A stretch of DNA of 64,000 nt, from assembly GCA_003963075.1 (NCBI GenBank), contig RXJV01000001.1, positions 1 to 64,000 of the forward strand. The letters are read 5' to 3'. A model generated the notes under the pieces. That model was not told the origin of the DNA and did no database searches. It was given only the letters and a program-made list of their open reading frames with translations. Below are positions 1 through 64,000 of the stretch, piece after piece. Each line of letters begins with the position of its first letter. Position 1 is the stretch's first letter. The translations under genes were made by a program, and so were the position numbers. This stretch comes from Burkholderiales bacterium (GTDB lineage Bacteria > Pseudomonadota > Gammaproteobacteria > Burkholderiales > Burkholderiaceae_C).

Positions 1-862
1 GCGCGTCGTCGCTGTGCACCGCCAGCGAGCAGTACAGGCTGATCAGGTAGGAGGCGATCGCGTTGCGGTTGATGCCCATGAAGCGCACCGACAGGCCCGG
101 GCCCTGCTCGCCCGGCAGGCCCGGCTGGTACAGGCCCACGACGCCCTGGCGCTTGTCGCCGACGCGCAGCAGGATGATGCTGGTCTTGCCGTCGTTCACC
201 GGCACCTTGTCGCTCGGGATCAGCGGGATGCCGCGCCAGGTCAGGAACTGGCTGCCGAACAGGCTGATGGTCGGCGGCGGCACGCCGCGGCGGGTGCACT
301 CACGGCCGAAGGCGGCGATGCCCAGCGGATGGGTCAGGAAGAAGGCGGGTTCCTTCCAGACCTTGGTCAGCAGGTCGTCCAGGTCGTCCGGCGTGGGCGC
401 GCCGGTCAGCGTGGAGATGCGCTGGTGGTCGGCCACATTGGCCAGCAGGCCGTAGTCCGGGTTGTTGATCAGCTCGGATTCCTGGCGCTCCTTGATCGTC
501 TCGATCACCAGGCGCAGCTGTTCCTTGATCTGGTCGTGCGGGCTGGAGTAGAGGTCGGACACGCGGGTGTGCACGTCCAGCACGGTGGCGACCGCGTTCA
601 GGAAGTACTCGCGCGGGGCGGCGTCGTAGTCGGCAAAGGTGACGGGCAGTTCGGCCTCGTCGCGCTTGGCGCAGGCGACCTTGACGGCCTCGGGGTCTGC
701 CACCTTGTTGAGGCGGTAGATGCCGGCCTCGACCGGGATCCACTGCAGCAGGTGGGTGAGCCAGCGTGGCGTGATGGTCGAGAGCTGCGGGACGGTCTTG
801 GTCGCGTTGGCAAGCTGCCGTGCAGCGGCGTCGCCGAGGGCCAGCTGGGGGGTGTCAGCCAT
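1..862 (-). CDS. Family 2A encapsulin shell protein (SrpI-like), 3' end cut by window edge
   Basis: The frame starts at the ATG at 862 (MADTPQLALGD...), with a GGAG about 6 nt upstream, and runs open for 287 residues through the left edge. Family members are about 310-325 aa, so only the last few dozen residues are missing. Features I recognise from family 2A (SrpI) shells are the start TITPRWLTHLLQWIPVEAG, a segment IYRLNK, and later LLTKVWKEPAFFLTHPLGI and CTRRGVPPPTISLFGSQF. Family 2A proteins have the HK97 phage-capsid fold and assemble into nanocompartments that enclose a cysteine desulfurase. The upstream neighbours, EpsC and a rhodanese, are the classic partners of this family. The desulfurase cargo gene is not in the window and may lie just past the left edge. 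The 93-nt gap to epsC is longer than other junctions in this operon, so a second promoter or processing site is possible. Confidence 0.9.
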   Translation of the reverse strand, partial: MADTPQLALGDAAARQLANATKTVPQLSTITPRWLTHLLQWIPVEAGIYRLNKVADPEAVKVACAKRDEAELPVTFADYDAAPREYFLNAVATVLDVHTRVSDLYSSPHDQIKEQLRLVIETIKERQESELINNPDYGLLANVADHQRISTLTGAPTPDDLDDLLTKVWKEPAFFLTHPLGIAAFGRECTRRGVPPPTISLFGSQFLTWRGIPLIPSDKVPVNDGKTSIILLRVGDKRQGVVGLYQPGLPGEQGPGLSVRFMGINRNAIASYLISLYCSLAVHSDDA

Positions 863-955
863 GAAGGGCTCCGGGGTGGGTTGGGAATGCGGTCGGACAA
901 TCGTGCAGGCAACTCGCCGCGCCAATCGCGATTATTGGCAGGCCATGTGTCGCGC

Positions 956-1885
956 TCATAACGCTTGGAACGACGAGTGGGCCTCGCCGGCCGGGTGGGC
1001 CTGCGAGTCGGCCTGCGAGATGCGGCTGCCGGGTGGGATGCTGCGGGTGAGCCAGACGTTGCCGCCGATCACCGAGCCGCGGCCGAGCGTGATGCGGCCC
1101 AGCACCGTGGCGCCGGCGTAGATGACGACCTCGTCCTCGACGATGGGGTGGCGTGGCTGGCCCTTGACGAGGTGGCCCTCGCCGTCGGTCGGGAAGCTCT
1201 TCGCACCGAGGGTGACGTTCTGGTAGAGCCGCACCCCGCGGCCGAGGATGGCGGTCTCGCCGATCACGACGCCGGTGCCGTGGTCGATGAAACAGCCTTC
1301 GCCGATCTGCGCGCCGGGGTGGATGTCGATGCCGGTGTGGGCATGCGCGAGTTCGGCGATCACGCGGGCGATCAGCGGCACGCCCAGGCGGTAGAGCTCG
1401 TGCGCGAGGCGGTGGCTGATCAGCGCATGCAGCCCGGGGTAGCAGAGCAGCACCTCGTCGACGCTGCGCGCCGCGGGGTCGCCCTGGAAGGCGGCGGTCA
1501 CGTCGCTGTCCAGCAGCTCGCGCACCGCGGGCAGCCGGCGCGCGAAGGCGCCGACCAGGGCGGCGGCGGCGCTCTCCTGCGGCGGCTCGGCACCGCGCAA
1601 CCGGGCATCGAAGCCCAGCTCCAGCAGCACCTGCTGCCGCAGCCGGGTCAGCGCCACGCCCAGGGTATGGCCGACGTAATGGTCTTCGCCCTCGGGCTGA
1701 AGGTCCGGCGGGCCCAGCCGCATCGGGAACAGCGCGCCGGCGAGTTGCTCCACCACGCCGGCCAGCAGCTCACGGGACGGCAGCTCGCGGCCCCCGGTGT
1801 CCAACCGCCGGTGCGCCTCGCGCCAGCGCCGGCGGGCGGCTCGCAGGCCGTCGACGATGTCGCTCAGTTCGTCCGCGCCGGCCAT
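956..1885 (-). CDS. epsC: Serine O-acetyltransferase EpsC/SrpH type
   Basis: This 309-aa enzyme should transfer acetyl from acetyl-CoA to L-serine, giving O-acetylserine for cysteine synthesis. The N-terminal ~150 residues are helical (SATase N-domain). They are followed by a left-handed beta-helix of hexapeptide repeats (GIDIHPGAQIGEGCFIDHG, then TGVVIGETAILGRG), with the catalytic DHGTG motif and the usual NVTLGAKSF loop. I chose the ATG at 1885 because its first base overlaps the rhodanese stop (TGATG) and the product begins at the family's normal N-terminus. The gene lies between a rhodanese and a family 2A encapsulin, the arrangement known from sulfur-starvation encapsulin operons, so it probably serves that compartment or the same sulfur response and not only bulk cysteine synthesis. 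Confidence 0.92.
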   Translation of the reverse strand: MAGADELSDIVDGLRAARRRWREAHRRLDTGGRELPSRELLAGVVEQLAGALFPMRLGPPDLQPEGEDHYVGHTLGVALTRLRQQVLLELGFDARLRGAEPPQESAAAALVGAFARRLPAVRELLDSDVTAAFQGDPAARSVDEVLLCYPGLHALISHRLAHELYRLGVPLIARVIAELAHAHTGIDIHPGAQIGEGCFIDHGTGVVIGETAILGRGVRLYQNVTLGAKSFPTDGEGHLVKGQPRHPIVEDEVVIYAGATVLGRITLGRGSVIGGNVWLTRSIPPGSRISQADSQAHPAGEAHSSFQAL

Positions 1886-2358
1886 CAGTCCTGCACCCAG
1901 GGCAGGCCATGGAAGCGCCAGCCGTTGAAATGGCCGCGCTGCTGGTGGTCGTCGCTGTCGCCCTCGAAGCCTTCCTGGATGTTGAAGACATTCGTCAGGC
2001 CCGCCTTGGTGGCGGCCTCGGCGGCCAGGGCCGAGCGCTTGCCGCTGCGGCACAGCAGCAGCACGGGTTTTTCGTTGCCGGATTTCGGCCCCACCTTGGC
2101 GTCGAGCTCCTTCGCGAAGCGGGGATTGCGGTTCAGCGAGGTGCCGGTGGCCCAGGCCACATGCAGGCTGCCGGGCACATGGCCGACGAAATGGCGTTCT
2201 TCGGCGCTGCGCACATCGACCAGCACGGCCTGGCCGGCTTGCACGAGGTTCCAGGCGTCGCGCGGGCTCAGCGAGCCGGCGTAGGGCAGGTCCGCGGCGC
2301 GCGCGGCCTCACGGGCCTGGGTGACGGGAAGGGGTTCATCGAGAACAGGGCTGCTCAT
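1885..2358 (-). CDS. Rhodanese-domain sulfurtransferase, first gene of the encapsulin operon
   Basis: A 157-aa single-domain rhodanese. The domain spans about residues 25-135 (SLSPRDAWNLVQAGQAVLVDVR ... RHFVGHVPGSLHVAW). The active-site loop CRSGKRS is intact, so this is a probable sulfane-sulfur transferase, unlike the rhodanese-like protein at 3101-3589. There is no signal peptide from the ATG at 2358, so it is cytoplasmic. It overlaps epsC by one base and is the promoter-proximal gene of the rhodanese-epsC-encapsulin set. A rhodanese is a standard member of family 2A encapsulin loci, where the encapsulated cysteine desulfurase generates persulfide that such a protein could accept; that link is inference here. 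Confidence 0.9.
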   Translation of the reverse strand: MSSPVLDEPLPVTQAREAARAADLPYAGSLSPRDAWNLVQAGQAVLVDVRSAEERHFVGHVPGSLHVAWATGTSLNRNPRFAKELDAKVGPKSGNEKPVLLLCRSGKRSALAAEAATKAGLTNVFNIQEGFEGDSDDHQQRGHFNGWRFHGLPWVQD

Positions 2359-2419
2359 GTCGGCTCTCATGCGGAAACCGAGCAAGGCTAGGGCCGCCGC
2401 CATGTGCGGCAAACGAAGC

Positions 2420-2443
2420 AAAACGCGGACGGTTATGCGTTTT
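2420..2443. promoter_or_regulatory. AAAACGC-N10-GCGTTTT inverted repeat upstream of the encapsulin operon
   Basis: Perfect 7-bp arms (2420-2426 and 2437-2443) lie in an AT-richer patch 62 nt upstream of the rhodanese start and 6 nt after the stop codon of the cytochrome b561 gene, all on the minus strand. It can be read as an operator for the encapsulin operon or as a weak terminator of the upstream gene (stem followed by TTTT). Sequence alone does not decide. Confidence 0.35.
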
Positions 2444-2448
2444 TTGGT

Positions 2449-3123
2449 TTAGAACCCGAGCAGCCGCGGAGACGCGGCCACGGCACCGGCCAAAACAGCC
2501 AGCAGCAGCGACAGACCGGCCCGCCAGGCCGGCACGCCGGCCGCCGCCGCTGCCGGGTCCCCCGGGCGGCGCCCCGTCCACATCGCGCGCAGCAGCGGAT
2601 GGCGCTTCACGAGGCTGTGCAGCGCGATCGCCGCCAGATGCAGCCCGATCCACGCGTAGAGCACTCGCGCCACCCACCGGTGCCAACTCGTGAGCTTGAG
2701 GCTGAGGTCTTCGTCGACAGCGCCCGCCCAGGGGCCGGTGAACGCGATCTCGTCATTGCCGACCAGGCCACTGCCCACCTGAAACAGCAGCAGCACGAGC
2801 ACCGCGACTACCGATAGCGCACCGAGCGGGTTGTGGCCCAAGCCCTGCCAGCGGCCGCTCAGGTAGGCGGCCACCCGTGCCGGCGCCGGCCAGAACTCAG
2901 TGAAGCGCGCATAGCGGCTGCCCCACAGCCCCCAGCTCAGGCGCAGGACCAGCAGAGCCGCGATGCCCTGGCCTGCACGTGCATGCAAGGGCATCCAGAC
3001 GCCGCCGGCCAGGCCGGTGGCGATGGCCGCCATCACCAGCACCACCAAAGACCAATGGAAGGCGCGCAGCAGGCCGTCCCAGACCGGCACGTCCTTGGGT
3101 TCAGGGCTGGCGGGTGGCGACAT
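2449..3123 (-). CDS. Cytochrome b561-family membrane protein
   Basis: A 224-aa integral membrane protein of the Ni/Fe-hydrogenase-type or bacterial cytochrome b561 family. It has four main hydrophobic helices plus a C-terminal one (about residues 25-42, 55-70, 103-122, 148-172, 202-220). Candidate haem-ligand histidines sit in helix 1 (AFHWSL), just before helix 2 (MPLHARAGQG), and in helix 4 (WHRWVARVLYAWIGLHLAAI). The family moves electrons between the quinone pool and periplasmic partners. The ATG at 3123 lies inside the end of the rhodanese-like gene (23-nt overlap), so the two are co-transcribed and probably translationally coupled. The C-terminal tail after helix 4 is Pro/Ala rich. The electron partner is unknown, but the adjacent periplasmic cytochrome block is a natural candidate. 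Confidence 0.88.
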   Translation of the reverse strand: MSPPASPEPKDVPVWDGLLRAFHWSLVVLVMAAIATGLAGGVWMPLHARAGQGIAALLVLRLSWGLWGSRYARFTEFWPAPARVAAYLSGRWQGLGHNPLGALSVVAVLVLLLFQVGSGLVGNDEIAFTGPWAGAVDEDLSLKLTSWHRWVARVLYAWIGLHLAAIALHSLVKRHPLLRAMWTGRRPGDPAAAAAGVPAWRAGLSLLLAVLAGAVAASPRLLGF

Positions 3124-3589
3124 TCGTACCCTCGGTGACGGCCTGGGCGCGCGGCGCCGGCGGCTGGATATGGGCCACGGCCTTGCCGCCCTCCTGCTCG
3201 TAGTCCTCGCTGCCGGTGGCTCCGGCCACCTTGAAGCCCTTCTCGGTGAGGATGTCGCCGGCTCGGCCGGCGCGCTGCGCGTGGTTGGACACGGTCAGGA
3301 TGACCCGGTCGCGCGGCAGGTAGGCCAGGTGCTTCTCGAGTTCGCTGTTTTGGATGTTCAGGTAGACCGGGAAGCTGCCGTACTTGATGAGCTCGTCCGG
3401 GCGGCGCAGGTCCAGCACCAGCAGCTTGTCGGGCTGGGCGAGCAGTGCATCGACCTCGGCAGCCTTCAGGCGTTGGGTCTTGTACTTCCAGTCGGCGGCC
3501 GACACCGCGGGAGCGGCCGCAGTCTGGGCATGAGTCAGGGTGCTGGCGCCGAGCAGGGCGACCAGCGCAAGGGCGCGAAGAGGCTTCAT
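3101..3589 (-). CDS. Periplasmic rhodanese-like protein without catalytic cysteine
   Basis: A 162-aa protein with a Sec signal peptide (MKPLRALALVALLGASTLTHAQ) followed by a rhodanese-fold domain (about residues 45-130: LKAAEVDALLAQPDKLLVLD, then LRRPDEL). At the position of the active-site Cys loop the sequence reads ILTVSNHAQRAGRA, so the Cys is replaced by Ser/Asn and sulfur transfer by the classic mechanism is unlikely. Such domains often act as binding or regulatory modules. I preferred the ATG at 3589, which starts the signal peptide, to in-frame upstream starts. It is the first gene of a two-gene operon with a cytochrome b561 and is transcribed divergently from a TonB receptor across a region rich in CTGTTGC dyads. 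Confidence 0.82.
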   Translation of the reverse strand: MKPLRALALVALLGASTLTHAQTAAAPAVSAADWKYKTQRLKAAEVDALLAQPDKLLVLDLRRPDELIKYGSFPVYLNIQNSELEKHLAYLPRDRVILTVSNHAQRAGRAGDILTEKGFKVAGATGSEDYEQEGGKAVAHIQPPAPRAQAVTEGTNVATRQP

Positions 3590-3901
3590 GGGCAAGTGAA
3601 ATGAAGTGGCGAACGCCTGCTGTTGCGCAGCTTCCGTGCCAGCGCGTTGCCGCTGAATTCGGCCGTTCATCTGGCCCGGCTGCACGCTTCGCAACAGCGC
3701 GCGGTTGCGGCGCTGTTGCGGCGGCAACAGCCGATCGGGTCGGCGGCCCCGACAGCCGGAGCGCAGGGCGGACCCAAGCGCCCGAATCCCGCAAAAACCG
3801 GGCCCGCCAACGAGAAGCGCAGCAGCTTAGACGCCCAGCGTATTGGGCACGCTCCCTGCAAAGCGTGGTGCTGACCTTCACCTCCGCCATCACTTCAACA
3901 C
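3590..3901. promoter_or_regulatory. Divergent control region with four GCTGTTGC/GCAACAGC half-sites
   Basis: This 312-bp gap between the rhodanese-like gene (minus) and the TonB receptor (plus) has no gene I can support. It holds GCTGTTGC at 3619-3626, GCAACAGC at 3691-3698, GCTGTTGC at 3712-3719 and GCAACAGC at 3724-3731. The last pair forms a perfect 8-4-8 dyad (spacer GGCG). The same 8-4-8 geometry recurs upstream of the DUF1549 gene at 6608-6627, which suggests one dimeric regulator for both transcripts. No clear -35/-10 pair is visible. Confidence 0.55.
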
Positions 3902-6601
3902 ATGACGACTCGCTCTCACTTTCGCCTCAAGCCTCTGACCGCCCTGCTCGCCACGTTGGCCGCCGGCAGCAGCCTTGCACAAGACCTGAGCCCGCCCGTC
4001 GCCGAGGCGCAGGCGCTCGGCGCCGTGACCGTGCGCAGCCGCAACCGCATCGAAAAGCTGCAGGACGTGCCGCTGTCGATCTCGGTCGTACAGGGCGCCG
4101 AGCTCGAGCGCCTGGGCACCACCGGCATTGCCGACATCACCAAGCGCGCCGCCAACATCACCTGGAACCAGGGCAACCAGCGCACGAGTTCCATCTCGAT
4201 CCGCGGCATCGGCAAGATCGGCCAGACCGAGGCCCAGGACCCGAGCGTCGGCGTCATCGTCGACGGCGTCTCGTATGCCTACAACGCGCTGACGTCCAGC
4301 TTCGATTTCATCGACATCGACACGATCGAGGTGTCGCGGGGCCCGCAGGGCACCTTGCTGGGCAAGAACACCAGCGTCGGCAACATCATCTTCAACACCC
4401 GCCGGCCGAGCTTCACGCCGTCGGCCGACTATTCGCTGTCCTTCCGCCAGGGCGACGGCGTGCTCGCCTATGCGGCGCTGGGCGGCGGCATCGTCGACAA
4501 CCTGCTGGCCTGGCGCGGCACCTTCTCGGTCAACCGCGGCAATGGCGACATCAAGAACCAGTACAACAAGGACATCACCTATACCAACACCGACCGCGTG
4601 TCCGGCCGCGTGCAGTTCCTGCTGACGCCGCGCGACGACCTCAAGCTGCTCGCGCGCTTCGACGTGCAGCCGCTGGCCGGCGAGGCCACCAACGGCCGCA
4701 ACTACAACTACGACACGCCGGACACCTATGACAGTGGCTACAAGGTCGACAAGTCCAACACCACCTACGCCAAGCTGGCGCGGCGCTGGTTCTCCGACGT
4801 CAAGAGCTACAACGCCGACGCCTACAACAACACCGTCAACAACGACAGCGCCCGGCCGCTGGTGACCGGCAGCCACGGGGCCTCGCTGACGGCGGACTGG
4901 GACATCGGCAGCCACACCATCACGTCCATCACGGCCTACAAGGACTACCACTTCAATGCCTACAACGACGAGGGCACGCCGTTTGACATCAGCCGCAATG
5001 CCGGCGGCTACTGGAACGACTACAAGCAGGTCAGCCAAGAGCTGCGCCTGAGCTCCAAGGTCGGCGGCTTTGTCGACTACCAGGCGGGCCTGTACTTCAT
5101 CCACGTCAATAACGACTCGACCTACAACATCGGCTTTGGCAACGATGCCGGCGCCTGGTACGCCAGCCCGTCGCAGTACACCGCGCTGGATGCGGACGGC
5201 GCCGGCCGCTACCTGCTGCAGAGCTCGCTGGCCAACCTGAAGCTGGCGAGCAACGCGACCACCGGCCACCAGGTCATCGACAACAAGAGCGCGGCCCTGT
5301 TCGGCCAGGCCAACTGGCGCATCGACGACCGCCTGACACTGACCACCGGTGCGCGCGTGACGCGCGAGAACCGCAACAACCTTGGCAGCACCGTGGTGCT
5401 GGACAACGGCAGCGCGGCCGAGTTGAGCCCGTCGAGCTTCAACGGCATCACGCTCGGCGGCTTCGATGCCTACTTCAATCCGAGTGCGGCCACCCGCTAT
5501 GTGCTCAATGGCAATGTCGTCACCGCCAGCACGCCCGGCGCCGTTGCGGTGGCCGCCGGCACGGTGGCCCTGACCACCGACGCCACCAACGCGGCCGGCG
5601 CCCAATTGCAGGCCGACTATGCCGCCAAGAAGTATTTCGGCGCCGCCAACTTCGCCGCGCTGACGCTGGCGCAGAAGAAGCAGTTGTTCTATGCGCAGCA
5701 GATCCGCAAGGCGCGGCTGGGCGTGCTGTTCAACCCCACGCCCGCCCAGCCCTACAAGGCCACCCAGCCCACCGTGACGCTGAGCCCGAGCTACAAGTTC
5801 ACGCCGGACATCACGGGCTACTTCTCGTTCCAGTACGGCGAGAAGGCCGGCATCGCGCAGTTCTACAACGGCGTGTCGGTGCCGGTGAAGGCCGAGAAGA
5901 CCAACAACTTCGAGCTGGGCGTCAAGTCGGCGCTGCTGAACCGCACGCTGATCCTGAATGCCGACATCTTCCTGACCAAGATCCGCGATTACCAGCAGGC
6001 GGTGCGGGCCTACGACGACTACACCACCGGCCAGAACGTGGCGGCCGGCATCACGCCTTCGGTGGCCTACGCGTCGATCAACGGCAACGTGCCCAAGGTG
6101 AAGGTCTCGGGCCTGGAGGTGGACGGGGTCTATGCCGGCATTCCCAACACGACCATCCGCTTCTCCGGCGCCTACAACCGCGCGGTCTACGAGCAGTTCA
6201 CCAATGCGGCCTATCCGGCGGAGCAGGGCGACCTGGTCACCGCGGCCAACCCGTACAAGGACCTGTCCGGCAGCGTGATGCCCGGCGCGCCCAAGCTGAC
6301 CGGCAACCTCGGCGTCGACTACCAGCTGCCGGTGTGGGGCGACAAGGTCTTCCACGCCAGCGCCAATATCGCGGTGTCATCGGGCTTCTACTCCGACACG
6401 GCCTTGTCACGCTATTCCTGGATCGGCAAGAGCGCGATCGTCGACGCGTCCGTCGGCCTGGGCAAGCTCAACAAGACCTTCGACGTCAGCCTCATCGTGA
6501 AGAACCTCTTCAACGACGACACGCCCCTGTCCAAGAGCTGGAGCAGCGTCACGCCGGCGATCCCGCGCAATGTGGGCATCCAGTTCACCGGCCGGCTCTG
6601 A
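3902..6601 (+). CDS. TonB-dependent outer-membrane receptor
   Basis: 899 aa. A signal peptide (MTTRSHFRLKPLTALLATLAAGSSLAQ) precedes a plug domain (about 45-165) with QDVPLSISVVQGAEL, SISIRGIGKIG and VSRGPQGTLLGKNTSVGNI. A long beta-barrel follows and ends in the usual receptor tail (NVGIQFTGRL). The plug start resembles the iron-complex or pesticin-receptor-like class (PF07715), but the substrate cannot be told from sequence. It sits between a rhodanese-like/cytochrome b561 pair and a seven-gene periplasmic operon whose control region carries the same dyads. It is therefore probably the outer-membrane entry point for whatever that operon processes. The ATG at 3902 has only a weak ribosome binding site. 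Confidence 0.93.
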   Translation: MTTRSHFRLKPLTALLATLAAGSSLAQDLSPPVAEAQALGAVTVRSRNRIEKLQDVPLSISVVQGAELERLGTTGIADITKRAANITWNQGNQRTSSISIRGIGKIGQTEAQDPSVGVIVDGVSYAYNALTSSFDFIDIDTIEVSRGPQGTLLGKNTSVGNIIFNTRRPSFTPSADYSLSFRQGDGVLAYAALGGGIVDNLLAWRGTFSVNRGNGDIKNQYNKDITYTNTDRVSGRVQFLLTPRDDLKLLARFDVQPLAGEATNGRNYNYDTPDTYDSGYKVDKSNTTYAKLARRWFSDVKSYNADAYNNTVNNDSARPLVTGSHGASLTADWDIGSHTITSITAYKDYHFNAYNDEGTPFDISRNAGGYWNDYKQVSQELRLSSKVGGFVDYQAGLYFIHVNNDSTYNIGFGNDAGAWYASPSQYTALDADGAGRYLLQSSLANLKLASNATTGHQVIDNKSAALFGQANWRIDDRLTLTTGARVTRENRNNLGSTVVLDNGSAAELSPSSFNGITLGGFDAYFNPSAATRYVLNGNVVTASTPGAVAVAAGTVALTTDATNAAGAQLQADYAAKKYFGAANFAALTLAQKKQLFYAQQIRKARLGVLFNPTPAQPYKATQPTVTLSPSYKFTPDITGYFSFQYGEKAGIAQFYNGVSVPVKAEKTNNFELGVKSALLNRTLILNADIFLTKIRDYQQAVRAYDDYTTGQNVAAGITPSVAYASINGNVPKVKVSGLEVDGVYAGIPNTTIRFSGAYNRAVYEQFTNAAYPAEQGDLVTAANPYKDLSGSVMPGAPKLTGNLGVDYQLPVWGDKVFHASANIAVSSGFYSDTALSRYSWIGKSAIVDASVGLGKLNKTFDVSLIVKNLFNDDTPLSKSWSSVTPAIPRNVGIQFTGRL

Positions 6602-6607
6602 GGCTGC

Positions 6608-6646
6608 GCTGTTGGGTTGCCAACAGTGCTGCAACAGCGCTGTTGG
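6608..6646. promoter_or_regulatory. CTGTTGG-N4-CCAACAG dyad plus back-to-back half-sites upstream of the DUF1549 operon
   Basis: GCTGTTGG at 6608-6615 and CCAACAGT at 6620-6627 are spaced by 4 nt (GTTG). They are followed by GCAACAGC (6631-6638) directly abutting GCTGTTGG (6639-6646). The cluster begins 7 nt after the TonB receptor stop and ends about 100 nt before the DUF1549 start. The first pair could also form an RNA hairpin, but there is no T-run, and the repetition of the same half-site 2.9 kb upstream favours a DNA operator. Confidence 0.5.
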
Positions 6647-6744
6647 CCGTGACGCAGCGGCCGCCCCTTCCGGCCCGTAGCCGTCGCGCTTTTGCTGGCG
6701 CGCTTTTTGCGCTGACCCCGTCAATCACATCCCCGGGAGACCTC

Positions 6745-9231
6745 ATGTCCAAGTTCCGGATCGCCCCGCTCGGCATCGCCGCGCTGCTGGCGACGCTCAC
6801 CACGCTCAGCCCCGCCGAGGACTACGCGCCACCCGGCGGCTTCGTCAAAGGCAGCGAGCGGCCGTGGTCCTACACGCCGCTGAAGACCGACCTGGCCACA
6901 CCCGCCGTCAAGGCCAAGGCCTGGGTGCGCCAGCCGCTGGACGCCTTCGTGCTGGCCAGGCTGGAGGCCGTGGGGCTGCAGCCCTCGCCCGAGGCCGACC
7001 GCCGGACCTTCATCCGCCGCGCCACGCTGGATGCCTGGGGCCTGCTGCCGACGCCGGAGGAGGTCACCGCCTTTGTCAACGACAAATCACCCCAGGCTCA
7101 CGAAAAGCTGGTCGACCGGCTGCTGGCCTCGCCGCGCTACGGCGAGCGCCAGGCGCGCCGCTGGCTGGACCTCTCCCGCTATGCCGACAGCGACGGCTAC
7201 AACACCGACGGCACCCGGCCCAACATCTGGCGCTACCGCGACTACGTCGTCAACGCCTTCAATGCCGACAAGCCCTTCGACCGCTTCGTGAAGGAGCAGA
7301 TCGCCGGTGACGAGCTGTGGCCCGACAGGACCGAGGCGCTGATCGCCACCGGCTTTTTGCGCAATCTGCCGGACGAGATCAATGCCCGCGACCTGAACCT
7401 GAAAAAGCAGGAGGTCGCCAACGACCTGACCGACACGGTGGCGGCCGTCTTCCTCGGCACGACGCTGGGCTGCGCCCAGTGCCACGACCACAAGACCGAG
7501 AAGATCACCCAGCAGGATTACTACCAGTTCCAGGCCTTCTTCGCCAACACCAGCTGGAAGGACGATGTCTCGCCGCTGACTGGCCAGGCCAAGGCCGACT
7601 ACGACGCCCAGCTCGCGAAATGGGAAGCCGCCACCCAGGACATCCGCGCCCAGCGCGATGCCCTGCTCAAGCCGCTGATCGACAAGCTGGAAAGCGACCG
7701 GCTGTCGGGCTTCGTGCCGGCCACGCGCGAGTCCATCATGAAGCCGGCGTCCGAGCGCAATGCCTACGACCGCTGGATCTACCACCGCAACCTCTGGACC
7801 CTGTCCGGCCGCACCCGCAACGCCGAGAACCAGCTCAAGACCAAGGACAAAGAGGGCTATGCCAAGTACGAGGCCCTGACCGCCGAGCTCAAGAAGTTCG
7901 ATCACCTCAAGCCCAAGGACCCGGGCTATGTGTCGACCATCGTCGAGCTGGGCCCGGACGCGCCGCCGACCAAGGTGCTGTTCAAGGGCATCTATGACCG
8001 GCCGCTGCACGAGGTCCAGCCCGGCCTGCCCGCGCTGCTGACCGACCGGACCACGCTGAGCATCCAGCCCACCGCCACCTCGTCCGGCCGCCGCACCGCG
8101 CTGGCCCAGTGGCTGGTGAGCCCCGACAACGGCCTGACCGCACGCGTCTTCGTCAACCGGCAGTGGCAGCAGTTCTTCGGCCGAGGCATCGTCGAGACGG
8201 TGGCCGACTTCGGCAAGACCGGCAGCAAGCCCACGCACCCCGAGCTGCTCGACAGGCTCGCCGCCGACTTCGTCAAGCAAGGCTGGAGCGTGAAGTCGCT
8301 GCACAAGCAGATCCTGCTGTCCAGCACCTACCGCCAGGCCAGCGCGGCGCGCGACCCCGAGGTGGTCAAGAAAGACCCGGACAACAAGCTGCTGTGGGCC
8401 TTCCCGCGCCAGCGTCTGGAGGCCGAGCAGCTGCGCGACTCGCTGCTGGCTGCGGCCGGCGTGCTGGAGGAAAGGCGCGGCGGCCCGGCGGTGTTCCCGC
8501 CCATCCCGCCCAACTTCGACATCGGCGGCCAGCGCAACCGCTGGCAGGTGTCGGAGGACCCGCGCGACCACCACCGCCGCAGTCTCTACGTGTTCGTGCT
8601 GCGCAACTCGCCCTACCCGCTGCTGGAGACCTTCGACTGGGCCAACCCGCAGTCGCCGCATTTCAAGCGCGACGTGACGACGACGGCGCCCCAGGCCCTG
8701 GCCCTGGTCAATAGCGACCTGGTGCTGGGCTGGAGCCAGGCCCTGGCCGGCCGCGTGATCCAGGAGGCCGGTCCGAACGAAGGCGCGCAAATCGAGCGGG
8801 CCTACGAGATCCTGTTCTCGCGCAAGCCCACGGTCCAGGAGAAGGGCAGGCTGGTGGCCTTCCTGGATGCGCAGGAAAAGCTGCAGGCCGAGCAAGCCGC
8901 AACGGTCAAGAAGACGCATCTGCCGGAAGGCTGGGGCGTGGACCCCAAGCTGGCCAAGCAGATCGACGGCTTCTACAAGGCCGCCTACCAGCGCGAGCCC
9001 GACCGCTACGAGCGCCAGGCCCTGCTGGCCCACCTCGACGCGCAGGCCGCCAAGCGCAGGGGCGGCACACCGGGTGAATCGCCTGACGACGGCGGTGGCA
9101 CGCCGGCCGCGGCGGCCAGCACCTCGCCGGTCAAGGGGCCGGGCAAGGGCCCGAGCAAGGCCCGCGCCGCCGCCTTTGTCGACCTGGTCCACACCCTGGT
9201 CAACACCAACGAATTCACCTACCGCTTCTGA
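6745..9231 (+). CDS. DUF1549/DUF1553 protein (planctomycete-type, PSD1-like)
   Basis: 828 aa with an N-terminal signal peptide (about 24 residues, ending LSPAED). DUF1549 follows (about 60-265), with the signatures RRATLDAWGLLPTPEEV, RYGERQARRWLDLSRYADSD and LGCAQCHDHK; the last is a CxxCH at residues 243-247 that could bind haem c or metal. DUF1553 is in the C-terminal half (about 500-760: ALAQWLVSPDNGLTARVFVN, RQRLEAEQLRDSLLAAAGVL). A Pro/Lys/Gly-rich linker lies near residues 775-805. In Planctomycetes these domains are usually fused to a cytochrome c domain (PSCyt1); none is fused here, but three small cytochromes follow in the operon. The start at 6745 has GGGAGA 5 nt upstream. The biochemical function of the family is unknown. 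The gene looks like a transfer from, or shared ancestry with, Planctomycetes or Verrucomicrobia. Confidence 0.9.
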   Translation: MSKFRIAPLGIAALLATLTTLSPAEDYAPPGGFVKGSERPWSYTPLKTDLATPAVKAKAWVRQPLDAFVLARLEAVGLQPSPEADRRTFIRRATLDAWGLLPTPEEVTAFVNDKSPQAHEKLVDRLLASPRYGERQARRWLDLSRYADSDGYNTDGTRPNIWRYRDYVVNAFNADKPFDRFVKEQIAGDELWPDRTEALIATGFLRNLPDEINARDLNLKKQEVANDLTDTVAAVFLGTTLGCAQCHDHKTEKITQQDYYQFQAFFANTSWKDDVSPLTGQAKADYDAQLAKWEAATQDIRAQRDALLKPLIDKLESDRLSGFVPATRESIMKPASERNAYDRWIYHRNLWTLSGRTRNAENQLKTKDKEGYAKYEALTAELKKFDHLKPKDPGYVSTIVELGPDAPPTKVLFKGIYDRPLHEVQPGLPALLTDRTTLSIQPTATSSGRRTALAQWLVSPDNGLTARVFVNRQWQQFFGRGIVETVADFGKTGSKPTHPELLDRLAADFVKQGWSVKSLHKQILLSSTYRQASAARDPEVVKKDPDNKLLWAFPRQRLEAEQLRDSLLAAAGVLEERRGGPAVFPPIPPNFDIGGQRNRWQVSEDPRDHHRRSLYVFVLRNSPYPLLETFDWANPQSPHFKRDVTTTAPQALALVNSDLVLGWSQALAGRVIQEAGPNEGAQIERAYEILFSRKPTVQEKGRLVAFLDAQEKLQAEQAATVKKTHLPEGWGVDPKLAKQIDGFYKAAYQREPDRYERQALLAHLDAQAAKRRGGTPGESPDDGGGTPAAAASTSPVKGPGKGPSKARAAAFVDLVHTLVNTNEFTYRF

Positions 9232-9239
9232 GGTTTGAG

Positions 9240-10676
9240 ATGAGCCACTCCCATCCTTCCCGCCGCCACTTCCTCGGCACCGCGGCCGGCGCCGCGTCCG
9301 CCGGCGCCTTTGGCCTCGGCTCCCTCGGCGGCCTGAACGCCGCGTTCGCGGCCGAGCTGTTCGACCCCACCACGCCGCGCCAGCCCCACCACACGCCCAA
9401 GGCCAAGTCGGTCATCTGGCTGCACATGGCTGGCGCGCCCAGCACGCTGGACCTGTTCGACTACAAGCCCGAGCTGATCAAGCTGGCCGGCACGCCTCTG
9501 CCCGACAGCTTCGGCAAGGACCTCAAGACCGCCACGGACGGTGGCGTCGGCAACCTCTACGCCAGCAAGCGCACCTGGAAGCAGCACGGCGAGAGCGGCG
9601 CCTGGGTGTCGGACCTGCTCCCCCACATCGCCAAGCAGGTGGACGACATCGCCTTCCTGAAGGGCAGCAAGACCGAGGGCAGCACCCACGTCATCGCGTC
9701 GCTGAAGCTGCACACCGCCGGCCTGGTGCCGGGCCGCCCGGCGCTGGGTTCCTGGGTGCAGTACGGCCTGGGCTCGGCCAATCCCGACCTGCCGGCCTTC
9801 GTCGTGCTGCCCACGGGCGTCGGCGCGGCCGGTGGCGGCCGTGGCGCCGTCATCTGGAGCAGCGGCTTCCTGCCGGCCGCGCTGCAGGGCACGCCCTTCC
9901 GCAAGGGCGACTCGCCCATCCTGCACCTGGCCCGGCCTGACGGCATCACCGAGAAGGAGCAGCGCGCCCAGCTGGACCTGCTGCGCAGCCTCAACGGCGA
10001 CCTCTCCGAGCGCTACCCCGGCGACACCGAACTCGTCGCCCGCGCCAAAAGCTATGACCTGGCCTACCGGATGCAGGTGTCGGCGCCCGAAGCGGTGGAC
10101 TTTGCCAAGGAGACCGAGGCCACCAAGAAGGCCTATGGCATCGGCACCAAGGAGACCGATGAATACGGCACCGCGCTGCTGCGCGCGCGCCGCCTGGTGG
10201 AGCGTGGCGTGCGCTTTGTCCATGTCATCTCTGGCGCGCCAGACAACAGCGTAGACAGCTGGGACGCCCACAACAACCTCGAGAAGAACCATGCGGTGAT
10301 GTGCAAGCAGGTGGACCAGCCGGTCGGCGCGCTGCTGGCCGACCTGAAGGCCCGCGGCCTGCTCGACACGACCCTGGTGGTCTGGGCCTCGGAGTTCGGC
10401 CGCACGCCCTATGGCCAGAGCGGCGATGGCCGTGACCACAACCCCTGGGGCTACACCCAGTGGATCGCCGGCGGCGGCATCAAGCCCGGCACCTATGGCA
10501 GCACCGACCCCATCGGCCTGCGCGCCGAGGCCGGCATCGTCGACACCTACGACCTGCAGGCCACGCTGCTGTGGCAGCTCGGGCTCAACCACAAGAAGCT
10601 GGTCTTCGCCCACCAGGGCCGGGCCGAGAAGGCCACGACCGTGTTCGGCGACGTGATCAAGGAGATCCTGGCTTGA
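9240..10676 (+). CDS. DUF1501 Tat-exported protein
   Basis: 478 aa. It begins with a twin-arginine signal (SRRHFLGTAAGAASAGAFGL). The rest is DUF1501, a branch of the sulfatase/alkaline-phosphatase superfamily, recognised by VIWLHMAGAPSTLDLFDYKP near the N-terminus, FVHVISGAPDNSVDSWDAHN, and the C-terminal VVWASEFGRTPYGQSGDGRD and HNPWGYTQWIAGG. Tat export implies a folded, possibly metal-bound protein in the periplasm. It starts 8 nt after the DUF1549/1553 stop; these two families are almost always neighbours, and the pair is the core of the operon. No substrate is established for the family. Confidence 0.92.
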   Translation: MSHSHPSRRHFLGTAAGAASAGAFGLGSLGGLNAAFAAELFDPTTPRQPHHTPKAKSVIWLHMAGAPSTLDLFDYKPELIKLAGTPLPDSFGKDLKTATDGGVGNLYASKRTWKQHGESGAWVSDLLPHIAKQVDDIAFLKGSKTEGSTHVIASLKLHTAGLVPGRPALGSWVQYGLGSANPDLPAFVVLPTGVGAAGGGRGAVIWSSGFLPAALQGTPFRKGDSPILHLARPDGITEKEQRAQLDLLRSLNGDLSERYPGDTELVARAKSYDLAYRMQVSAPEAVDFAKETEATKKAYGIGTKETDEYGTALLRARRLVERGVRFVHVISGAPDNSVDSWDAHNNLEKNHAVMCKQVDQPVGALLADLKARGLLDTTLVVWASEFGRTPYGQSGDGRDHNPWGYTQWIAGGGIKPGTYGSTDPIGLRAEAGIVDTYDLQATLLWQLGLNHKKLVFAHQGRAEKATTVFGDVIKEILA

Positions 10677-11050
10677 GGTGGCGCGCAACAGCCGGCGTCC
10701 TGCTGCCCCTGCTCGTGGCCGGTACGGTGCTCGCAGCGGCAGACCTGAACGCCGACGACATGCGCGAGGCCGAGGAGACCCTGCACAACCTCGACTCGCA
10801 CATCAGCCTGCAGGACCGCAAGGCCCTGGAGGACGCCAAGCTACTGGCCCGCTACTTCCAGCAGGTGGAGGGCCACTTCAGCGCCAAGGCCGATGCGGCG
10901 CGTGGCGTGGAGTTCTCGCGCGCTTCGCGCGCCCATGCGGCGGCCATCGTCACGGCGGTCGAGACGGGCGACTACGACGCCGCCCAGGACCGCCTGACCG
11001 AGCTGACCCGCAGCTGCAAGGCCTGCCACGAGGTCTACAAAAAGAAATGA
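10673..11050 (+). CDS. Small periplasmic c-type cytochrome (C-terminal CxxCH)
   Basis: The 125-aa protein starts at a TTG (10673-10675) that overlaps the DUF1501 stop (TTGA). This is the only start in frame that gives a full signal peptide (MRWRATAGVLLPLLVAGTVL). The mature part is helical and ends SCKACHEVYKKK, so the single haem site CKACH is at the extreme C-terminus, as in class II cytochromes (c', c556). An upstream in-frame start inside DUF1501 is possible but would bury the signal peptide. It is translationally coupled to DUF1501 and is followed, with a 4-nt overlap, by a second small cytochrome. Confidence 0.82.
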   Translation: MRWRATAGVLLPLLVAGTVLAAADLNADDMREAEETLHNLDSHISLQDRKALEDAKLLARYFQQVEGHFSAKADAARGVEFSRASRAHAAAIVTAVETGDYDAAQDRLTELTRSCKACHEVYKKK

Positions 11051-11433
11051 AAGCCCGCCTGCTCGTCCTGCTGCTGCTGGTGTGCGGCGCCACGTCGTTC
11101 TCTGAAGCGGCCACGCGGCTGCAGTTCAGCGTCTGGATGCGGGCCATCGACAACAAGACGGTCAGCGTGCAAAAGCATCTGGCCGCCGGCCGCGAGGCCG
11201 AGGCCCTGGCCGACGCCCGCGCGCTGCAGCAGCTCTATGCCGACATGGCCGCCTTTTTCGAGCGCGACTACCCCGCCGCCGACGCGGTGGCGATCTCGCG
11301 CGACGGCGAGCGGCTGGCGGCCGCCATCCCGGTGCACCTGGCCACGGGCGATGCGGTGGGCGCGGCCCAGGCCGCACGCGCGATCGCGCTCGCCTGCAAC
11401 GACTGTCACGACCCCTACAAACCCTTGCCCTGA
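11047..11433 (+). CDS. Small periplasmic c-type cytochrome (C-terminal CNDCH)
   Basis: 128 aa with a signal peptide (MKARLLVLLLLVCGATSFSEA) and a helical body. One haem-binding motif, CNDCH, lies ten residues from the end (ALACNDCHDPYKPLP), again the class II cytochrome layout. Its ATG overlaps the stop of the preceding cytochrome gene (ATGA), so the two are made together. Sequence similarity to its neighbour is low apart from the layout, so the pair could form a heterodimer or two steps of an electron relay; that is inference. Confidence 0.82.
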   Translation: MKARLLVLLLLVCGATSFSEAATRLQFSVWMRAIDNKTVSVQKHLAAGREAEALADARALQQLYADMAAFFERDYPAADAVAISRDGERLAAAIPVHLATGDAVGAAQAARAIALACNDCHDPYKPLP

Positions 11434-11439
11434 GGTTTC

Positions 11440-12891
11440 ATGAAGACATTGGCTTTCTCCCTGCTCCTGCTCGCGGGTGCCGCCCAGGCCGCACTCAAGC
11501 CGGGCGACACCGCACCGGACTTCCGCACCACCGCGGCCCTCGCGGGCCAGACCGTGGAGGTGCAGCTCCAGGCCGCGCTGGCCAAGGGGCCGGTGGTCGT
11601 CTACTTCTACCCGGCAGCCTTCACCGGCGGCTGCAACCTGCAGGCCCACGAGTTCGCAGAGAACCTGGCGCGCTTCACCGCGGCGGGGGCCAGCATCATC
11701 GGCGTGTCCGGTGACGGCATCGAGCGCCTGCGCGAGTTCTCGGCCGACCCCGAGACCTGTGCCGGCCGGCTGACCGTGGCCTCCGACGCCCAGGGCCAGA
11801 TCGCGCGCGGCTTCGACATCGCCACCACCGCGACCCCGCCCGGCCGCAAGACCACCCAGGGCCAGGACATCACCCACGCCCGTGCCGAGCGCACCACCTT
11901 CGTCATCGGCAAGGACGGCCGCATCGTCGCCACGGTGGGGAGCGTGTCGCCGGTCGAGAACGTGCAGGCCGCGCTGGCCGCCGTGCAGAAGCTCGCCCCT
12001 GAGCCCTCGCGCACCCGGGCCGTGCCGGGTGTGGTGGCCGAGGGCACGCCCATCGTCGTGCTGGGCGAGGGCTTCAAGGGCACCGAGGGCCCGGTGGGCT
12101 TGCCCGATGGCAGCCTGCTCTTCACCGAAACCCAGGACGCCCGTATCACCCGCATCGGCACCGATGGCCGGCTGTCCACCCACCTGCTGAACTCCAACGG
12201 CGCCAACGGCCTGGGCTTCACGCCGGCGGGCGAACTGGTGGCGGTGCAGGTCAACGACACCCGGGTCGGCACGCTGGGCGAGGGCGCCCGCACGCTGGCC
12301 AGCGGCTGGGGCGGCAAGCCCTTCGGCCGGCCCAACGACCTCGTCGTGGCGCGCGACGGCACGGTGTATTTCACCGACTCGGGCCGCAACCCCAACCAGG
12401 CCGCGCCGGCCGGGGCTCCGGAGCCGGCACCGCCCGCGGTCTACCGCCTGCGCGGCACCCAGCTCGACCGCATCGCGGCCGACATCACCCGCCCCAACGG
12501 CATCCAGCTCAGCCCGGACGAGAAGACCCTCTACGTGGCCGACACCGCCGGTGAGCATGTTTTCGCCTATGCGCTGCAGGCCGACGGCAACCTCGGCCCG
12601 CGGCGCGCCTTCGTCAAACTGGCCGGCTACCGGCAGGCGGCCAATGGCAGCTGGAGCAGCGGCGCCGATGGCCTGGCCGTCGATGCGCAGGGCCGCCTCT
12701 ACGTGGCCACCAACGTCGGCGTCGAGGTGTTCGACGCTGCCGCTCAGGCCCTGGGCGTGATCGCCCTGCCCAAGCAGCCGCAGAACCTGGCCTTTGCCGG
12801 CCCGGACAAGAAGCAGCTCTTCATCGTCGGCCGCGGTGCGGCCTGGCGGATCGACACCCTGGCCCAGGGCTATACCGGGCGTGCCAAGTAG
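11440..12891 (+). CDS. Exported fusion of peroxiredoxin and SMP-30/gluconolactonase-like beta-propeller
   Basis: 483 aa. A signal peptide (MKTLAFSLLLLAGAAQA) precedes an AhpC/TSA-BCP type peroxiredoxin domain (about 20-185) with peroxidatic Cys65 in FYPAAFTGGC. A six-bladed SMP-30/lactonase domain follows (about 200-480). The propeller keeps the usual divalent-metal ligands by position: Glu in GTEGPVGLPDG, Asn in FGRPNDLVVARDG, Asn in RPNGIQLSPDE and Asp in GADGLAVDAQG. Both halves therefore look catalytically competent. The N-terminal half resembles the stand-alone exported peroxiredoxin at 47255-47794. The combination suggests peroxide removal physically tied to a lactone or sugar-type hydrolase in the periplasm. 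It lies in a cytochrome-rich operon, 6 nt after the second cytochrome. Confidence 0.88.
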   Translation: MKTLAFSLLLLAGAAQAALKPGDTAPDFRTTAALAGQTVEVQLQAALAKGPVVVYFYPAAFTGGCNLQAHEFAENLARFTAAGASIIGVSGDGIERLREFSADPETCAGRLTVASDAQGQIARGFDIATTATPPGRKTTQGQDITHARAERTTFVIGKDGRIVATVGSVSPVENVQAALAAVQKLAPEPSRTRAVPGVVAEGTPIVVLGEGFKGTEGPVGLPDGSLLFTETQDARITRIGTDGRLSTHLLNSNGANGLGFTPAGELVAVQVNDTRVGTLGEGARTLASGWGGKPFGRPNDLVVARDGTVYFTDSGRNPNQAAPAGAPEPAPPAVYRLRGTQLDRIAADITRPNGIQLSPDEKTLYVADTAGEHVFAYALQADGNLGPRRAFVKLAGYRQAANGSWSSGADGLAVDAQGRLYVATNVGVEVFDAAAQALGVIALPKQPQNLAFAGPDKKQLFIVGRGAAWRIDTLAQGYTGRAK

Positions 12892-12918
12892 TTCCCTTCC
12901 CCTCACCCACTTCACACC

Positions 12919-13374
12919 ATGAAAACCCAACTCATCGCCCTGGCGGCCCTCGTGCTGGCCACCACCGCCCACGCCCAGCAGGCCCCGAAGCCGGAGCAAC
13001 TCATCAAGTGGCGCCAGTCGGCCTACCAGACGATCGCCTGGAACACGGCACGCGTGAAGGCCAACGTCGACGGCAGCTACAACAAGGACGACGCCGCCCG
13101 CGCGGCGGCGGTGATCGCCGCGCTGGCCAACAGCAACCTCGGCGTGCTGTTCCAAGCCGGCACCGACACCGGCAAGGGCTGGCGCGACACCACGGTCAAG
13201 GCCAATCTGTTCACCGATGCGGCCGGCGTGGGCGAGAAGGCCGCCGCCTTCACCAAGGAAGCCAACGAGCTGGCGCGCCTGACACAGGCCGGTGACGTGG
13301 CGGCCGTGAAGGCCCAGCTGGCGGCGCTGCAGAAGACCTGCAAGGCCTGCCACGACGACTACCGGAACAACTGA
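12919..13374 (+). CDS. Cytochrome c'/c556-like protein
   Basis: 151 aa with a signal peptide (MKTQLIALAALVLATTAHAQ), then a four-helix class II cytochrome body starting KPEQLIKWRQSAYQTIAWN and ending with the haem site CKACH (KTCKACHDDYRNN). It is the clearest cytochrome c' family member of the three small cytochromes in this operon. Proteins of this class bind NO or CO or act as soluble electron carriers. It lies 27 nt after the peroxiredoxin/SMP-30 gene and 9 nt before the lectin-like gene. Confidence 0.9.
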   Translation: MKTQLIALAALVLATTAHAQQAPKPEQLIKWRQSAYQTIAWNTARVKANVDGSYNKDDAARAAAVIAALANSNLGVLFQAGTDTGKGWRDTTVKANLFTDAAGVGEKAAAFTKEANELARLTQAGDVAAVKAQLAALQKTCKACHDDYRNN

Positions 13375-13383
13375 GCCCGCGCC

Positions 13384-14061
13384 ATGAAGACTGCTTTCAT
13401 TGCCGCTGCCTGCGCTCTGGCGGGCCTGGCTCAGGCCCAGACCCCGCCGGCCGCTGCGGCGAGCGCGCCGCCCCCGCCGCCGTTCACCTTCTTCGTCACC
13501 AGTGTCGGGGGCGGGCAGGGGGCCAACTACGGCGGGCTGGACGGCGCCGATGCGCATTGCCAGAAGCTGGCCGACGCCGCCGGCACGCCGTTCAAGACCT
13601 GGCGCGCCTACCTCAGCACCCAGGGGCCGAACGCGGTCAACGCGCGCGACCGCATCGGCAAGGGCCCGTGGACCAATGTGCGCGGCCAGGTCATCGCCCG
13701 GGATGTGGGCCATCTGCACGGCGACACGCTGGAGCAGGCCCAGCTCGGCAGCAACCTCACCCGCAACACCGCGCTGACCGAGAAGGGCGAGCGGCCCAAG
13801 GCGGCCGGCGACACGCCCAATGAGCACGACATCATCACCGGCTCGACGCCCGATGGCCGTGCCTTCGCGGACAGCGCCGACAAGACCTGCCGTAACTACA
13901 GCAGCGGCGCCGAAGACGGTTCAGTGCAACTGGGTCACTTCGACCGCACCGGTGGCGGCAATGCCAGCTGGAACTCGGCCCACGCCAGCCGCGGGTGCAG
14001 CCAGGCCAAACTGGTCAGCACCGGCGGTGCGGGCCTGCTGTACTGCTTCGTGGCGCAATAG
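13384..14061 (+). CDS. Secreted lectin-like protein, last gene of the DUF1549/DUF1501 operon
   Basis: 225 aa with a signal peptide (MKTAFIAAACALAGLAQAQ) and a Pro/Ala linker (PPAAAASAPPPPPF). A Cys-containing globular domain follows, with FFVTSVGGGQGANYGGLDGA, CQKLADAAGTPFKTWRAYLS and a C-terminal NASWNSAHASRGCSQAKL ... GLLYCFVAQ. The layout (Gly-rich start, Trp-Arg-Ala-Tyr core, paired Cys, final aromatic strand) resembles C-type-lectin or endostatin-like folds seen in exported bacterial proteins, including DUF1554-like domains; I cannot name the family with certainty. It may bind a polysaccharide or be a surface partner of the operon's redox enzymes. Confidence 0.75.
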   Translation: MKTAFIAAACALAGLAQAQTPPAAAASAPPPPPFTFFVTSVGGGQGANYGGLDGADAHCQKLADAAGTPFKTWRAYLSTQGPNAVNARDRIGKGPWTNVRGQVIARDVGHLHGDTLEQAQLGSNLTRNTALTEKGERPKAAGDTPNEHDIITGSTPDGRAFADSADKTCRNYSSGAEDGSVQLGHFDRTGGGNASWNSAHASRGCSQAKLVSTGGAGLLYCFVAQ

Positions 14062-14138
14062 TCGGGCGGCGGCACGCGATCCGTGCGCGCCCGTGCCAGG
14101 CCCGGCCTCGGCGGGCGACGCTGAGCACCGCACCAACG

Positions 14139-14160
14139 AAAACGCCACCCGGAGGTGGCG
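14139..14160 (-). terminator. Intrinsic terminator of tRNA-Arg
   Basis: On the minus strand the stem CGCCACC/GGTGGCG (arms 14154-14160 and 14143-14149, loop TCCG) is followed by TTTTCG. It begins 18 nt beyond the CCA end of the tRNA, as expected for a monocistronic tRNA transcript. Confidence 0.75.
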
Positions 14161-14177
14161 CAAGTCGTTGAGGCATC

Positions 14178-14253
14178 TGGCGCGCCCGGCTGGGATCGAA
14201 CCAGCAACCCCTGCCTTCGGAGGGCAGTACTCTATCCATTGAGCTACGGACGC
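14178..14253 (-). tRNA. tRNA-Arg (anticodon CCG)
   Basis: The 76-nt cloverleaf read on the minus strand has acceptor arms GCGTCCG and CGGGCGC (one G-U pair), D-arm GCTC-AATGGAT-AGAG, anticodon stem CTGCC/GGCAG with loop CTCCGAA (anticodon CCG), T-arm containing GGTTCGATCCC, discriminator G and encoded CCA. A TAGAAT-like -10 lies about 11 bp upstream (14264-14269), and an intrinsic terminator follows. It decodes CGG. Confidence 0.97.
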
Positions 14254-14311
14254 GAAGCGCCGCATTCTAACAGCGGGGTTCTACCGCCCCGGGCGCGCCG
14301 AGGGGGCTGCC

Positions 14312-14317
14312 TATAAT
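14312..14317 (+). promoter_or_regulatory. Consensus -10 (TATAAT) upstream of cytochrome c5 gene
   Basis: A perfect TATAAT stands out in GC-rich DNA 72 nt upstream of the cytochrome c5 start. No good -35 is visible at the expected distance. It would give a leader of about 65 nt. Confidence 0.5.
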
Positions 14318-14388
14318 TCGTCGGCTCGATGCGCCCCGTGCAGAGGCGGCGCGAGAAGAACACCGACGAGGATCGACCAGAGGAATCC

Positions 14389-14928
14389 ATGAGCGCCAGC
14401 CCCGATCACGATCACGACGAAGCCCACACCGGACCGATCAAGACCCCCCAGCAGCTTGCCTGGGCCGTGCTGTTCGCCTTCGTGGTGCCGGTGGTCGTCA
14501 TCATCATGCTGGCCAATTACGTCAGCACCGCGGCCAAGCCCGCGGCCGGCACCGGCGCGCTGGACGCCCAGGCGGTGGCCGAGCGGATCGCGCCGGTGGC
14601 GCATGTCCAGGTCAAGAGCGCCAATGACGTCTCGGCGATGAAGACCGGCGAGCAGGTCTTCCAGGCCCAGTGCGCGGCCTGCCATGCCACCGGCGCCGCC
14701 GGTGCGCCCAAGTTTGGTGATGCGGCCGCCTGGGGCCCGCGCCTGAAGAGCGGCGTCGAGGCGCTGCTGAACTCGGCGCTCAAGGGCAAGGGCAATATGG
14801 GCCCGCAGGGCGGCGGCGACTTCTCGGATTTCGAGATCCAGCGTGCCGTGGTCTACATGGCCAACAACGGCGGCGGAAAGTTCGACGAGCCCAAGATGGC
14901 GGCAGCCGCCGCATCGGCCCCGAACTGA
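14389..14928 (+). CDS. Membrane-anchored cytochrome c5 family protein
   Basis: 179 aa from the ATG at 14389 (AGAGGA about 5 nt upstream). A His/Asp-rich cytoplasmic N-terminus (SPDHDHDEAH) is followed by one transmembrane helix (about 25-45, WAVLFAFVVPVVVIIMLANY). The periplasmic class I cytochrome domain has CAACH (QVFQAQCAACHATGAAGAPK) and a distal Met region (GKGNMGPQGG). The family usually carries electrons to terminal oxidases in beta- and gammaproteobacteria. It stands alone, with its own -10 and an intrinsic terminator directly after it. Confidence 0.9.
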   Translation: MSASPDHDHDEAHTGPIKTPQQLAWAVLFAFVVPVVVIIMLANYVSTAAKPAAGTGALDAQAVAERIAPVAHVQVKSANDVSAMKTGEQVFQAQCAACHATGAAGAPKFGDAAAWGPRLKSGVEALLNSALKGKGNMGPQGGGDFSDFEIQRAVVYMANNGGGKFDEPKMAAAAASAPN

Positions 14929-14949
14929 TCGGCCGCCCGCCAGACCCGA

Positions 14950-14975
14950 AAGCCCGCGCCAGCGGGCTTTTTGTT
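14950..14975 (+). terminator. Intrinsic terminator after cytochrome c5 gene
   Basis: Stem AAGCCCGC (14950-14957) / GCGGGCTT (14962-14969) with loop GCCA, followed by a T-rich run TTTGTTTATT. It lies 21 nt after the cytochrome stop and abuts the stop of the convergent gene at 14975. Confidence 0.9.
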
Positions 14976-15496
14976 TATTGGGCCGGCGCCGGCCGCCGCC
15001 GGTAGCCGAACAGCGCCGGCAGCTTGGCGGCGATGCAGTCCTGCGGCGTCCAGCGTCCGGCCTCGACGGCCTCGGCGGCGAGGGCCATGTCGGCGGTGTG
15101 CACCAGGCCGAGGCCCAGATCGGTCTGCAGGTAGAGATGGCCGGCCTCGTCCAGCCAGGCCGACTCGACCACGGCCTTCTGCCCGGTGTGGCTGCGCACG
15201 CCGCCGCCGGGCTGCAGGCGCCAGACCCAGGGCGTGGACTCGAGCTCGACATAGACCCGCTGCGGGCCGTTCTGGAAGAACCAGGCGCCGCGCTCGTCGC
15301 AGCCGTAGTTGCGGCCGATGAAGGCCAGCAGCTTGTCATGCTCGATGCGGCTGCCCTTGATGCGCGGAAAGGGGCCGCTGCGCTGGCAGTGTTCGTCGCG
15401 CATGTACCAGTCGCCGCGCGCGTCCAGCGCCAGCCAGCCGTAGCAGTGAGGTACATGGGGCCACTTCTTCAGCGCAGCTTCGACAATGGCGTCCAT
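14975..15496 (-). CDS. Conserved DUF2946-like cytoplasmic protein
   Basis: 173 aa with no signal peptide or membrane segment. It starts MDAIVEAALKKWPHVPHCYGWLALDARGDW and continues with MRDEHCQRSGPFPRIKGSRI, FIGRNYGCDERGAWFFQNGP and QRVYVELESTPWVWRL. I recognise this as a betaproteobacterial conserved protein usually annotated DUF2946-like, but I am not certain of the family number. No catalytic motif is apparent. It lies upstream of, and in the opposite direction to, cytochrome c5, and 11 nt downstream of yheT on the same strand, so it may share that transcript. Confidence 0.8.
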   Translation of the reverse strand: MDAIVEAALKKWPHVPHCYGWLALDARGDWYMRDEHCQRSGPFPRIKGSRIEHDKLLAFIGRNYGCDERGAWFFQNGPQRVYVELESTPWVWRLQPGGGVRSHTGQKAVVESAWLDEAGHLYLQTDLGLGLVHTADMALAAEAVEAGRWTPQDCIAAKLPALFGYRRRPAPAQ

Positions 15497-15507
15497 CGCT
15501 CGGTCCT

Positions 15508-16473
15508 TCAGCGTTGCTTCCAGAGCCAGTCGCAGATCTGCTCGGGCATGGTCCGCAGGTGGCCGGGCAGCGGGCCGGCCGGGAAGCCGACATGCCCGCC
15601 ATGGCCGGGTTGCCAGAGTGTCACATAGGCGCCCACTTCAGCGGCATGCGGCAGGCTGTGGCCGGGCACGAAGGGGTCGTTGCGTGCGTTCAGCACCAGG
15701 GCCGGGATGCGGATGCGGTGCAGATGCGGCTTGGCCGCGGCACGGGCCCAGTAGTCCTCGGTGTTGCGAAAGCCGTGCAGCGGCGCGGTGAACAGGTTGT
15801 CGAACTCGTAAAGCGTCGTGGCGCGCCGCAGCGCGTCGCCGTCGAACAGGCCCGGGTGCTGCTGCAGCTTGCGCAAGGCCTTGGGGATCATCGTGCGCAG
15901 GAAGCGGCGCGCATAGACCTGCTTGTTGAAGCCGCGGTTGATCGCGGCGCCGGCTGCCGCCAGGTCGATCGGCGAGCAGATGGACGCGACTGCCACCGCG
16001 GTCTGCGCAGCCATGGCACCGGCCTCCTCGGCCCAGCGCATCAGCGCATTGCCGCCCAGCGACACGCCGGCCACGAGCAGGGCAGCGCCATGCCGTTCGC
16101 GCAGGCGGCGCAGGATCCAGCCGACCTCTTCGTAGTCGCCCGAGTGATAGGCCCGCGGGCCGCGGTTGAGCTCGCCCGAGCAGCCGCGGAAGTGCGGCAG
16201 GGCCATGGCCCAGCCGCGCGCGCGGGCGGCGCTGGCGAAGGCGATGCTGGAGTGGCTGCTGCGGTCGCCTTCAAGCCCGTGAAACAGCACCAGCAGCGGC
16301 GCGCCGGCCGGTGCATCGGCCAGGAAATCGACATCGATGAAGTCGCCGTCTGGCGTGTCCCAGCGTTCGCGAGTCCAGGCGGGCGGCGGGCCGTCGTGCC
16401 GGCGGCTGAACAGGGCCGGCCAGATGGTCTGGGCATGGCTGCCGGGCAGCCAGCGGGGGGCGCGGTACTGCAT
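15508..16473 (-). CDS. yheT: YheT-type alpha/beta hydrolase
   Basis: 321 aa from the ATG at 16473 (MQYRAPRWLPGSHAQTIWPA). The YheT/ABHD family start PRWLPGSHAQT is intact. The fold carries LVLFHGLEGDRSSHSSI, nucleophile elbow GVSLGGNALMRW, acid in LNARNDPFVPG and His in GHGGHVGF, so the Ser-Asp-His triad is present. The physiological substrate of YheT is unknown (hydrolase or acyltransferase). It begins at the last base of the preceding SnoaL-like gene (TGATG) and belongs to a minus-strand operon with that gene and the zinc-finger gene. Confidence 0.92.
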   Translation of the reverse strand: MQYRAPRWLPGSHAQTIWPALFSRRHDGPPPAWTRERWDTPDGDFIDVDFLADAPAGAPLLVLFHGLEGDRSSHSSIAFASAARARGWAMALPHFRGCSGELNRGPRAYHSGDYEEVGWILRRLRERHGAALLVAGVSLGGNALMRWAEEAGAMAAQTAVAVASICSPIDLAAAGAAINRGFNKQVYARRFLRTMIPKALRKLQQHPGLFDGDALRRATTLYEFDNLFTAPLHGFRNTEDYWARAAAKPHLHRIRIPALVLNARNDPFVPGHSLPHAAEVGAYVTLWQPGHGGHVGFPAGPLPGHLRTMPEQICDWLWKQR

Positions 16474-16931
16474 CAGTGCAGGGTGCCGGCGTCCATGACC
16501 AGTTCCTGCACATCGCCCGCGCTGCCCGGGCTGGCATGGTGCAGCACCAGGCGCCAGCCCAGCGCCGTCTTCAGATACACATTGGTCGCGATGACCCAGG
16601 ACGTGGGCGCCGTCTGGCCGCTCTCGGCATGCAGCTGCACGCGTTCCAGCACATGGTGGACGGCGCAATCGCCGCTGTGCAGCCGGCGCACCCGCTCGGG
16701 GTGGACATTGACCGTGCCGCGCTCGAACACGGTGGCGAAGGCCGCGCGGATGGCGGGCAGGCCGACGATGCGCGGGCCGCCCGGATGCACGCAGGCGACC
16801 TCCTCGTCATCGGCCCACAGCGCCATCAGGTGGTCGAGGTCGGCATGCTGCAGGGCCTCGTAGAACTGGGCCTCGGTGTCGTCGGGCGACGCCAGCAGGG
16901 CGGCCTGCTGCGCGCGCGTGCGGCCGCGCAT
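16473..16931 (-). CDS. SnoaL/NTF2-like protein (nuclear transport factor 2 fold)
   Basis: 152 aa. The sequence fits the NTF2-like/SnoaL-like stress-response fold: a helix (TEAQFYEALQHADLDHLMAL), WADDEEVACVHPGGPRIVGL, then strands ERGTVNVHPERVRRLHSGDC and WVIATNVYLKTALGWRLVLH-HASP. Members include ketosteroid-isomerase-like proteins. Catalytic residues are not diagnostic, so the ligand is unknown. It overlaps neighbours on both sides by one base (TGATG), between the zinc-finger gene and yheT. Confidence 0.85.
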   Translation of the reverse strand: MRGRTRAQQAALLASPDDTEAQFYEALQHADLDHLMALWADDEEVACVHPGGPRIVGLPAIRAAFATVFERGTVNVHPERVRRLHSGDCAVHHVLERVQLHAESGQTAPTSWVIATNVYLKTALGWRLVLHHASPGSAGDVQELVMDAGTLH

Positions 16932-17146
16932 CAGTGGCCGCCGGAGAGAACCTCGCCGGCCTTGAGCTTGTAGGCGGTGCCGCAGTAGGGGCAGCGGCCC
17001 TGGCCGTCGTGGGTCAGGTCGATGAAGACCTTGGGGTGGTTGCTCCACAGCGCCATCTTGGGGTTGGGGCAGAAGACGGTGCCGTTGTCGTTGCAGTCCT
17101 GGGCCGTCACTTCGACGGTGGCGGGGGCTTGGGTGGTGGTGCTCAT
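16931..17146 (-). CDS. zf-CHCC zinc-finger protein
   Basis: 71 aa. The motif (CPNPKMALWSNHPKVFIDL, then GRCPYCGTAYKL) is the zf-CHCC type found in NDUFS6-like and short bacterial proteins; the ligands are Cys, His, Cys, Cys. It is cytoplasmic, with no other domain. In betaproteobacteria this gene commonly sits beside ilvE, as here (257 nt downstream of it). Its role is unknown. Confidence 0.92.
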   Translation of the reverse strand: MSTTTQAPATVEVTAQDCNDNGTVFCPNPKMALWSNHPKVFIDLTHDGQGRCPYCGTAYKLKAGEVLSGGH

Positions 17147-17403
17147 GGCGTTCTCTCAATTGTCCGTTTCGCGACGCGAATTTTGCGGGCCGAGCGCCGG
17201 GCCGCTCCCAAGCCGGCCCGCGCTGGCGATGTGCTTGCGGCCGAATGCCCCAAGCATCGCCGTCCCCTCGGGGGCTGAGGCCGGACACATGGCGCCCGGT
17301 GGGCGGCATGTGCCTGCCGAAGGGGTGCGGCGAAAGCTGCGGCGCGGTCTGCACGACCGACCAGACGCGCTCGCCTTCAGCGATGCGAGGCTGGGCGAAG
17401 GGC

Positions 17404-18348
17404 TCAAACTGAAGTCAGCCACTCGGCGTACTTGGCGTTGCGGCCGTTGACGATGTCGAAGAAGGCCGACTGGATCTTCTCCGTGATGGGGCCGCGCCGT
17501 CCTGCGTACTCACCGCTGCCGATCTCGACGCGGTCCAGCTCGCGGATGGGCGTGACCTCGGCGGCGGTGCCGGTGAAGAAGGCCTCGTCGGCGATATAGA
17601 CCTCGTCGCGGGTGATGCGCTTCTCGACCAGCTTCAGGCCCAGGTCCTGGCAGATCGCGAAGATGGTGTTGCGGGTGATGCCGTTGAGTGCGCCGGCCGA
17701 CAGGTCGGGCGTGTAGACCACGCCGTTCTTGATCACGAACAGGTTCTCGCCGGCGCCTTCCGACACGAAGCCCGAGGCGTCCAGCAGCAGGGCCTCGTCG
17801 TAGCCGTCGTCGGTGGCTTCCATATTGGCCAGGATGGAGTTGGTGTAGTTGGACACCGTCTTGGCCTGCGTCATCGTGATGTTGACGTGGTGGCGTGTGT
17901 AGGAGCTGGTCTTCACGCGGATGCCGCGCTTCAGGCCGTCCTCGCCCAGGTAGGCGCCCCAGCTCCAGGCGGCCACCATCAGATGCACCTGGTTGCCCTT
18001 GGGGCTGACGCCCAGCTTCTCGGAGCCGATCCAGATCAGCGGGCGGATGTAGGCGCTCTTCAGGCCGTTGGCCTTGACCACCGCGCGCTGGGCCTCGTTG
18101 ACCTGCTCCACGCTGAAGGGGATCTTCATGCGCAGGATCTTGCCGCTGTTGAACAGGCGCTGGGTGTGCTCCTGCAGCCGGAAGATGGCGGTGCCGTTGG
18201 CCGTGTCATAGGCGCGCACGCCCTCGAAGGCGCCGCAGCCGTAGTGCAGGGTGTGGGTCAGCACATGGATCTTGGCGTCGCGCCAGTCGACGAGCTCGCC
18301 GTCCATCCAGATCTTGCCGTCGCGGTCGTGCAGGGGGGCGGGAACCAT
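17404..18348 (-). CDS. ilvE: Branched-chain amino-acid aminotransferase
   Basis: 314 aa, a class IV PLP aminotransferase that interconverts Leu/Ile/Val and their 2-oxo acids with glutamate. Landmarks are LTHTLHYGCGAFEGVRAYDT, IRPLIWIGSEKLGV, the region around the PLP lysine (RHHVNITMTQAKTVSNYTNS) and GFVSEGAGENLFVIKNG, then FFTGTAAEVTPI. I chose the ATG at 18348 (GGAG about 8 nt upstream) over a TTG seven codons earlier. The 257-nt stretch downstream (17147-17403) has no gene; it is GC-rich with short dyads (CCCCTCGGGGG) and looks like a chromosomal intergenic spacer. Confidence 0.95.
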   Translation of the reverse strand: MVPAPLHDRDGKIWMDGELVDWRDAKIHVLTHTLHYGCGAFEGVRAYDTANGTAIFRLQEHTQRLFNSGKILRMKIPFSVEQVNEAQRAVVKANGLKSAYIRPLIWIGSEKLGVSPKGNQVHLMVAAWSWGAYLGEDGLKRGIRVKTSSYTRHHVNITMTQAKTVSNYTNSILANMEATDDGYDEALLLDASGFVSEGAGENLFVIKNGVVYTPDLSAGALNGITRNTIFAICQDLGLKLVEKRITRDEVYIADEAFFTGTAAEVTPIRELDRVEIGSGEYAGRRGPITEKIQSAFFDIVNGRNAKYAEWLTSV

Positions 18349-18524
18349 CGGGTACTCCAAGGCTGACAAAGGAAGCCGCGATTTTACGGAGAGCTTTCCG
18401 GGGGGACCCGCAGCGCCCCGGCGAGGCAGACCGTTTTCCGCGCCGCCTCGACCGCGTCAGCGTCGCGGCCTCGCCCGGCGCCCGAACCGCCGGGCCGTTT
18501 CGCGATGGCCGTGTCCGGCCGGGT

Positions 18525-18956
18525 TCAGCCCGGCGCCTTCAGCAGCACACAGCGCACCCACTGGCCGGAGTCCAGGTCCTGGCGGTGGGCGTTCAGGAAC
18601 TGCTCGGCCGTCGAATTGCGGGCGACGAAGCGCATGCCATGCAGGATGCCCATGCGTGGCACCGGCCGCGACCAGGCGCGCTCGACCACGCCGTTGAACC
18701 AGGACACCTGCTCGTCGTCCGAATCCACATCCGAGCGGCCCAGCAGCAGCACGACTTCATAGCGCGCCTCGTTCAGCGGCTCGGCGGCGCTGGTCAGCAC
18801 CTGCAGCCCGCCGTCGCTCATGTTCAGCACCAGCCCGGCCGGCCCGCGGCTGAACTGCACGGGCTTGAACACCCAGCCAGGCAGCGAGTCGGCGTCGTGC
18901 TGGGCGGCCAGGAAGTCGATGCGGACGTGTTGCCGCAGGTCGGCAGGGTCGGACAT
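18525..18956 (-). CDS. PilZ-domain protein (c-di-GMP receptor candidate)
   Basis: 143 aa with a single PilZ domain. The two c-di-GMP contact motifs are recognisable as RQHVRIDF (RxxxR region) near the N-terminus and NMSDGGLQV (D/NxSxxG). The intervening strand pairing and a C-terminal helix (EQFLNAHRQDLDSGQWV) complete it. It stands alone between ilvE and radA, and its target is not evident. Confidence 0.88.
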   Translation of the reverse strand: MSDPADLRQHVRIDFLAAQHDADSLPGWVFKPVQFSRGPAGLVLNMSDGGLQVLTSAAEPLNEARYEVVLLLGRSDVDSDDEQVSWFNGVVERAWSRPVPRMGILHGMRFVARNSTAEQFLNAHRQDLDSGQWVRCVLLKAPG

Positions 18957-19060
18957 GGAATGTCTCCTCGGGGTGTTGCCCCAATCCTAAGCAGACTTTG
19001 GCGTTGCCAGCACAAAGGCAATCCCGCGCCCTGGGGCCGTTGCCGGCGCCGCAGGCTGCG

Positions 19061-20425
19061 TCAGCCGAGCCCGCGCAGCACCTCGATGGCCTGCTCCACC
19101 CGCTCGATGGCGTGCAGGGTCAGCCCCTCGATCGGCTTCTTGGGCGCATTGGCCTTGGGCACCACGGCCACGCTGAAGCCCAGCTTGGCGGCCTCCTTGA
19201 GCCGCTCCTGGCCGCGCGGCGCAGGCCGCACCTCGCCGGCCAGGCCGATCTCGCCGAAGGCGATGAAGCCCTTGGGCAGGGCACGGCCGCGCAGGCTGGA
19301 CTGGATGGCCAGCAGCACCGCCAGGTCGGCCGCCGGTTCGGTGATGCGCACGCCGCCCACCGCGTTGACGAACACGTCCTGGTCGCCGGTGGCCACGCCC
19401 GCATGCCGGTGCAGCACGGCCAGCAGCATGGCCAGCCGGTCGCGGTCCAGGCCGACGGACAGCCGCCGCGGGCTCACGCCACCGCTGTCCACCAGGGCCT
19501 GCAGCTCCACCAGCAGCGGCCGGGTGCCCTCCAGCGTGACGAGCACGCAGCTGCCCGGCACCGGCTCGGTGTGCGTGGACAGGAAGATGGCGCTCGGGTT
19601 GGCCACGCCCTTCAGGCCCTTCTCGGTCATCGCGAACACGCCGATTTCGTTGACCGCGCCGAAGCGGTTTTTGATGGCGCGCACCAGGCGGAAGCTGCTG
19701 TGCGTGTCGCCCTCAAAGTACAGCACCGTGTCGACGATGTGCTCCAGCACGCGCGGGCCGGCGAGGGCCCCTTCCTTGGTCACATGGCCCACCAGCACCA
19801 TCGCGCAGCCGCTGGCCTTGGCGGTGCGGGTCAGCTGGGCCGCACATTCGCGCACCTGGGCCACCGAGCCGGGCGCGGAGCTGAGCTGCTCGGAGTAGAG
19901 GGTCTGGATGGAGTCGATGACGCAGAAGTCCGGTTGCTCGGCGTCGAGGGTGGCGAGGATCTTCTCGAGGCTGATCTCGGCCAGCACGCGCACCTTGTCG
20001 CCGGCCAGGCCCAGGCGGCGCGAGCGCATCGCCACCTGGGCGCCCGACTCCTCGCCGGTCACGTAGAGCACCTTCACGGTCTGGCTCAGCGACTCCACCG
20101 CCTGCAGCAGCAGCGTGGACTTGCCGATGCCTGGGTCGCCGCCGATCAGCACCACGCCGCCGGCCACGATGCCGCCGCCCAGCACCCGGTCCAGCTCCTC
20201 CTGCCCGGTGGGCGTGCGCTCGAAGTCGCTGGCCTCGATCTCGGAGAGCGTGGCCACCGGCTGGCTCTTGGCCAGCGCCTGGTAGCGGTTCTTGGCGCCG
20301 CCCGTGGGTTCGGCGGCGGTCTCGGTCAGCGTGTTCCAGGCGCCGCAGTGCGGGCATTTGCCCAGCCATTTGACGTTGGTGCCGCCGCACTCGGTGCAGG
20401 TGTAGATGCTTTTGCTCGTGGCCAT
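19061..20425 (-). CDS. radA: DNA repair/recombination protein RadA
   Basis: 454 aa, full family length. It has an N-terminal C4 zinc finger (CTECGGTNVKWLGKCPHCGAW), a RecA-like ATPase with Walker A GGDPGIGKST, the RadA-specific KNRFG motif (AIKNRFGAVNEIGVF), and a C-terminal Lon-protease-like domain (about 270-450) containing RRLSVGLDRDRLAMLLAVLH. It promotes branch migration and processing of recombination intermediates. The start at 20425 overlaps the stop of the upstream MFS gene (TGATG). Confidence 0.97.
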   Translation of the reverse strand: MATSKSIYTCTECGGTNVKWLGKCPHCGAWNTLTETAAEPTGGAKNRYQALAKSQPVATLSEIEASDFERTPTGQEELDRVLGGGIVAGGVVLIGGDPGIGKSTLLLQAVESLSQTVKVLYVTGEESGAQVAMRSRRLGLAGDKVRVLAEISLEKILATLDAEQPDFCVIDSIQTLYSEQLSSAPGSVAQVRECAAQLTRTAKASGCAMVLVGHVTKEGALAGPRVLEHIVDTVLYFEGDTHSSFRLVRAIKNRFGAVNEIGVFAMTEKGLKGVANPSAIFLSTHTEPVPGSCVLVTLEGTRPLLVELQALVDSGGVSPRRLSVGLDRDRLAMLLAVLHRHAGVATGDQDVFVNAVGGVRITEPAADLAVLLAIQSSLRGRALPKGFIAFGEIGLAGEVRPAPRGQERLKEAAKLGFSVAVVPKANAPKKPIEGLTLHAIERVEQAIEVLRGLG

Positions 20426-21600
20426 CAACGCATTGTCATGGTGGGCCTGACCCACAGTGTCAGCAGCAGCGCCGCGGCCAACGCGCAGCCGGCCGAGAAG
20501 CCGAAGGCCACGGTTGCCGAGACGCCCTCCCACAACGCACCGAACAGCAGCGAGGCCGGCAGCAGCAGGGCGCCCATGGTCAGGTTCAGCCAGCCGAAGG
20601 CGGTGCCGCGCTGCGCGGGCGGGGCCAGGTCGGCCATCAGCGCGCGCTCCACGCCCTCGGTGGCGGCCATGAAGATGCCGTACAGGCCGAACAGCGCGTA
20701 GAGCCGCCAGCCCGGCGCCGCCCACACCGCCATGCCGACGTAGAAGACCGCATAGGCCGCATAGCCGGCCACCAGCAGGCGCACGCGGCCGAGCCGGTCC
20801 GACAGGGCGCTCAGCGGCACCGAGCACAGCGCCGCCACGGCCGAGACCGCCGCCCACAGCAGCGGCACCTGCGACTCGCTCACGCCCAGCTCGCGGGCGC
20901 GCAGGAACAGGAACATATTGCTGGAGTTGCCCAGCGTGAACAGCGCGACGACCACCAGGTAGCGGCGCAGCGGCGCCGGCAGGTCGGCCATCACCCAAGA
21001 GAACGCGGGCGGTGGCGCGGCTGGCGGCGGCGCATCGCGCACGCCGCTGGCCAGCAGCAGGCAGACCGCGCCCGGCACAAGGGCCCACAGAAAGACCTGC
21101 TGCAGCGGCACGCCGGCGCTCAGCAGCGCCCAGGCCAGCAGCGGGCCGATGACCGCGCCGGTGTTGTCCATCGCCCGGTGCAGCCCGAAGGCCAGTCCGC
21201 GCTGCTCAGGCGCGATGTGGACGGCCAGCAGCGCATCCCGCGGCGCGGCGCGCACGGCCTTGCCGATGCGGTCCGCCACGCGCAGCAGCCCCAGCAGCGG
21301 CCAGCTGCCGACAAACGCGATCGCCGGCCGCGCCAGCCCGGCGATGCCATAGCCGCCGAGGATCCACGGCTTGCTGCGCCCGCTGCGGTCCACCATCACG
21401 CCGGCCCAGAGCTTGAGCAGGCTGGCCACCGCCTCGGCCACGCCCTCGATCAGGCCCAGCACCCGCGGCCCGGCCATCAGCACGCCGCTCAGGTAGAGCG
21501 GGATCAGCGGGTACATCATCTCGCTGGCGCTGTCGTTGACCAGGCTGATCAGGCCCAGCAGCCAGACGCTGCGGGGCAGGGCGAAGAGGGCCTGGAGCAT
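20425..21600 (-). CDS. Major facilitator superfamily transporter
   Basis: 391 aa with about twelve hydrophobic helices. The N-terminal signature MYPLIPLYLSGVLMAGPRVL, the loop between helices 2 and 3 (WAGVMVDRSGRSKPWILGGY) and the RVADRIGKAVRAAPRDALLA loop are typical of a class of uncharacterised MFS permeases. The substrate is not predictable. It is co-transcribed with radA (one-base overlap) and divergent from a LysE-family gene. Confidence 0.9.
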   Translation of the reverse strand: MLQALFALPRSVWLLGLISLVNDSASEMMYPLIPLYLSGVLMAGPRVLGLIEGVAEAVASLLKLWAGVMVDRSGRSKPWILGGYGIAGLARPAIAFVGSWPLLGLLRVADRIGKAVRAAPRDALLAVHIAPEQRGLAFGLHRAMDNTGAVIGPLLAWALLSAGVPLQQVFLWALVPGAVCLLLASGVRDAPPPAAPPPAFSWVMADLPAPLRRYLVVVALFTLGNSSNMFLFLRARELGVSESQVPLLWAAVSAVAALCSVPLSALSDRLGRVRLLVAGYAAYAVFYVGMAVWAAPGWRLYALFGLYGIFMAATEGVERALMADLAPPAQRGTAFGWLNLTMGALLLPASLLFGALWEGVSATVAFGFSAGCALAAALLLTLWVRPTMTMR

Positions 21601-21659
21601 CGGGCCAATGTAGCCGCGTGGGACACTGGCGCCCTGGCAGTGTTGTGGCGGAGCAGGTG

Positions 21660-22289
21660 ATGGCAGTTTCGATGTGGTTGGCCTTTTTTGCGGCGTCCTG
21701 GGCCATCAGCCTGTCGCCCGGCGCCGGTGCGGTGGCCGCGATGAGTTCGGGCCTGAGCCATGGCTTTCGCCGCGGCTACTTCATGACCTTCGGCCTCATC
21801 CTCGGCATCCTCACGCAGGTGGTGCTGGTCAGCGCCGGGCTGGGCGCGCTGATCGCGGCCTCGTCGCTGGGGTTTGCGCTGGTCAAGTGGGCCGGCGTGG
21901 CCTATCTGATCTGGCTGGGCGTGCAGCAGTGGCGGGCGCCGGCCAAGCCGCTGGTGGCGGCCGAGGAGGGCGCGGTGCAGGTCACACGCCGCCAGCTGGT
22001 GCTGCGCGGCTGGGGCATCAATGCGGTCAACCCCAAGGGCACGGTCTTCCTGCTGGCCGTGGTGCCGCAGTTCCTGGACCTGCACGCGCCGCTGGGCCCG
22101 CAGTACCTCGTCATCGGCGCCACGCTGGGCTTCACCGACCTGGTCGTGATGGCCGGCTACACCGCACTCGCCGCCCGCGTGCTGGCGGCGCTCAGGAGCG
22201 AGCACCACATCCGGGTGCTCAACCGCGTGTTCGGCTCGCTGTTCGTCGCGGCGGGCCTGCTGCTGGCCAGCTTCAAGCGCGCCGCCTGA
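21660..22289 (+). CDS. LysE-family amino-acid/threonine exporter
   Basis: 209 aa with five to six helices. The LysE/RhtB start is present (WLAFFAASWAISLSPGAGAV), as are LVLRGWGINAVNPKGTVFLL and the C-terminal NRVFGSLFVAAGLLLA. The ATG at 21660 follows GGAG. The family exports amino acids or homoserine lactones. It overlaps the EamA transporter gene downstream by one base, so two exporters are made from one transcript. Confidence 0.92.
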   Translation: MAVSMWLAFFAASWAISLSPGAGAVAAMSSGLSHGFRRGYFMTFGLILGILTQVVLVSAGLGALIAASSLGFALVKWAGVAYLIWLGVQQWRAPAKPLVAAEEGAVQVTRRQLVLRGWGINAVNPKGTVFLLAVVPQFLDLHAPLGPQYLVIGATLGFTDLVVMAGYTALAARVLAALRSEHHIRVLNRVFGSLFVAAGLLLASFKRAA

Positions 22290-23191
22290 TGCCGGAACAC
22301 AAGACCGGCGGACGCCTCCCGACCTGGCTGCTGTTTCTGGCCCCGGTGCTGATCTGGGCCACCACCTGGCACGTCATCCTCTACCAGCTCGACAGCCCGG
22401 TGCCGGCGCTGACCTCGGTGGGCTGGCGCTTTGCGATCTCGGCGCTGATGCTGGCCGGCCTGGCCCGTTGGCGCGGTCTGCCGCTGCGGCTGCCGCGCGA
22501 AGCCCATGCCTACATGCTGGGCACCGGCGTCGTGCAGTACGCGGGCAATTACTGGTCCATCTACGAGGCGGAGCGCTACGTGCCCAGCGGCCTGGTGGCC
22601 GTGCTGTTCTGCCTGCTGGTGTTCATGAATGCCGCGGTGGCCTGGCTGCTGTGGCGCCAGCCGGTGGGCCGGCGCTTCCTGGCGGCGTCCGCCGGCGCGG
22701 TGCTGGGCGTGGCGCTGATCTTCTGGCCCGAGATTGCCGCCACCGGCGCCCGGCCGCATGCGGCCCTGGGCCTGGGCTTGAGCCTGTTCGCGGTGGTGGT
22801 GGCCTGCGTCGGCGGCTTCTTCACGCTGGTGCTGACCCGCCGCGGCCTGCCGCTGATCCCGGTGCTGGCCTGGAGCATGGGCTATGGCGCGGCCTTCCTG
22901 CTGCTGCTGTCGCTGGCCACGGGCCAGGGCCTGCGCTTCGACAGCGGCTGGCCCTATGTCGGCAGCCTGGTCTACCTGGCGGTGTTTGGCTCGGTCATCG
23001 CGTTCACGCTGTACTTCAAGCTGGCCGAGCGCCAGGGCCCGGCCCAGGCCGCGCTGGTGGGCGTGATGGTGCCGGTCATCGCGCTGCTGATCTCGGCGCT
23101 GCTCGAAGGCTGGCAGGCCACGCCGCTGGCCCTGGGCGGCATGGGGCTGTGCCTGGCGAGCCTGGCCGTGGCGACTCGGCCCAGCCGCTAG
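22289..23191 (+). CDS. EamA/DMT-family transporter
   Basis: 300 aa with ten predicted helices in two EamA repeats (first about 12-145, second about 155-295). Landmarks are APVLIWATTWHVILYQLDSP and SIYEAERYVPSGLVAVLFCL in the first half, and YLAVFGSVIAFTLYFKLAER in the second. The substrate is unknown; many DMT proteins export metabolites. It starts at the last base of the LysE-family gene (TGATG). Confidence 0.92.
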   Translation: MPEHKTGGRLPTWLLFLAPVLIWATTWHVILYQLDSPVPALTSVGWRFAISALMLAGLARWRGLPLRLPREAHAYMLGTGVVQYAGNYWSIYEAERYVPSGLVAVLFCLLVFMNAAVAWLLWRQPVGRRFLAASAGAVLGVALIFWPEIAATGARPHAALGLGLSLFAVVVACVGGFFTLVLTRRGLPLIPVLAWSMGYGAAFLLLLSLATGQGLRFDSGWPYVGSLVYLAVFGSVIAFTLYFKLAERQGPAQAALVGVMVPVIALLISALLEGWQATPLALGGMGLCLASLAVATRPSR

Positions 23192-23248
23192 CAGCCCATC
23201 GCGTCGACCGGCGCGGGCGTGCGTGGTCGTGCTGGCGTGCGGCCGGCC

Positions 23249-23641
23249 TCAGGCCAGCCCGGCCAGCAGCCAGCCGCAGGCGGCGATATGGGCTAGCGTG
23301 ACCAGCACCGACAGCCCGTGCAGCCACGCAAAGCGCCGCCGGTCGCCCGCGTCCGTCGCGCGGTTGATGGCCGGCATCAGCACCTGGCGCACCGGCACCG
23401 TGCTCAGCGCCACGGCGGCCAGCACCGCGGCCCGCCCTGGGTGCAGCGGCCACCACAGCCCCGCCGCCAGCCCGGCCGTGCCGATCACGAACAGATAGAA
23501 CCACGGGAAGGCCCCGCGCAGCACCGCCCGGGCCGAGGGCATGGGCAGCGTCTTGAACAGCACCGCGGCAAAGCCAAAGGCATAGAGCGTCATGCCGCCG
23601 AACAGCAGGGCGGTGGTGAGCAGGGCGAGGGCGGGGAGCAT
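23249..23641 (-). CDS. DUF4149-like small membrane protein
   Basis: 130 aa with four hydrophobic helices, consistent with the DUF4149/TMEM205-like family. The N-terminal pattern ALLFGGMTLYAFGFAAVLFK and the C-terminal TDAGDRRRFAWLHGLSVLV are characteristic. It is convergent with the EamA gene, with a 57-nt gap. Function is unknown. Upstream (23642-23810) there is no supported gene. Confidence 0.78.
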   Translation of the reverse strand: MLPALALLTTALLFGGMTLYAFGFAAVLFKTLPMPSARAVLRGAFPWFYLFVIGTAGLAAGLWWPLHPGRAAVLAAVALSTVPVRQVLMPAINRATDAGDRRRFAWLHGLSVLVTLAHIAACGWLLAGLA

Positions 23642-23810
23642 GGGGTGGCGGTGCGGACCATGGCGGAGCCACGATCTTGGGCCGGGGCGCGCGGGCTTGC
23701 AGGCGTTGGCGGGCAAGGCCGGGTGGCGTGGCGGGAGACGGCGAGGGAGCGCGGAGCGTCCCATGCTTGGCAGCAATGGCGACGGCTGCAATGTGCTGGC
23801 AGCTGAGTCG

Positions 23811-23835
23811 GGGGTTTAGATTTGAGACCTAACCC
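23811..23835 (+). repeat. Left inverted copy of the TTTAGATTTGAGACCTGAC repeat
   Basis: A GGGGTTTAGATTTGAGACCT element marks the left edge of the low-GC island. It is an inverted match of the element at 25619-25644 (about two mismatches over 23 nt). A more degenerate copy in the same orientation sits at 23918-23943. Dyads (CCCCGG...CCGGGG around 23847-23871) follow it. Confidence 0.7.
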
Positions 23836-23917
23836 AGATCCTGTGACCCCGGTCCTGGAAATCTCCGGGGCGTTCGCGAATCCCTGTGATTCTCGAATTT
23901 CGATGGCTGATCGCTTG

Positions 23918-23943
23918 GGATTTAGATTTTAGGCCTGACTCCG
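23918..23943 (+). repeat. Degenerate second copy of the same repeat
   Basis: The motif GGGATTTAGATTTTAGGCCT, then GACTCC, differs from the left copy at several positions but keeps the TTTAGATTT core and CCTGAC. It lies 107 nt inside the left edge of the island, before the AlkB gene's stop. Confidence 0.55.
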
Positions 23944-23998
23944 AGTGCGCTGACGATCAAGACGGTATCTGGCCCCGGTCCCGAACGAACTTGGGCAC

Positions 23999-24667
23999 TT
24001 AATATGTGAGACTTGATCCCGGTCCCGCCGGTCCCGCCGGTCCCGAATTCGCTCCGAAAATGCGTCGAAAGGTAAGGTTGACGCGCGGGCCGCACGGCTT
24101 AGCCTGCTTGTCGATGCCATGCTTCCAGAATGCTTGGGTTGGTCCCTTCATCACCATCAGGCTACCTGACGGCAACTCAAGCCGCACGGGCTTGAGTTCC
24201 GATTTTGTCTTGTGCTTTAGGGTGAAGGTACGAGTGGCCCCTAGGCTTAATGATCCAATCGTCGGCGCTCGTCCTAACTCCTTTTCGTCGTCGCTATGAA
24301 ATCCCATGCTGTCACGGTGATCTCGATAGTAGTTGAGAAGTACGCTGTTGAAACGTTCACCCGACAGCTCCTCAACGACCTTTCGCAACCCTTCAAGGGT
24401 TTGCGTCCACGGCAATGGCTCAAGTGTGATGCCGGAATACGAATAGCGTTGGCCAGCGTCGCCGTACCACGCAATCAAGCGCGGTTGCATGAAATGTTTT
24501 CCATAAATGGTGACTGCCTCATGTCGCCAAGGCGTGGTCTCGATTAGCTCTTGCAGCAGTGCATCATCTGGCTTCGGAAGCTGGACTGCGCGAGAGAACA
24601 GAACCTCCGCATCAACAATGTTTATGCGCTCAAGGCTCGGCTCGTCAGCAAATAGATCGAACGTCAC
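23999..24667 (-). CDS. alkB: AlkB-family 2-oxoglutarate/Fe(II) dioxygenase
   Basis: 222 aa. The iron-binding triad is present as His124-x-Asp126 (GFHSDDEKELG) and His183 (FWKHGID). The 2-oxoglutarate motif RxNxTxR is RVNLTFR (about 195-201). A nucleotide-recognition segment (QPRLIAWYGDAGQRYSYSG) is typical of AlkB/ALKBH2-like enzymes that oxidatively remove methyl groups from DNA or RNA bases. I use the GTG at 24667, which overlaps the stop of the upstream gene (GTGA) and gives the usual MTFDLFAD start; an upstream TTG would overlap it by 52 nt. The last ~20 residues (GPAGPAGPG...) come from a 9-bp tandem repeat (GGTCCCGCC) at the island edge and replace a normal C-terminus. Base composition is lower in GC than flanking genes. 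Confidence 0.9.
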   Translation of the reverse strand: MTFDLFADEPSLERINIVDAEVLFSRAVQLPKPDDALLQELIETTPWRHEAVTIYGKHFMQPRLIAWYGDAGQRYSYSGITLEPLPWTQTLEGLRKVVEELSGERFNSVLLNYYRDHRDSMGFHSDDEKELGRAPTIGSLSLGATRTFTLKHKTKSELKPVRLELPSGSLMVMKGPTQAFWKHGIDKQAKPCGPRVNLTFRRIFGANSGPAGPAGPGSSLTY

Positions 24668-25530
24668 GGCTTCCTTAATACTCGGTAGCTCAAGTACCCC
24701 TTCAGCTTTGGCCAAGCTGAAAATTTGTTCTTATAGGTATCCAGTACATCGGACCTCTCGGTATAACGGGGCGTCCAGTTTTCGTTCGAGCCCTGGGCAA
24801 GAACCTGAAGCCCCGCTTTCTGCCACTGTCCATCAAAGTAGGCGTTGAAGTCGTCAGTTCCATTGTCGTCATAAAGAAAGATCGCCCCCGACTTCGCCTC
24901 CTTGAACAACGTCTGCCAAAAATTCGTTACGACGCCGGTGCTGTCGAGCGAATAAACCTCAGACACAAAGTAGCTGAGGGTGAAAACGTCAGCGTCAAGG
25001 AACTTCTTCTGAAGCGTCCACGACGCTGGATTGGTGACATCAAGCGGCTGGAAGTTGGTATTGAGCGAAACGCCTGCATTCAATTTTTCATCCAGCTCGG
25101 TCCAGGTGTCTGCCCACGCCTGCTCTTTGTCGAGTAGATAAATAACCAACTTGGTGACCGCTTCCTTGGCACTGTAGTCATCCAAATACTTCAAAATTGC
25201 CAAGATGTCACTACCCGGCCCGCCGCCAATGCAGCTAACACGAGCTGTGCCCTTAGGGAAAACGCCGCCACCAAGTGCGGCGCTAGCCATGGTGAGTAGT
25301 TGCACCACATAGTCGCCGTGGCTTGCGACATAACGATAGACATATGCAAATCGTGTTGCCGGGTCTCGATAGTCAATTGGCGTGCGAGACGCGTCAGAGA
25401 GCTTGGTGTAGCTTGCCCTAAGGTAGTTAAAGCGATTCTTGATCTCAGCGTCCGTGTTTGTGCCGTGAACCTGTTGGGCGTTCTTGTACAGCTCGTCCAG
25501 CGTGATCTTCACCAATTCAAACAGCGTCAT
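24664..25530 (-). CDS. Putative SAM-dependent methyltransferase-like protein paired with AlkB
   Basis: 288 aa. A glycine-rich stretch, ARVSCIGGGPGSDILAILKY (about 97-115), fits motif I of class I SAM-dependent methyltransferases. A predicted acidic strand end follows (KLVIYLLDKEQAW), then NFQPLDVTNPASW and DVFTLSYFVSEVYSL. The N-terminal ~90 residues are helical (MTLFELVKITLDELYKNAQQ). I do not recognise the exact family, so the substrate is unknown. The ATG at 25530 has a strong AAGGAGG. Its stop overlaps the AlkB start (GTGA), so a methyl-adding and a methyl-removing candidate are translationally coupled. The pair is lower in GC than its surroundings and bracketed by inverted repeats. Confidence 0.7.
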   Translation of the reverse strand: MTLFELVKITLDELYKNAQQVHGTNTDAEIKNRFNYLRASYTKLSDASRTPIDYRDPATRFAYVYRYVASHGDYVVQLLTMASAALGGGVFPKGTARVSCIGGGPGSDILAILKYLDDYSAKEAVTKLVIYLLDKEQAWADTWTELDEKLNAGVSLNTNFQPLDVTNPASWTLQKKFLDADVFTLSYFVSEVYSLDSTGVVTNFWQTLFKEAKSGAIFLYDDNGTDDFNAYFDGQWQKAGLQVLAQGSNENWTPRYTERSDVLDTYKNKFSAWPKLKGYLSYRVLRKP

Positions 25531-25618
25531 GCGTATCCTCCTTAATTTTCGCAGTGATTTTGTGTGGTCCTGCCAACAGGTCACCTTCTTCTGACTGGCA
25601 TCGCTTGCCTTGGAACTA

Positions 25619-25644
25619 GGTGTCAGGTCTCAAATTTAAACCCC
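25619..25644 (-). repeat. Right inverted copy of the island repeat
   Basis: Read on the minus strand it is GGGGTTTAAATTTGAGACCT followed by GACACC, almost the same as the left element at 23811 in the opposite orientation. The two bracket 1.8 kb holding only the methyltransferase-like and alkB genes. Between this copy and the next (25645-25777) I see no gene, only short relics such as an ATGGCGCGCCCC start. Confidence 0.7.
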
Positions 25645-25777
25645 ATGCCACGAAGATTCTATGAATTTCCTATCATGGCGCGCCCCACGCTCTTAGTGCG
25701 TTGGCCTCGCAGATAAATTTAGCTTGTTGCGGAATGGTGGGGTCTAGCATGGGATCGGCGCGGGGGTCGCAGAGGTC

Positions 25778-25803
25778 GGGGTCAGGTCTCAAATCTAAAG
25801 TCC
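25778..25803 (-). repeat. Outer right copy of the island repeat
   Basis: On the minus strand it reads GGACTTTAGATTTGAGACCT followed by GACCCC, the best match to the TTTAGATTTGAGACCTGAC consensus. Its CTA supplies the stop codon of the HTH gene remnant at 25795, so the repeat seems to have landed at, or formed, that gene's 3' end. Confidence 0.7.
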
Positions 25804-26166
25804 AGCCCGCTTTTTCGTCCGACTCAGCCGCCGGTACAGCGTATTCCGAATAACCCGCAACCTCCTCGCCGCCTCCGACACATTCCCCTCCACCGCCGCC
25901 AGTGTCTCCCGGATGCGGGCGCCCGCCAGCTCACGCAGGCCGCCGCCGGCCACGTCGTCGGGAAGCTTGTGGTCGCCCTTGGCGCCGGTGACGGCGCCGG
26001 GGCGGTAGCCAAAGCCTTCGGCCTCGATCAGAGCCGCCGGCGGAACGGCGCGTTGGGCAGCCACGCGGGTCTGCGCGCGCCCGGCCTGCAGGGTTTTGCA
26101 GGCGCAACGAACCAACGACTCGCCGCAGACGCTGGACTGCATATGAGCCCCGCCGCCGCCGCTCAC
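25795..26166 (-). pseudogene. Truncated Fis-type HTH gene (probable remnant of a sigma54 activator)
   Basis: The C-terminal ~45 residues (GARIRETLAAVEGNVSEAAR, then RLRVIRNTLYRRLSR) are a clear Fis-family helix-turn-helix like the C-terminus of AcoR/NtrC-type activators. Everything upstream in the frame (about residues 1-75) is low-complexity, has no AAA+ signature, and runs 4 nt into the DUF6671 gene. The stop lies inside a repeat element. I read this as a leftover of a larger regulator disrupted by the neighbouring island, though a short orphan HTH protein cannot be excluded. Confidence 0.55.
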
Positions 26167-26993
26167 GGGTTGCAGAACTCGCAGCGGGACGGGTCCACGC
26201 TGGCGCGCAATGGCCGCTCGTGGCTGTGGCCGCAGCCGGCGCAGGCCCAGACCTCGGCCCGTGCCGTGGCGGTGGGCTGGCCGCAGCCGCTGCAGATGGC
26301 GCCGGCCTGCAGGCGCACCGGGCCATAGCCCGGCAGGCCGCAGCCTGGGCAGGCGCTTTGCAGCCGGGTGGCCAGGGCATCGGCGGCCTGGCTGATCATG
26401 GCCATCCGGGCCGGGCTGCGGTGGGCCCGCATGTCGGCCGCCAGCCCGACCGGGCCATGGGCCAGGGCCTCGATGAGCCGGGTGCGCAGCGTGGCTTCGT
26501 CCGACACGGTCTTGTCGAAGACCGCGAGGCCCGGCTGGCCGACGATCAGGCCCTGCTGCGGGAAGCCCAGCGCCCGCGCCCAGTCCAGCGCGTCGTGCAG
26601 CTCGGTGAACTGCTGCTGCCGGTACACGGGCTGCGGGCCCTGGGCCAGGGCATGCACGGCTTGGCCGCGCTCGGCGTCCCAGCAGCAGACGATTTCCACG
26701 CCCCAGGGCAGCAGGCCCACCTGCGGGTCGGGCCCGTAGCTGCCTTCGCTGCCGAGGCCGAAGCGCACGCCGCTCAGCTCGGTGGCCAGGCGGGCTTTGG
26801 TCTGGGCCGCGTCGGCGGCGCTGAGCGTGCGCTCGCGCTCGCCGGTGAAGCTGCCCAGGCTGTCGGTGTCAAAGCCGGTCGCCAGCACCAGCTGGCCGCC
26901 CAGCCGCTGTACGGCGGGCTCGAAGGCCGCAGCCTTGCCATGTTGGGTCAGCAGCGCAAAGCGGCTGCCGGCGGGGATGCGGGTTGCGCTCAT
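26163..26993 (-). CDS. DUF6671-family protein with C-terminal zinc ribbons
   Basis: 276 aa. The N-terminal domain (about 10-200) starts RFALLTQHGKAAAFEPAVQR and contains TGFDTDSLGSFTGERERT, FGLGSEGSYGPDPQVG and LLPWGVEIVCCWD, which I match to the uncharacterised DUF6671 family. The C-terminus has two Cys pairs typical of rubredoxin-like zinc ribbons (CPGCGLPGYGPV...CSGCG; then CAGCGHSHERPL...CEFC). It is divergent from an FMN reductase gene. No function is known. Confidence 0.75.
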   Translation of the reverse strand: MSATRIPAGSRFALLTQHGKAAAFEPAVQRLGGQLVLATGFDTDSLGSFTGERERTLSAADAAQTKARLATELSGVRFGLGSEGSYGPDPQVGLLPWGVEIVCCWDAERGQAVHALAQGPQPVYRQQQFTELHDALDWARALGFPQQGLIVGQPGLAVFDKTVSDEATLRTRLIEALAHGPVGLAADMRAHRSPARMAMISQAADALATRLQSACPGCGLPGYGPVRLQAGAICSGCGQPTATARAEVWACAGCGHSHERPLRASVDPSRCEFCNP

Positions 26994-27169
26994 GGGGTGC
27001 CGCTCATGGGGTGGCCCAGGCATCGCGATGCGCTGGCGTTGGAGCGTGCTGAGAGTGTCGCCGAACCCGAGGCGCGCAGACGCGCACGCGGCCGGCCCTG
27101 CGCGGCCAGGGCTTTGGGCTTGGCGCCATGATGGTGGCCCCTTGCGCACGCCCACCCCATGCCCACCCC

Positions 27170-27751
27170 ATGCCTGCCACCCTGACCGACCCCTCGCCGC
27201 GCCGCGTGCTCGTGCTGCTGGCCAGCACCCGCGCCGACGGCAATGCCGAACTGCTGGCCCGCGCTGCCGTGGCCGCCCTGCCGGCCGGCACTGAGCTGCG
27301 CTGGCAGCGCCTGGCCGCGCTGGCGCTGCCGCCGTTTGAGGACATCCGCCACAGCGTCGGCAGCTACCCGGCGCCCACGGGCGACCTGGCGCGGCTGCTG
27401 GACGACACGCTCTGGGCCAGCGACCTGCTCGTCGCCACGCCGCTGTACTGGTACAGCCTGCCCGCCACTCTCAAGCTCTACCTGGACCACTGGAGCGCCT
27501 TCCTGCGCGTGCCGGGGCTGGAGTTCAAGGCCCGCATGGCCGGCAAGGCGATGGCAGTGCTGTGCGCCACCAGCAGCGGCAGCGAGCCGCAGCTGGCGCA
27601 GCCCCTGGTGGACAGCCTGCGCTACTCGGCGGATTACCTGCAGATGCGCTGGCTGGGCCATGTGCTCGGCGACGGCACGCGGCCCGGTGACGTGCTGCGG
27701 GACGAGGCGGCGCTGCGGGCCGCCGCGCGGCTGCTGGTGGGCGGCGCCTGA
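27170..27751 (+). CDS. NAD(P)H-dependent FMN reductase-like flavoprotein
   Basis: 193 aa with a flavodoxin-like fold. The FMN phosphate loop is LLASTRADGNAELLARAAV, and the active-site segment ATPLYWYSLPATLKLYLDHW matches the NADPH-dependent FMN reductase/iron-sulfur flavoprotein group. It probably reduces quinones or other small substrates. The ATG at 27170 was chosen because residues before it are out of family. A GC-rich tandem (CCTGAGGCCGGCG twice) follows the stop at 27748-27775. Confidence 0.88.
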   Translation: MPATLTDPSPRRVLVLLASTRADGNAELLARAAVAALPAGTELRWQRLAALALPPFEDIRHSVGSYPAPTGDLARLLDDTLWASDLLVATPLYWYSLPATLKLYLDHWSAFLRVPGLEFKARMAGKAMAVLCATSSGSEPQLAQPLVDSLRYSADYLQMRWLGHVLGDGTRPGDVLRDEAALRAAARLLVGGA

Positions 27752-27782
27752 GGCCGGCGCCTGAGGCCGGCGCCGCAGCCCG

Positions 27783-29705
27783 TCAGGCCGCCGCAGCGGC
27801 CTGCTGGGGTTGCAGCAGGGCGTCGAGTTCTCCCGGCAGCCGGGCCAGGTCCAGCGGCTTGGTCCAGTAGCCCTGGAAGCCGGCCGCCAGTGCGCGGGCG
27901 CGTTCGTCGGGCATGGCCTCGGCCGTCACGGCCACGGCCGGGATGTGGGCCAGGCTCGGTTCTGCGCGCATCAGCGCCAGCAGGGTGCGGCCGTCCATGT
28001 CGGGCAGGCTCATGTCCAGCAGCAGCAGGTCGGGCGGCTGCTGGCGGGCCCGGGCCAGCGCGGCGGCGCCACTGGGCGCCACGCTGAGCACCAGGTTCGG
28101 ATAGCGGGCCAGGAAGGCCTGCATCAGCAGCGCGTTCACTTCGTTGTCTTCGGCATAGAGCAGCTCCCAGCGCCGCCCCGCCCGCAGCGTGGTGCTGCTC
28201 AGTGCGGGCGAGGGCGGCGCGGCCGCTGCGGCCGGTGCGGCGGCGGCCTCGGCGCGCGGCAGCGTGACCTCGAAGCAGCAGCCTCGCCCGGCAGACTCGG
28301 CCAGCTGCAGCTCGCCGCCCATCGACTCCACCAGATGCCGGCTGATGACCAGCCCCAGCCCCGTGCCCTCGACCCGGCTGCGCTCGGCGCCGAGCCGGTT
28401 GAAGGGCTGGAAGAGCTGCTGGCGTTGCGACGGGCTCAGGCCGGGCCCGTCGTCCTGCACGCTGAGGCTGACGCGGTTGCCCTCGGCATGGGCGCGCAGC
28501 TGCACCAGGCTTTGCTCGCGGGTGTACTTGATCGCGTTGGAGACGAGGTTGGTCAGCACCTGGCGCAGCCGGGTTTCGTCGGCATGCACGGCCGGCAGGT
28601 CGTCGACCTGCACGTCCAGTTCGAGCCCGCGCGCCTGGCGCGCGCCGTCCAGCTCCGCGCACACCTGGGCCACCAGCGGCCCGAGGTTGACCGGCGCGAG
28701 GTGCAGCCGCAATTGGCCGGCCTCGATGCGGCCGATGTCCAGCACGTCGTCCACCAGATGCAGCAGGTGGCGGCCGGCGGCCTGGATCAGCGCCACGCGT
28801 TGCAGCAGCTGGGGGTGGCTGGGCCGGAGGTCTTCGCCGAGCAGATGCGAGAAGCCGATGACCGCGTTCAGCGGCGTGCGCAGCTCGTGGCTCATGCGGG
28901 CCAGGAACTCGCTCTTGCTGCGGCTCGCCCGCTCGGCGGCGTCGCGCTCCAGCGCAGCGGCCGCGGCGGTGGCCGCGTCGGTCACATCGCCGATGGCGCC
29001 GTACCAGACCGTGCGGCCGTCGGGCTCGGCATAGGGCTGGGCGAGCAGGCGGTGGATGCGCCAGGGCCCGCTGCCGGAGCGGGCGCGGAACTCGCAGCGC
29101 CACAACGTCATCCGCTCGGCCGAGGTGTCGCGGCTGGCGAGCAGCGCGGGGCGGTCGTCGGGCGAGATCTGCTCCAGCCAGGGGGCGTCGCTGAAATGCA
29201 CCGACTCCGGCGTGATGCCGTACAGCGAGATCAGGCCCGCGCTGGCATAGCCGATCCAGCTGCGGCCATTGGCGTCGCGCACGCATTCGAACAGCGACAG
29301 CGGCGCCGCGTCGGCCGCGCGCTGCACGCGGGCGAGTTCGGCCTCGATGCGCAGCCGCTCGCGCATGGGCGACAGCACCAGCTGCGCGATGGGGCCTTCG
29401 GGCCGCTCCAGCAGCCGCGCCGAGCACAGCACATGCACCGTGCCGCTGGGGGCCCGCAAGGCGAGGCTGAGCTCCTGCACCTCGCCGTGCAGCCGCAGCG
29501 TGGGCAGCAGATGGGTGTGGTAGAGCACGCGGCCAGGGCGGCTGAGCAACTGGTCGACCGGCAGCCCGACCCAGGCGGCGCTGTCCTCGTTGGCCAGGCC
29601 CAGCCAGCCGCGCAGGCAGCGGTTGAGCGCCAGGATCTCGGCATTCAGGTTGACATGCAGCACGCCGACCGGCAGGCCCTCCAACTCAGCAGCCAGCGTC
29701 GCCAT
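27783..29705 (-). CDS. PAS hybrid sensor histidine kinase coupled to RsbQ
   Basis: 640 aa, with no transmembrane segment. Domains in order are PAS (about 10-115), PAS/PAC (about 128-250), HisKA with phospho-accepting His273 (FLARMSHELRTPLNAVIGFS), HATPase (about 375-485; N-box LVSNAIKY, G1 DDGPGL, G2 GTGLGL), an Ala/Pro linker, then a receiver domain (about 515-635) with Asp564 (LLLLDMSLPDMDG) and Lys616 (YWTKPLD). The receiver makes it a phosphorelay kinase; no HPt or output protein is nearby. Its start lies 20 nt inside the rsbQ gene. In Bacillus the RsbQ hydrolase activates a PAS phosphatase (RsbP); here the PAS partner is a kinase. Confidence 0.93.
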   Translation of the reverse strand: MATLAAELEGLPVGVLHVNLNAEILALNRCLRGWLGLANEDSAAWVGLPVDQLLSRPGRVLYHTHLLPTLRLHGEVQELSLALRAPSGTVHVLCSARLLERPEGPIAQLVLSPMRERLRIEAELARVQRAADAAPLSLFECVRDANGRSWIGYASAGLISLYGITPESVHFSDAPWLEQISPDDRPALLASRDTSAERMTLWRCEFRARSGSGPWRIHRLLAQPYAEPDGRTVWYGAIGDVTDAATAAAAALERDAAERASRSKSEFLARMSHELRTPLNAVIGFSHLLGEDLRPSHPQLLQRVALIQAAGRHLLHLVDDVLDIGRIEAGQLRLHLAPVNLGPLVAQVCAELDGARQARGLELDVQVDDLPAVHADETRLRQVLTNLVSNAIKYTREQSLVQLRAHAEGNRVSLSVQDDGPGLSPSQRQQLFQPFNRLGAERSRVEGTGLGLVISRHLVESMGGELQLAESAGRGCCFEVTLPRAEAAAAPAAAAAPPSPALSSTTLRAGRRWELLYAEDNEVNALLMQAFLARYPNLVLSVAPSGAAALARARQQPPDLLLLDMSLPDMDGRTLLALMRAEPSLAHIPAVAVTAEAMPDERARALAAGFQGYWTKPLDLARLPGELDALLQPQQAAAAA

Positions 29706-30504
29706 CGAGCATCTCCTGGATGAGTTGAACGGTCAGCGCCGGGTGGCTGACGTGGGGGCAGTGGCCGGAGATGTCGATCTCCCGCAGCGTGCTGCCCGGC
29801 ATGCGGGCCTGCATCCAGCGGCCAATGCCCGGCGGGGCGATGCTGTCGTGCAGGCTCTGCACCAGCGTGCAGGGCACGCGCACGCGGGGCAGCAGTTCGC
29901 GCGCATCCACCAAAAAGGCCAGCCGCGCGAAATGCCTGGCGATGCGCGGCTCCAGCGCGCACAGGGCCGACTCGAACTGGTCGACCAGATGCGGCGGGTT
30001 GTCTTCGCCGATGGCCTTGGGCGCCAGAAACCGCGCCCAGCCGAAGTGGTTGGACTCCATCAGGTGGAACATCTCGTCGAGGTCATCGCGATCGAAGCCG
30101 CCCACGTAGTCGGGCGGGTCGTTCAGGAAGCGCGGCGAGGGCGCCAGCAGCATCAGCCGCTGGAAGCGCGCCGGCTGCTGCTCGGCCGCCAGCAGGGAGA
30201 CGATGCCGCCGACGGAGTGGGCGATGCACACCACGCGTTCGAAACCGGCGGCTTCGAGCACGGCCAGCAGGTCGGCGGCATAACCGGCCAGGCTGGCGTG
30301 GCGCTGCGCGTCCCAGGCCGCCACGGCGTTGCCACAGCCGGCCTGGTCGTACACCAGCACGCGGTAGCGGGGCTCGAAGGCAGGCGCCACGAAGCGCCAG
30401 ATGCTGCGGTCGCAGCCGAAGCCATGCACGAAGACCAGGGCCCTGTCGGCCTGCGGGCCGCTGACACGGGCGTGGTGCCGATCCAGAACCGTCGGGTGAT
30501 CCAC
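29686..30504 (-). CDS. rsbQ: RsbQ/KAI2-D14-type alpha/beta hydrolase
   Basis: 272 aa from a GTG at 30504 with a strong AAGGAGG upstream. It has the full RsbQ layout: ALVFVHGFGCDRSIWR oxyanion region, nucleophile Ser97 (IAHSVGG), acid Asp220 (SLHDSIAPP) and His248 in GHCPHVSHP. These are nearly the positions known for B. subtilis RsbQ, and the same small-molecule-receptor architecture is shared by plant D14/KAI2. RsbQ proteins make or transmit a hydrophobic ligand to a PAS domain. The gene overlaps the PAS kinase by 20 nt, so the two proteins are likely a sensor pair. The ligand is unknown. Confidence 0.92.
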   Translation of the reverse strand: MDHPTVLDRHHARVSGPQADRALVFVHGFGCDRSIWRFVAPAFEPRYRVLVYDQAGCGNAVAAWDAQRHASLAGYAADLLAVLEAAGFERVVCIAHSVGGIVSLLAAEQQPARFQRLMLLAPSPRFLNDPPDYVGGFDRDDLDEMFHLMESNHFGWARFLAPKAIGEDNPPHLVDQFESALCALEPRIARHFARLAFLVDARELLPRVRVPCTLVQSLHDSIAPPGIGRWMQARMPGSTLREIDISGHCPHVSHPALTVQLIQEMLDGDAGC

Positions 30505-30638
30505 GGACGTCCTCCTTACAGGCCCAGCGTCGGTCGTTGTGGGGTGCCAACGTTGTCAGACCTGCGGGGGCGAGTATGCGACCGTCCGGCGCTAGGGGCA
30601 AACCTGCGGGATTAGGCGGCGCAACGGCCGCCTGCCGT

Positions 30639-31652
30639 TCAGTCCGCCAGCCAGTGCGGCGCGCTGGATGGCAGGGCCAGTTCGAGCGCGGTGCCGGGGG
30701 CCGGCGGGGCGCTGCCGGGGGGCAGGTTCAGCACCAGGGCCTGGTCGCCCCAGGCGCGCAGCTCGACGCTGGTGTGCTGCAGGCCCGGGTGGGCGGCCAC
30801 GACGCGGGCGGTGAAGCGCCAGGCGTCGGCCGGCGTGTCGGGCGTGGCGGGCTGCAGCGCGGCCAGCGGGGCGATCCAGCTGCCCTGTTCGCGCTGCCAG
30901 GGCGCCGGCAGCCGGCGCGCGTCGAGCCGGTTGAAGGCGCCGAGGAAGTCGGCCACGCGCAGCGTGCGCGGGCGCTGCCACAGCTCGGCCGGCGGGCTGC
31001 ACTGCTCGATGCGGCCGTCGAACATCACCGCCACCTGGTCGGCCAGCTCGAAGGCCTCGTCGCGGTCGTGGGTGACGAGCACGCAGCTCTGGCCCAGCTC
31101 GCGCTGCAGCTGCCGGAACGAGCGCCGCAGCGGGATGCGGAAGGATTCGTCCAGCGCCGAGAAGGGCTCGTCCAGCAGCAGCAGCGACGGGTGGGGCGCC
31201 AGCGCCCGCGCCAGGGCCACACGCTGGCGCTGGCCGCCGGAGAGCTGGCCGGGGCGCTTGGCGGCGTGCTCGGCCAGGCCGATGAGCTGCAGCAGCTCGG
31301 CGATGCGGGCCTGCTGCCGGGCCGGGCTGTCGCCCCGGGCCTGTAGGCCGAAGCCGATGTTGTCGGCCACGCTGAGGTTGGGGAAGAGGGCATAGCTCTG
31401 GAACACGACGCCGATGCCGCGCTGCGCGGTGGGCAGGGCGGTCACGTCGCGGTCGTCGACCTGCACCCGGCCTGCGTCGAGGGGCTGCAGGCCGGCGATG
31501 GCGCGCAGCAGCGTGGTCTTGCCGCAGCCCGAGCCGCCGAGCAGGGCCAGCACCTGGCCGCGCGGCAGCTCGACATCGACGCCTTGCAGGATGGGCCGGC
31601 CGCCGAGGCTCAGCCGGGCTTGTTGGACGAGGAGCGCGCTGGGGTTCGCCAT
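30639..31652 (-). CDS. ABC importer ATPase (Fe3+/spermidine-type) of the phosphoester operon
   Basis: 337 aa. The nucleotide-binding domain has Walker A GGSGCGKTT, Q-loop FQSYALFPNL, signature LSGGQRQR, Walker B LLLLDEPF and the switch His (VLVTHDRDEA). A C-terminal TOBE-like extension (about 250-337) places it in the importer group with iron, spermidine and aminoethylphosphonate ATPases. It is the last gene of a seven-gene minus-strand operon and overlaps the preceding permease gene by 43 nt. Confidence 0.93.
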   Translation of the reverse strand: MANPSALLVQQARLSLGGRPILQGVDVELPRGQVLALLGGSGCGKTTLLRAIAGLQPLDAGRVQVDDRDVTALPTAQRGIGVVFQSYALFPNLSVADNIGFGLQARGDSPARQQARIAELLQLIGLAEHAAKRPGQLSGGQRQRVALARALAPHPSLLLLDEPFSALDESFRIPLRRSFRQLQRELGQSCVLVTHDRDEAFELADQVAVMFDGRIEQCSPPAELWQRPRTLRVADFLGAFNRLDARRLPAPWQREQGSWIAPLAALQPATPDTPADAWRFTARVVAAHPGLQHTSVELRAWGDQALVLNLPPGSAPPAPGTALELALPSSAPHWLAD

Positions 31653-32440
31653 GAGGTGAGCAGGTGGACGAGCAGGCCGAGCCCGGTGGTGATGACGAGA
31701 CTGACGACGATGAGGGCCGCCGCGACATGCCCATTGGCGCCGCGCAGGCCGTTGATCAGGGGTTGCAGCAGCTCCAGCGAGCCGGCCAGCAGCAGATTGG
31801 CGATGGCGAATTCCATCGCGCCGGTGGTCCAGGCCAGCAGGCCGGCGGCAGCCAGCGCGGGCAGCAGCAGCGGCAGCAGCACGCGCTTCAGCAGCAGGCT
31901 GTCGGGCGCGCCGAGGGTGCGGCTGGCGTCGATCAGCGGCTGGGCGTCGAGCTGCTGCAGCGCGGCCGACAGCGTCTGATGCACCAGCGGGAACAGCAGC
32001 GCGGCCAGCAGGCCGACGTAGACCAGGCGCAGGTCCAGCACATCGCCCCAGCGGCCGACGAACAGGTCCAGCGCGCCGATGGCCACCACCACCGGCGGGA
32101 TGGCAAAGGGCAGCAGGGCCAGCATGTCGAGCAGGCGCTTGAGCCGCGGCGACGCGAGCTGGCCGGCCAGGCTGGCCGCGCCGCCCAGGCCCACCGCGAG
32201 CAGCGCGGCGGCGCCGGAGATCCACACCGAGTTCCAGGCCGCGCCGCGCACACGCGCGTCGGCCGCCAGGCCCGCCAGCCAGTGCAATGTGGCGCCCTCG
32301 GGCAGCAGGCCCCGGTCCCAGCGCTCGCTGAAGGCATAGGCCATCACCGCCAGCGGCGGCAGCAGCACCAGCAGGGCCGCGGCCCAGAACGCGATGGCGG
32401 GCAGGCGCCAGGGGCGGTTGGCAGACCTCGGCGCCGTCAT
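31610..32440 (-). CDS. ABC importer permease (second)
   Basis: 276 aa with six or more helices and the EAA-type cytoplasmic loop (LIDASRTLGAPDSLLLKRVL). The start at 32440 overlaps the stop of the first permease gene by 4 nt. It belongs to the binding-protein-dependent transport inner-membrane family (PF00528), Fe3+/thiamine/AEP branch. Confidence 0.92.
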   Translation of the reverse strand: MTAPRSANRPWRLPAIAFWAAALLVLLPPLAVMAYAFSERWDRGLLPEGATLHWLAGLAADARVRGAAWNSVWISGAAALLAVGLGGAASLAGQLASPRLKRLLDMLALLPFAIPPVVVAIGALDLFVGRWGDVLDLRLVYVGLLAALLFPLVHQTLSAALQQLDAQPLIDASRTLGAPDSLLLKRVLLPLLLPALAAAGLLAWTTGAMEFAIANLLLAGSLELLQPLINGLRGANGHVAAALIVVSLVITTGLGLLVHLLTSWRTPARSSSNKPG

Positions 32441-33264
32441 GCCAAACGCCTCAAGCGAGCAGACCACCAGCGCCCGCCGGCGATGACGGCGAGCAGCAGC
32501 AGGGCCATCACCAGCGACAGCGCGGTGGCCAGCTCGGGCTGCGAAAAAATGTCGCCGCTGACCGCCGCGGCGATGCGCACGGCCAGCACCGGGCTGGCGG
32601 TGCCGGCCAGCGCGAACGGCGTGGCATAGGCTGCGGCCGCATTGGCGAACAGCAGGCTGGCGGCTTCCACGAGGCTGGGCGCCAGCAGCGGCAGGCCGAC
32701 GCGGCGCCAGAAGCGCGCCGGGGAGGCGCCCAGCGTGGCGGCGGCCTCGGCCAGGGCCGGGTCCAGCAGCTTGACGGGCGCGGCCAGCAGCACCAGCGCC
32801 AGCGGCACCTGAAAAGCGGTGAAGGCCAGCAGCAGGCCGGCGTCGCTGGCCAGGTCCCAACCCTGTAGCAGGCCGGCCTGGCGGGCGAGGGTGGTCAGCA
32901 CGCCCTGGCTGCCGAGCAGCAGCGTCAGGGCCAGCGCCAGCGGCACGCCGGCGAAATTGGCGCCCAGGCCGGCGAGCACGGCCACGGGGCGCTCCCAGCG
33001 CGGGTGGGCGACGAGGTGCAGGGCCGCGCCCCCGCCCAGCACCAGGCCGAGCCCCATCGACGCGGCCGACAGCACCACGGTGCGCGTGATGGCGTCGAGG
33101 TAGAAGCGGTCGGCCCACAGCTCGTGCAGCGCGCATTCAGCGCCGCCCAGGCAGGCCTGCAGCAGGGCCAGGCTGCGCCAGCCGAAGGGCAGCAGCAGGG
33201 CGCCGGCCAGCAGCAACAGCATGGGCCCGGCGGCCAGCCAGGCGCGGGCCGGCGTCAGCGACAT
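32437..33264 (-). CDS. ABC importer permease (first)
   Basis: 275 aa, with multiple hydrophobic helices and an EAA loop (LAEAAATLGASPARFWRRVG, then LPLLAPS). It pairs with the permease encoded directly downstream to form the heterodimeric channel. Its start overlaps the end of the phosphatase-superfamily gene (33255-33264). Confidence 0.92.
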   Translation of the reverse strand: MSLTPARAWLAAGPMLLLLAGALLLPFGWRSLALLQACLGGAECALHELWADRFYLDAITRTVVLSAASMGLGLVLGGGAALHLVAHPRWERPVAVLAGLGANFAGVPLALALTLLLGSQGVLTTLARQAGLLQGWDLASDAGLLLAFTAFQVPLALVLLAAPVKLLDPALAEAAATLGASPARFWRRVGLPLLAPSLVEAASLLFANAAAAYATPFALAGTASPVLAVRIAAAVSGDIFSQPELATALSLVMALLLLAVIAGGRWWSARLRRLA

Positions 33265-34031
33265 CCGAGCCGTTGGGCGACGAAGGTCCGGATGCCGAGC
33301 TGGGTGCTGGGCCAGCCGGCCGGCGCGTTGGCGCCGCCCTGGTGGGGCAGCCAGACCAGCGGCACCTCGCGCTCGACCGGCAGCACACCGCCGTGCCAGT
33401 GGTCGGCATGCATGCCGTGGTCGCTGGTCAGCAGCAGGTCGTAGCCGGCGGCATGCCAGCGCGGCAGGGCCTGGGCCAGCACCATGTCGAGCTTGCGCGC
33501 GGCCATCGAGTAGCCGCTGGATTCGCCGCCGTGGCGGTGGCCGGCCAGGTCCAGGCCCATCGGGTGCACCAGCAGGAAGTCGGGCTCATGCGCATGGCGC
33601 AGCGCCTCGGCATCGGCCAGCAGGTGGGAGTCGGGGTAGTCGTCCTCCCAGTACCAGCGGGCGCCGGCCACATTGAGCTGGGGCAGGGCGGTCTCGCGGT
33701 GCTGCAGCGGGTCGAACACGGTGCCGGCCAGCAGCTCGAACACCCAGTGGTAGGCCGCGATGGCCGAGCTGCGGCCGGCCGCGGCGAGGTCGTCGAAGAC
33801 CGTGCTGCCGCAACGCTGGCCGGCCTGGCTGTTGCCGAGGATGCCGTGGTCCAGCGGCGTGCGGCCGTTCAGCACCGTGGCATACAGCGGGCGCGACAGG
33901 CTGGGCAGCTCGCAGCGCAGCGAGCTCCAGTGCGCGCGCCCGGCTTCGTTCAGGGCCTGGACATAGCCGAGGTAGTCGCGCGCGGTGTCGGCACGCAGGC
34001 CGTCGACGAGAAGCAGGATGAGCTTGTTCAT
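33255..34031 (-). CDS. Alkaline phosphatase/nucleotide pyrophosphatase superfamily enzyme
   Basis: 258 aa. Features of the phosphodiesterase/alkaline-phosphatase fold (PF01663-like) are the metal Asp in ILLLVDGLRADTA, the nucleophile region LPSLSRPLYATVLNGRTPLD-HGI, the metal site MGLDLAGHRHG and the C-terminal LLTSDHGMHADHWHGG. There is no signal peptide, so it acts in the cytoplasm, presumably on an imported phospho-compound. It sits between the binding-protein gene and the permease genes, overlapping both, so its activity is tied to the importer. Confidence 0.88.
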   Translation of the reverse strand: MNKLILLLVDGLRADTARDYLGYVQALNEAGRAHWSSLRCELPSLSRPLYATVLNGRTPLDHGILGNSQAGQRCGSTVFDDLAAAGRSSAIAAYHWVFELLAGTVFDPLQHRETALPQLNVAGARWYWEDDYPDSHLLADAEALRHAHEPDFLLVHPMGLDLAGHRHGGESSGYSMAARKLDMVLAQALPRWHAAGYDLLLTSDHGMHADHWHGGVLPVEREVPLVWLPHQGGANAPAGWPSTQLGIRTFVAQRLGCR

Positions 34032-35086
34032 GCGCCCAGCACCTCACGTTGCCAGGCACGCGGCAGCTTCTTCACTTCCTCGGTCCAGAGCGCCGGCTTC
34101 AGCGCGCGGGCGGCGGCGTATTGCGCCGCGGGCAGCAGCTTCTTCTTCACGTCGTCGGGCAGTGTGAGGTGGTCGACGCGGATGGGCCGCGCGTTGCCGC
34201 GGGCGAGGTTGAGCTGGCCGGCGTCGCTGAAGATGTATTCACGCGCCAGATCGCCGGCGTTGGGCCGCTTGGAATACTTGTTGAGCAGCGTGGTGTAGCC
34301 GCTGGTGATGCTGCCGTCGTTGGGGATGAGCAGCTCGTAGTCGGCGGCATTGGGCAGCTTGTCGCGGTAGCTCAAGGCGTTGAAGTCCCACAGCAGGAAG
34401 ACCTCGGCCTCGGCGCGTTCCATCAGCGCGGGCGAGGGGTCGGTGCTGAGCAGCTTGCGCGCCTTGGCCAGCGAAGCAAAGGCCTGCAGCGCGGGCTGCA
34501 GCCGGGTCTCGTCACCGCCCAGCGCGTGGGCCGCGGCGAGCACGGTAGCGTTGGCCTGGGCCGCGCGGCCGACGGCGCCGATGAGCACGCGCGGCGCCGC
34601 GGCGAACAGCGCCTTCCAGCTGCGCGGCACCTCCTTCAGCAGCCGCTTGTTGACGGCGAAGGCGATGGTGCCGGTGTAGGCCAGGGCCCAATGACCGTCG
34701 GGGTCCTTGGCCCAGTCGGGCACCTGGGCCCAGGTCGTGGGCTTGTAGGCGCGGGTGATGCCGCGGGCCTTGGCGATGGGGCCGAACTCGAAGCCAACGT
34801 CGCCGATGTCGATGCTGGCATTGGCGCGCTCGGCCTCGATCTTGGCGATCTCCTCGGCGCTGCTCATGTCGGTGTCGACATGGGCCAGGCCGTAGAGGCG
34901 CTGCAGGTCGGCCCAGGTGGCGCGCCAGTTGGCCCAGTCGTCGGGCATGCCGACGCTGGCGATGCGGCCTTCGGCTTGCGCCGCCTTGACGAGATCGGCG
35001 GGCTGGGCGCCGGCCCAGGGGGTCAGGCCCGAGGCCGACAGGCCGGCCAGGCCGGCGAGGGCGTCGCGGCGGGTGAGTGTGCTCAT
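34028..35086 (-). CDS. ABC importer periplasmic substrate-binding protein
   Basis: 352 aa. A Tat-like leader (STLTRRDALAGLAGLSASGL) precedes an extracellular solute-binding domain of the Fe3+/thiamine/AEP class (ADLVKAAQAEGRIASVGMPD ... LLIPNDGSITSGYTTLLNKY). The ligand cannot be read from sequence. Its place between PhoD and a cytoplasmic phosphatase-superfamily enzyme makes a phosphorylated organic molecule the best guess; iron is less likely. Confidence 0.9.
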   Translation of the reverse strand: MSTLTRRDALAGLAGLSASGLTPWAGAQPADLVKAAQAEGRIASVGMPDDWANWRATWADLQRLYGLAHVDTDMSSAEEIAKIEAERANASIDIGDVGFEFGPIAKARGITRAYKPTTWAQVPDWAKDPDGHWALAYTGTIAFAVNKRLLKEVPRSWKALFAAAPRVLIGAVGRAAQANATVLAAAHALGGDETRLQPALQAFASLAKARKLLSTDPSPALMERAEAEVFLLWDFNALSYRDKLPNAADYELLIPNDGSITSGYTTLLNKYSKRPNAGDLAREYIFSDAGQLNLARGNARPIRVDHLTLPDDVKKKLLPAAQYAAARALKPALWTEEVKKLPRAWQREVLGA

Positions 35087-35093
35087 GCGGGGC

Positions 35094-36233
35094 TCAGGCT
35101 TTGGGGAAGCGGAGTTGGTCCAGGCTCAGTCGCTGCTGCAGGCGGGTATCGCCCTTCACGTCGCGGATGCTGAGTGTCAGGCTTGGTGACGGGCCCGCAA
35201 AGTCGATGTCCACGAGGCCGAAGTTGACACCGGCAAAGACCTCTGACACGCGCCGGCTGTTGGGCGTCGGGATGTCCCAGACTTCGGTCAGGCCGCTGGA
35301 GGTCAGGTCCCACAGCGGATAGCAGGCCGGGGTGTCCCAGCGCGACAGGTCGGCGTAGTGCATATCGCCGCTGACGACGACCACGCCTTCGGCGCGCTTC
35401 TCGCGGATCAGGTCGACCAGGCGCTGGCGCTCCAGCGGGAAGTTGCTCCAGCCCTCCCAGCCGGTGCCTTCGGCGGCCAGCTGCACGCTGGAGCAGAGGA
35501 TGCGCACATCGGCCGGCTCGGCCAGGCGCTCGGCCAGCCAGGCCCATTGCGCCTCGCCGAGCAGCGTGGCGGCCGGGTCGAGGTTGGGCAGATACCAGCC
35601 CTTCATCGCGCCGCCGCCGAGCTTGGACTTGGCATACATCGCCGCATAGCCCTGCTTGAGCGCGGGGTCGGCCACCAGCGCCGTGCGGTTGAAGCGCAGG
35701 TCCAGCATCAGCACCTGCACGCTGCGGCCGGCGCGTTCGATCCGGTAGGCCTCGTAAATGCCGGGCCGCGTGCGGCGCGGCGAGTCGGGCGCCTCGCCCC
35801 ATTCGTCGCAGAACAGCTGTTGCGACAGCGCCTTCAGCGGGTACTCGCCGCCGACGTCGTCGTCGCCGAAGTCATGGTCGTCCCAGATCGCGAGGTGGGG
35901 CACGTCGCGGCGGAAGGACTGCAGGGCCTCGACACGGCGGAACTCGGCATAGCGCTGGCGCAGCGTGTCGGCATCGCGTGCGTCGGCATACAGGTTGTCG
36001 CCCAGAAACAGGAACAGCTCCGGCCGCGCGGCCCGCACCGCGGCCCAGATGGGCTGCGGCTTGGACTGCTTGGCGCAGGAGCCGAAGGCGATGCGCAGCA
36101 GTTGCGGGTCGGCCGGTGTGCCGAGCGTCAGCGGGCGCGAACCGGGGTTCGCACCCGCCTGCGCGCCCGCGCCCACCGCCGCCAGCCCGGCGGCCAGCAT
36201 CAGCTGGCGCCGGTCGAGCTGGGCGGGTTTCAT
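35094..36233 (-). CDS. PhoD-like Tat-exported alkaline phosphatase/phosphodiesterase
   Basis: 379 aa. A Tat signal (LDRRQLMLAAGLAAVGAGAQ) is followed by the PhoD-like metallophosphatase domain: RIAFGSCAKQSKPQPIW, LFLFLGDNLYADARDADTLR, AIWDDHDFGDDDVGG and VVVSGDMHYADLSRW. These carry the Cys/Asp/Asn/His ligands of the Fe3+-Ca2+ centre. PhoD enzymes hydrolyse phosphate mono- or diesters outside the cytoplasm. It begins at the last base of the TonB receptor gene (TGATG) and is followed 7 nt later by the binding-protein gene. Confidence 0.93.
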   Translation of the reverse strand: MKPAQLDRRQLMLAAGLAAVGAGAQAGANPGSRPLTLGTPADPQLLRIAFGSCAKQSKPQPIWAAVRAARPELFLFLGDNLYADARDADTLRQRYAEFRRVEALQSFRRDVPHLAIWDDHDFGDDDVGGEYPLKALSQQLFCDEWGEAPDSPRRTRPGIYEAYRIERAGRSVQVLMLDLRFNRTALVADPALKQGYAAMYAKSKLGGGAMKGWYLPNLDPAATLLGEAQWAWLAERLAEPADVRILCSSVQLAAEGTGWEGWSNFPLERQRLVDLIREKRAEGVVVVSGDMHYADLSRWDTPACYPLWDLTSSGLTEVWDIPTPNSRRVSEVFAGVNFGLVDIDFAGPSPSLTLSIRDVKGDTRLQQRLSLDQLRFPKA

Positions 36234-38488
36234 CAGAGCTTGCCGGTGAAGGTCACGAAGACCTGGCGCGGCGCGCCGGTCAGCAGCGTCTGGTTGTCGC
36301 CGCTGTTGCCGAAGCCGTTGGAGCCGATGGTGGAGATGTACTTCTTGTCGCCCAGGTTGGTCACGCCGACCTGCACGCTGCCCTCGGACAGGAAGCCCAG
36401 CGCCTTGGTGCGCAGGCCGCCGCTCAGGTTGAACAGGGTGCGGCCCGACACGGCGGCGTCGTTCAGGTAGCTGAAGTAGCGCTTGGACATGTAGTCGGCG
36501 CCGAAGTTGGCGAACCACTGGCCGTCGTCGTAGCTGAGGATGCTCTTGACCATCTGGTCGGGCGCATCGACGACATGCTTGCCGGAGGTCGCGACCGTGG
36601 TCGTCACGCCCTTGTCGTCGGTGCTGCTGACGTTGTCGCGGTAGGTCGAGTTGCTGAGGCTCAGGCTGTTGTACCAGCTCACGCCGGGCATCAGGCGCAG
36701 CGACAGCGCGGCTTCCAGTCCGGTGGTGCGTACCCCGCCAACGTTGCTCAGCACGGTGGGGTTGCCCTGGATGCCCGAGCCCTGGGTCACGCCCAGCAGG
36801 CGGTCCTTGAAGTTGACGAGGTAGGCGGTGACGGCGGCCTCGTACAGCTTGCTGTTGGTGCGCCAGCCGGCCTCGAAGTTGGTCGACGTCTCGGGGCGCA
36901 GCGTTCCCTTGATGGCGTCAAAGCCCGCCTGGGTGGTGGCGAAGGGGGTCGTGCCAGTCGCCGCGCCCTGGAAGGCGCGCATATTGCGCGACACGCTGGT
37001 GAACAGCTCGTCGCTGCGGCTGAGCCGGTAGTTCAGGCCGATCTGCGGCAGGAAGCCCTTGCTGGCCGTGATGCTGCCGACCGGGCCACTGCCGGCCTGA
37101 CGGTCGGCGTCGATCTTGGCGCGCAGCGACTTGAAGCCAACGCCCAGCGTCAGGTCCTGGGCCAGGGCGATGGTGTCGGACATCGAGAACTGGTCGGTCT
37201 TGGTGTGGAAGGTGTACTGCCACTGCGTGAGGACCGGGTTGCTCGGGAAGCTGTAGACGTCAGGAATCGCATTGGGGCTGACCGCGTAGAAGCGGCGGGC
37301 CTGGTCGAAGTCGTTGCTCTCGTGCCAGTAGGAGGCGCGCAGCTGGTGGGCACCGATCTCATAGTCCAGCACGGCGTTCAGGCCTGTGCGCTTGATGCCG
37401 TACTCGGTCGTGCGCAGCGCGATGGGCGTGCCGTCAGGCGAGACGGCGTAGGGCGTGAACCACAGGCCTCGGCCGTCGTTCTTGTGGTTGTAGACGGTGG
37501 TCTTGAGGTTGAGGCCCTCGGCCAGCTTGGCATCCAGCGTCGCGCCGGCCAGCGTGTCCTTGCGCAGGCCCGAGCCGGCGTAGTAGGCATCGTCGCAAGC
37601 TTGCGGCGTCGGCAGTTTGGCGGCAGCCTTGGCCGCGCACTGGTTGGTGGTGGCCACCTTCAAAGCCGACTGGAAGTCGGGGTAGAAGTTGTCCCAGTTG
37701 TAGCCCAGGCGATTGATCATCTCCAGCGACAGGTCCTGGTAGTCCACCTCGCGGCGGTTGGACGTGTTGATGAAGGCCGACAGGCGGTTGCCGCCGAAGT
37801 CCTTCACGTACTTCAGGTTGAACTGGTCCTGGCGCTGCTGGCCTGCGCCCTTCCACTTGTCGGCTTCCTGGTGGGTGTAGCTGGCGTAGACGGCGCCCAG
37901 CTCGGAGACGCCGCTGTCCAGGCGCACGAAAGTGCGGCGGTTGCTGTTGCTGCCCAGGGTCTGCGCCAGCTTCAGGCCAAAGGCCTTGTCCGGGTCGGAC
38001 GAGTAGAACTGCAGCGTGCCGCCGAGGTTGCTGGACGACGGCGTGTCCAGCGAGCCGGTGCCCTGCGACAGGTCGGCGCGGGCGACGTTCTCGCTGCTGA
38101 TGGCGCGGCTGATGTGCAGGCCGTTCAGGTTGCCGTAGCTCATGTCGCCCAGGGGCACGCCGTCGAGGGTGAAGCCGAGCTGGTTCTGCGAGAAGGCGCG
38201 CACCGTGAAGCGGGTGGACCACTCGTAGTTGCCCAGCGGGTCGGCCGACTGGAAGTTCACGCCGGGCAGGCGCGACACGGTGGCCAGCGGGCTCTGGCCG
38301 GCTGCGGCTGCGGCCTCGAAATCGGCCTTGGTCAGGCCTTGCACCGAGCGGATCTGGCCGCGACCCTGGGTCACGGTGACGCGCTCGAGTTCGGTGGTGG
38401 CATCGCTGCTCTGGGCCTGGGCCGGCAGCGCGAAGGCCAGGCCGAGCAGGGCGGCCAGGGGGGTCAGGGTGTGGAGGGCAGATCGCAT
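36233..38488 (-). CDS. TonB-dependent receptor heading the phosphoester operon
   Basis: 751 aa from the ATG at 38488, which gives a normal signal peptide (MRSALHTLTPLAALLGLAFA). The plug domain (about 30-150) contains SPLATVSRLPGVNFQSADPL and FTVRAFSQNQLGFTLDGVPL; the barrel ends VFVTFTGKL. The receptor is first in a polycistronic unit with PhoD and an ABC importer, which outlines a complete outer-to-inner membrane route. An in-frame upstream start at 38653 would destroy the signal peptide and is rejected. Confidence 0.93.
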   Translation of the reverse strand: MRSALHTLTPLAALLGLAFALPAQAQSSDATTELERVTVTQGRGQIRSVQGLTKADFEAAAAAGQSPLATVSRLPGVNFQSADPLGNYEWSTRFTVRAFSQNQLGFTLDGVPLGDMSYGNLNGLHISRAISSENVARADLSQGTGSLDTPSSSNLGGTLQFYSSDPDKAFGLKLAQTLGSNSNRRTFVRLDSGVSELGAVYASYTHQEADKWKGAGQQRQDQFNLKYVKDFGGNRLSAFINTSNRREVDYQDLSLEMINRLGYNWDNFYPDFQSALKVATTNQCAAKAAAKLPTPQACDDAYYAGSGLRKDTLAGATLDAKLAEGLNLKTTVYNHKNDGRGLWFTPYAVSPDGTPIALRTTEYGIKRTGLNAVLDYEIGAHQLRASYWHESNDFDQARRFYAVSPNAIPDVYSFPSNPVLTQWQYTFHTKTDQFSMSDTIALAQDLTLGVGFKSLRAKIDADRQAGSGPVGSITASKGFLPQIGLNYRLSRSDELFTSVSRNMRAFQGAATGTTPFATTQAGFDAIKGTLRPETSTNFEAGWRTNSKLYEAAVTAYLVNFKDRLLGVTQGSGIQGNPTVLSNVGGVRTTGLEAALSLRLMPGVSWYNSLSLSNSTYRDNVSSTDDKGVTTTVATSGKHVVDAPDQMVKSILSYDDGQWFANFGADYMSKRYFSYLNDAAVSGRTLFNLSGGLRTKALGFLSEGSVQVGVTNLGDKKYISTIGSNGFGNSGDNQTLLTGAPRQVFVTFTGKL

Positions 38489-38574
38489 GGGTTTGAGGCG
38501 GCGTACGCGGTTGAGGCTTGGGGGCGCCAGCCCCCGGGAAGACCCGAGGTCGGCGGGATAACGGCCTGCAATGT

Positions 38575-38640
38575 CACAAAAATCCACGACAGTTCTGCGA
38601 CAAAACCGTTGCCGTGAACTTAAATCCACAAAAAACCACA
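38575..38640. promoter_or_regulatory. Repeated TTTGTGG-type sites between TonB operon and DeoR gene
   Basis: The AT-rich patch in the 234-bp divergent gap contains CACAAAAATCCAC (38575-38587), GCGACAAAACC (38597-38607) and CACAAAAAACCACA (38627-38640). Read on the minus strand these are TTTGTGG/TTGTCG units. Direct-repeat operators of this look are common for DeoR/GlpR-type repressors, and the regulator is encoded next door. The assignment is inference from position and repetition. Confidence 0.45.
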
Positions 38641-38722
38641 AGAACACTCGCATTCACACGATCGCCACACAGGGCGGGCCCAATGGCCCCCTGCCACGCT
38701 CATCGCTCCTTCCTTACCGCAC

Positions 38723-39508
38723 ATGTGGGGTGCCGAAAGACACCGCCGAATCTTGGACCTGCTCCAGACCCATCAGCGCCTGACGACCGATCACTTTGCC
38801 GAGGCGCTGGGCGTGTCCAAGGAGACGGTCCGGCGTGACCTGATCGAGCTTGAGCGTTCCGGCCAGCTGGCCCGCGTGCATGGCGGCGCGGTGCCGCCCG
38901 CCGCCGCGCCGGCCGTGCCGCCCGAGCCGGCCTATCTGGAGCGAACCGGCCTGCGGCAGCCCCAAAAGCGCGAGATCGCCCAGTTGGCGGCCGCCTTGAT
39001 TCAGCCCGGCCAGGCCTGCTTTCTGGACGCCGGCTCGACCACCCTGGCCCTGGCCGACGTGCTGGCCCAGCGCGAAGACCTGATCGTCATCACCAATTCC
39101 CTGGCCGCCGCGACCGCGCTGGCGCGCCATGCGGGCAACGAGGTCCACCTGCTCGGCGGCCGGCTGGAGACCGATGTGCCGGCCACCTACGGTGAGCAGA
39201 CCGTGGCCGAAATCGGCCGGCTGCAGGTCGACTGGGCCCTGGTGTCGCCGGTGAGCTTCGACGCGGTCAATGGCGCGATGGACTACCTCTGGAACGAGGC
39301 CACCGTGGCCCGCGCGATGCTGGGCCGGGCGCGCCAGCGCGTCGTGCTGGCCGATTCGAGCAAGCTCGGGCAGGCCAGCCGCGTGCAGATCTGCCCGGCT
39401 GCCGATGTCGACGTGCTGGTGACCGACGGCGAGGCCGACCCCGCGGTGCTGGAGGCGATCCGCGCCGCCGGCGTCAAGCGCGTGCTCGGCCCGTCTCAGG
39501 CCGAGTAG
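38723..39508 (+). CDS. DeoR/GlpR-family transcriptional regulator
   Basis: 261 aa. The N-terminal winged HTH (about 5-60) ends in the family signature SKETVRRDLIELERSGQLAR and VHGGA. The C-terminal sugar-phosphate-binding domain (about 80-250) shows FLDAGSTTLALADVL and VITNSLAAATAL. DeoR regulators are normally released by phosphorylated sugars or glycerol-3-phosphate. It is divergent from the TonB-PhoD-ABC operon across a repeat-rich region, so it is the likely local repressor, sensing a phosphorylated product of uptake. It overlaps the convergent GHL10 gene by 13 nt at their 3' ends. Confidence 0.92.
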   Translation: MWGAERHRRILDLLQTHQRLTTDHFAEALGVSKETVRRDLIELERSGQLARVHGGAVPPAAAPAVPPEPAYLERTGLRQPQKREIAQLAAALIQPGQACFLDAGSTTLALADVLAQREDLIVITNSLAAATALARHAGNEVHLLGGRLETDVPATYGEQTVAEIGRLQVDWALVSPVSFDAVNGAMDYLWNEATVARAMLGRARQRVVLADSSKLGQASRVQICPAADVDVLVTDGEADPAVLEAIRAAGVKRVLGPSQAE

Positions 39509-40758
39509 GGCCCGGCGCGCAGCGCGTCGGCAATGCCGCGGCGGTTCTGCGCGATCGCGGCCAGGCTGAAGTGGATGTGGCCGCTGCCCGGCGACAGCCG
39601 GCGGATGCTGTCGATCTGCCCGACGATCTCGTCCGGCGCCCAGCTCTGCGGCGTGGCGTCGATGCGGCTGGTGAACAGGCCCGGGTGGATGGGGCGACCG
39701 AGCGGGTTCAGCATGCGCCAGGCCTGCAGCAGGGTCTCGAAGGCCTGGGCGGTCTGGGCGCGCGGCCAGTAGAGCTGGGGTGCGAGGTAGTCCAGCCAGC
39801 CTTCGCGCAGCCACAGCTCCACGTCGGCAAACAGCTTGTCGTACTGGCTGAAGCCGGTGATGCCGGCGGGCCGCAGGTCGGGCCGCGGCAGGCCGAAGGG
39901 GCTGATGCCCAGCCGCGCGCCGGGCCGCACCTCGTGCACCAGGGCGTAGAGCTGCTGCACCAGCGCGTTGACGCGGTAGCGCCGCCAGTCGGCGCGCGCC
40001 AGGCTGCCGCCGCCGGCGAGGTAGGCCTGCCAGCTGGTGTCGTCGGGGAAGTCGATCTCGGCCTTGGCGGCGTCCTGCACCGGGTAGGGGTAGAAGTAGT
40101 CGTCGATGTGCACGCCGTCGACCGCATAGCGGCGCAGCACATCGCGCACCACGGCGAGCGTGTGCTCGGCCGCGCCGGGCTCGCCGGGGTCGATCCAGAG
40201 CTGGTCGCCATAACGCTTGACCCAGCCGGGCTGGCGGCGGCTGACATGCAGCTCGGCCGGCGCCGACCTGGCGGTGCTGTGCCGCGCGCGGTAGGGGTTG
40301 AACCAGGCATGCAGCTCCAGCCCGCGTGACCGCGCCTCGGCCAGCCAGACGGCCAGCGGGTCGTAGCCGGGGTTCTGGCCCTGGGTGCCGGTGAGCACCT
40401 CGCTCCAAGGCTCCAGCGCCGATTCGTAGAGCGCATCGGCGGCGCTGCGCACCTGCAGGATCAGCGCGTTCAGCCCGGTGGTGGCCGCCACATCGCAGAG
40501 CCGGCGGATCTCGTCCTGCTGCACGGCCGCCGTCAGGCCGCGCTTGCTGGGCCAGTCGATGTGGGCGACGGTGGCGACCCAGGCAGCACGCCATTCACGC
40601 GGCGGGGGCTCGGGCCGGGGTGCGGGCGGTGTGGCCTCGGGCGCCGGGGGCGGCGGCTCGGGCGCTGGTGCAACAGCAGCCGGTGGGGCCGTGGGCACGG
40701 TGCCGCAAGCGGCGAGCAGCGGGGCGGTGGCGAAGCCGAGCAGGTCGCGGCGCTTCAT
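39496..40758 (-). CDS. GHL10/YngK-type glycoside-hydrolase-like lipoprotein
   Basis: 420 aa. A lipoprotein signal (MKRRDLLGFATAPLLAACG) and a Pro/Ala-rich linker (about 20-52) lead to a TIM-barrel domain (about 55-400) of the glycosyl-hydrolase-like 10 (DUF187, YngK) family: EWRAAWVATVAHIDWPSKRG, LILQVRSAADALYESALEPW, DGVHIDDYFYPYPV and WLDYLAPQLYWP. Relatives are thought to act on cell-wall glycan. It lies 4 nt after nagX in the murQ operon, consistent with muropeptide breakdown. Confidence 0.9.
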   Translation of the reverse strand: MKRRDLLGFATAPLLAACGTVPTAPPAAVAPAPEPPPPAPEATPPAPRPEPPPREWRAAWVATVAHIDWPSKRGLTAAVQQDEIRRLCDVAATTGLNALILQVRSAADALYESALEPWSEVLTGTQGQNPGYDPLAVWLAEARSRGLELHAWFNPYRARHSTARSAPAELHVSRRQPGWVKRYGDQLWIDPGEPGAAEHTLAVVRDVLRRYAVDGVHIDDYFYPYPVQDAAKAEIDFPDDTSWQAYLAGGGSLARADWRRYRVNALVQQLYALVHEVRPGARLGISPFGLPRPDLRPAGITGFSQYDKLFADVELWLREGWLDYLAPQLYWPRAQTAQAFETLLQAWRMLNPLGRPIHPGLFTSRIDATPQSWAPDEIVGQIDSIRRLSPGSGHIHFSLAAIAQNRRGIADALRAGPYSA

Positions 40759-40762
40759 CGGG

Positions 40763-41899
40763 TCAGACCTTCAGGAACCATTGCTTGCGGTACAGCCCCC
40801 AGGCCACCGCGTACATCATCAGCACGAACACCACCGCACGCAGCAGCGAGCTGGCCTCGGCCGGCAGGCCCAGGCCCAGCAGCGGCTGGTAGAGCGCGGC
40901 GCCCAGGCTGCGGCCATCGGCCAGGTGGAAGAAGGCCAGCGCCTTGGCCACCAGGCCCGACAGCACGAACAGCGCGATCGCGTTCATGCCCATCACCACC
41001 AGCGGGTGCGCCCACCGTGCCCAGCGTGAGCGGGCCAGGGGCCGGGGGCTGGCGTCCAGCAGCCAGTAGAAGGCCGCCAGGATCAGCAGCGCCCAGCCGG
41101 CCATCGCGAACCCATAGCTCGGCGTCCAGAGCGACTTGTTGATCGGCATCAGCGTGACGTCCAGCACCTGGCCCAGCCACAGGCTGAGCAGGCCGGCGAT
41201 CACCCAGGTCATGGCCTTCTCGGCCGGCTGCCGGGCGGAGGCCAGCACATAGCCCGCCAGCACGCCGAGCAGTTGCGTGGACACGGCCGGCAGCGTACTG
41301 AGCAGGCCTTCCGGGTCCCAGGTGCGGGAGGCCTTCCACAGGTGGTTGCCCAGCAGCTGGCGGTCCAGCCAGGCGCCCACGTCCTGGCCGGGCTCCAGCA
41401 GGCCGGTGTGCACGGCGCCGCTCACGTCGGGCACCGGCACGTTCAGCTGCACCGCGGCATAGACGGCCATCAGCGCCACGGCCCACAGCGCCACGCCGCG
41501 CGGGCGGCACCACAGCACGATGGGCGCGGCGAGCAGGGTGCATAGGCCCAGGCGCTGCAGCACGCCAGGGATGCGCAGCGTCGCGAGGTCGAAGCTGGGA
41601 ATGAGGTTGAGCAGCAGGCCCAGCGCGATCAGGGTCAGCGCGCGGCGTGCGGTGCTGCGCAGCAGGGTCCACCTGTCCGCCCCGGTGGCGGCGCGGCGCC
41701 CGAGGCTGATCGTCATCGACAGGCCGGCGATGAAGACGAAGAAGGGGAAGACCCAGTCGGTGAAGGTCCAGCTGTTCCAGTGCGCATGCAGCAGCGGCGC
41801 GTAGACATGGCCCCAGTCACCCGGGTTGTTGACCAGCAGCATCGCGCCGATCGCGAAGCCGCGGAAGGCGTCCAGCGAGAGCAGTCGGGTGCTGCTCAT
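40763..41899 (-). CDS. nagX: NagX-type DUF5009 transmembrane acyltransferase-like protein
   Basis: 378 aa with about ten helices. The N-terminus RLLSLDAFRGFAIGAMLLVN and the HGSNAT/NagX signature WTFTDWVFPFFVFIAGLSMT are present. NagX proteins accompany amino-sugar catabolism in bacteria and are related to the lysosomal heparan N-acetyltransferase. The start overlaps the AmpG-like permease stop by 4 nt. A role in handling cell-wall amino sugars is inferred from the neighbours. Confidence 0.9.
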   Translation of the reverse strand: MSSTRLLSLDAFRGFAIGAMLLVNNPGDWGHVYAPLLHAHWNSWTFTDWVFPFFVFIAGLSMTISLGRRAATGADRWTLLRSTARRALTLIALGLLLNLIPSFDLATLRIPGVLQRLGLCTLLAAPIVLWCRPRGVALWAVALMAVYAAVQLNVPVPDVSGAVHTGLLEPGQDVGAWLDRQLLGNHLWKASRTWDPEGLLSTLPAVSTQLLGVLAGYVLASARQPAEKAMTWVIAGLLSLWLGQVLDVTLMPINKSLWTPSYGFAMAGWALLILAAFYWLLDASPRPLARSRWARWAHPLVVMGMNAIALFVLSGLVAKALAFFHLADGRSLGAALYQPLLGLGLPAEASSLLRAVVFVLMMYAVAWGLYRKQWFLKV

Positions 41900-43203
41900 G
41901 CGTCGGTCTTTCGGCCGAAGTCCTCGGGCACGCGGATCAACGCGGTCATCACCACGCTCGGCACCGTGGCGAGCAGCACCCAGCCGAAGAAGGGCACATA
42001 GCCGAGCTGGTCCTGCAGCCAGCCGCTCCACAGGCCCGGGACCATCATGCCCAGGGCCATGAAGCCGGTGCAGATCGCGTAGTGGGCCGTCTTCTGCGCA
42101 CCCTCGGCGACCAGGATCATGTACATCAGATAGGCCGTGAAGCCCAGGCCGTAGCCGAACTGCTCCACCGCCAGCGCGCCGCTGATCACCCACAGGCTGG
42201 CCGGCTGCGCCAGCGCCAGCGCCAGGAAGGCCAGGTTGGGCACATGCATGGCCGCCACCAGCGGCCACAGCGCCCGCTTCAGGCCCACGCGCGAGATCAC
42301 CCAGCCGCCGAGCAGCCCGCCCAGCGTCAGCGCGGTGAGGCCCACCGTGCCGTAGGCGATGCCGACCGCCTGGGTGGACAGGCCCAGGCCGCCCTTGTCG
42401 ACAGGGTCCAGCAAAAAGGGCGTGGCCAGCTTCAGTAGCTGCGCCTCGGGGAAGCGGTAGAGCAGCAAAAAGCCCAGGATGACGGCGATGCCCGGCTTGC
42501 GGAAGAAGCTGCCGAACACCGCGAAGAACTCCGCCACCAGTCCGCGCGCGGCACGGCGCCCGGGGCCGCGCACATCGGCCACCGGCTTCGGCAGGGAGAC
42601 GGCATGCCACAGCGCCAGCGCGGCAAACAGCGCGCCCACGCCGCCGAACACCAGGCTCCAGGCTTGGGCGACGCTGCCGGTGTGCTCGGCCAGCGCGCCG
42701 GCCGCGTAAACCAGCCCGCCCTGGCCGCCGATGTTGGCGAGCCGGTAGGCCGTGGAGCGCACGCCGACGAACGCGGCCTGCTGGCGCTGCGGCAGGGCCA
42801 GCAGGTAGAAGCCGTCGGCCGCGATGTCGTGCGAGGCCGAGGCGAAGGCCATCAGCCAGAACACCGCCAGCGAGGCTTGCACCGCGTGCGGCGTGGGCAA
42901 GGTGAGCGCCACGCCGGCCAGCGCCGCGCCGATGAGGAACTGCAGCGCCACCACCCACTGCCGCTTGGTGCCGAACAGCTCGGCCAGCGGCGACCACAGC
43001 GGCTTGATCACCCAGGGCAGGTAGAGCCAGCTGGTGTAGAGCGCCAGGTCGGTGTTGCTCAGGCCCAGGGTCTTGTAGAGCGTCACCGACAGCGTCATGA
43101 CGACGACGTAGGGGATGCCCTGGGCGAAATAGAGGCTGGGCACCCAGGCCCACGGGGAGGTGGGCCCGTCGCCCGCCGGGTGCGGCGCCGCGGCCTGGGT
43201 CAT
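41896..43203 (-). CDS. AmpG-like MFS permease
   Basis: 435 aa, twelve helices. The start WVPSLYFAQGIPYVVVMTLS is typical of AmpG/MFS permeases, and ASHDIAADGFYLLALPQRQQ matches the AmpG helix-4/5 region (usually QDIAIDAYR). It probably imports anhydro-muropeptides or a MurNAc-type sugar for MurQ. It overlaps murQ (upstream) and nagX (downstream) by 4 nt each. Confidence 0.88.
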   Translation of the reverse strand: MTQAAAPHPAGDGPTSPWAWVPSLYFAQGIPYVVVMTLSVTLYKTLGLSNTDLALYTSWLYLPWVIKPLWSPLAELFGTKRQWVVALQFLIGAALAGVALTLPTPHAVQASLAVFWLMAFASASHDIAADGFYLLALPQRQQAAFVGVRSTAYRLANIGGQGGLVYAAGALAEHTGSVAQAWSLVFGGVGALFAALALWHAVSLPKPVADVRGPGRRAARGLVAEFFAVFGSFFRKPGIAVILGFLLLYRFPEAQLLKLATPFLLDPVDKGGLGLSTQAVGIAYGTVGLTALTLGGLLGGWVISRVGLKRALWPLVAAMHVPNLAFLALALAQPASLWVISGALAVEQFGYGLGFTAYLMYMILVAEGAQKTAHYAICTGFMALGMMVPGLWSGWLQDQLGYVPFFGWVLLATVPSVVMTALIRVPEDFGRKTDA

Positions 43204-44081
43204 GCGGCGAGGGCCCGGCGCACGCTGCCCTCGGCTGCATCCAGCAACCGGCGGGCTTCCTCGGCACCCACGTCTCGCTTGAGCATCACCAGCGCCGTCT
43301 TCACATGGTGGCCGCAGGCCGCCAGGGCCGCCTGCGCGTCGGCCTCGCTCGCGCCGCTGGCGCGCACCGTCAGCGCCAGCGCCCGCTTCACCAGCTTGGC
43401 ATTGGTGGCCTGGAGGTCCACCATCAAATTGCCGTGTACCTTGTGCAGCTTCACCATCAGCGCCGACGAGAAGCTGTTGAGCGCGATCTTCTGGGCCGTG
43501 CCGGCCTTCAGCCGCGTGCTGCCGGAGATGACCTCGGGCCCGGTGTCCAGCGTGATGCCGATCTCGGCCGCGGCCGTGACCGGCGCGCCGGGGTTGTTGG
43601 CGATACCGATGGTCAGCGTGCCGGCCGCGCGGGCGGCCTCGATGGCGCCCAGCACATAGGGCGTGCCGCCCGACGCCGCGAGCAGCAGGGCCACGTCGTT
43701 GGGGCCGGGCTGCAGCGCGGCGAGGTCGGCGGCGCCCTGGGCGCGGTCGTCCTCGGCGCCTTCGACCGCGACGAACATCGCGCCCGTACCGCCGGCGATG
43801 ACGGCCACCGCCCGCTCGCGCGGCCAGGAAAAGGTGGGGTAGAGCTCCACGCTGTCCAGCACACCCAGGCGGCCCGAGGTGCCGGCGCCGGCATACAGCA
43901 GCCGGCCACCGGCGCGGATGCGCGGCAGCGCGGCGTCCACGGCTGCGGCCAGCTGCGGCGCGGCGGCCTTCACGGCGGCGACCGCGGCGGTCTGGTCGTC
44001 GATGAAGGCATCCAGCAGGGTCGGCGTGGCGTAACTGTCCAGGTCGGGATGCCGGGTGCTCGGGGTTTCGGTGTTCAGCAT
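43200..44081 (-). CDS. murQ: N-acetylmuramic acid 6-phosphate etherase
   Basis: 293 aa. It cleaves the lactyl ether of MurNAc-6-P to GlcNAc-6-P and D-lactate. The family start (STRHPDLDSYATPTLLDAFI), SIS-domain loop (YAGAGTSGRLGVLDSVELYP) and catalytic segments (VIAGGTGAMFVAVEGAEDD; GTAQKIALNSFSSALMVKLH) are intact. I chose the ATG at 44081 over a TTG six codons earlier. It heads the recycling operon murQ-AmpG-like-nagX-GHL10. No anmK or nagZ is in the window. Confidence 0.95.
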   Translation of the reverse strand: MLNTETPSTRHPDLDSYATPTLLDAFIDDQTAAVAAVKAAAPQLAAAVDAALPRIRAGGRLLYAGAGTSGRLGVLDSVELYPTFSWPRERAVAVIAGGTGAMFVAVEGAEDDRAQGAADLAALQPGPNDVALLLAASGGTPYVLGAIEAARAAGTLTIGIANNPGAPVTAAAEIGITLDTGPEVISGSTRLKAGTAQKIALNSFSSALMVKLHKVHGNLMVDLQATNAKLVKRALALTVRASGASEADAQAALAACGHHVKTALVMLKRDVGAEEARRLLDAAEGSVRRALAA

Positions 44082-44189
44082 GGGAAGGGCGGCGTTCAAG
44101 CCGCCGGACTCTAGCGCGGCACCGGCCCCTCACGAATGCCAGACGCCATTGCGGTCATAACGGCGGCTCATCAGAATCTGCCGGCCGGC

Positions 44190-44216
44190 TGTAAGGAGTG
44201 GGGCAGGGCCCCCGAC
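44190..44216 (+). promoter_or_regulatory. Candidate ECF-type promoter of the bufferin operon
   Basis: TGTAAGG (44190-44196), 16 nt, then CGAC (44213-44216), located about 90 nt upstream of bufA. DUF2282 operons are often driven by ECF sigma factors recognising TGTAACC-N16-CGA-type sites. The -35 has one mismatch, so this is tentative. The rest of the 224-nt gap has no gene. Confidence 0.3.
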
Positions 44217-44305
44217 ACAAGCTGGCAAGTCGATGGCGGGAGCCCCGAAATCGACCTGTGGTGTGAAACCCGATCCGTACCACTTCCTTTTTTCTGGAGT
44301 TTTCC

Positions 44306-44563
44306 ATGAACGCTTCCCTCAAGACCGGCCTGGGCATTGCCGCCGCTGCCGCCGCCCTGTTCGCCACCACCGCCATCCCGACGACCGCCGCCGCGGCCGA
44401 CGGCATGGTCAAGTGCTCCGGCGTGAACACCTGCAAGGGCACCTCCGAGTGCAAGACCGCCACCAGCGGCTGCAAGGGCCAGAACGGCTGCAAGGGCCAG
44501 GGCTGGGTCAGCAAGAAGAGCGCCGACGAGTGCACCAAGGCGGGCGGCAAGGTCGAGAAGTAA
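44306..44563 (+). CDS. bufA1: BufA1-type bufferin precursor (DUF2282)
   Basis: 85 aa. A signal peptide (about 1-31, ending TTAAAA) is followed by a Cys-rich core with six cysteines (37, 43, 49, 56, 62, 76) in the DUF2282 pattern KCSGVNTCKGTSECKTA, then CKGQNGCKGQGW. This is the substrate peptide of the MNIO enzyme encoded downstream, which modifies cysteines so that the exported product binds copper or related metals. The start follows CTGGAG. It is separated from bufB by 132 nt containing hairpins, which could set the peptide-to-enzyme ratio. Confidence 0.93.
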   Translation: MNASLKTGLGIAAAAAALFATTAIPTTAAAADGMVKCSGVNTCKGTSECKTATSGCKGQNGCKGQGWVSKKSADECTKAGGKVEK

Positions 44564-44575
44564 GACCACCCCCTT

Positions 44576-44602
44576 CCGGCTTCGCCGGCCCCCTCAAGGG
44601 GG
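44576..44602 (+). promoter_or_regulatory. Double hairpin between bufA and bufBC
   Basis: CCGGC-TTC-GCCGG (44576-44588) is followed immediately by CCCCC-TCAA-GGGGG (44589-44602). There is no T-run, so this is more likely an mRNA-stabilising or attenuating structure than a complete terminator. It lies 13 nt after the bufA stop. Confidence 0.5.
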
Positions 44603-44695
44603 CGCACTGAGCGGCCTGGCAAAGCCAGTTCCGCCAGTGCCGCTGGAGGGCGTGCGAGCCTGCGGCCGCACGTCTTCTACTTTTTTCTGTCGTCT

Positions 44696-45523
44696 ATGAC
44701 CCAAATCCAAGGCTTCGGCCTCGGGCTGCGTGTCGAGCACTACGCCGACTTTGAAGCCGGTATCGATGCCGCCGTGCGCCCCGACTGGCTGGAGATCATT
44801 TCCGAGAACTACCTGGTGCCCGGCGGGCCGCCGCTGGCGCATCTGGAGCGCATCCGGGCGGACTACCCGCTGGTCATGCACGGCGTGTCCATGTCGGTCG
44901 CCGGGCCGGAGCCGCTGGACCGGGCCTATCTGCGCGAGCTCAAGGCCCTGGCCGACCGGCTGCAGCCCGGCTGGGTGTCGGACCACCTGTGCTGGAGCGC
45001 CGACGCGCACAGCCAGCTGCATGATTTGCTGCCGGTGCCGCTCACCCGCGCGGCGCTGGACCATGTCGGCAGCCGCATCGCCGAGGTGCAGGACCTGCTG
45101 GGCCGGCCGCTGGTGCTGGAGAACGTGTCCAGCTATGTGCGCTTCGCGGCCGACGAGATGAGCGAGTGGGAGTTCATCGCCCAGCTGCTGCAGGCCACCG
45201 GCGCCGAGCTGCTGCTGGACGTCAACAACATCTATGTGTCGGGCCGCAACCATGGCTTCGACCCGCTGGACTATCTGCAGGGCATTCCGGTCGGGCCGGT
45301 GCGCCAGATCCACCTGGCCGGCCATGAGGACCGTGGCGACATCGTCATCGACACCCACGACCACCCGGTGCGCGACGAGGTCTGGGCGCTTTACGCGCAG
45401 GCGGTGAAGCGCTTCGGCGCGCTGCCGACCATGATCGAGCGTGACGACCACATCCCGCCGCTCGGCGAGCTGCTGGACGAGCTCGGCCACGCCCGGCAGC
45501 TGGCCGCGCAGGCGCTGGCATGA
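44696..45523 (+). CDS. bufB: BufB MNIO-family RiPP maturase (DUF692)
   Basis: 275 aa, a TIM-barrel multinuclear non-haem iron oxygenase. Landmarks are [115 protein letters not shown] and [12 protein letters not shown]. These are the His/Asp/Glu iron ligands of the family. It should oxidise Cys residues of BufA. It is coupled to bufC by an ATGA overlap. Confidence 0.95.
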
Positions 45524-46305
45524 GCGTCACCGCGCTGCAGCGCCAGCTCGCCGCGGCCATCCGCGACGGGGCCGAGGCGCCGGGGCTGCTGGCTGGGGAT
45601 GCCGGCCCTGGGCTGCAGGTCTACCGCCATGCCTACCGGGCCCGGCTGGCCGAGGCACTGGCGGATAACTACACCGTGTTGGCCCGCGCGCTTGGCGACG
45701 AGGCCTTCCATGCGCTGGCCCGGGCCTACCTCGCGGCCCACCCGAGCCGGCACCCTTCCATCCGCTGGTTCGGCGCTGCGCTGGCCGACTTCATGGCCGC
45801 GGCCGGCGATGAGCTGGTGCCCCATCCCGGCTTGGTGGACCTTGCGCGCATGGACTGGGCGCTGCGCGCGGCCTTCGACGCCGCCGAGGCGCCGCTGCTG
45901 CAGCCCGCCACCCTGGCCGCGCTGAGCCCCGACGACTGGGCGGGACTGGTGCTGCAACTGCACCCCAGCGTGCAGCGTGTGCCGCTGGCTCACGCGATCG
46001 AGGCGGCGTGGCGGGTGCTGCGCGAGTGGCAGCCGGACTCGGGTGACGAGCAGCCCGAACTGCCCGAACCCCAGGCGCAGCCGCACACCCTGCTGGCCTG
46101 GCGCCAGGGCCTGGAGACGCGCTGGCGTTCGCTGGAGCCCCTGGAGGCCGCGCTGCTCGATGCGGTCGCCGTGGGCGCACCGTTTGCGTCGCTGTGCGAG
46201 CGGGCCGCTGCCGAGCTGGGCGACCCCGAGGCCGCGGCCCCGGCCGTCATCGCGGCCTTGCAGCGCTGGCTGTCGGAGGGCCTGCTTCAGAGCTTGGCGT
46301 CGTAG
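45520..46305 (+). CDS. bufC: BufC (DUF2063) partner protein
   Basis: 261 aa. The N-terminal DUF2063 domain (about 1-95: [60 protein letters not shown]) is the substrate-recognition partner of the MNIO enzyme. The C-terminal part (about 100-260) is helical. It acts with BufB as a heterodimer in known bufferin systems. Its 3' end overlaps the convergent lipoprotein gene by 19 nt. Confidence 0.93.
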
Positions 46306-47156
46306 ACGAGGGCATGCGTGACGCGGCGGTATCCGGAGAACGTGCTGTAGCGGTTCAGCGTCGTTGCGATCGCGCCGTCCGTCCGGGTGGACCACTGCAG
46401 CTGGAGCTCGCAGCGCGCAATCAGCGGCGTGTTGAGGTTGTTGCTGTTGGCCCGCTGGCTGGCGGCATTGAGCTGCTGGTCCAGGTTCAGCGCATCGACT
46501 CGGTAGGACCCGGCCGCCGCCGGCTCGGCACGGGGCGCCAACGACTCGTTCTTCACGTCGAAACGCGTGCTGTCATTGCGGGTGCAACTGCCGTTGGCCA
46601 GCAGCGAGGCGTTCTGCGCCGCTGCACCCGGTGCCAGGGTCACCAAAAGATTGCCGGCCGAGCGGGCCAGCACCGGCGTGCCGGCCGGGGACTGCAGTGC
46701 GAACGCCGGCGGCAGCACCACCTCGCTGACATGGCTGACGCCATCGCGGCTGAAGCTGACGCGGGCACGCGGCTGCGCGCTGCGCGCCGGGAAGCTGGCG
46801 GTGTAGTCGAGACGTTGGCCGTCCGGGTTGACCATGCGGGTGTCGGCACTGCCGTCTGCAGCGGCGTCCAGGTGCTCGTTGCCGTTGATCAATACCGTCG
46901 TGAACACATTGGCCGACCGGCTCAGGTAGCCGCTGACCGTGACGGTGGGGCTGGCGTCGACCTGCTCGGCGCTGAAGCGCAGGCTGATCTCGTCGACCCG
47001 CAGCGCGGTGGACTCCGTGCAGGCGCGCACGGTGCAGACCAGCGCGTTGGCGACGGCGTCGCCGGCGTCTTTGGCGGGGCTACCGCCGCAGCCTGCGAGC
47101 GTGGCAAGGGCGATCCATGCGGCGCCGGCAAGGCCGGCCTTTCTAGGGGCAATCAT
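46287..47156 (-). CDS. Uncharacterised lipoprotein
   Basis: 289 aa. A lipoprotein signal peptide (MIAPRKAGLAGAAWIALATL, then AGC) is the only firm landmark. The mature part is beta-rich, with conserved-looking Cys (VCTVRACTES; SCTRND; ARCELQLQW) that may form disulfides and a C-terminal strand [16 protein letters not shown] do not recognise a family. It is convergent with bufC and divergent from the peroxiredoxin gene. Confidence 0.7.
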   Translation of the reverse strand: MIAPRKAGLAGAAWIALATLAGCGGSPAKDAGDAVANALVCTVRACTESTALRVDEISLRFSAEQVDASPTVTVSGYLSRSANVFTTVLINGNEHLDAAADGSADTRMVNPDGQRLDYTASFPARSAQPRARVSFSRDGVSHVSEVVLPPAFALQSPAGTPVLARSAGNLLVTLAPGAAAQNASLLANGSCTRNDSTRFDVKNESLAPRAEPAAAGSYRVDALNLDQQLNAASQRANSNNLNTPLIARCELQLQWSTRTDGAIATTLNRYSTFSGYRRVTHALVYDAKL

Positions 47157-47254
47157 CACGCGGTCTTCCAGATGGGATGAGGCCGCCGATACTAGTCGCG
47201 AGTGCCGATGGCGCCTGGTCACGGTCCGAAGTGATTTTTCACACAGGAGATGAA

Positions 47255-47794
47255 ATGGTCTTCAACAAGCGATGGATTCCTGCCCTGGCCCTGGCGGCCT
47301 GGCTGCCGATGGCTGCACAGGCAGCGTTGACCGTGGGCGCGCCGGCCCCGGACTTCAGCGCCGACGCTGCGGTGGGCGGCAAGCCTTTCAAGTTCCACCT
47401 GGCCGAGGCATTGAAGCAGGGCCCGGTGGTGCTGTACTTCTACCCCAAGGCCTTCACCAGCGGCTGCACGGTCGAGGCTCACCAGTTCGCCGAGGCCACC
47501 GAGAAGTTCAAGGCCCAGGGCGTGACGGTCATCGGCATGTCTAACGATGACATCGACACGCTGAAGAAGTTCAGCGTCGAGGCCTGCCGCAACAAGTTCG
47601 CGGTGGCGGCTGACGCGGGTGGCAAGGTCATCAAGAGCTATGACGTCGCGCTGAAGCTGGTGCCCGGCACGATGGCCGACCGCGTCTCCTACCTGATCGG
47701 CGCTGATGGCAAGGTGGCCGCCGTGCATGCCAGCATGGACCCCGATGGCCACATCGGCGCAATGTTGACCGCCGCCGAAAAACTGAAGAAGTGA
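47255..47794 (+). CDS. Exported BCP/AhpC-type peroxiredoxin
   Basis: 179 aa. The signal peptide (about 1-24, ending AAQA) is followed by a thioredoxin-fold peroxiredoxin with peroxidatic Cys71 in FYPKAFTSGC and a downstream Cys (SVEACRNKF) that could resolve it. It is a close structural relative of the N-terminal half of the fusion protein at 11440-12891. AGGAGA precedes the ATG at 47255. Its stop overlaps the amidase start (GTGA). Confidence 0.92.
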   Translation: MVFNKRWIPALALAAWLPMAAQAALTVGAPAPDFSADAAVGGKPFKFHLAEALKQGPVVLYFYPKAFTSGCTVEAHQFAEATEKFKAQGVTVIGMSNDDIDTLKKFSVEACRNKFAVAADAGGKVIKSYDVALKLVPGTMADRVSYLIGADGKVAAVHASMDPDGHIGAMLTAAEKLKK

Positions 47795-49167
47795 TCGCCG
47801 GCCTGGACGCCACGGCGCTGCTGGCCGCCTACCGCGCGGCCGAGCTGTCGCCGGTGGATGTCATGCAGGCCGTGCTGGCCCAGGCCAGCGCGCGTGAGCC
47901 CGAGCTGCATGCGCTGTGCGCGGTGGATGCCGATGCCGCGCTGGCCGCGGCCCGCGCCAGCGAGGCCCGATGGCGGGCCGGCAACGCGCTGGCACTGGAC
48001 GGCGTGCCGGTGACGCTGAAGGAAAACATCGCGGTGCCGGGTGCAGCCGCCCGATCCGGCACCGCGGCGACGCCGGCGGAGGCGCGCTTTGACTTTGAGG
48101 CGCCGCCGGCCGCGCGGCTGCGCGAGGCGGGCGCCATCGCCTGGGCCCGCACCACCATGCCGGACTACGGCATGCTCAGTTCGGGCCTGTCCAGTCTCTA
48201 CGCTGAACCGGCGCGCAACCCCTGGGATCCGACGCGCACGCCGGGCGGATCGAGCGCCGGTGCGGCCGCCGCGGCAGCGGCCGGCTACGGTCCGCTGCAC
48301 CTGGGCACCGACATCGGCGGCTCCATCCGCCTGCCGGCCGGCTGGTGCGGCCTGGTGGGACTCAAGCCCAGCCACGGCCGCGTGCCGATCAAGCCCGGCT
48401 ATGCCGGACGCGCGGCCGGGCCGTTGACACGCAGCCTGCAGGACGCCGCGCTGATGCTGGCCGTGCTGGCCCAGCCGGATGCGCGTGACCCCACGCAGCT
48501 GCCACCGGGCGATGTGTTGCCCCGGCCGCTCGCACTGCGCGGCCTGCGGCTCGGGCTCCTGCTGGACGCCGGCTGGGGCGAGCCGGTGCAACCGGACGTC
48601 GCTGCCGCCATCGCTGCCGCGGCGCATGCCTTCGAGCAGGCGGGCGCGGCGGTCGAACCGCTGGCCCCGTTCACGACGCGCGAGATGGTCGACGGCATCG
48701 ACCGCTTCTGGCGCATGCGTTCATGGCTGGACATCTCGGCGCTGCCGGCGGGGCGGCGCGACAAGGTACTGCCCTACATCCTCGACTGGGCGGCGCCGGC
48801 GGCGGGCTACGACGGGGCCACCGTGTTCCGCGGCTACAGCCAGATGCAGGCCCTGCGCGAGGCGGCCAATGCGGCCTGCGAGCCCTTTGATTTCGTGCTG
48901 TCGCCGGTCTCGCCGATGCCGGCCTTCCCGGCCCATCTCGCGAGCCCTCTGCACGATCCGGCTCGGCCCTTCGAGCACATCGCCTTCACCCTGCCCTGCA
49001 ATATGAGCGAGCAGCCGGCGCTGGCGATCAACGCCGGCTACACGGCGGCAGGCCTGCCGATCGGGCTGCAGATCATCGGCCGGCGTTTTGACGACGCCGG
49101 CGTCCTGGCGCTTGGGGCTGCCTGGGAGACGCTGCGCGCGGCGCAGCGGCCCTGGCCCTTGGGCTGA
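47791..49167 (+). CDS. Amidase-signature family hydrolase
   Basis: 458 aa from a GTG overlapping the peroxiredoxin stop. The Ser-cisSer-Lys triad region is present: Lys in LDGVPVTLKENIAV, Gly/Ser-rich loop PGGSSAGAAAAAAAGYGPLH, and the nucleophile segment GTDIGGSIRLPAGWCGLVGL. It hydrolyses amides, like GatA-type or indoleacetamide-type amidases; the substrate is not predictable. It has no signal peptide, although its operon partner is exported. Confidence 0.92.
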   Translation: MIAGLDATALLAAYRAAELSPVDVMQAVLAQASAREPELHALCAVDADAALAAARASEARWRAGNALALDGVPVTLKENIAVPGAAARSGTAATPAEARFDFEAPPAARLREAGAIAWARTTMPDYGMLSSGLSSLYAEPARNPWDPTRTPGGSSAGAAAAAAAGYGPLHLGTDIGGSIRLPAGWCGLVGLKPSHGRVPIKPGYAGRAAGPLTRSLQDAALMLAVLAQPDARDPTQLPPGDVLPRPLALRGLRLGLLLDAGWGEPVQPDVAAAIAAAAHAFEQAGAAVEPLAPFTTREMVDGIDRFWRMRSWLDISALPAGRRDKVLPYILDWAAPAAGYDGATVFRGYSQMQALREAANAACEPFDFVLSPVSPMPAFPAHLASPLHDPARPFEHIAFTLPCNMSEQPALAINAGYTAAGLPIGLQIIGRRFDDAGVLALGAAWETLRAAQRPWPLG

Positions 49168-49172
49168 GCCCG

Positions 49173-49189
49173 GGCAGCGCGACGCTGCC
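49173..49189. terminator. Hairpin in the convergent gap after the amidase
   Basis: GGCAGCG-CGA-CGCTGCC (7-bp perfect stem) fills most of the 32-nt gap between the convergent amidase and ABC permease genes. It lacks a T-run but is placed to end both transcripts. Confidence 0.5.
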
Positions 49190-49199
49190 GGTGGGCGCT

Positions 49200-50327
49200 T
49201 CAGTCCAGCGTGCGCTGGTAGCGCAGCAGCGCGATGCCGCCGGCGGCGGCCAGGAAGGCCAGCAGCGGCCACAGTTCCGGCAGCAGGTCGATCAAGCCCG
49301 AGCCCTTGAGCATGATGCCGCGCACGATGCGCAGGAAATGCGTCAGCGGCAAGGCCTCGCCGACATGCTGCGCCCAGCCCGGCATGCCGCGGAACGGGAA
49401 CATGAAGCCTGACAGCAGCATCGAGGGCAGAAAGAAGAAGAAGGTCAGCTGCAGCGCCTGCAGCTGGTTGCGGGCCAGCGTCGAGAACGTGAAGCCCACG
49501 CCGAGATTGGCCAGCATGAAGACGCCGATCATCGCCAGCAGCAGCACCGGGCTGCCCATCATCGGCACCTCGAACAGCAGGAAGGCGGCACCCAAGATGA
49601 CGGCCAGCTGCAGATAGCCCAGCAGCACATAGGGCAGGATCTTGCCGACCATCACCTCGAACGGCCGCACCGGTGTAGCCAGCAGGTTTTCCATCGTGCC
49701 GCGCTCACGCTCGCGGGTCATGGCCAGCGAGGTCAGCATCACCATGGTCATGGTCAGGATGGTGCCGATCAGGCCGGGCACGATGTTGTAGCGGGTCAGT
49801 CCTTCGGGGTTGTAGCGGCGCTGGATGCGCACCTCGAACGGCGCGGGGCGTGGGGCCAGCGTGGCGAGCGGCCCGCGCAGCTCGCGGTTCAACGCGGTCT
49901 GTGCTAGCTGGTTCAGCGCGGCGATGGCGTTGCCCGAAGCCGAGGGGTCGGTGGCATCGGCCGCGACCAGCAGCGCTGGCCGTTCGCCGCGCACGATGCG
50001 TGCGCCAAAGTCATCGGGCACGACGATCAGGAACTGGATCTCGCCGCGCTCCAGCAGCGCGTCGCCGCGCGATTCCGCAATGCCGCTTTCGACGATGCGG
50101 AAATAGCCGCTGGTCTGCAGCGCCGCGACGACGCTGCGCGCCATCGGGCTGGTGTCCTGGCTGACGACCGCGGCCGGCAGGCCCTTGGGGTCGGTGTTGA
50201 TCGCGTAGCCGAACAGCACCAGCTGCAACACCGGCACGCCCACCGCCATCGCGAAGGTCAGGCGGTCGCGCAGCATCTGCTGCACCTCCTTGAGTGCGAT
50301 CGCGACGGTGCGGGCGACGGAGAGCAT
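49200..50327 (-). CDS. ABC-2 type exporter permease (YbhR/YbhS-like)
   Basis: 375 aa. One N-terminal helix (about 22-42, RLTFAMAVGVPVLQLVLFGY) is followed by a large periplasmic loop and five or more C-terminal helices containing REREKGTMENLL-like RERGTMENLLATPVRPFEVM and NLGVGFTFSTLARNQLQALQ, the ABC-2 signatures. It works with the ATPase, whose stop overlaps its start, and with the membrane-fusion lipoprotein as a tripartite exporter of hydrophobic compounds. Confidence 0.92.
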   Translation of the reverse strand: MLSVARTVAIALKEVQQMLRDRLTFAMAVGVPVLQLVLFGYAINTDPKGLPAAVVSQDTSPMARSVVAALQTSGYFRIVESGIAESRGDALLERGEIQFLIVVPDDFGARIVRGERPALLVAADATDPSASGNAIAALNQLAQTALNRELRGPLATLAPRPAPFEVRIQRRYNPEGLTRYNIVPGLIGTILTMTMVMLTSLAMTRERERGTMENLLATPVRPFEVMVGKILPYVLLGYLQLAVILGAAFLLFEVPMMGSPVLLLAMIGVFMLANLGVGFTFSTLARNQLQALQLTFFFFLPSMLLSGFMFPFRGMPGWAQHVGEALPLTHFLRIVRGIMLKGSGLIDLLPELWPLLAFLAAAGGIALLRYQRTLD

Positions 50328-51073
50328 CAGGCCGCCGCCGAGAAGTTGTCGGTGGCCTGGCCCACCAGCCGCACGAAGGCATCCTCCAGGTCGCGAGCGC
50401 CGGCCTCGGCGACGATGGCTGCCGCGCTGCCGCGCGCCAGCACATGGCCGTAGGCGATGTAGACCAGCTCGTGGCAGCGCTCGGCCTCGTCCATGTAATG
50501 CGTCGAGACCAGCACCGTGATGCCCTCGCCGGCGAGCAGATGGATCTGGTCCCAGAACTCGCGCCGCGCCTTGGGGTCGACGCCTGCCGTGGGTTCGTCC
50601 AGCAGCAGCAGGCGCGGCCGGTGCAGCAGGCAGGCGGCGAGCGCGAGGCGCTGCTTCCAGCCGCCGGACAGCGCGCCGGCCAGCTGCCGCTGCCGGCTGG
50701 CCAGGCCCAGGCGCTCCAGCGCGCCGTCCACAGCGTCGCGACGGTGCGGCATCGAGAACAGCCGGGCGACGAAGTCGAGGTTCTCGCGGATGGAGAGGTC
50801 GTCATAGAGCCCGAACTTCTGCGTCATATAGCCGACCTGGCGCTTGACGGCCTCGGCCTCGCGGCGGAAATCCAGGCCCAGCACCTGGCCTTCACCGGCG
50901 TCCGGCGTCAGCAGGCCGCAGAGCATGCGCAGCGAGGTGGTCTTGCCGCTGCCGTTGGGGCCGAGGAAGCCGACGATGCGGCCGGCGCCGACCTGCAGGT
51001 CGACCGCATCGACCACCTTGCGGCCGCCATAGGCCTTGGAGAGCCCCTTGACGTCGATGGCGAGCTCGGTCAC
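50327..51073 (-). CDS. ABC exporter ATPase (YbhF-like)
   Basis: 248 aa from a GTG at 51073 that overlaps the stop of the membrane-fusion gene (GTGA). It contains Walker [10 protein letters not shown], signature [12 protein letters not shown], Walker [14 protein letters not shown] and switch His ([14 protein letters not shown]). It is a single NBD, whereas E. coli YbhF has two fused, so it would act as a homodimer. Confidence 0.93.
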
Positions 51074-52014
51074 GGCGTCACGTCCAGCGGCTGGCCGGGG
51101 TGCAGGCGCTCGGCATCCTCAGGCTTCACCGGCCGCGCCTCGACGAGAAACACCAGCTTGTCGCGCTGCTGGTTGGAGTAGATGACCGGCGGCGTGTACT
51201 CGGGGCCGTTGGCGATGAAGCTGATGCGTGCCGGGATGGCCGCGCCGCAGCCGTCGCAGTGCAGGTTCACCGGCGCGTCGAGGGCGAGCTTGCCGACCAC
51301 CGACTGCGGCACATAGAAGCGGGCCTTGCGGTGCGTGGGCGGCAACAGGGCCAGCACCGGCTGGCCGGCGGCGACCCACTCGCCCGCGTGCATGAAAACG
51401 TCCTGCACGCGCGCCGTCATCGGCGCACTCTGGCGCTTTTGCTCGACGCGCCAGGCCGTCTGGGCGCGGCTGCTCAGGGCGGCATCGGCCAGGGCGCGGG
51501 CGGCCTCGCGGTCATCGTCGCGGGCCGGCAGCTGGCCCACCTGCACCGCGGCCTCGAGCTCGGCGACGCGGGCGCGGGCCTGGGCCAGCGTGGTGATCGC
51601 GTCGTCCACGCGGGCGCGGGCGACGAAGCCCTGGGCCAGCAGCTGTTGCTGGCGGGCGAGGTCGCTGGCGGCCAGCCGCTCGCTGGCGCGGGCCTGGTCG
51701 AGCTGGGCGCGGGTCACGGCCAGTTCGGGCGCGCGGCGGCCCTTGTCGGCATTGGTCGCCTGGGCGCGGGCGCTTTGCGCGCGGGCCTGCGCCTCGGCAT
51801 CGGCGGCGAGCTCGGGGGTGGCGTCCAGCGCGAACAGGGCCTGCCCGGCCGCCACGGCCTGGCCGGCACGCACGGGCAGCTCGGTGAGCCGGCCCGCCAC
51901 CGGCGGCGCGATGTAGACGAGCTCGGCCTCGGCATAGCCGGTCCAGCCCGGCGGGGCGGAGTCGCCGCAGCCGGCGAGCAGCAGCAGGGCGACCAGGGGG
52001 AGGGTGGGTTTCAT
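51070..52014 (-). CDS. HlyD-family membrane-fusion lipoprotein (YbhG-like)
   Basis: 314 aa from the ATG at 52014, which has AAGGAG 9 nt upstream; a GTG at 52032 overlapping the regulator stop is an alternative. Lipobox LLLLAGCGD. It has the biotinyl-lipoyl half motifs (AELVYIAPPVAGRLTELPVR, GQAVAAGQALFALDATPE), a long Ala/Arg/Gln-rich coiled-coil hairpin (about 75-190), and a second half with APMTARVQDVFMHAGEWVAA. It links the ABC-2 exporter to an outer-membrane channel. Confidence 0.92.
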   Translation of the reverse strand: MKPTLPLVALLLLAGCGDSAPPGWTGYAEAELVYIAPPVAGRLTELPVRAGQAVAAGQALFALDATPELAADAEAQARAQSARAQATNADKGRRAPELAVTRAQLDQARASERLAASDLARQQQLLAQGFVARARVDDAITTLAQARARVAELEAAVQVGQLPARDDDREAARALADAALSSRAQTAWRVEQKRQSAPMTARVQDVFMHAGEWVAAGQPVLALLPPTHRKARFYVPQSVVGKLALDAPVNLHCDGCGAAIPARISFIANGPEYTPPVIYSNQQRDKLVFLVEARPVKPEDAERLHPGQPLDVTP

Positions 52015-52028
52015 CGTCGGCTTCTCCT

Positions 52029-52658
52029 TCACACGCCGCTGGCCAGGCCGAGCAATGCCCAGTCGATGCGCCGTTGCAGCGCGGCATCGGACAGCAGCTG
52101 CTCGTCCAACACGGCCTGCATCGGGGACGGCACGGCGCCTATGGCCTGCAGCCCACCCGCGAGCACGAGCGGCGCGACCACCGAGCCCATCAGGAAGGCA
52201 AAGCGGGTCAGCGGGGGCTGGACCGGCAGACGCCCCTGCGCCTGGGCCTCCTGCAGCAGGGCCATCAGCACGCCCAGGTGGCGCGGCGCATTGGCGCGCA
52301 GGAAGTCTTGCGCGACCGCCTCGCCGGCCTGGGCGTCGGCCCAGACGCGGCCGATCAATGGCCGGTGCTCGCGCACAAAGCGGGCCATGCCCAGCAGTGC
52401 GGCCGCCAGGCGCTCCATCACATCGCTGTCGCGCTGGCTGGTGAGCGACAGCGCCGAGAACATGTCCTCGTAGTGGTGCTGCAGCAGCGTGCGCAGAAAG
52501 CCGTCCTTGCTGCCGAAGTGGTAGTGAACCATGGCCGGGTTCACACCGGCGGCCTCGGCCACGCGGCGCACCGACAGGCCGGCACAGCCGAGCGCCGGGT
52601 AGAGCCTGGCGCCGGCGGCGAGCAGCAACTGGTCTTGGTCCTGGCTGGGGCGGGGCAT
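52029..52658 (-). CDS. TetR-family repressor (CecR/YbiH-like)
   Basis: 209 aa from the ATG at 52658. The N-terminal HTH (about 8-55) reads LLLAAGARLYPALGCAGLSV, RRVAEAAGVNPAMVHYHFGS and KDGFL. The C-terminal domain resembles the CerR-type C-terminal family of CecR, which controls ybhGFSR in enterobacteria. It is first in the exporter operon, and a dyad immediately upstream (52664-52691) is a likely autoregulatory operator. Confidence 0.9.
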   Translation of the reverse strand: MPRPSQDQDQLLLAAGARLYPALGCAGLSVRRVAEAAGVNPAMVHYHFGSKDGFLRTLLQHHYEDMFSALSLTSQRDSDVMERLAAALLGMARFVREHRPLIGRVWADAQAGEAVAQDFLRANAPRHLGVLMALLQEAQAQGRLPVQPPLTRFAFLMGSVVAPLVLAGGLQAIGAVPSPMQAVLDEQLLSDAALQRRIDWALLGLASGV

Positions 52659-52663
52659 GGCGG

Positions 52664-52691
52664 CAATTATTGGTCGACTGTTTAGTAATTG
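52664..52691. promoter_or_regulatory. CAATTA...TAATTG operator-like dyad upstream of TetR gene
   Basis: Imperfect 28-bp palindrome with CAATTAtt on one side and agTAATTG on the other, starting 6 nt upstream of the TetR-family start codon. It stands out as AT-rich in GC-rich DNA, fits a TetR dimer site, and covers the likely promoter of the exporter operon. Confidence 0.6.
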
Positions 52692-52725
52692 CAAGTGCCG
52701 GAGCCGCTAGACTTGCGGCCGATCA

Positions 52726-52777
52726 AGCGCCGATTTGTTCCGGATTGCGGGCGCTCTACAAATGCCGCTAAACAGGG
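52726..52777 (+). ncRNA. SAM-II (SAM-alpha) riboswitch aptamer
   Basis: The pattern AGCGCCGATTT, an ATTGC inside the loop, GGGCGCT, then AAATG..GCTAAACAGGG matches the SAM-II consensus (P1 AGCGC 52726-52730 with GCGCT 52751-52755; pseudoknot partners GATTT and AAATG). The class is known upstream of met genes in alpha- and some betaproteobacteria. Here it lies about 100 nt upstream of metX, and an intrinsic terminator follows, so S-adenosylmethionine binding should reduce metX-metW expression. Confidence 0.85.
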
Positions 52778-52787
52778 CTCCGGTCAG

Positions 52788-52822
52788 CCGGCGTCCCGCA
52801 AGTGGCGCCGGTTTTGTTTTTT
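52788..52822 (+). terminator. Intrinsic terminator downstream of the SAM-II aptamer
   Basis: Stem CCGGCG (52788-52793) / CGCCGG (52806-52811) with a 12-nt loop is followed by TTTTGTTTTTT. It sits between the SAM-II aptamer and metX, where it could be the expression platform (termination when SAM is bound), or it could end leaky upstream transcription. The frame that would start metX at 52802 lies inside it, which argues for the later start. Confidence 0.75.
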
Positions 52823-52873
52823 GTTGACCCTGCGCGCGTGAACCGCGCGAAGGATCTGACCTGGAGTGAGGCC

Positions 52874-54046
52874 ATGACGGGCCGAAGCGTCGGCGAGGTG
52901 TCGCCGCAGAGTTTTCATTTCGACGAGCCGCTGCGGCTGCGCAGCGGTGCAAGCTTTGGCCCTTACGACCTGATGGTCGAGACCTATGGGCGGCTCAATG
53001 CCGAGCGCAGCAACGCGGTGCTGGTGTGCCATGCGCTCAACGCCAGCCATCACGTGGCTGGCACCTACGCGGGCCAGGCGCGGAGCGAGGGCTGGTGGGA
53101 CAACCTGATCGGCCCGGGCAAGCCGCTGGACACCGACAAGTTCTTCGTCATCGGCATCAACAACCTGGGCTCGTGCTTCGGCTCGACCGGCCCGATGCAC
53201 CTCAACCCGGCCACCGGCCAGGCCTGGGGAGCGGACTTTCCGGTCGTCACGGTGCAGGATTGGGTCGATGCCCAGGCCCGCGTCGTCGCGCGCTTCGGCA
53301 TCCAGAAGCTGGCGGCGGTGCTGGGCGGCAGCCTGGGCGGCATGCAGGCCCTGGACTGGGCGCTGCGCTACCCCGAGCGCCTGGCGCATTGCGTGGCCAT
53401 CGCGACCGCCCCCAATCTGTCGGCGCAGAACATCGCCTTCAACGAGGTGGCGCGGCGCGCCATCGTCACCGACCCCGACTTCCACGGTGGCCATTTCTAC
53501 GCCCACGGTGTGGTCCCCAAGCGCGGCCTGCGCGTGGCGCGGATGATCGGCCACATCACCTATCTGAGCGACGATGTGATGGCCGAGAAGTTCGGCCGCG
53601 AGCTCAAGACCGGCGAGCTCGGCTACACCACGCAGGAGATCGAGTTCCAGATCGAAAGCTATCTGCGCCACCAGGGCGACAAGTTCAGCGACTACTTCGA
53701 CGCCAACACCTATCTGCTGATCACCCGCGCACTCGACTACTTCGACCCGGCCGCCGAGCATGGCGGCGACCTGACGCGCGCCTTCGCGTCGGCCACGGCC
53801 AAGTTCCTCGTCGCCAGCTTCACGACGGACTGGCGCTTCTCGCCGGCGCGCTCGCGCGAGATCGTCAAGGCCCTGCTCGACAACCGGCTGGAGGTGTCGT
53901 ATGCGGAGATCGATGCACCGCACGGCCACGATGCCTTCCTGCTCGACGACCCGCGCTACCACGGCGTGCTGCGGGCCTATTTCGAGCGCATCGCGTCCGG
54001 GCTGCAAAGGCCAGCAGGCCTCACGCTGAAGGGAGTGGCCGTATGA
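52874..54046 (+). CDS. metX: Homoserine O-acyltransferase
   Basis: 390 aa from the ATG at 52874 (GGAGTGAG upstream). The alpha/beta hydrolase fold has the nucleophile elbow [12 protein letters not shown], acid in the late [15 protein letters not shown] region and the catalytic His there. [20 protein letters not shown] and [14 protein letters not shown] are MetX signatures. It acylates homoserine (acetyl- or succinyl-CoA; betaproteobacterial MetX are often succinyl-specific) in methionine synthesis. It is controlled by the upstream SAM-II element and overlaps metW by 4 nt. Confidence 0.96.
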
Positions 54047-54618
54047 GCTTCGACCCGGCGATTGCGGCCCTGGTGCCGCCCGGCTCGCGCGTGCTGGACC
54101 TGGGCTGCGGCACCGGTGAGCTGCTGGAGCACCTCATCAAGCACCAGGGCTGCAGCGGCTACGGGGTGGAACTGAACGATGCCAACCTGCTGGCCTGCGT
54201 GAAGCGTGGCGTCAACGTCATCCAGCGCAACCTGGAAGAGGGGCTGGCGATCTTCGAGGACCAGAGTTTCGACGTCGTGCTGCAGCTCGAAACCCTGCAG
54301 CATCTGCGCAATGCCGAACAGATGCTGCAAGAGACGGCGCGGGTCGGCAAGATCGGCATCGTCAGCTTCCCCAACTTCGCCCACTGGCCCAACCGCCTGC
54401 AGGTGCTGACCGGCCGCATGCCGGTGACGCGGGCCCTGCCCTACGAGTGGTATGACACGCCCAATATCCGCGTCGGCACCTTCGCCGACTTCGAGATCCT
54501 GGCGCGCAAGAACCGCCTCAAGATCCTCGACAGCTTCGGCCTGCAGGCCGGCCGCGTCGTGCGCACCGCGCCCAACCTGCTGGCCAGCGTCGCGGTGTTC
54601 AAGTTCGAGCGGGAATAG
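54043..54618 (+). CDS. metW: MetW methyltransferase-like methionine biosynthesis protein
   Basis: 191 aa. Motif [16 protein letters not shown], then [20 protein letters not shown] and [20 protein letters not shown] are diagnostic of MetW, which works with MetX in homoserine acylation in many proteobacteria. The ATGA overlap with metX couples their translation. Confidence 0.96.
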
Positions 54619-54628
54619 GCCGGCCCGA

Positions 54629-54829
54629 TCAGGCGGCCGGCTTCTTGGCCGCCTTCTTGCCCTTCTTGGCGTGGTGCTTCTTGCCCGCCTTCTTGGCGGC
54701 CTTGCCCGCGGCCTGGGTCTTGACGAGGCTGGCGGTCGGCGCCTTGGTCGTGTGGCGGTGGCTGCGGGCCTCGGCGGCGGGGGCGGCGAGGGCAACGGCG
54801 AGGGCGGCGGCGGTGAGCAGGGTTTTCAT
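54629..54829 (-). CDS. Small secreted Lys/Ala-rich basic peptide
   Basis: 66 aa. A signal peptide (MKTLLTAAALAVALAAPAAE, then A) is followed by a highly basic His/Lys-rich mature part (RSHRHTTKAPTASLVK, then KKAGKKHHAKKGKKAAKK). It has no recognisable family. Composition alone could arise by chance, but the signal peptide, an AGGAGAA ribosome binding site and isolated position support it. A role in nucleic-acid or polyanion binding is only a guess. Confidence 0.65.
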   Translation of the reverse strand: MKTLLTAAALAVALAAPAAEARSHRHTTKAPTASLVKTQAAGKAAKKAGKKHHAKKGKKAAKKPAA

Positions 54830-54885
54830 GCGGGTTCTCCTGAGAATGTGTACAGGTTACACCGGCCCGCGCCGCCCGGCGCCGC

Positions 54886-55350
54886 TCAGTCGGCCGTGAT
54901 GATGTCGCGGTGCATCGGCGCCAGCTGGGCCAGCATGCGGTTCTGAGCGCCGAACGGGATGCCCTGGGCGTTCATGGCCTGCTGCAGCACCTCGACGAGG
55001 GCGTTGAAGTCGCCCTTCTGGATGGCCATGTTGGCATGCACGTCGGCCATCGCCGGGCCCTTGAGCTTGCAGGGGCCGCCCGACACCTCGCAGAGCTGGT
55101 CGGTCAGCTGGGCCTTCAGGTGGGGCTTGTTGGCGTTCTTGAAGAAGCGCTCGGTGCGTGGGTCGACGACCAGGCGCTCGACGAAATCATCCATCAGCTT
55201 GCTCAGGCCGGCGCGGCCGCCGAACTGCTGGAACAGCGCGTCATTCGGCAGGGGCACCACCGAGGAGGTGGCCTGGGCCTGGGCCGCGGTGGAGGTCATC
55301 AGGGCCAGCGTGGCGGTCAGCAGCAGCTGGCGTGTGCGATGCAATGTCAT
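54886..55350 (-). CDS. Exported group 1 truncated haemoglobin
   Basis: 154 aa. A signal peptide (MTLHRTRQLLLTATLALMTS ... AQA) is unusual for this family. The globin core (about 40-150) begins LFQQFGGRAGLSKLMDDFVE and contains the proximal-His helix region GPAMADVHANMAIQKGDFNA. Truncated haemoglobins bind O2/NO. A periplasmic one beside DUF3034 and cytochrome/ferritin-like genes suggests periplasmic NO or redox chemistry; that is inference. Confidence 0.88.
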   Translation of the reverse strand: MTLHRTRQLLLTATLALMTSTAAQAQATSSVVPLPNDALFQQFGGRAGLSKLMDDFVERLVVDPRTERFFKNANKPHLKAQLTDQLCEVSGGPCKLKGPAMADVHANMAIQKGDFNALVEVLQQAMNAQGIPFGAQNRMLAQLAPMHRDIITAD

Positions 55351-55376
55351 GTCGGTGTTCTCCGGGATGTGGGGGT

Positions 55377-56333
55377 TCAGAAGGCCAGCTGGGCCGACAC
55401 ATAGCTGCCGGTCTGCTTGCGGGTGACGACGCCGGGCACGATCTTGCCGAGGTCGACGTAGGCCAGCGTCAGCGAGGCATGCTTGTTGGGCGTCCAGGCC
55501 AGGAAGATGTCCATCCAGCGGTCTTCCTTCAGCGTGCCGGCGCCTAAAGCGGTGTTGTCGCGGAAGTTGTCCGGCTTGGCGCGGTATTCGGCGCCGATCG
55601 CCACCGAGCTGCTCAGCAGATAGGCTACCGAGATCTCGGGCTTGATCTGGTAGCTGTCATGGCCGGCGGCGCCGAAGCCGAGCAGGCCGGTCTGGTTGGC
55701 CTTGGTCGCGCGCAGCGTGCCGTTGACCAGGATGCCCTGGGCCAGGAAGAGCTTGGTCGCGCTGACATAGATGTCGGTGCCGCTGTCCTTGGCGCCAAAG
55801 GCCTGCAGCGCGGCAGCGAGATGGCCGGGCTTGGCCTTTTTGTACTCGAGGCCCACGGCGATCTGCGGCATCCAGTTGTCGCTGTCGAGGATGGCGTCGC
55901 CGGCGATGCGGGCCTTCAGGCCGACGATGTCCTGCTTCAGGCGCAGGCCGTTGAAGCCCGGGTCCATCAGCGCACCGGCCAGGGCGCCGGCCACCGGGCC
56001 GGTGTCGAAATCCTGGTGGGCGAACGACACCTCGAAGCGCTCGCCATAGCTGGCGGCCACGGCCACCGAGGTCAGCGAATAGTCATCGGTGCGCACGCGC
56101 GTCAGCGCGCCGGTGCCGCCGATCTGGCCGCTGGTCGCATAGCTGCCGGTCACGGCCCAGGGCGTCAGGCCACCGCCGGCCGCGCCCTCGACGGTCGTGA
56201 CGCCGCCGGTCAGCAGCAGCTTGCCCTGGCCGCCGGACACGCCGGACATGCCGGACTGAGCGCTGGCCAGGCCGGCGGCCAGGCAAAGGGGCAGGAGGCA
56301 GAGTCCTCGTGAGAGCAGTTTGGTGGAATCCAT
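55377..56333 (-). CDS. DUF3034-family outer-membrane beta-barrel protein
   Basis: 318 aa with a signal peptide (MDSTKLLSRGLCLLPLCLAA) and a Gly-rich start GKLLLTGGVTTVEGAAGGGL. Antiparallel strands alternate aromatic and polar residues and end at a terminal Phe (GSYVSAQLAF), as for outer-membrane barrels. I match it to DUF3034. It lies 26 nt upstream of the truncated haemoglobin gene on the same strand, so they are probably one operon. Confidence 0.88.
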   Translation of the reverse strand: MDSTKLLSRGLCLLPLCLAAGLASAQSGMSGVSGGQGKLLLTGGVTTVEGAAGGGLTPWAVTGSYATSGQIGGTGALTRVRTDDYSLTSVAVAASYGERFEVSFAHQDFDTGPVAGALAGALMDPGFNGLRLKQDIVGLKARIAGDAILDSDNWMPQIAVGLEYKKAKPGHLAAALQAFGAKDSGTDIYVSATKLFLAQGILVNGTLRATKANQTGLLGFGAAGHDSYQIKPEISVAYLLSSSVAIGAEYRAKPDNFRDNTALGAGTLKEDRWMDIFLAWTPNKHASLTLAYVDLGKIVPGVVTRKQTGSYVSAQLAF

Positions 56334-56535
56334 CTGAGTCCTTGGGAGTTGAAAAGGGAAGGAAGACCACTCCCATACGTTGGCACGGGCCAGCCGGATG
56401 CAGGGCAGGAATGCCCGATGAAATTGCTCGGGCCGGCGCATCCGGGTCCGCCGGACGGCACGTATCTGGGCCGGCACGGCATCCCGCCGTGCTGTCAACC
56501 GGGCCCGTGAGGGCTCGCACACGAGGACCCTCCCC

Positions 56536-57111
56536 ATGTCGATGCTTTCCACCCCCCACGCCCGCCGCGGCTTCCTGACCTCCGGCGTCGGCCTGTCCGC
56601 CGGCGCCATCGCGCTGCTGGGCGGCGCTTCGGGCCTGGCCCGCGCGGCCAGCGCCGACCCGGCCAAGGACAGCGGCATTCTCAATGTCGCCCTCGGCCTG
56701 GAGCATGAGGCGATCAACGCCTACCAGCTCGGCGCCACCAGCGGCCTGCTGCAAAAGCCCGTGCTCGATGTCGCCGTGCGCTTCCAGTCCCACCACAAGG
56801 CCCACCGCGATGCGCTGATCGCCACGATCCAGGCCCTGGGCGGCAAGCCCGTGGCCGAGAAAAGCCTGAACGAATATGCCCAGGCCCTGCAGGCGGCCAC
56901 GCTGAAGACCCAGGCCGATGTGCTGCAGCTCGCGGCCCGTCTCGAACTGGGTGCGGTCAACGCCTACCTCGGCGTGATCCCGGCCTTCACCGACACCGCG
57001 CTGTCCAAGGTGGCGGCGCGGCTGGCCGCTGACGAAACGATGCACTGGACCGCGCTGACCAGTGCCCTCGGCCAGGCCCTGCCGGCCGGGGCCTTGAGCT
57101 TCGGCGCATGA
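56536..57111 (+). CDS. Tat-exported ferritin-like domain protein
   Basis: 191 aa. A Tat leader (ARRGFLTSGVGLSAGAIALL) is followed by a four-helix ferritin-like domain (PF13668-like; about 45-185). The helix pairs have Glu/His ligands (LNVALGLEHEAINAYQLGA; RFQSHHKAHRDALI; LAARLELGAVNAYLG; RLAADETMHWTALT), so a di-iron site is plausible. It overlaps the cytochrome c gene by 4 nt. The 202-nt upstream gap, shared with the divergent DUF3034 gene, has no gene. Confidence 0.9.
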   Translation: MSMLSTPHARRGFLTSGVGLSAGAIALLGGASGLARAASADPAKDSGILNVALGLEHEAINAYQLGATSGLLQKPVLDVAVRFQSHHKAHRDALIATIQALGGKPVAEKSLNEYAQALQAATLKTQADVLQLAARLELGAVNAYLGVIPAFTDTALSKVAARLAADETMHWTALTSALGQALPAGALSFGA

Positions 57112-57467
57112 TCCGGCGCGTCGTCTTCGCCTGGGCCTGCTTGAGCCTGCTGGAGCCGGCGCAGGCGGTGGACGCCGTGCCCGACGGTCGGGCGCTCTAC
57201 GACAAGCATTGCGCGGGCTGCCATGCGGTCGACGCCAACCGGGTCGGTCCGGCCCATCGCGGCGTGTTCGGCCGCAAGGCCGGCCTGGCGCCGGGCTTCA
57301 AATACTCCGAGGCCCTGAAGCGCTCCAGCATCGTCTGGGATGCGCAGACCCTGGACGCCTGGCTGACCAACCCGGAGCGCGTGATTCCGGGCCAGAAGAT
57401 GTATACCGACTTCGATGATCCGGCAGTGCGCGCCGCGATCATCGATTTCTTGCGCACCCAGAAGTAA
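57108..57467 (+). CDS. Periplasmic class I cytochrome c
   Basis: 119 aa with a signal peptide (MIRRVVFAWACLSLLEPAQA). Haem site CAGCH (YDKHCAGCHAVDANRVGP), the GVFGRKAGLAPGFKYSEALK loop and the distal Met (IPGQKMYTDF) are typical of c2-type cytochromes. The ATG at 57108 overlaps the stop of the ferritin-like gene, implying an electron-transfer pair. Confidence 0.95.
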   Translation: MIRRVVFAWACLSLLEPAQAVDAVPDGRALYDKHCAGCHAVDANRVGPAHRGVFGRKAGLAPGFKYSEALKRSSIVWDAQTLDAWLTNPERVIPGQKMYTDFDDPAVRAAIIDFLRTQK

Positions 57468-57498
57468 TGCCGGGCGGCGGCCGGTCGGTCGCCGCCGG

Positions 57499-58152
57499 TC
57501 AGGCGGTTGACGCGTCCGGCGCCTCTTTGGCGGCGAACGGGCAGCCACGGCAACGGCACAGGCAGCCGCTGCAGGGGAGCTCGGCCGCCGACCCGCCCGC
57601 TGATGCGTCCCCGGCCCACTTGCCGACGCTGGCCTTGCGTGCCTTCAGGTGCAGGGCCACGCGGCTGCCGACGCTGCGCATCAGCATCAGTTCCTCGGCC
57701 GTCCAGGGTCGGGGCCGGGCCAGTTCCTCGCAGCACAGGATGCCGAAGGTCTGGCCATTGACCGTGAAGGCCACGTCCAGCAGCGCGCGCGGCGCGCCCG
57801 GCCGCAGATAGCGCTGCCTGACGGCCTGCAGCTGCGGGTCGGTGTGCGTGTCGGCGCTCGCGACAAAGCCCTGGTGGCGCAGGCGATCGAAATAGGCCTG
57901 GTGGCCCTGCACCTGCAGCGCATCGCTCGCGGCGGCTGCAGGGCTTTCGGCGCGGTCCTGCGCCAGGCACAGGGCCTGCTGGTGGGCGCCCTGTCCGCAC
58001 AGATTCCAGACGCTGACCTGGGTGCAGCGGACCTGCTGGCGCAGCAGTCGGGCAAGTTCCTGCAGATAGCAGGCCATGTCCAGACGGCCTTGTGTCATGC
58101 AGGCGCCCAGGGCCTGGACCTGCTCGTGCAGCAACAGATGGTGTTCTCTCAT
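57499..58152 (-). CDS. GAF-domain sensor protein with C-terminal cysteine cluster
   Basis: 217 aa. The GAF domain (about 25-170) has VSVWNLCGQGAHQQALCLAQ, ALLDVAFTVNGQTFGILCCE and ELMLMRSVGSRVALHLKA. A short tail carries five closely spaced cysteines (LPCSGCLCRCRGCPFAAK), which could bind a metal or Fe-S cluster or act as a redox switch. No output domain is present. It is the last minus-strand gene before the sigma/ChrR pair, 72 nt downstream. Confidence 0.85.
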   Translation of the reverse strand: MREHHLLLHEQVQALGACMTQGRLDMACYLQELARLLRQQVRCTQVSVWNLCGQGAHQQALCLAQDRAESPAAAASDALQVQGHQAYFDRLRHQGFVASADTHTDPQLQAVRQRYLRPGAPRALLDVAFTVNGQTFGILCCEELARPRPWTAEELMLMRSVGSRVALHLKARKASVGKWAGDASAGGSAAELPCSGCLCRCRGCPFAAKEAPDASTA

Positions 58153-58224
58153 GAAAAGGCTTTCGCGCCTCGGTGGCGCCCGCCATCACGCTACGGCCGC
58201 CGCACGGCCAAGGATGCGGCTGCC

Positions 58225-59022
58225 TCAGCCCAGCAGCACCGGGTCCAGTGCGCCGTGGAAGAAGAAGGTCACGCCCACGTCGCTGGCCTCGCCGAAATGA
58301 CCACCGCCGGCCGGCGCGAGCTGATAGTCCAGCGGCCGCAGCAGGATGTCGCCGAGGAACATCTCACCGGCCAGCACCAGGCAGTCCTCGTCCAAGGCAT
58401 GCCGATGGTCGGGCACCGCCGCACCGGCCTCAAAGCGCACCAGCATCGACGTGACCGTGGCATCACCGCACAGCGGCATGATCTGCACGCCCGGCGTCGC
58501 CGCCCGCCAGCGGTGCCGGCGCGGCTGGCCAGCCTGGCGGGCTGCCAGCTGCCACCAGTGCGCCTCCAGCGCAGGCAGGGCTGGCGCCTGCCGCAGACGG
58601 CTGCGCAGATAGAGCAGCGTGGGTTCGGCCGCCACCCAGGGCGGCGCGCTGATCGCGCGGTCCAGCACGACATAGCCCTCGGCGGCCAAGGCGTCGCCGC
58701 CCGGGCGGCCGCTGGCTTGCAGGCTGCCCTGCACGACCAGCAGCTCCGCCGCCGCAGCCTCGGGGGGCAGGTACCAGCATGCGCCGGCGTCGAGCCGGCA
58801 CAGGCTGACCCGCATGCCAGCGTCTTCGCGCAAACGGTGTTCACGCAGGCCGGGCGCCACCGGCAGCCAATGGTGCTGCTCGCGTCGCAAGGTGCGATAG
58901 CCCTGGTGCGCGCTGACGCTGTGCTGCACGCGCCGCAGCAGGCGCTCCCCGACGCGTTCGGTCGCGACGGCGAACGGTGGCATCAGGCTCTCCAGCAGGC
59001 CGGGCTCGAACAGGCTGTTCAT
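58225..59022 (-). CDS. ChrR-like cupin protein (putative sigma-factor partner)
   Basis: 265 aa with tandem cupin-like domains. The C-terminal one contains metal-site residues in VPDHRHALDEDCLVLAGEMF and ends FHGALDPVLLG. It resembles the C-terminal cupin domain of ChrR anti-sigma factors, but I see no N-terminal zinc-binding anti-sigma motif (HxxxH/CxxC). It overlaps the sigma factor gene by 4 nt (ATGA), so a regulatory partnership is likely but by a non-standard route. A paralog is at 60598-61398. Confidence 0.8.
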   Translation of the reverse strand: MNSLFEPGLLESLMPPFAVATERVGERLLRRVQHSVSAHQGYRTLRREQHHWLPVAPGLREHRLREDAGMRVSLCRLDAGACWYLPPEAAAAELLVVQGSLQASGRPGGDALAAEGYVVLDRAISAPPWVAAEPTLLYLRSRLRQAPALPALEAHWWQLAARQAGQPRRHRWRAATPGVQIMPLCGDATVTSMLVRFEAGAAVPDHRHALDEDCLVLAGEMFLGDILLRPLDYQLAPAGGGHFGEASDVGVTFFFHGALDPVLLG

Positions 59023-59771
59023 GTCGGGTCGGCCTGCGGTGGTGCACCGAGGGCCTGGCCGAGCGCGATCAGGCTGCGGCGCAGATGCGACTTGACCGTG
59101 CCCAGCGGCATGCCGGTGTGTTCGGCAATCTCCAACTGCGTCATGCCGCGGAAGAAGCTCAGCGACACGACCTGTCGGCGTACCGGGTCCAGGCCGAGCA
59201 GTGCCTGGTGCAGCCGGCTGCCTTCCTGGGCCGCAGCCAGCAGGTCCTGAGGCCCGGCCTGCTCACTGTCCAGCGCCTCGCCGAGCTCGCTGAGCTCGCG
59301 GCTGTCCCAGAACTCGCGGTCGCGGCGGCGGCTGCGGGCGGCATCGATGGCGCGCGAGCGCGCCATCGTCATCACCCAGGCCCGCACATTGCCGCGGCTG
59401 GCGCAAAAGCGTGGCGCCTGCCGCCAGACCTGCCAGAACACATCCTCCAGCACCTCCTCGGCGCGCCCGACCTCGCCGGTGATGCGCAGACACAGGGCAT
59501 AGACCTGGCCCGACAGCTGCTCGTACAGCACCGCCAGTGCGCGCTCGTCCTGGTCCATCACGCGTGCCACCAGCAGGGCCAGTTCTTCATCGGTCAGCGA
59601 GGCGGTGGCCGCGGACGGGACGGCGGACGGGGTGGAGGCGTCGGGTGCCGCCGCGTCGTCGTCGGCAGCCAACGGCTCCAGCAGCTCACCGGCAGCGTCG
59701 CGCTCGCCGTCGTCCCCGACATCGCCGCCGACGGCAGCGGGGTCGAGGGGCCACGCAGGGGAGGAGCTCAT
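59019..59771 (-). CDS. ECF-family RNA polymerase sigma factor
   Basis: 250 aa. An Asp/Ala-rich N-terminal extension (about 1-60) is followed by sigma region 2 (about 75-145: VLYEQLSGQVYALCLRITGE, WVMTMARSRAIDAARSRRRD) and region 4 (about 185-240: LDPVRRQVVSLSFFRGMTQL, EIAEHTGMPLGTVKSHLRRS). The companion cupin protein suggests the ChrR/RpoE-type oxidative or singlet-oxygen stress group. It is the first gene of a unit with the cupin gene. The target promoters are not evident in the window. Confidence 0.93.
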   Translation of the reverse strand: MSSSPAWPLDPAAVGGDVGDDGERDAAGELLEPLAADDDAAAPDASTPSAVPSAATASLTDEELALLVARVMDQDERALAVLYEQLSGQVYALCLRITGEVGRAEEVLEDVFWQVWRQAPRFCASRGNVRAWVMTMARSRAIDAARSRRRDREFWDSRELSELGEALDSEQAGPQDLLAAAQEGSRLHQALLGLDPVRRQVVSLSFFRGMTQLEIAEHTGMPLGTVKSHLRRSLIALGQALGAPPQADPT

Positions 59772-59865
59772 GTCGGGCGGGGCGCGGCGGGCGCCTCGCC
59801 GGCTGGTCGTCGTGGCGTCGCACGATACCCCAAATCCGCGCTCATGCTCGGGGCCGCACATCGCG

Positions 59866-60399
59866 TCAGGCCGCCTGTGCCCAGGGCTCGCCCCAGTCGG
59901 CCAGGGCGGCTCGCTCGAAGTCCTGCGGGCGTGACACCAGCAGTTCGGCGGCCGTCAGCCGGTCGTAGCGAGGCTGGGGCCGGGCCAGCCAGAGCAGGAA
60001 GGACACGCAGCCCGGGTTCAGCCGCAGCGCACGCATGACCCGGCTCAGGTCCGCGCGCAGACGGCCGGTGGCTGGATCGAACTGGCAGACCGGCACCCAG
60101 AGCTGGCCGCGCCAGTGCAGCTCGCACAGGTCCTGGCGCGTGCTCCATTGGCTCAGCTGCCGCGACGCGCCGGGCTGACGGCGATCCAGCCAGCCGGCCA
60201 GTTCGGAGAAGCGCATCAGGCCGCCGCTCGGGCGCAGGCCCTTCAGCATCGCGACGAAGTCCAGGTCGGCCTGGAACTGGCGCGCGAAGGGCTCCTGGGG
60301 CGTTTGCGAAGCACGGCGCGCGCTGCTGCCGCGCCAGAGGCGACGGTCGGCAGGCGCGGATGGCGGGCACTGACCGGCGGGCGGTTGACGGGTATTCAT
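59866..60399 (-). CDS. Uncharacterised protein with a possible Xre/MbcA-type C-terminal domain
   Basis: 177 aa. Residues about 115-170 (CQFDPATGRLRADLSRVMRA, then CVSFLLWLARPQPRYDRLTA) resemble the C-terminal domain of Xre/MbcA/ParS antitoxins, where a WLxxPNP-like motif is followed by a helix (AELLVSRPQDFERAALADW). The N-terminal ~45 residues are basic and low-complexity. No toxin partner is adjacent. The gene is divergent from the second ChrR-like gene (198-nt gap, no gene). Confidence 0.65.
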   Translation of the reverse strand: MNTRQPPAGQCPPSAPADRRLWRGSSARRASQTPQEPFARQFQADLDFVAMLKGLRPSGGLMRFSELAGWLDRRQPGASRQLSQWSTRQDLCELHWRGQLWVPVCQFDPATGRLRADLSRVMRALRLNPGCVSFLLWLARPQPRYDRLTAAELLVSRPQDFERAALADWGEPWAQAA

Positions 60400-60597
60400 G
60401 GCGTTGCGGGGGCGGATGTGCTGTGGTGCCGGGTCTACGAGCGCCGGCCCGCAAAGGATGCGGCCCATGCCCACAACGCCAGCAGGGCGTTGCATCCGCG
60501 CGCGCCGGCCCGTCGGAGAGGCGTTGAGGCCCACAGCGGCCCTCGCCGGCGTGGCCGCCGGCAGGCACAATTCATCCACTGCTTCAAGGACATGCTG

Positions 60598-61398
60598 ATG
60601 CCGGCTGCGGCCCCATCGACCCCGACCGCCTGGGTTCACGGCGAGCCCGACGAACCCTCGCCCGAGCTGCTGGCGCGGATTGCGTCCGACCTGCGGCCGC
60701 TGCGGCCCGCCCCGGGCCTGGGCCGGCTCGGCCAGCGGATCCAGGCCAGCGTGGCAGCCAGCCAGGGGTTTGTGACCGTGCGCCGGGAGAGCTACTGCTT
60801 CGCGGCGCCCGGCGCGGGCATGGCCCGGCAACTGCTGCGCGCCTCCGACGCGGTGCGGGTCGAGCTGGTGCAGCTTGGCGCCGGCGCCGAGCTGCCTTGG
60901 GAAGGGCGACCGCAGGAGCTGCTGCTGCTCGATGGCGGCGTCAGCGATGCGGCTGGCCGGGCCTGGGCCGCGCACGACCACCTGCTGCGCGGCGCCGCCG
61001 GTCCGGCGCTGCATGCCGGCCCGGCCGGTGCCCGGCTCTATCTGCGCAGCCTGCTCGATGCGGGCAAGCTGCCGGCCGACGAGCTCGCCTGGTGGGCCGG
61101 CGAGGATGGCCGGCATGCCGGCGACTGGTGGCGGCTGTCGCCCGGCGTCGATGTGAAGTGCCTGCGCGGCCGGGGCGATGTGCTGTCGATGCTGGTGCGG
61201 CTGCAGCCCGGTGCGGTGCTGGCCGACCACGGTCACCGGCTGGAAGAAGATTGCCTGATGCTGAGCGGCGAGATCTTCCTTGGCGACATCCTGCTGCGCG
61301 CCGATGACTACCACCTGGCGCCGGTGGGTGCCCGCCATGTGGACGGCTACAGCGAGCCGGGAGGCCTGCTCTTCGTACACGGCGCGTTGCCGGAATGA
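60598..61398 (+). CDS. Second ChrR-like cupin protein
   Basis: 266 aa. I use the second ATG (60598), 7 nt after AAGGA; the ATG at 60592 is too close to it. The N-terminal half has cupin-like strands (GFVTVRRESYCFAAPGAGMA), and the C-terminal half repeats the motif of its paralog (VLADHGHRLEEDCLMLSGEI, then FLGDILLRADDYHLAPVG), ending FVHGALPE. It is a duplicate of the gene at 58225-59022, in the opposite orientation across the sigma factor gene. Confidence 0.8.
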   Translation: MPAAAPSTPTAWVHGEPDEPSPELLARIASDLRPLRPAPGLGRLGQRIQASVAASQGFVTVRRESYCFAAPGAGMARQLLRASDAVRVELVQLGAGAELPWEGRPQELLLLDGGVSDAAGRAWAAHDHLLRGAAGPALHAGPAGARLYLRSLLDAGKLPADELAWWAGEDGRHAGDWWRLSPGVDVKCLRGRGDVLSMLVRLQPGAVLADHGHRLEEDCLMLSGEIFLGDILLRADDYHLAPVGARHVDGYSEPGGLLFVHGALPE

Positions 61399-61492
61399 GG
61401 GCCGCATCCCGGCGCCAGCCGGGTGCGTAGAAGCTCGCGTCGCACTGAACTTCCTGCGGCTGTCAGCCGCTCAGTAGCGCAGCTTCTCCAGC

Positions 61493-61957
61493 ATGGATGC
61501 CAGTTTCGTGATGACCAGCCGCTGGTGGCTGGATGCAGACCCGCAGCGGGTCTGGCCCCTGGTGGGCGATTGCCGCCACTGGCCGCACTGGCTGCAGTCG
61601 ATGCAAGAGCAGCGCGAGGCGCTGCACTGGCGCATGCCCTGGCCCTGGGCCAGCAGCTTTGAGGTGCAGGACGGCCAGTGCGCCATGCCGCATCATCAGG
61701 ACCAATGGCTGATCGGGCCGGTGCGGGTTCGCTGCGATGCGCTGGTCGAGACGCAGCCGGCCGATCGGGTGGCCGTGACGCTGCGGCTGCAGCTCAGCCT
61801 GGACCGACCCTGGCTGCGGCACACCGCGCCCAGCTTGCTGCCCTGGGTCGCGCGTCAGCATTTCATCGCGATGCAGCGGAGCGTGCCCCGGCTCGGTGAG
61901 TTGCTGGACTGCCCGGTGAGCCTGCCCAGCCGATGGGCCGGCTACCGCGCGCGCTGA
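61493..61957 (+). CDS. SRPBCC-like ligand-binding protein
   Basis: 154 aa. The pattern SRWWLDADPQRVWPLVGDCR, then HWPHWLQSMQE is the typical start of START/SRPBCC (polyketide cyclase-like) domains. Strands follow (DQWLIGPVRVRCDALVETQP; RVAVTLRLQLSLDRPWL) and a C-terminal helix (RQHFIAMQRSVPRLGELLDC). An internal ATG at 61511 is an alternative start. Ligand unknown. Confidence 0.78.
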   Translation: MDASFVMTSRWWLDADPQRVWPLVGDCRHWPHWLQSMQEQREALHWRMPWPWASSFEVQDGQCAMPHHQDQWLIGPVRVRCDALVETQPADRVAVTLRLQLSLDRPWLRHTAPSLLPWVARQHFIAMQRSVPRLGELLDCPVSLPSRWAGYRAR

Positions 61958-61974
61958 CGCCCGGCACGCCGAGC

Positions 61975-63705
61975 TCAGTTGCCCTTGCGCACCATATAGC
62001 CGTCGTCGGTGCGCTCGTCGTCCTTGAAGACGCCCTCCCAGCGGTCGCCGGTCGGCCAATAAAAAATGCCCTGGCCATGCTTGAGGCCGCGCGCCCAGGC
62101 GCCCTCATACCGCTCGCCGGTCTTCCACTGGTAGCTGCCCTCGCCGTGGGCCTTGCCGGCCTCGAACAGGCCCTCGTAGACGTCACCGCTCGGGAAGACC
62201 ATGCGGCCCCGGCCCTGAGGCAGGCCGGCGACAAGCTGGCCTTCGTACTGGTTGCCGTTGGTGAAGCGCATCCGGCCCCGGCCCTGGGGCTTGTCGTGGA
62301 CCCATTCGCCCTCGTAGCGCTGACCGCTGGTCCAGACGTACAGGCCCTGGCCATGCGGCAGGCCCTGGCGGATCTGGCCGGTGTAGACGTCGCCCGAGGC
62401 ATAGGTCAGCTTGCCCTCGCCCTCGGGCTGGCCATCGACCAGCGTGCCCTCGAACTGGTTGCCGTTGGCGAACATCATCAGGCCGCGGCCGGTGACGCGG
62501 TCGTTCATCCACTCGCCCTTGTAGCGCTGGCCGCTGGCCCAGCGGATCTCGCCCACGCCCTGGCGTTGGCTGTGGGTCAGCGGGCCTTCGTAGACGTCGC
62601 CGTTCTTCCATTCGACCCGGCCCGTGCCGCTGACGGTGTCGTCGGCCTCGCGGACGAACTGGCCGACGTAGCGCGTGTCGCCGGCGCTGCGGTCGAACAG
62701 CTTGGGCGCCGTCTCGGGCGGCGCGGCCGCGGGCGTGGCCGCCACCGTGCTGCGGCTGGCTGTGGCCGTGACAGGGGCTGCAGCAGCGGCCGTGGCGGCG
62801 ACGGTGCTCGCCGGCGCCGGCAGGGCCGTTGCGGTCGATTTCGGCGTCGCGGCCACGGCAGCGGGCGCGGGCGGCGCAGCGCCGGGCAGCGCTGTCGCCA
62901 CCCAGGGCGTGCCGCGATCCCGGGCCAGGGCCTGGGCGTTGTTCAGCGCCAGCTCCTGCGCGCTGCCCTTGCATTGCCTGGCGGTGTCGCGCCACAGGGT
63001 CTCGGCGATCTGGCTCTGGGCCTGGCGCTCGGCCAGCGGCAGGGCTGCGCCGCTGTTGCGCAGCTTGGTGGAGAACTCGCGGGCGCGCTCGAAGGGCGGG
63101 GCGCAGAACTCGGCGTTGTGGCCGTCGATCTCGCTCTGCTCGCGGCGGCGCTGGGCGGTCTGCTGCTGGCTGCCGCTGCATTGATCGACAGCCAGCTCCC
63201 ACATGCCCTCGGCCTTGCGGTAGAGCGCGGCGGCATCGCCGAAGCGACGCTCGCCGAAGGCGGCGCGGGCCAGCTCCTGCAGTGCCGCCGCGTCGCGGTG
63301 CGCGCCCTCGCAGTGGCTGCCGGCCTGCAGCTTCTCGGCCAGGGTGTCGCGGGTCCTCTGGCTGTCGGCGAGGTTGCGCTCGGCGCGCTCCCGGGCGCGG
63401 CCCTCGCAGCCGGCGATGGCGCTGCCCCATTGCGCCACGGCCTCGTCGTAGAGCTTGACCTGGGCCTCCAGCGCCTGGTTCTGCGAGTGGGCGGTGGCGG
63501 CCTTCAGGTCGGCGGACAGCGCGCGGCTGGTCAGTTGGGCGCAGCTCGGTGGCGGCGGCGCGGGCGCGGGCATGGGTTCGGACGCCGCCGGCTCGGGTGC
63601 GGCGATGGCGGGGCCGCCGGTCGGGCTCTCGGTGGAGGGGCGGGTTGGGGGCTGGGCCTGCGTGGCGGCACCGAGCGCCAGCAGCAGCGCGGCGGCGAGC
63701 TTCAT
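61975..63705 (-). CDS. MORN-repeat protein with nine repeats
   Basis: 576 aa with a signal peptide (MKLAAALLLALGAATQAQ). Residues about 20-330 are Ala/Pro/Gln/Arg-rich and coiled-coil-prone, with paired Cys (NAEFCAPPFERAREF; CEGRARERAERN). From about 356 to 570 there are nine 23-residue MORN repeats of the type xxWxxGxxYEGxxxxGxxxGxG. The repeats alternate GDVYEG, GQRYKG and GNQFEG in a fixed order, a three-repeat superperiod. It may be a periplasmic scaffold or membrane-lipid binder. It overlaps the gene to its right by 4 nt (ATGA). Confidence 0.9.
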   Translation of the reverse strand: MKLAAALLLALGAATQAQPPTRPSTESPTGGPAIAAPEPAASEPMPAPAPPPPSCAQLTSRALSADLKAATAHSQNQALEAQVKLYDEAVAQWGSAIAGCEGRARERAERNLADSQRTRDTLAEKLQAGSHCEGAHRDAAALQELARAAFGERRFGDAAALYRKAEGMWELAVDQCSGSQQQTAQRRREQSEIDGHNAEFCAPPFERAREFSTKLRNSGAALPLAERQAQSQIAETLWRDTARQCKGSAQELALNNAQALARDRGTPWVATALPGAAPPAPAAVAATPKSTATALPAPASTVAATAAAAAPVTATASRSTVAATPAAAPPETAPKLFDRSAGDTRYVGQFVREADDTVSGTGRVEWKNGDVYEGPLTHSQRQGVGEIRWASGQRYKGEWMNDRVTGRGLMMFANGNQFEGTLVDGQPEGEGKLTYASGDVYTGQIRQGLPHGQGLYVWTSGQRYEGEWVHDKPQGRGRMRFTNGNQYEGQLVAGLPQGRGRMVFPSGDVYEGLFEAGKAHGEGSYQWKTGERYEGAWARGLKHGQGIFYWPTGDRWEGVFKDDERTDDGYMVRKGN

Positions 63706-64000
63706 TTTTTCGCGGCGGATTCGGCGGGGATCTCCAGCATCGCGTCGACCAGGCCGCGCGCGAAGCGCTGGCCGGCCGGGTCGTCGGCGCTTTCGAACGA
63801 GAAGCTGCTGCGGGCCGAGGCCAGCGGCATCGCGCCGATCTCGGCCACCAGGGCGTCGGCGCGCAGGCCGCCCAGCAGGGCCGTGACCTCGGCCTCGAAA
63901 CCGCGCGCCGCCGCCAGCTTGTTCAAAGCGGCGAGGCGGTCGGCATCGAACACGAAGGCATTGCCAACCAGGCTGCGTTCGATCAGCTTTTGATGCAGCG
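63702..64000 (-). CDS. Uncharacterised protein, 5' part beyond the right edge
   Basis: An open minus-strand frame enters from the right edge (LHQKLIERSLVGNAFVFDAD) and continues through RLAALNKLAAARGFEAEVTA, GLRADALVAEIGAMPLASAR and QRFARGLVDAMLEIPAESAA to a stop at 63702. About 99 residues are visible. They are helical with no recognisable motif. Its stop overlaps the MORN gene start, so the two are co-translated. The family cannot be told from the fragment. Confidence 0.7.
   Translation of the reverse strand, partial: LHQKLIERSLVGNAFVFDADRLAALNKLAAARGFEAEVTALLGGLRADALVAEIGAMPLASARSSFSFESADDPAGQRFARGLVDAMLEIPAESAAKK

What the first reader, a model, noticed from the sequence alone, without database searches (positions are those of the whole stretch)
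3101..14061. Planctomycete-type DUF1549/DUF1553-DUF1501 core wired to three cytochromes, a peroxiredoxin-lactonase fusion and a TonB receptor
Seven consecutive plus-strand genes (6745-14061) encode exported proteins. A TonB receptor precedes them, and a rhodanese-like/cytochrome b561 pair is divergent from that receptor. Seen: signal peptides, Tat signals, CxxCH sites and overlapping junctions. Known: DUF1549/DUF1553/DUF1501 sets are abundant but functionally unexplained in Planctomycetes, where the cytochrome is often fused. Inference: here the haem function is supplied in trans by three small C-terminal-CxxCH cytochromes, and the block is a complete periplasmic oxidation/uptake system (receptor, enzymes, electron exit through cytochrome b561). 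I know of no description of this gene set.
Basis: partly seen in the sequence, partly recalled or inferred. Interest (0 to 1): 0.78.

Follow-up and report, generated by a model that had tools for sequence, protein, structure and literature searches.

The report
Haem gene block in sulfur island
A set of exported haem and hydrolase-like proteins of unknown function, found together in scattered Proteobacteria, often sits among sulfur-scavenging genes and shares one type of regulated promoter, which suggests that it helps the cell take sulfur from organic compounds.

Summary
The block is real and recurs as a unit. In the genus, PSCyt2, the rhodanese-like gene and the third cytochrome occur in the same 6 of 20 genomes; 31 proteobacterial loci were compared. 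Two inferences change. PSCyt2 carries its own CxxCH (40 of 40 sequences), so haem is not supplied only in trans. The rhodanese-like protein has no cysteine in 23 of 23 copies. The main new result is context. Left of cytochrome b561 the window holds a family 2A encapsulin operon (sulfur starvation), and the next contig carries further sulfur genes. An encapsulin shell or sulfate-binding protein lies within 25 kb in 12 of 18 genomes (0.40 expected); a phosphate control in 0 of 18. The three transcription units have sigma-54-type promoters (51 of 65 heads; 9 of 213 control genes) and a palindrome found three times in the genome, twice here. But 14 of 31 loci show no sulfur marker in the DNA fetched. 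Best reading: a sulfur-limitation-induced, TonB-fed, haem-dependent periplasmic system acting on an organosulfur compound. Induction, substrate and chemistry are inferred.

The parts
1..862 (-). family 2A encapsulin shell gene, cut by the end of the contig
   Evidence: G000:C131:2-838 scores 507.8 bits, cutoff 380; position
956..1885 (-). serine O-acetyltransferase EpsC type
   Evidence: NF041874 163.7 bits, cutoff 150, on the longer reading 956-2053; hexapeptide repeats
1885..2370 (-). rhodanese with active-site cysteine (CRSGKRS)
   Evidence: PF00581 63.3 bits, cutoff 22.2; sequence
2449..3123 (-). cytochrome b561-type membrane protein
   Evidence: PF01292 68.9 bits
3101..3589 (-). exported rhodanese-fold protein without any cysteine
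   Evidence: PF00581 18.8 bits, below cutoff; no cysteine
3626..3641 (-). sigma-54-type -24/-12 site ahead of the rhodanese-like gene, 10 of 12
3714..3729 (.). palindrome TGTTG-N6-CAACA, likely activator site
3845..3860 (+). sigma-54-type site ahead of the TonB receptor, 10 of 12
3902..6601 (+). TonB-dependent receptor
   Evidence: PF00593 90.2 and PF07715 59.9 bits
6610..6625 (.). palindrome TGTTG-N6-CAACA
6632..6645 (.). palindrome CAACAGCGCTGTTG of the same half-sites
6696..6711 (+). sigma-54-type site ahead of PSCyt2-PSD1, 10 of 12
6745..9231 (+). PSCyt2-PSD1 (DUF1549-DUF1553) with CxxCH
   Evidence: 281.6 and 314.7 bits; CxxCH in 40 of 40; model pLDDT 87.7
9240..10676 (+). DUF1501, sulfatase/phosphatase-superfamily fold, Tat-type start
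   Evidence: 439.4 bits; fold
10673..11050 (+). cytochrome c' type, TTG start
   Evidence: PF01322 28.7 bits; CKACH
11047..11433 (+). cytochrome c' type, below the Pfam cutoff
   Evidence: PF01322 19.1 bits; CNDCH
11440..12891 (+). peroxiredoxin-SMP-30/gluconolactonase-like fusion
   Evidence: PF00578 85.4, PF08450 128.8 bits
12919..13374 (+). cytochrome c'
   Evidence: PF01322 102.3 bits; CKACH
13384..14061 (+). DUF1554/endostatin-like exported protein
   Evidence: PF07588 15.3 bits, below cutoff

Best explanation
The block is a sulfur-scavenging system. Shown: its three transcription units (rhodanese-like/b561; TonB receptor; PSCyt2 to DUF1554-like) carry sigma-54-type sites, with a shared palindrome between them, and in many carriers the block lies in an island of sulfur-acquisition and sulfur-storage genes. 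Inferred: when sulfate is short, the island's sigma-54 activator, which has no sensor domain, switches the block on. The TonB receptor, driven by the island's ExbB-ExbD-ExbD-TonB, brings an organosulfur compound into the periplasm. PSCyt2-PSD1 (its own c-type haem) and DUF1501 (sulfatase-superfamily fold, no formylglycine motif) act on it. The cytochromes c' and b561 carry electrons between the enzymes and the quinone pool. The peroxiredoxin removes peroxide, and the lactonase-like protein and, in some relatives, a dienelactone hydrolase process the carbon part. Freed sulfite or sulfate is taken up by the sulfate or sulfonate transporters found in many of the islands and made into cysteine or stored through the encapsulin system. 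Direction of electron flow and substrate are unknown.
For: Encapsulin operon beside b561 in the window. Contig C138, which begins with the end of the same shell gene, carries the encapsulin cargo cysteine desulfurase (above cutoff), MetY (above), a sulfatase (above), ExbB and two ExbD (above), a sigma-54 activator (PF00158), a taurine-dioxygenase-like gene (below cutoff), a cysteine/cystathionine-synthase-like gene (below cutoff), and a TonB named by eye. Shell or sulfate-binding protein within 25 kb in 12 of 18 genomes of 11 genera, 0.40 expected; PstS control 0 of 18. Independent cases: Methylosinus (shell and cargo just upstream), G371 (activator, rhodanese, EpsC, shell, cargo), G669 (sulfate-binding protein and sulfonate-type ABC). 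Sigma-54 sites 51 of 65 heads against 9 of 213 control genes. Palindrome three times in 4.65 Mb, two in the block. Nearest activator on the PSCyt2 contig within about 52 kb in 9 of 13 genomes.
Against: 14 of 31 loci show no encapsulin shell, sulfate-binding protein or SsuC-type permease in the DNA fetched (8 to 60 kb), among them Methylocapsa, Methylobacter, Zoogloea, G691, G385, G339 and G614. Encapsulin, active-rhodanese and activator genes lack sigma-54 sites (0 of 7, 0 of 7, 0 of 15), and contig C138 has none scoring 10 or more, so the block and its sulfur neighbours need not be co-regulated. Shell and cargo knockouts in S. elongatus had no growth defect (PMC8049743, passage). Sulfatases lie near only 6 of 73 pairs outside Proteobacteria. 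No expression data. Related genomes are not independent.
Confidence: 0.52

Rival explanations
1. Carbon acquisition: the receptor imports an oligosaccharide or aromatic compound, PSCyt2 and DUF1501 oxidise or cleave it, and the lactonase and dienelactone hydrolase follow. Sulfur neighbours are incidental.
For: SMP-30 domain and YghX-type hydrolase in 9 of 31 loci are carbon-type enzymes. PSCyt genes were suggested to act on carbohydrates in Verrucomicrobia (PMC5615132, passages).
Against: 12 of 18 genomes have a sulfur marker within 25 kb. The SMP-30 part is missing in G007, which keeps the peroxiredoxin. No glycoside hydrolase was noted among the translations I looked through by eye; no systematic search was made.
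Confidence: 0.2
2. A periplasmic redox or peroxide-defence module: cytochromes c', peroxiredoxin and b561 protect the envelope or serve respiration, and the receptor supplies haem or metal.
For: Peroxiredoxin in 27 of 31 and a first cytochrome c' in 28 of 31 loci; CcmB or CcmF/NrfE-type genes in the fetched flanks of four genomes.
Against: Does not explain the sulfur neighbours or the sulfatase-superfamily fold of DUF1501.
Confidence: 0.12
3. Hitch-hiking: the block is a mobile accessory module that happens to have landed in a genomic region used by several sulfur genes in this order; it has no sulfur role.
For: Patchy distribution: 16 of 299 family genomes (15 above cutoff) and 7 of 399 at order level including the window's own. 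Methanotrophs lie inside a mainly burkholderial clade.
Against: Different kinds of sulfur neighbours in different families and in Methylosinus.
Confidence: 0.1

Closest known systems
PSCyt2-PSD1 + DUF1501 pairs of Planctomycetes, Verrucomicrobia and Acidobacteria
   Same: Same two families side by side; CxxCH and neighbours identical.
   Different: Proteobacterial clade of its own; TonB receptor, cytochromes c', b561 and rhodanese-like partners; no fused PSCyt1 domain.
Type I (formylglycine) sulfatases, PF00884
   Same: DUF1501 model finds them first in the PDB, best E 9e-7; TLVVWASEFG aligns with TIVVFTSDNG, E 1.7e-6.
   Different: Low TM-scores (about 0.3 to 0.45); the only cysteine of the window protein, C355, is not in a conserved column, so no formylglycine motif.
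SfnR-type sigma-54 control of sulfate-starvation genes in Pseudomonas
   Same: Sigma-54 sites and a sigma-54 activator without sensor domain, near sulfur genes. [quoted passage not shown]
   Different: Targets are a haem/DUF block and a TonB receptor rather than flavin monooxygenases; orthology with SfnR was not tested.
Family 2A encapsulin with cysteine desulfurase cargo
   Same: The neighbouring operon is a member: shell, cargo, EpsC and rhodanese, as in PMC8346489 (passages).
   Different: It is a neighbour of the block, absent near many copies of it.

Membership tests
PSCyt2-PSD1/DUF1501 set | DUF1549 and DUF1553 in one protein, DUF1501 next to it | tested here: met
PSCyt2-PSD1/DUF1501 set | CxxCH in PSCyt2 | tested here: met
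   40 of 40 sequences
PSCyt2-PSD1/DUF1501 set | covalently bound haem | not testable with these tools
   needs a purified protein
Type I sulfatase | sulfatase/phosphatase-superfamily fold | tested here: met
   E 9e-7 by Foldseek but TM 0.3-0.45; hhalign E 1.7e-6 over 100 columns
Type I sulfatase | formylglycine motif C/S-x-[PA]-x-R | tested here: not met
   single unconserved cysteine at 355; serine-type motif not examined
Class II cytochrome c (c') | PF01322 match with C-terminal CxxCH | tested here: met
   two of three above cutoff, the middle one below; CxxCH in all three
Active rhodanese (for 3101-3589) | catalytic cysteine | tested here: not met
   no cysteine in 23 of 23 matched stretches
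Sigma-54 sulfur regulon (SfnR-like) | sigma-54-type promoters on the target genes | tested here: met
   51 of 65 heads, 9 of 213 controls
Sigma-54 sulfur regulon (SfnR-like) | activator orthologous to SfnR | not tested
   no SfnR sequence was compared
Sigma-54 sulfur regulon (SfnR-like) | induction by sulfate starvation | not testable with these tools
   needs expression data
Family 2A encapsulin operon (neighbour) | shell, cysteine desulfurase cargo, serine acetyltransferase and rhodanese | tested here: met

The most novel reading that the evidence does not exclude
PSCyt2-PSD1 with DUF1501 is a new class of periplasmic haem-c-dependent enzyme that frees sulfur from organic compounds, fed by its own TonB receptor; the many uncharacterised PSCyt2/PSD1/DUF1501 copies of Planctomycetes, Verrucomicrobia and Acidobacteria would be relatives working on other, perhaps sulfated, substrates.
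Probability: 0.28. Interest if true: 0.88.

Novelty: new variant of a known kind. Interest (0 to 1): 0.7.

Why it matters
[quoted passage not shown] In the open-access library only three papers hold DUF1549, PF07583, PSCyt2, PF07587 or PF07394 and ten hold DUF1501. A compact, regulated version in culturable Proteobacteria turns an open question into a simple test: vary the sulfur source and delete one gene. If right, it adds a haem-based route to sulfur scavenging, which to my knowledge rests mainly on flavin and iron oxygenases and on sulfatases.

Tried and rejected
Rejected: haem only in trans (PSCyt2 has CxxCH); the rhodanese-like protein as a sulfurtransferase (no cysteine); DUF1501 as a classical sulfatase; the peroxiredoxin-SMP-30 fusion as a defining trait (fused in 6 of the 27 loci that have a match).

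Led nowhere: PDB fold search with PSCyt2-PSD1, best E 0.38; a hit to SfmD at E 0.8, probability 0.11, is no evidence. Profile search of A3 against PDB sequences: best hits are b562-fusion constructs at E 0.025. Sulfatases beside the pair outside Proteobacteria: 6 of 73 loci with two queries. SsuA-family matches were too many for statistics and were not used.

Limits and dropped rows. L049 (Paucibacter sp. B2R-40) has a contig of the same length as G313:C48 and was left out of the 31 loci as probably the same genome. G275 (sub-cutoff) was left out of the 18 genomes. For the sigma-54 count I used 27 sources, matches over 80 bits and at least 300 bp upstream; L025 was left out; stretches begin at the tblastn match and may include coding sequence. 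The tree used 30 of the 73 non-proteobacterial loci; its bootstrap had not settled. Labels given by eye only: TonB of the islands (no Pfam match), the two genes beside the third palindrome, Tat motif, signal peptides.
Full report
What is there. On the minus strand are cytochrome b561 and a rhodanese-fold protein. On the plus strand a TonB receptor is followed by seven genes: PSCyt2-PSD1, DUF1501, two small cytochromes, a peroxiredoxin-SMP-30 fusion, a third cytochrome and a DUF1554-like protein. A tRNA-Arg at 14178-14253 lies just beyond.

Is it a unit? In the genus, PSCyt2 occurs in 6 of 20 genomes, the rhodanese-like gene in the same 6, the third cytochrome in the same 6 plus one weak 33% match. 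In the family PF07583 occurs in 16 of 299 genomes, 15 above cutoff; at order level in 7 of 399, the window's own included. I compared 31 proteobacterial loci, all entered through PSCyt2: DUF1501 31, first cytochrome 28, peroxiredoxin 27, third cytochrome 25, rhodanese-like 23, TonB receptor 21, b561 18, second cytochrome 13, DUF1554-like 13. Two loci (G011, G309) are cut inside the block by contig ends. In Methylosinus eight core genes lie in a row on one strand. So the set is a unit with a firm core and a looser rim.

Lineages. In a tree of 66 DUF1501 proteins the 31 proteobacterial rows form one clade (100/100), which splits in two. One half holds the window. In the other half an extra diheme cytochrome is common (14 of all 31 loci) and a YghX-type dienelactone hydrolase occurs (9 of 31). 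Methylocapsa, Methylosinus and Methylobacter fall inside the second half, which suggests transfer between classes.

Haem. PSCyt2 of the window has two cysteines, both in CAQCH; C243, C246, H247, H249 and K250 are identical in 40 of 40 sequences from several phyla. With export this points to a c-type haem; attachment is inferred. CcmB or CcmF/NrfE-type genes lie in the fetched flanks of four genomes, G085, G072, G051 and G172.

DUF1501. The model is good (pLDDT 85.5, pTM 0.87). Of 490 PDB matches, 87 have E up to 0.001; the 50 shown are nearly all sulfatases and related phosphatase-superfamily enzymes, best E 9e-7, with low TM-scores. Profile comparison with three island sulfatases aligns 100 columns at E 1.7e-6. 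The formylglycine cysteine is missing.

PSCyt2-PSD1. The model is good (pLDDT 87.7, pTM 0.88), mainly helical, with no PDB match at E up to 0.001.

Rhodanese-like protein. The loop reads T[VL]SN[HR]A and no cysteine occurs in 23 of 23 matched stretches, so it cannot be a classical sulfurtransferase.

Sulfur setting. Left of b561 lie a rhodanese with its cysteine, EpsC and a family 2A encapsulin shell. The shell is cut by the contig end; its last residues open contig C138. C138 carries the cargo cysteine desulfurase, MetY and a sulfatase (above cutoff), ExbB and two ExbD (above cutoff), a sigma-54 activator, and below cutoff a taurine-dioxygenase-like, an amino-acid ABC binding protein and a cysteine/cystathionine-synthase-like gene; TonB was named by eye. 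Family 2A shell and cargo rise on sulfur starvation in S. elongatus, though knockouts showed no growth defect (PMC8049743, passages). Serine acetyltransferases and rhodaneses are their most enriched companions (PMC8346489, passages).

Statistics. In 18 PSCyt2 genomes of 11 genera a shell lies within 25 kb in 6 (0.10 expected), a sulfate-binding protein in 8 (0.31), either in 12 (0.40), a PstS control in 0 (0.26). The misses are G007, G010, G051, G061, G072 and G084; G051 and G072 have one within 39 kb. Sulfatases related to that of C138 occur in the fetched DNA of five of the 18 genomes (L149, L146, L041, L140, L135). G085 has CysW, CysA and a sulfate-binding protein beside the encapsulin operon. 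Outside the family, Methylosinus and G371 have shell and cargo near the block, and G669 a sulfate-binding protein and sulfonate-type ABC genes. Counted over all 31 loci, 17 have a shell, a sulfate-binding protein or an SsuC-type permease in the fetched DNA and 14 have none. Spans differ from 8 to 60 kb, so absence is weak, but it is the main weakness of the sulfur reading.

Regulation. Sites scoring at least 10 of 12 against the sigma-54 consensus lie within 350 bp upstream of the TonB receptor in 12 of 17 loci, PSCyt2 in 22 of 28, rhodanese-like in 17 of 20, but in 9 of 213 other genes; shuffles average 0.2 to 0.3 per set. Shell, active-rhodanese and activator genes have none (0 of 7, 0 of 7, 0 of 15), exbB 2 of 10, sulfate-binding protein 1 of 8; C138 has none. 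In the window the sites are at 3641 (minus), 3845 and 6696. The palindrome TGTTG-N6-CAACA occurs twice in the window (0.02 expected), in the two intergenic stretches ahead of these promoters. In the whole genome it occurs once more, at C23:35879, between genes that by eye encode a CBS-domain protein and an O-acetylhomoserine-sulfhydrylase-like enzyme. In relatives it sits in the same two intergenic stretches of G011, G002, G003 and G010, once in Zoogloea between receptor and PSCyt2 and once in G313 by the activator; most other loci lack the exact form. The activator's own-genome copy has PF00158 from residue 24 and no sensor domain. Its closest relatives lie on the PSCyt2 contig within about 52 kb in 9 of 13 genomes.

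Mechanism. Shown: unit, promoters, palindromes, island, invariant CxxCH, sulfatase-superfamily resemblance. Inferred: induction by low sulfate, an organosulfur substrate, electron flow through cytochromes c' and b561, release of sulfite or sulfate.

Known or new. The families have names but no function. Searches (25 of 771 papers listed; 10 of 76 listed) and 80 of an open-access library showed no description of this set or of a sulfur role for these families; subscription journals are not covered. I file it as a new variant of sulfur-scavenging systems, with a fair chance that its enzyme core is new. On checking I lowered confidence from 0.55 to 0.52, interest from 0.72 to 0.70 and the novel case from 0.30 to 0.28, because 14 of 31 loci lack a sulfur marker.

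Noticed in passing
window 44306-46305: Bufferin-type metallophore genes: BufA2 precursor (NF050166, 90 bits, cutoff 60), an MbnB/TglH/ChrH-type enzyme and a DUF2063 protein; a further exported peroxiredoxin-like gene lies at 47177-47794.
   Followed up: partly
window 3101-3589 and 22 other loci: Conserved rhodanese-fold protein with T[VL]SN[HR]A in place of the catalytic cysteine loop; no cysteine in 23 of 23.
   Followed up: yes
L034, L045, and G114 (L030, L042): Genomes with both lineages of the block, side by side in G313 and Zoogloea.
   Followed up: partly
L043, L044, L046: The block in three methanotrophs (Methylocapsa, Methylobacter, Methylosinus) of two classes; role there unknown.
   Followed up: partly
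L035, L038, L140, L142: Cytochrome c maturation (CcmB, CcmF/NrfE-type) genes in the flanks of the block.
   Followed up: partly
L047 7258-7503: A TatA/B/E-family gene (42.9 bits, cutoff 21) three genes downstream of the block in a Cellvibrionaceae MAG.
   Followed up: no
L150 1501-1516 (G000:C23:35879-35894): The third copy of the palindrome in the genome, between genes that by eye encode a CBS-domain protein and an O-acetylhomoserine-sulfhydrylase-like enzyme.
   Followed up: partly
window 30942-38653: By eye, a possible transport cluster: ABC-type ATPase match, permease, a phosphodiesterase-like protein, a binding protein and a large exported protein.
   Followed up: no
L101, L062, L071, L072: Record titles (Klebsiella pneumoniae, Akkermansia muciniphila MAGs) that may be mislabelled, judging by PSCyt2 kinship.
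   Followed up: no
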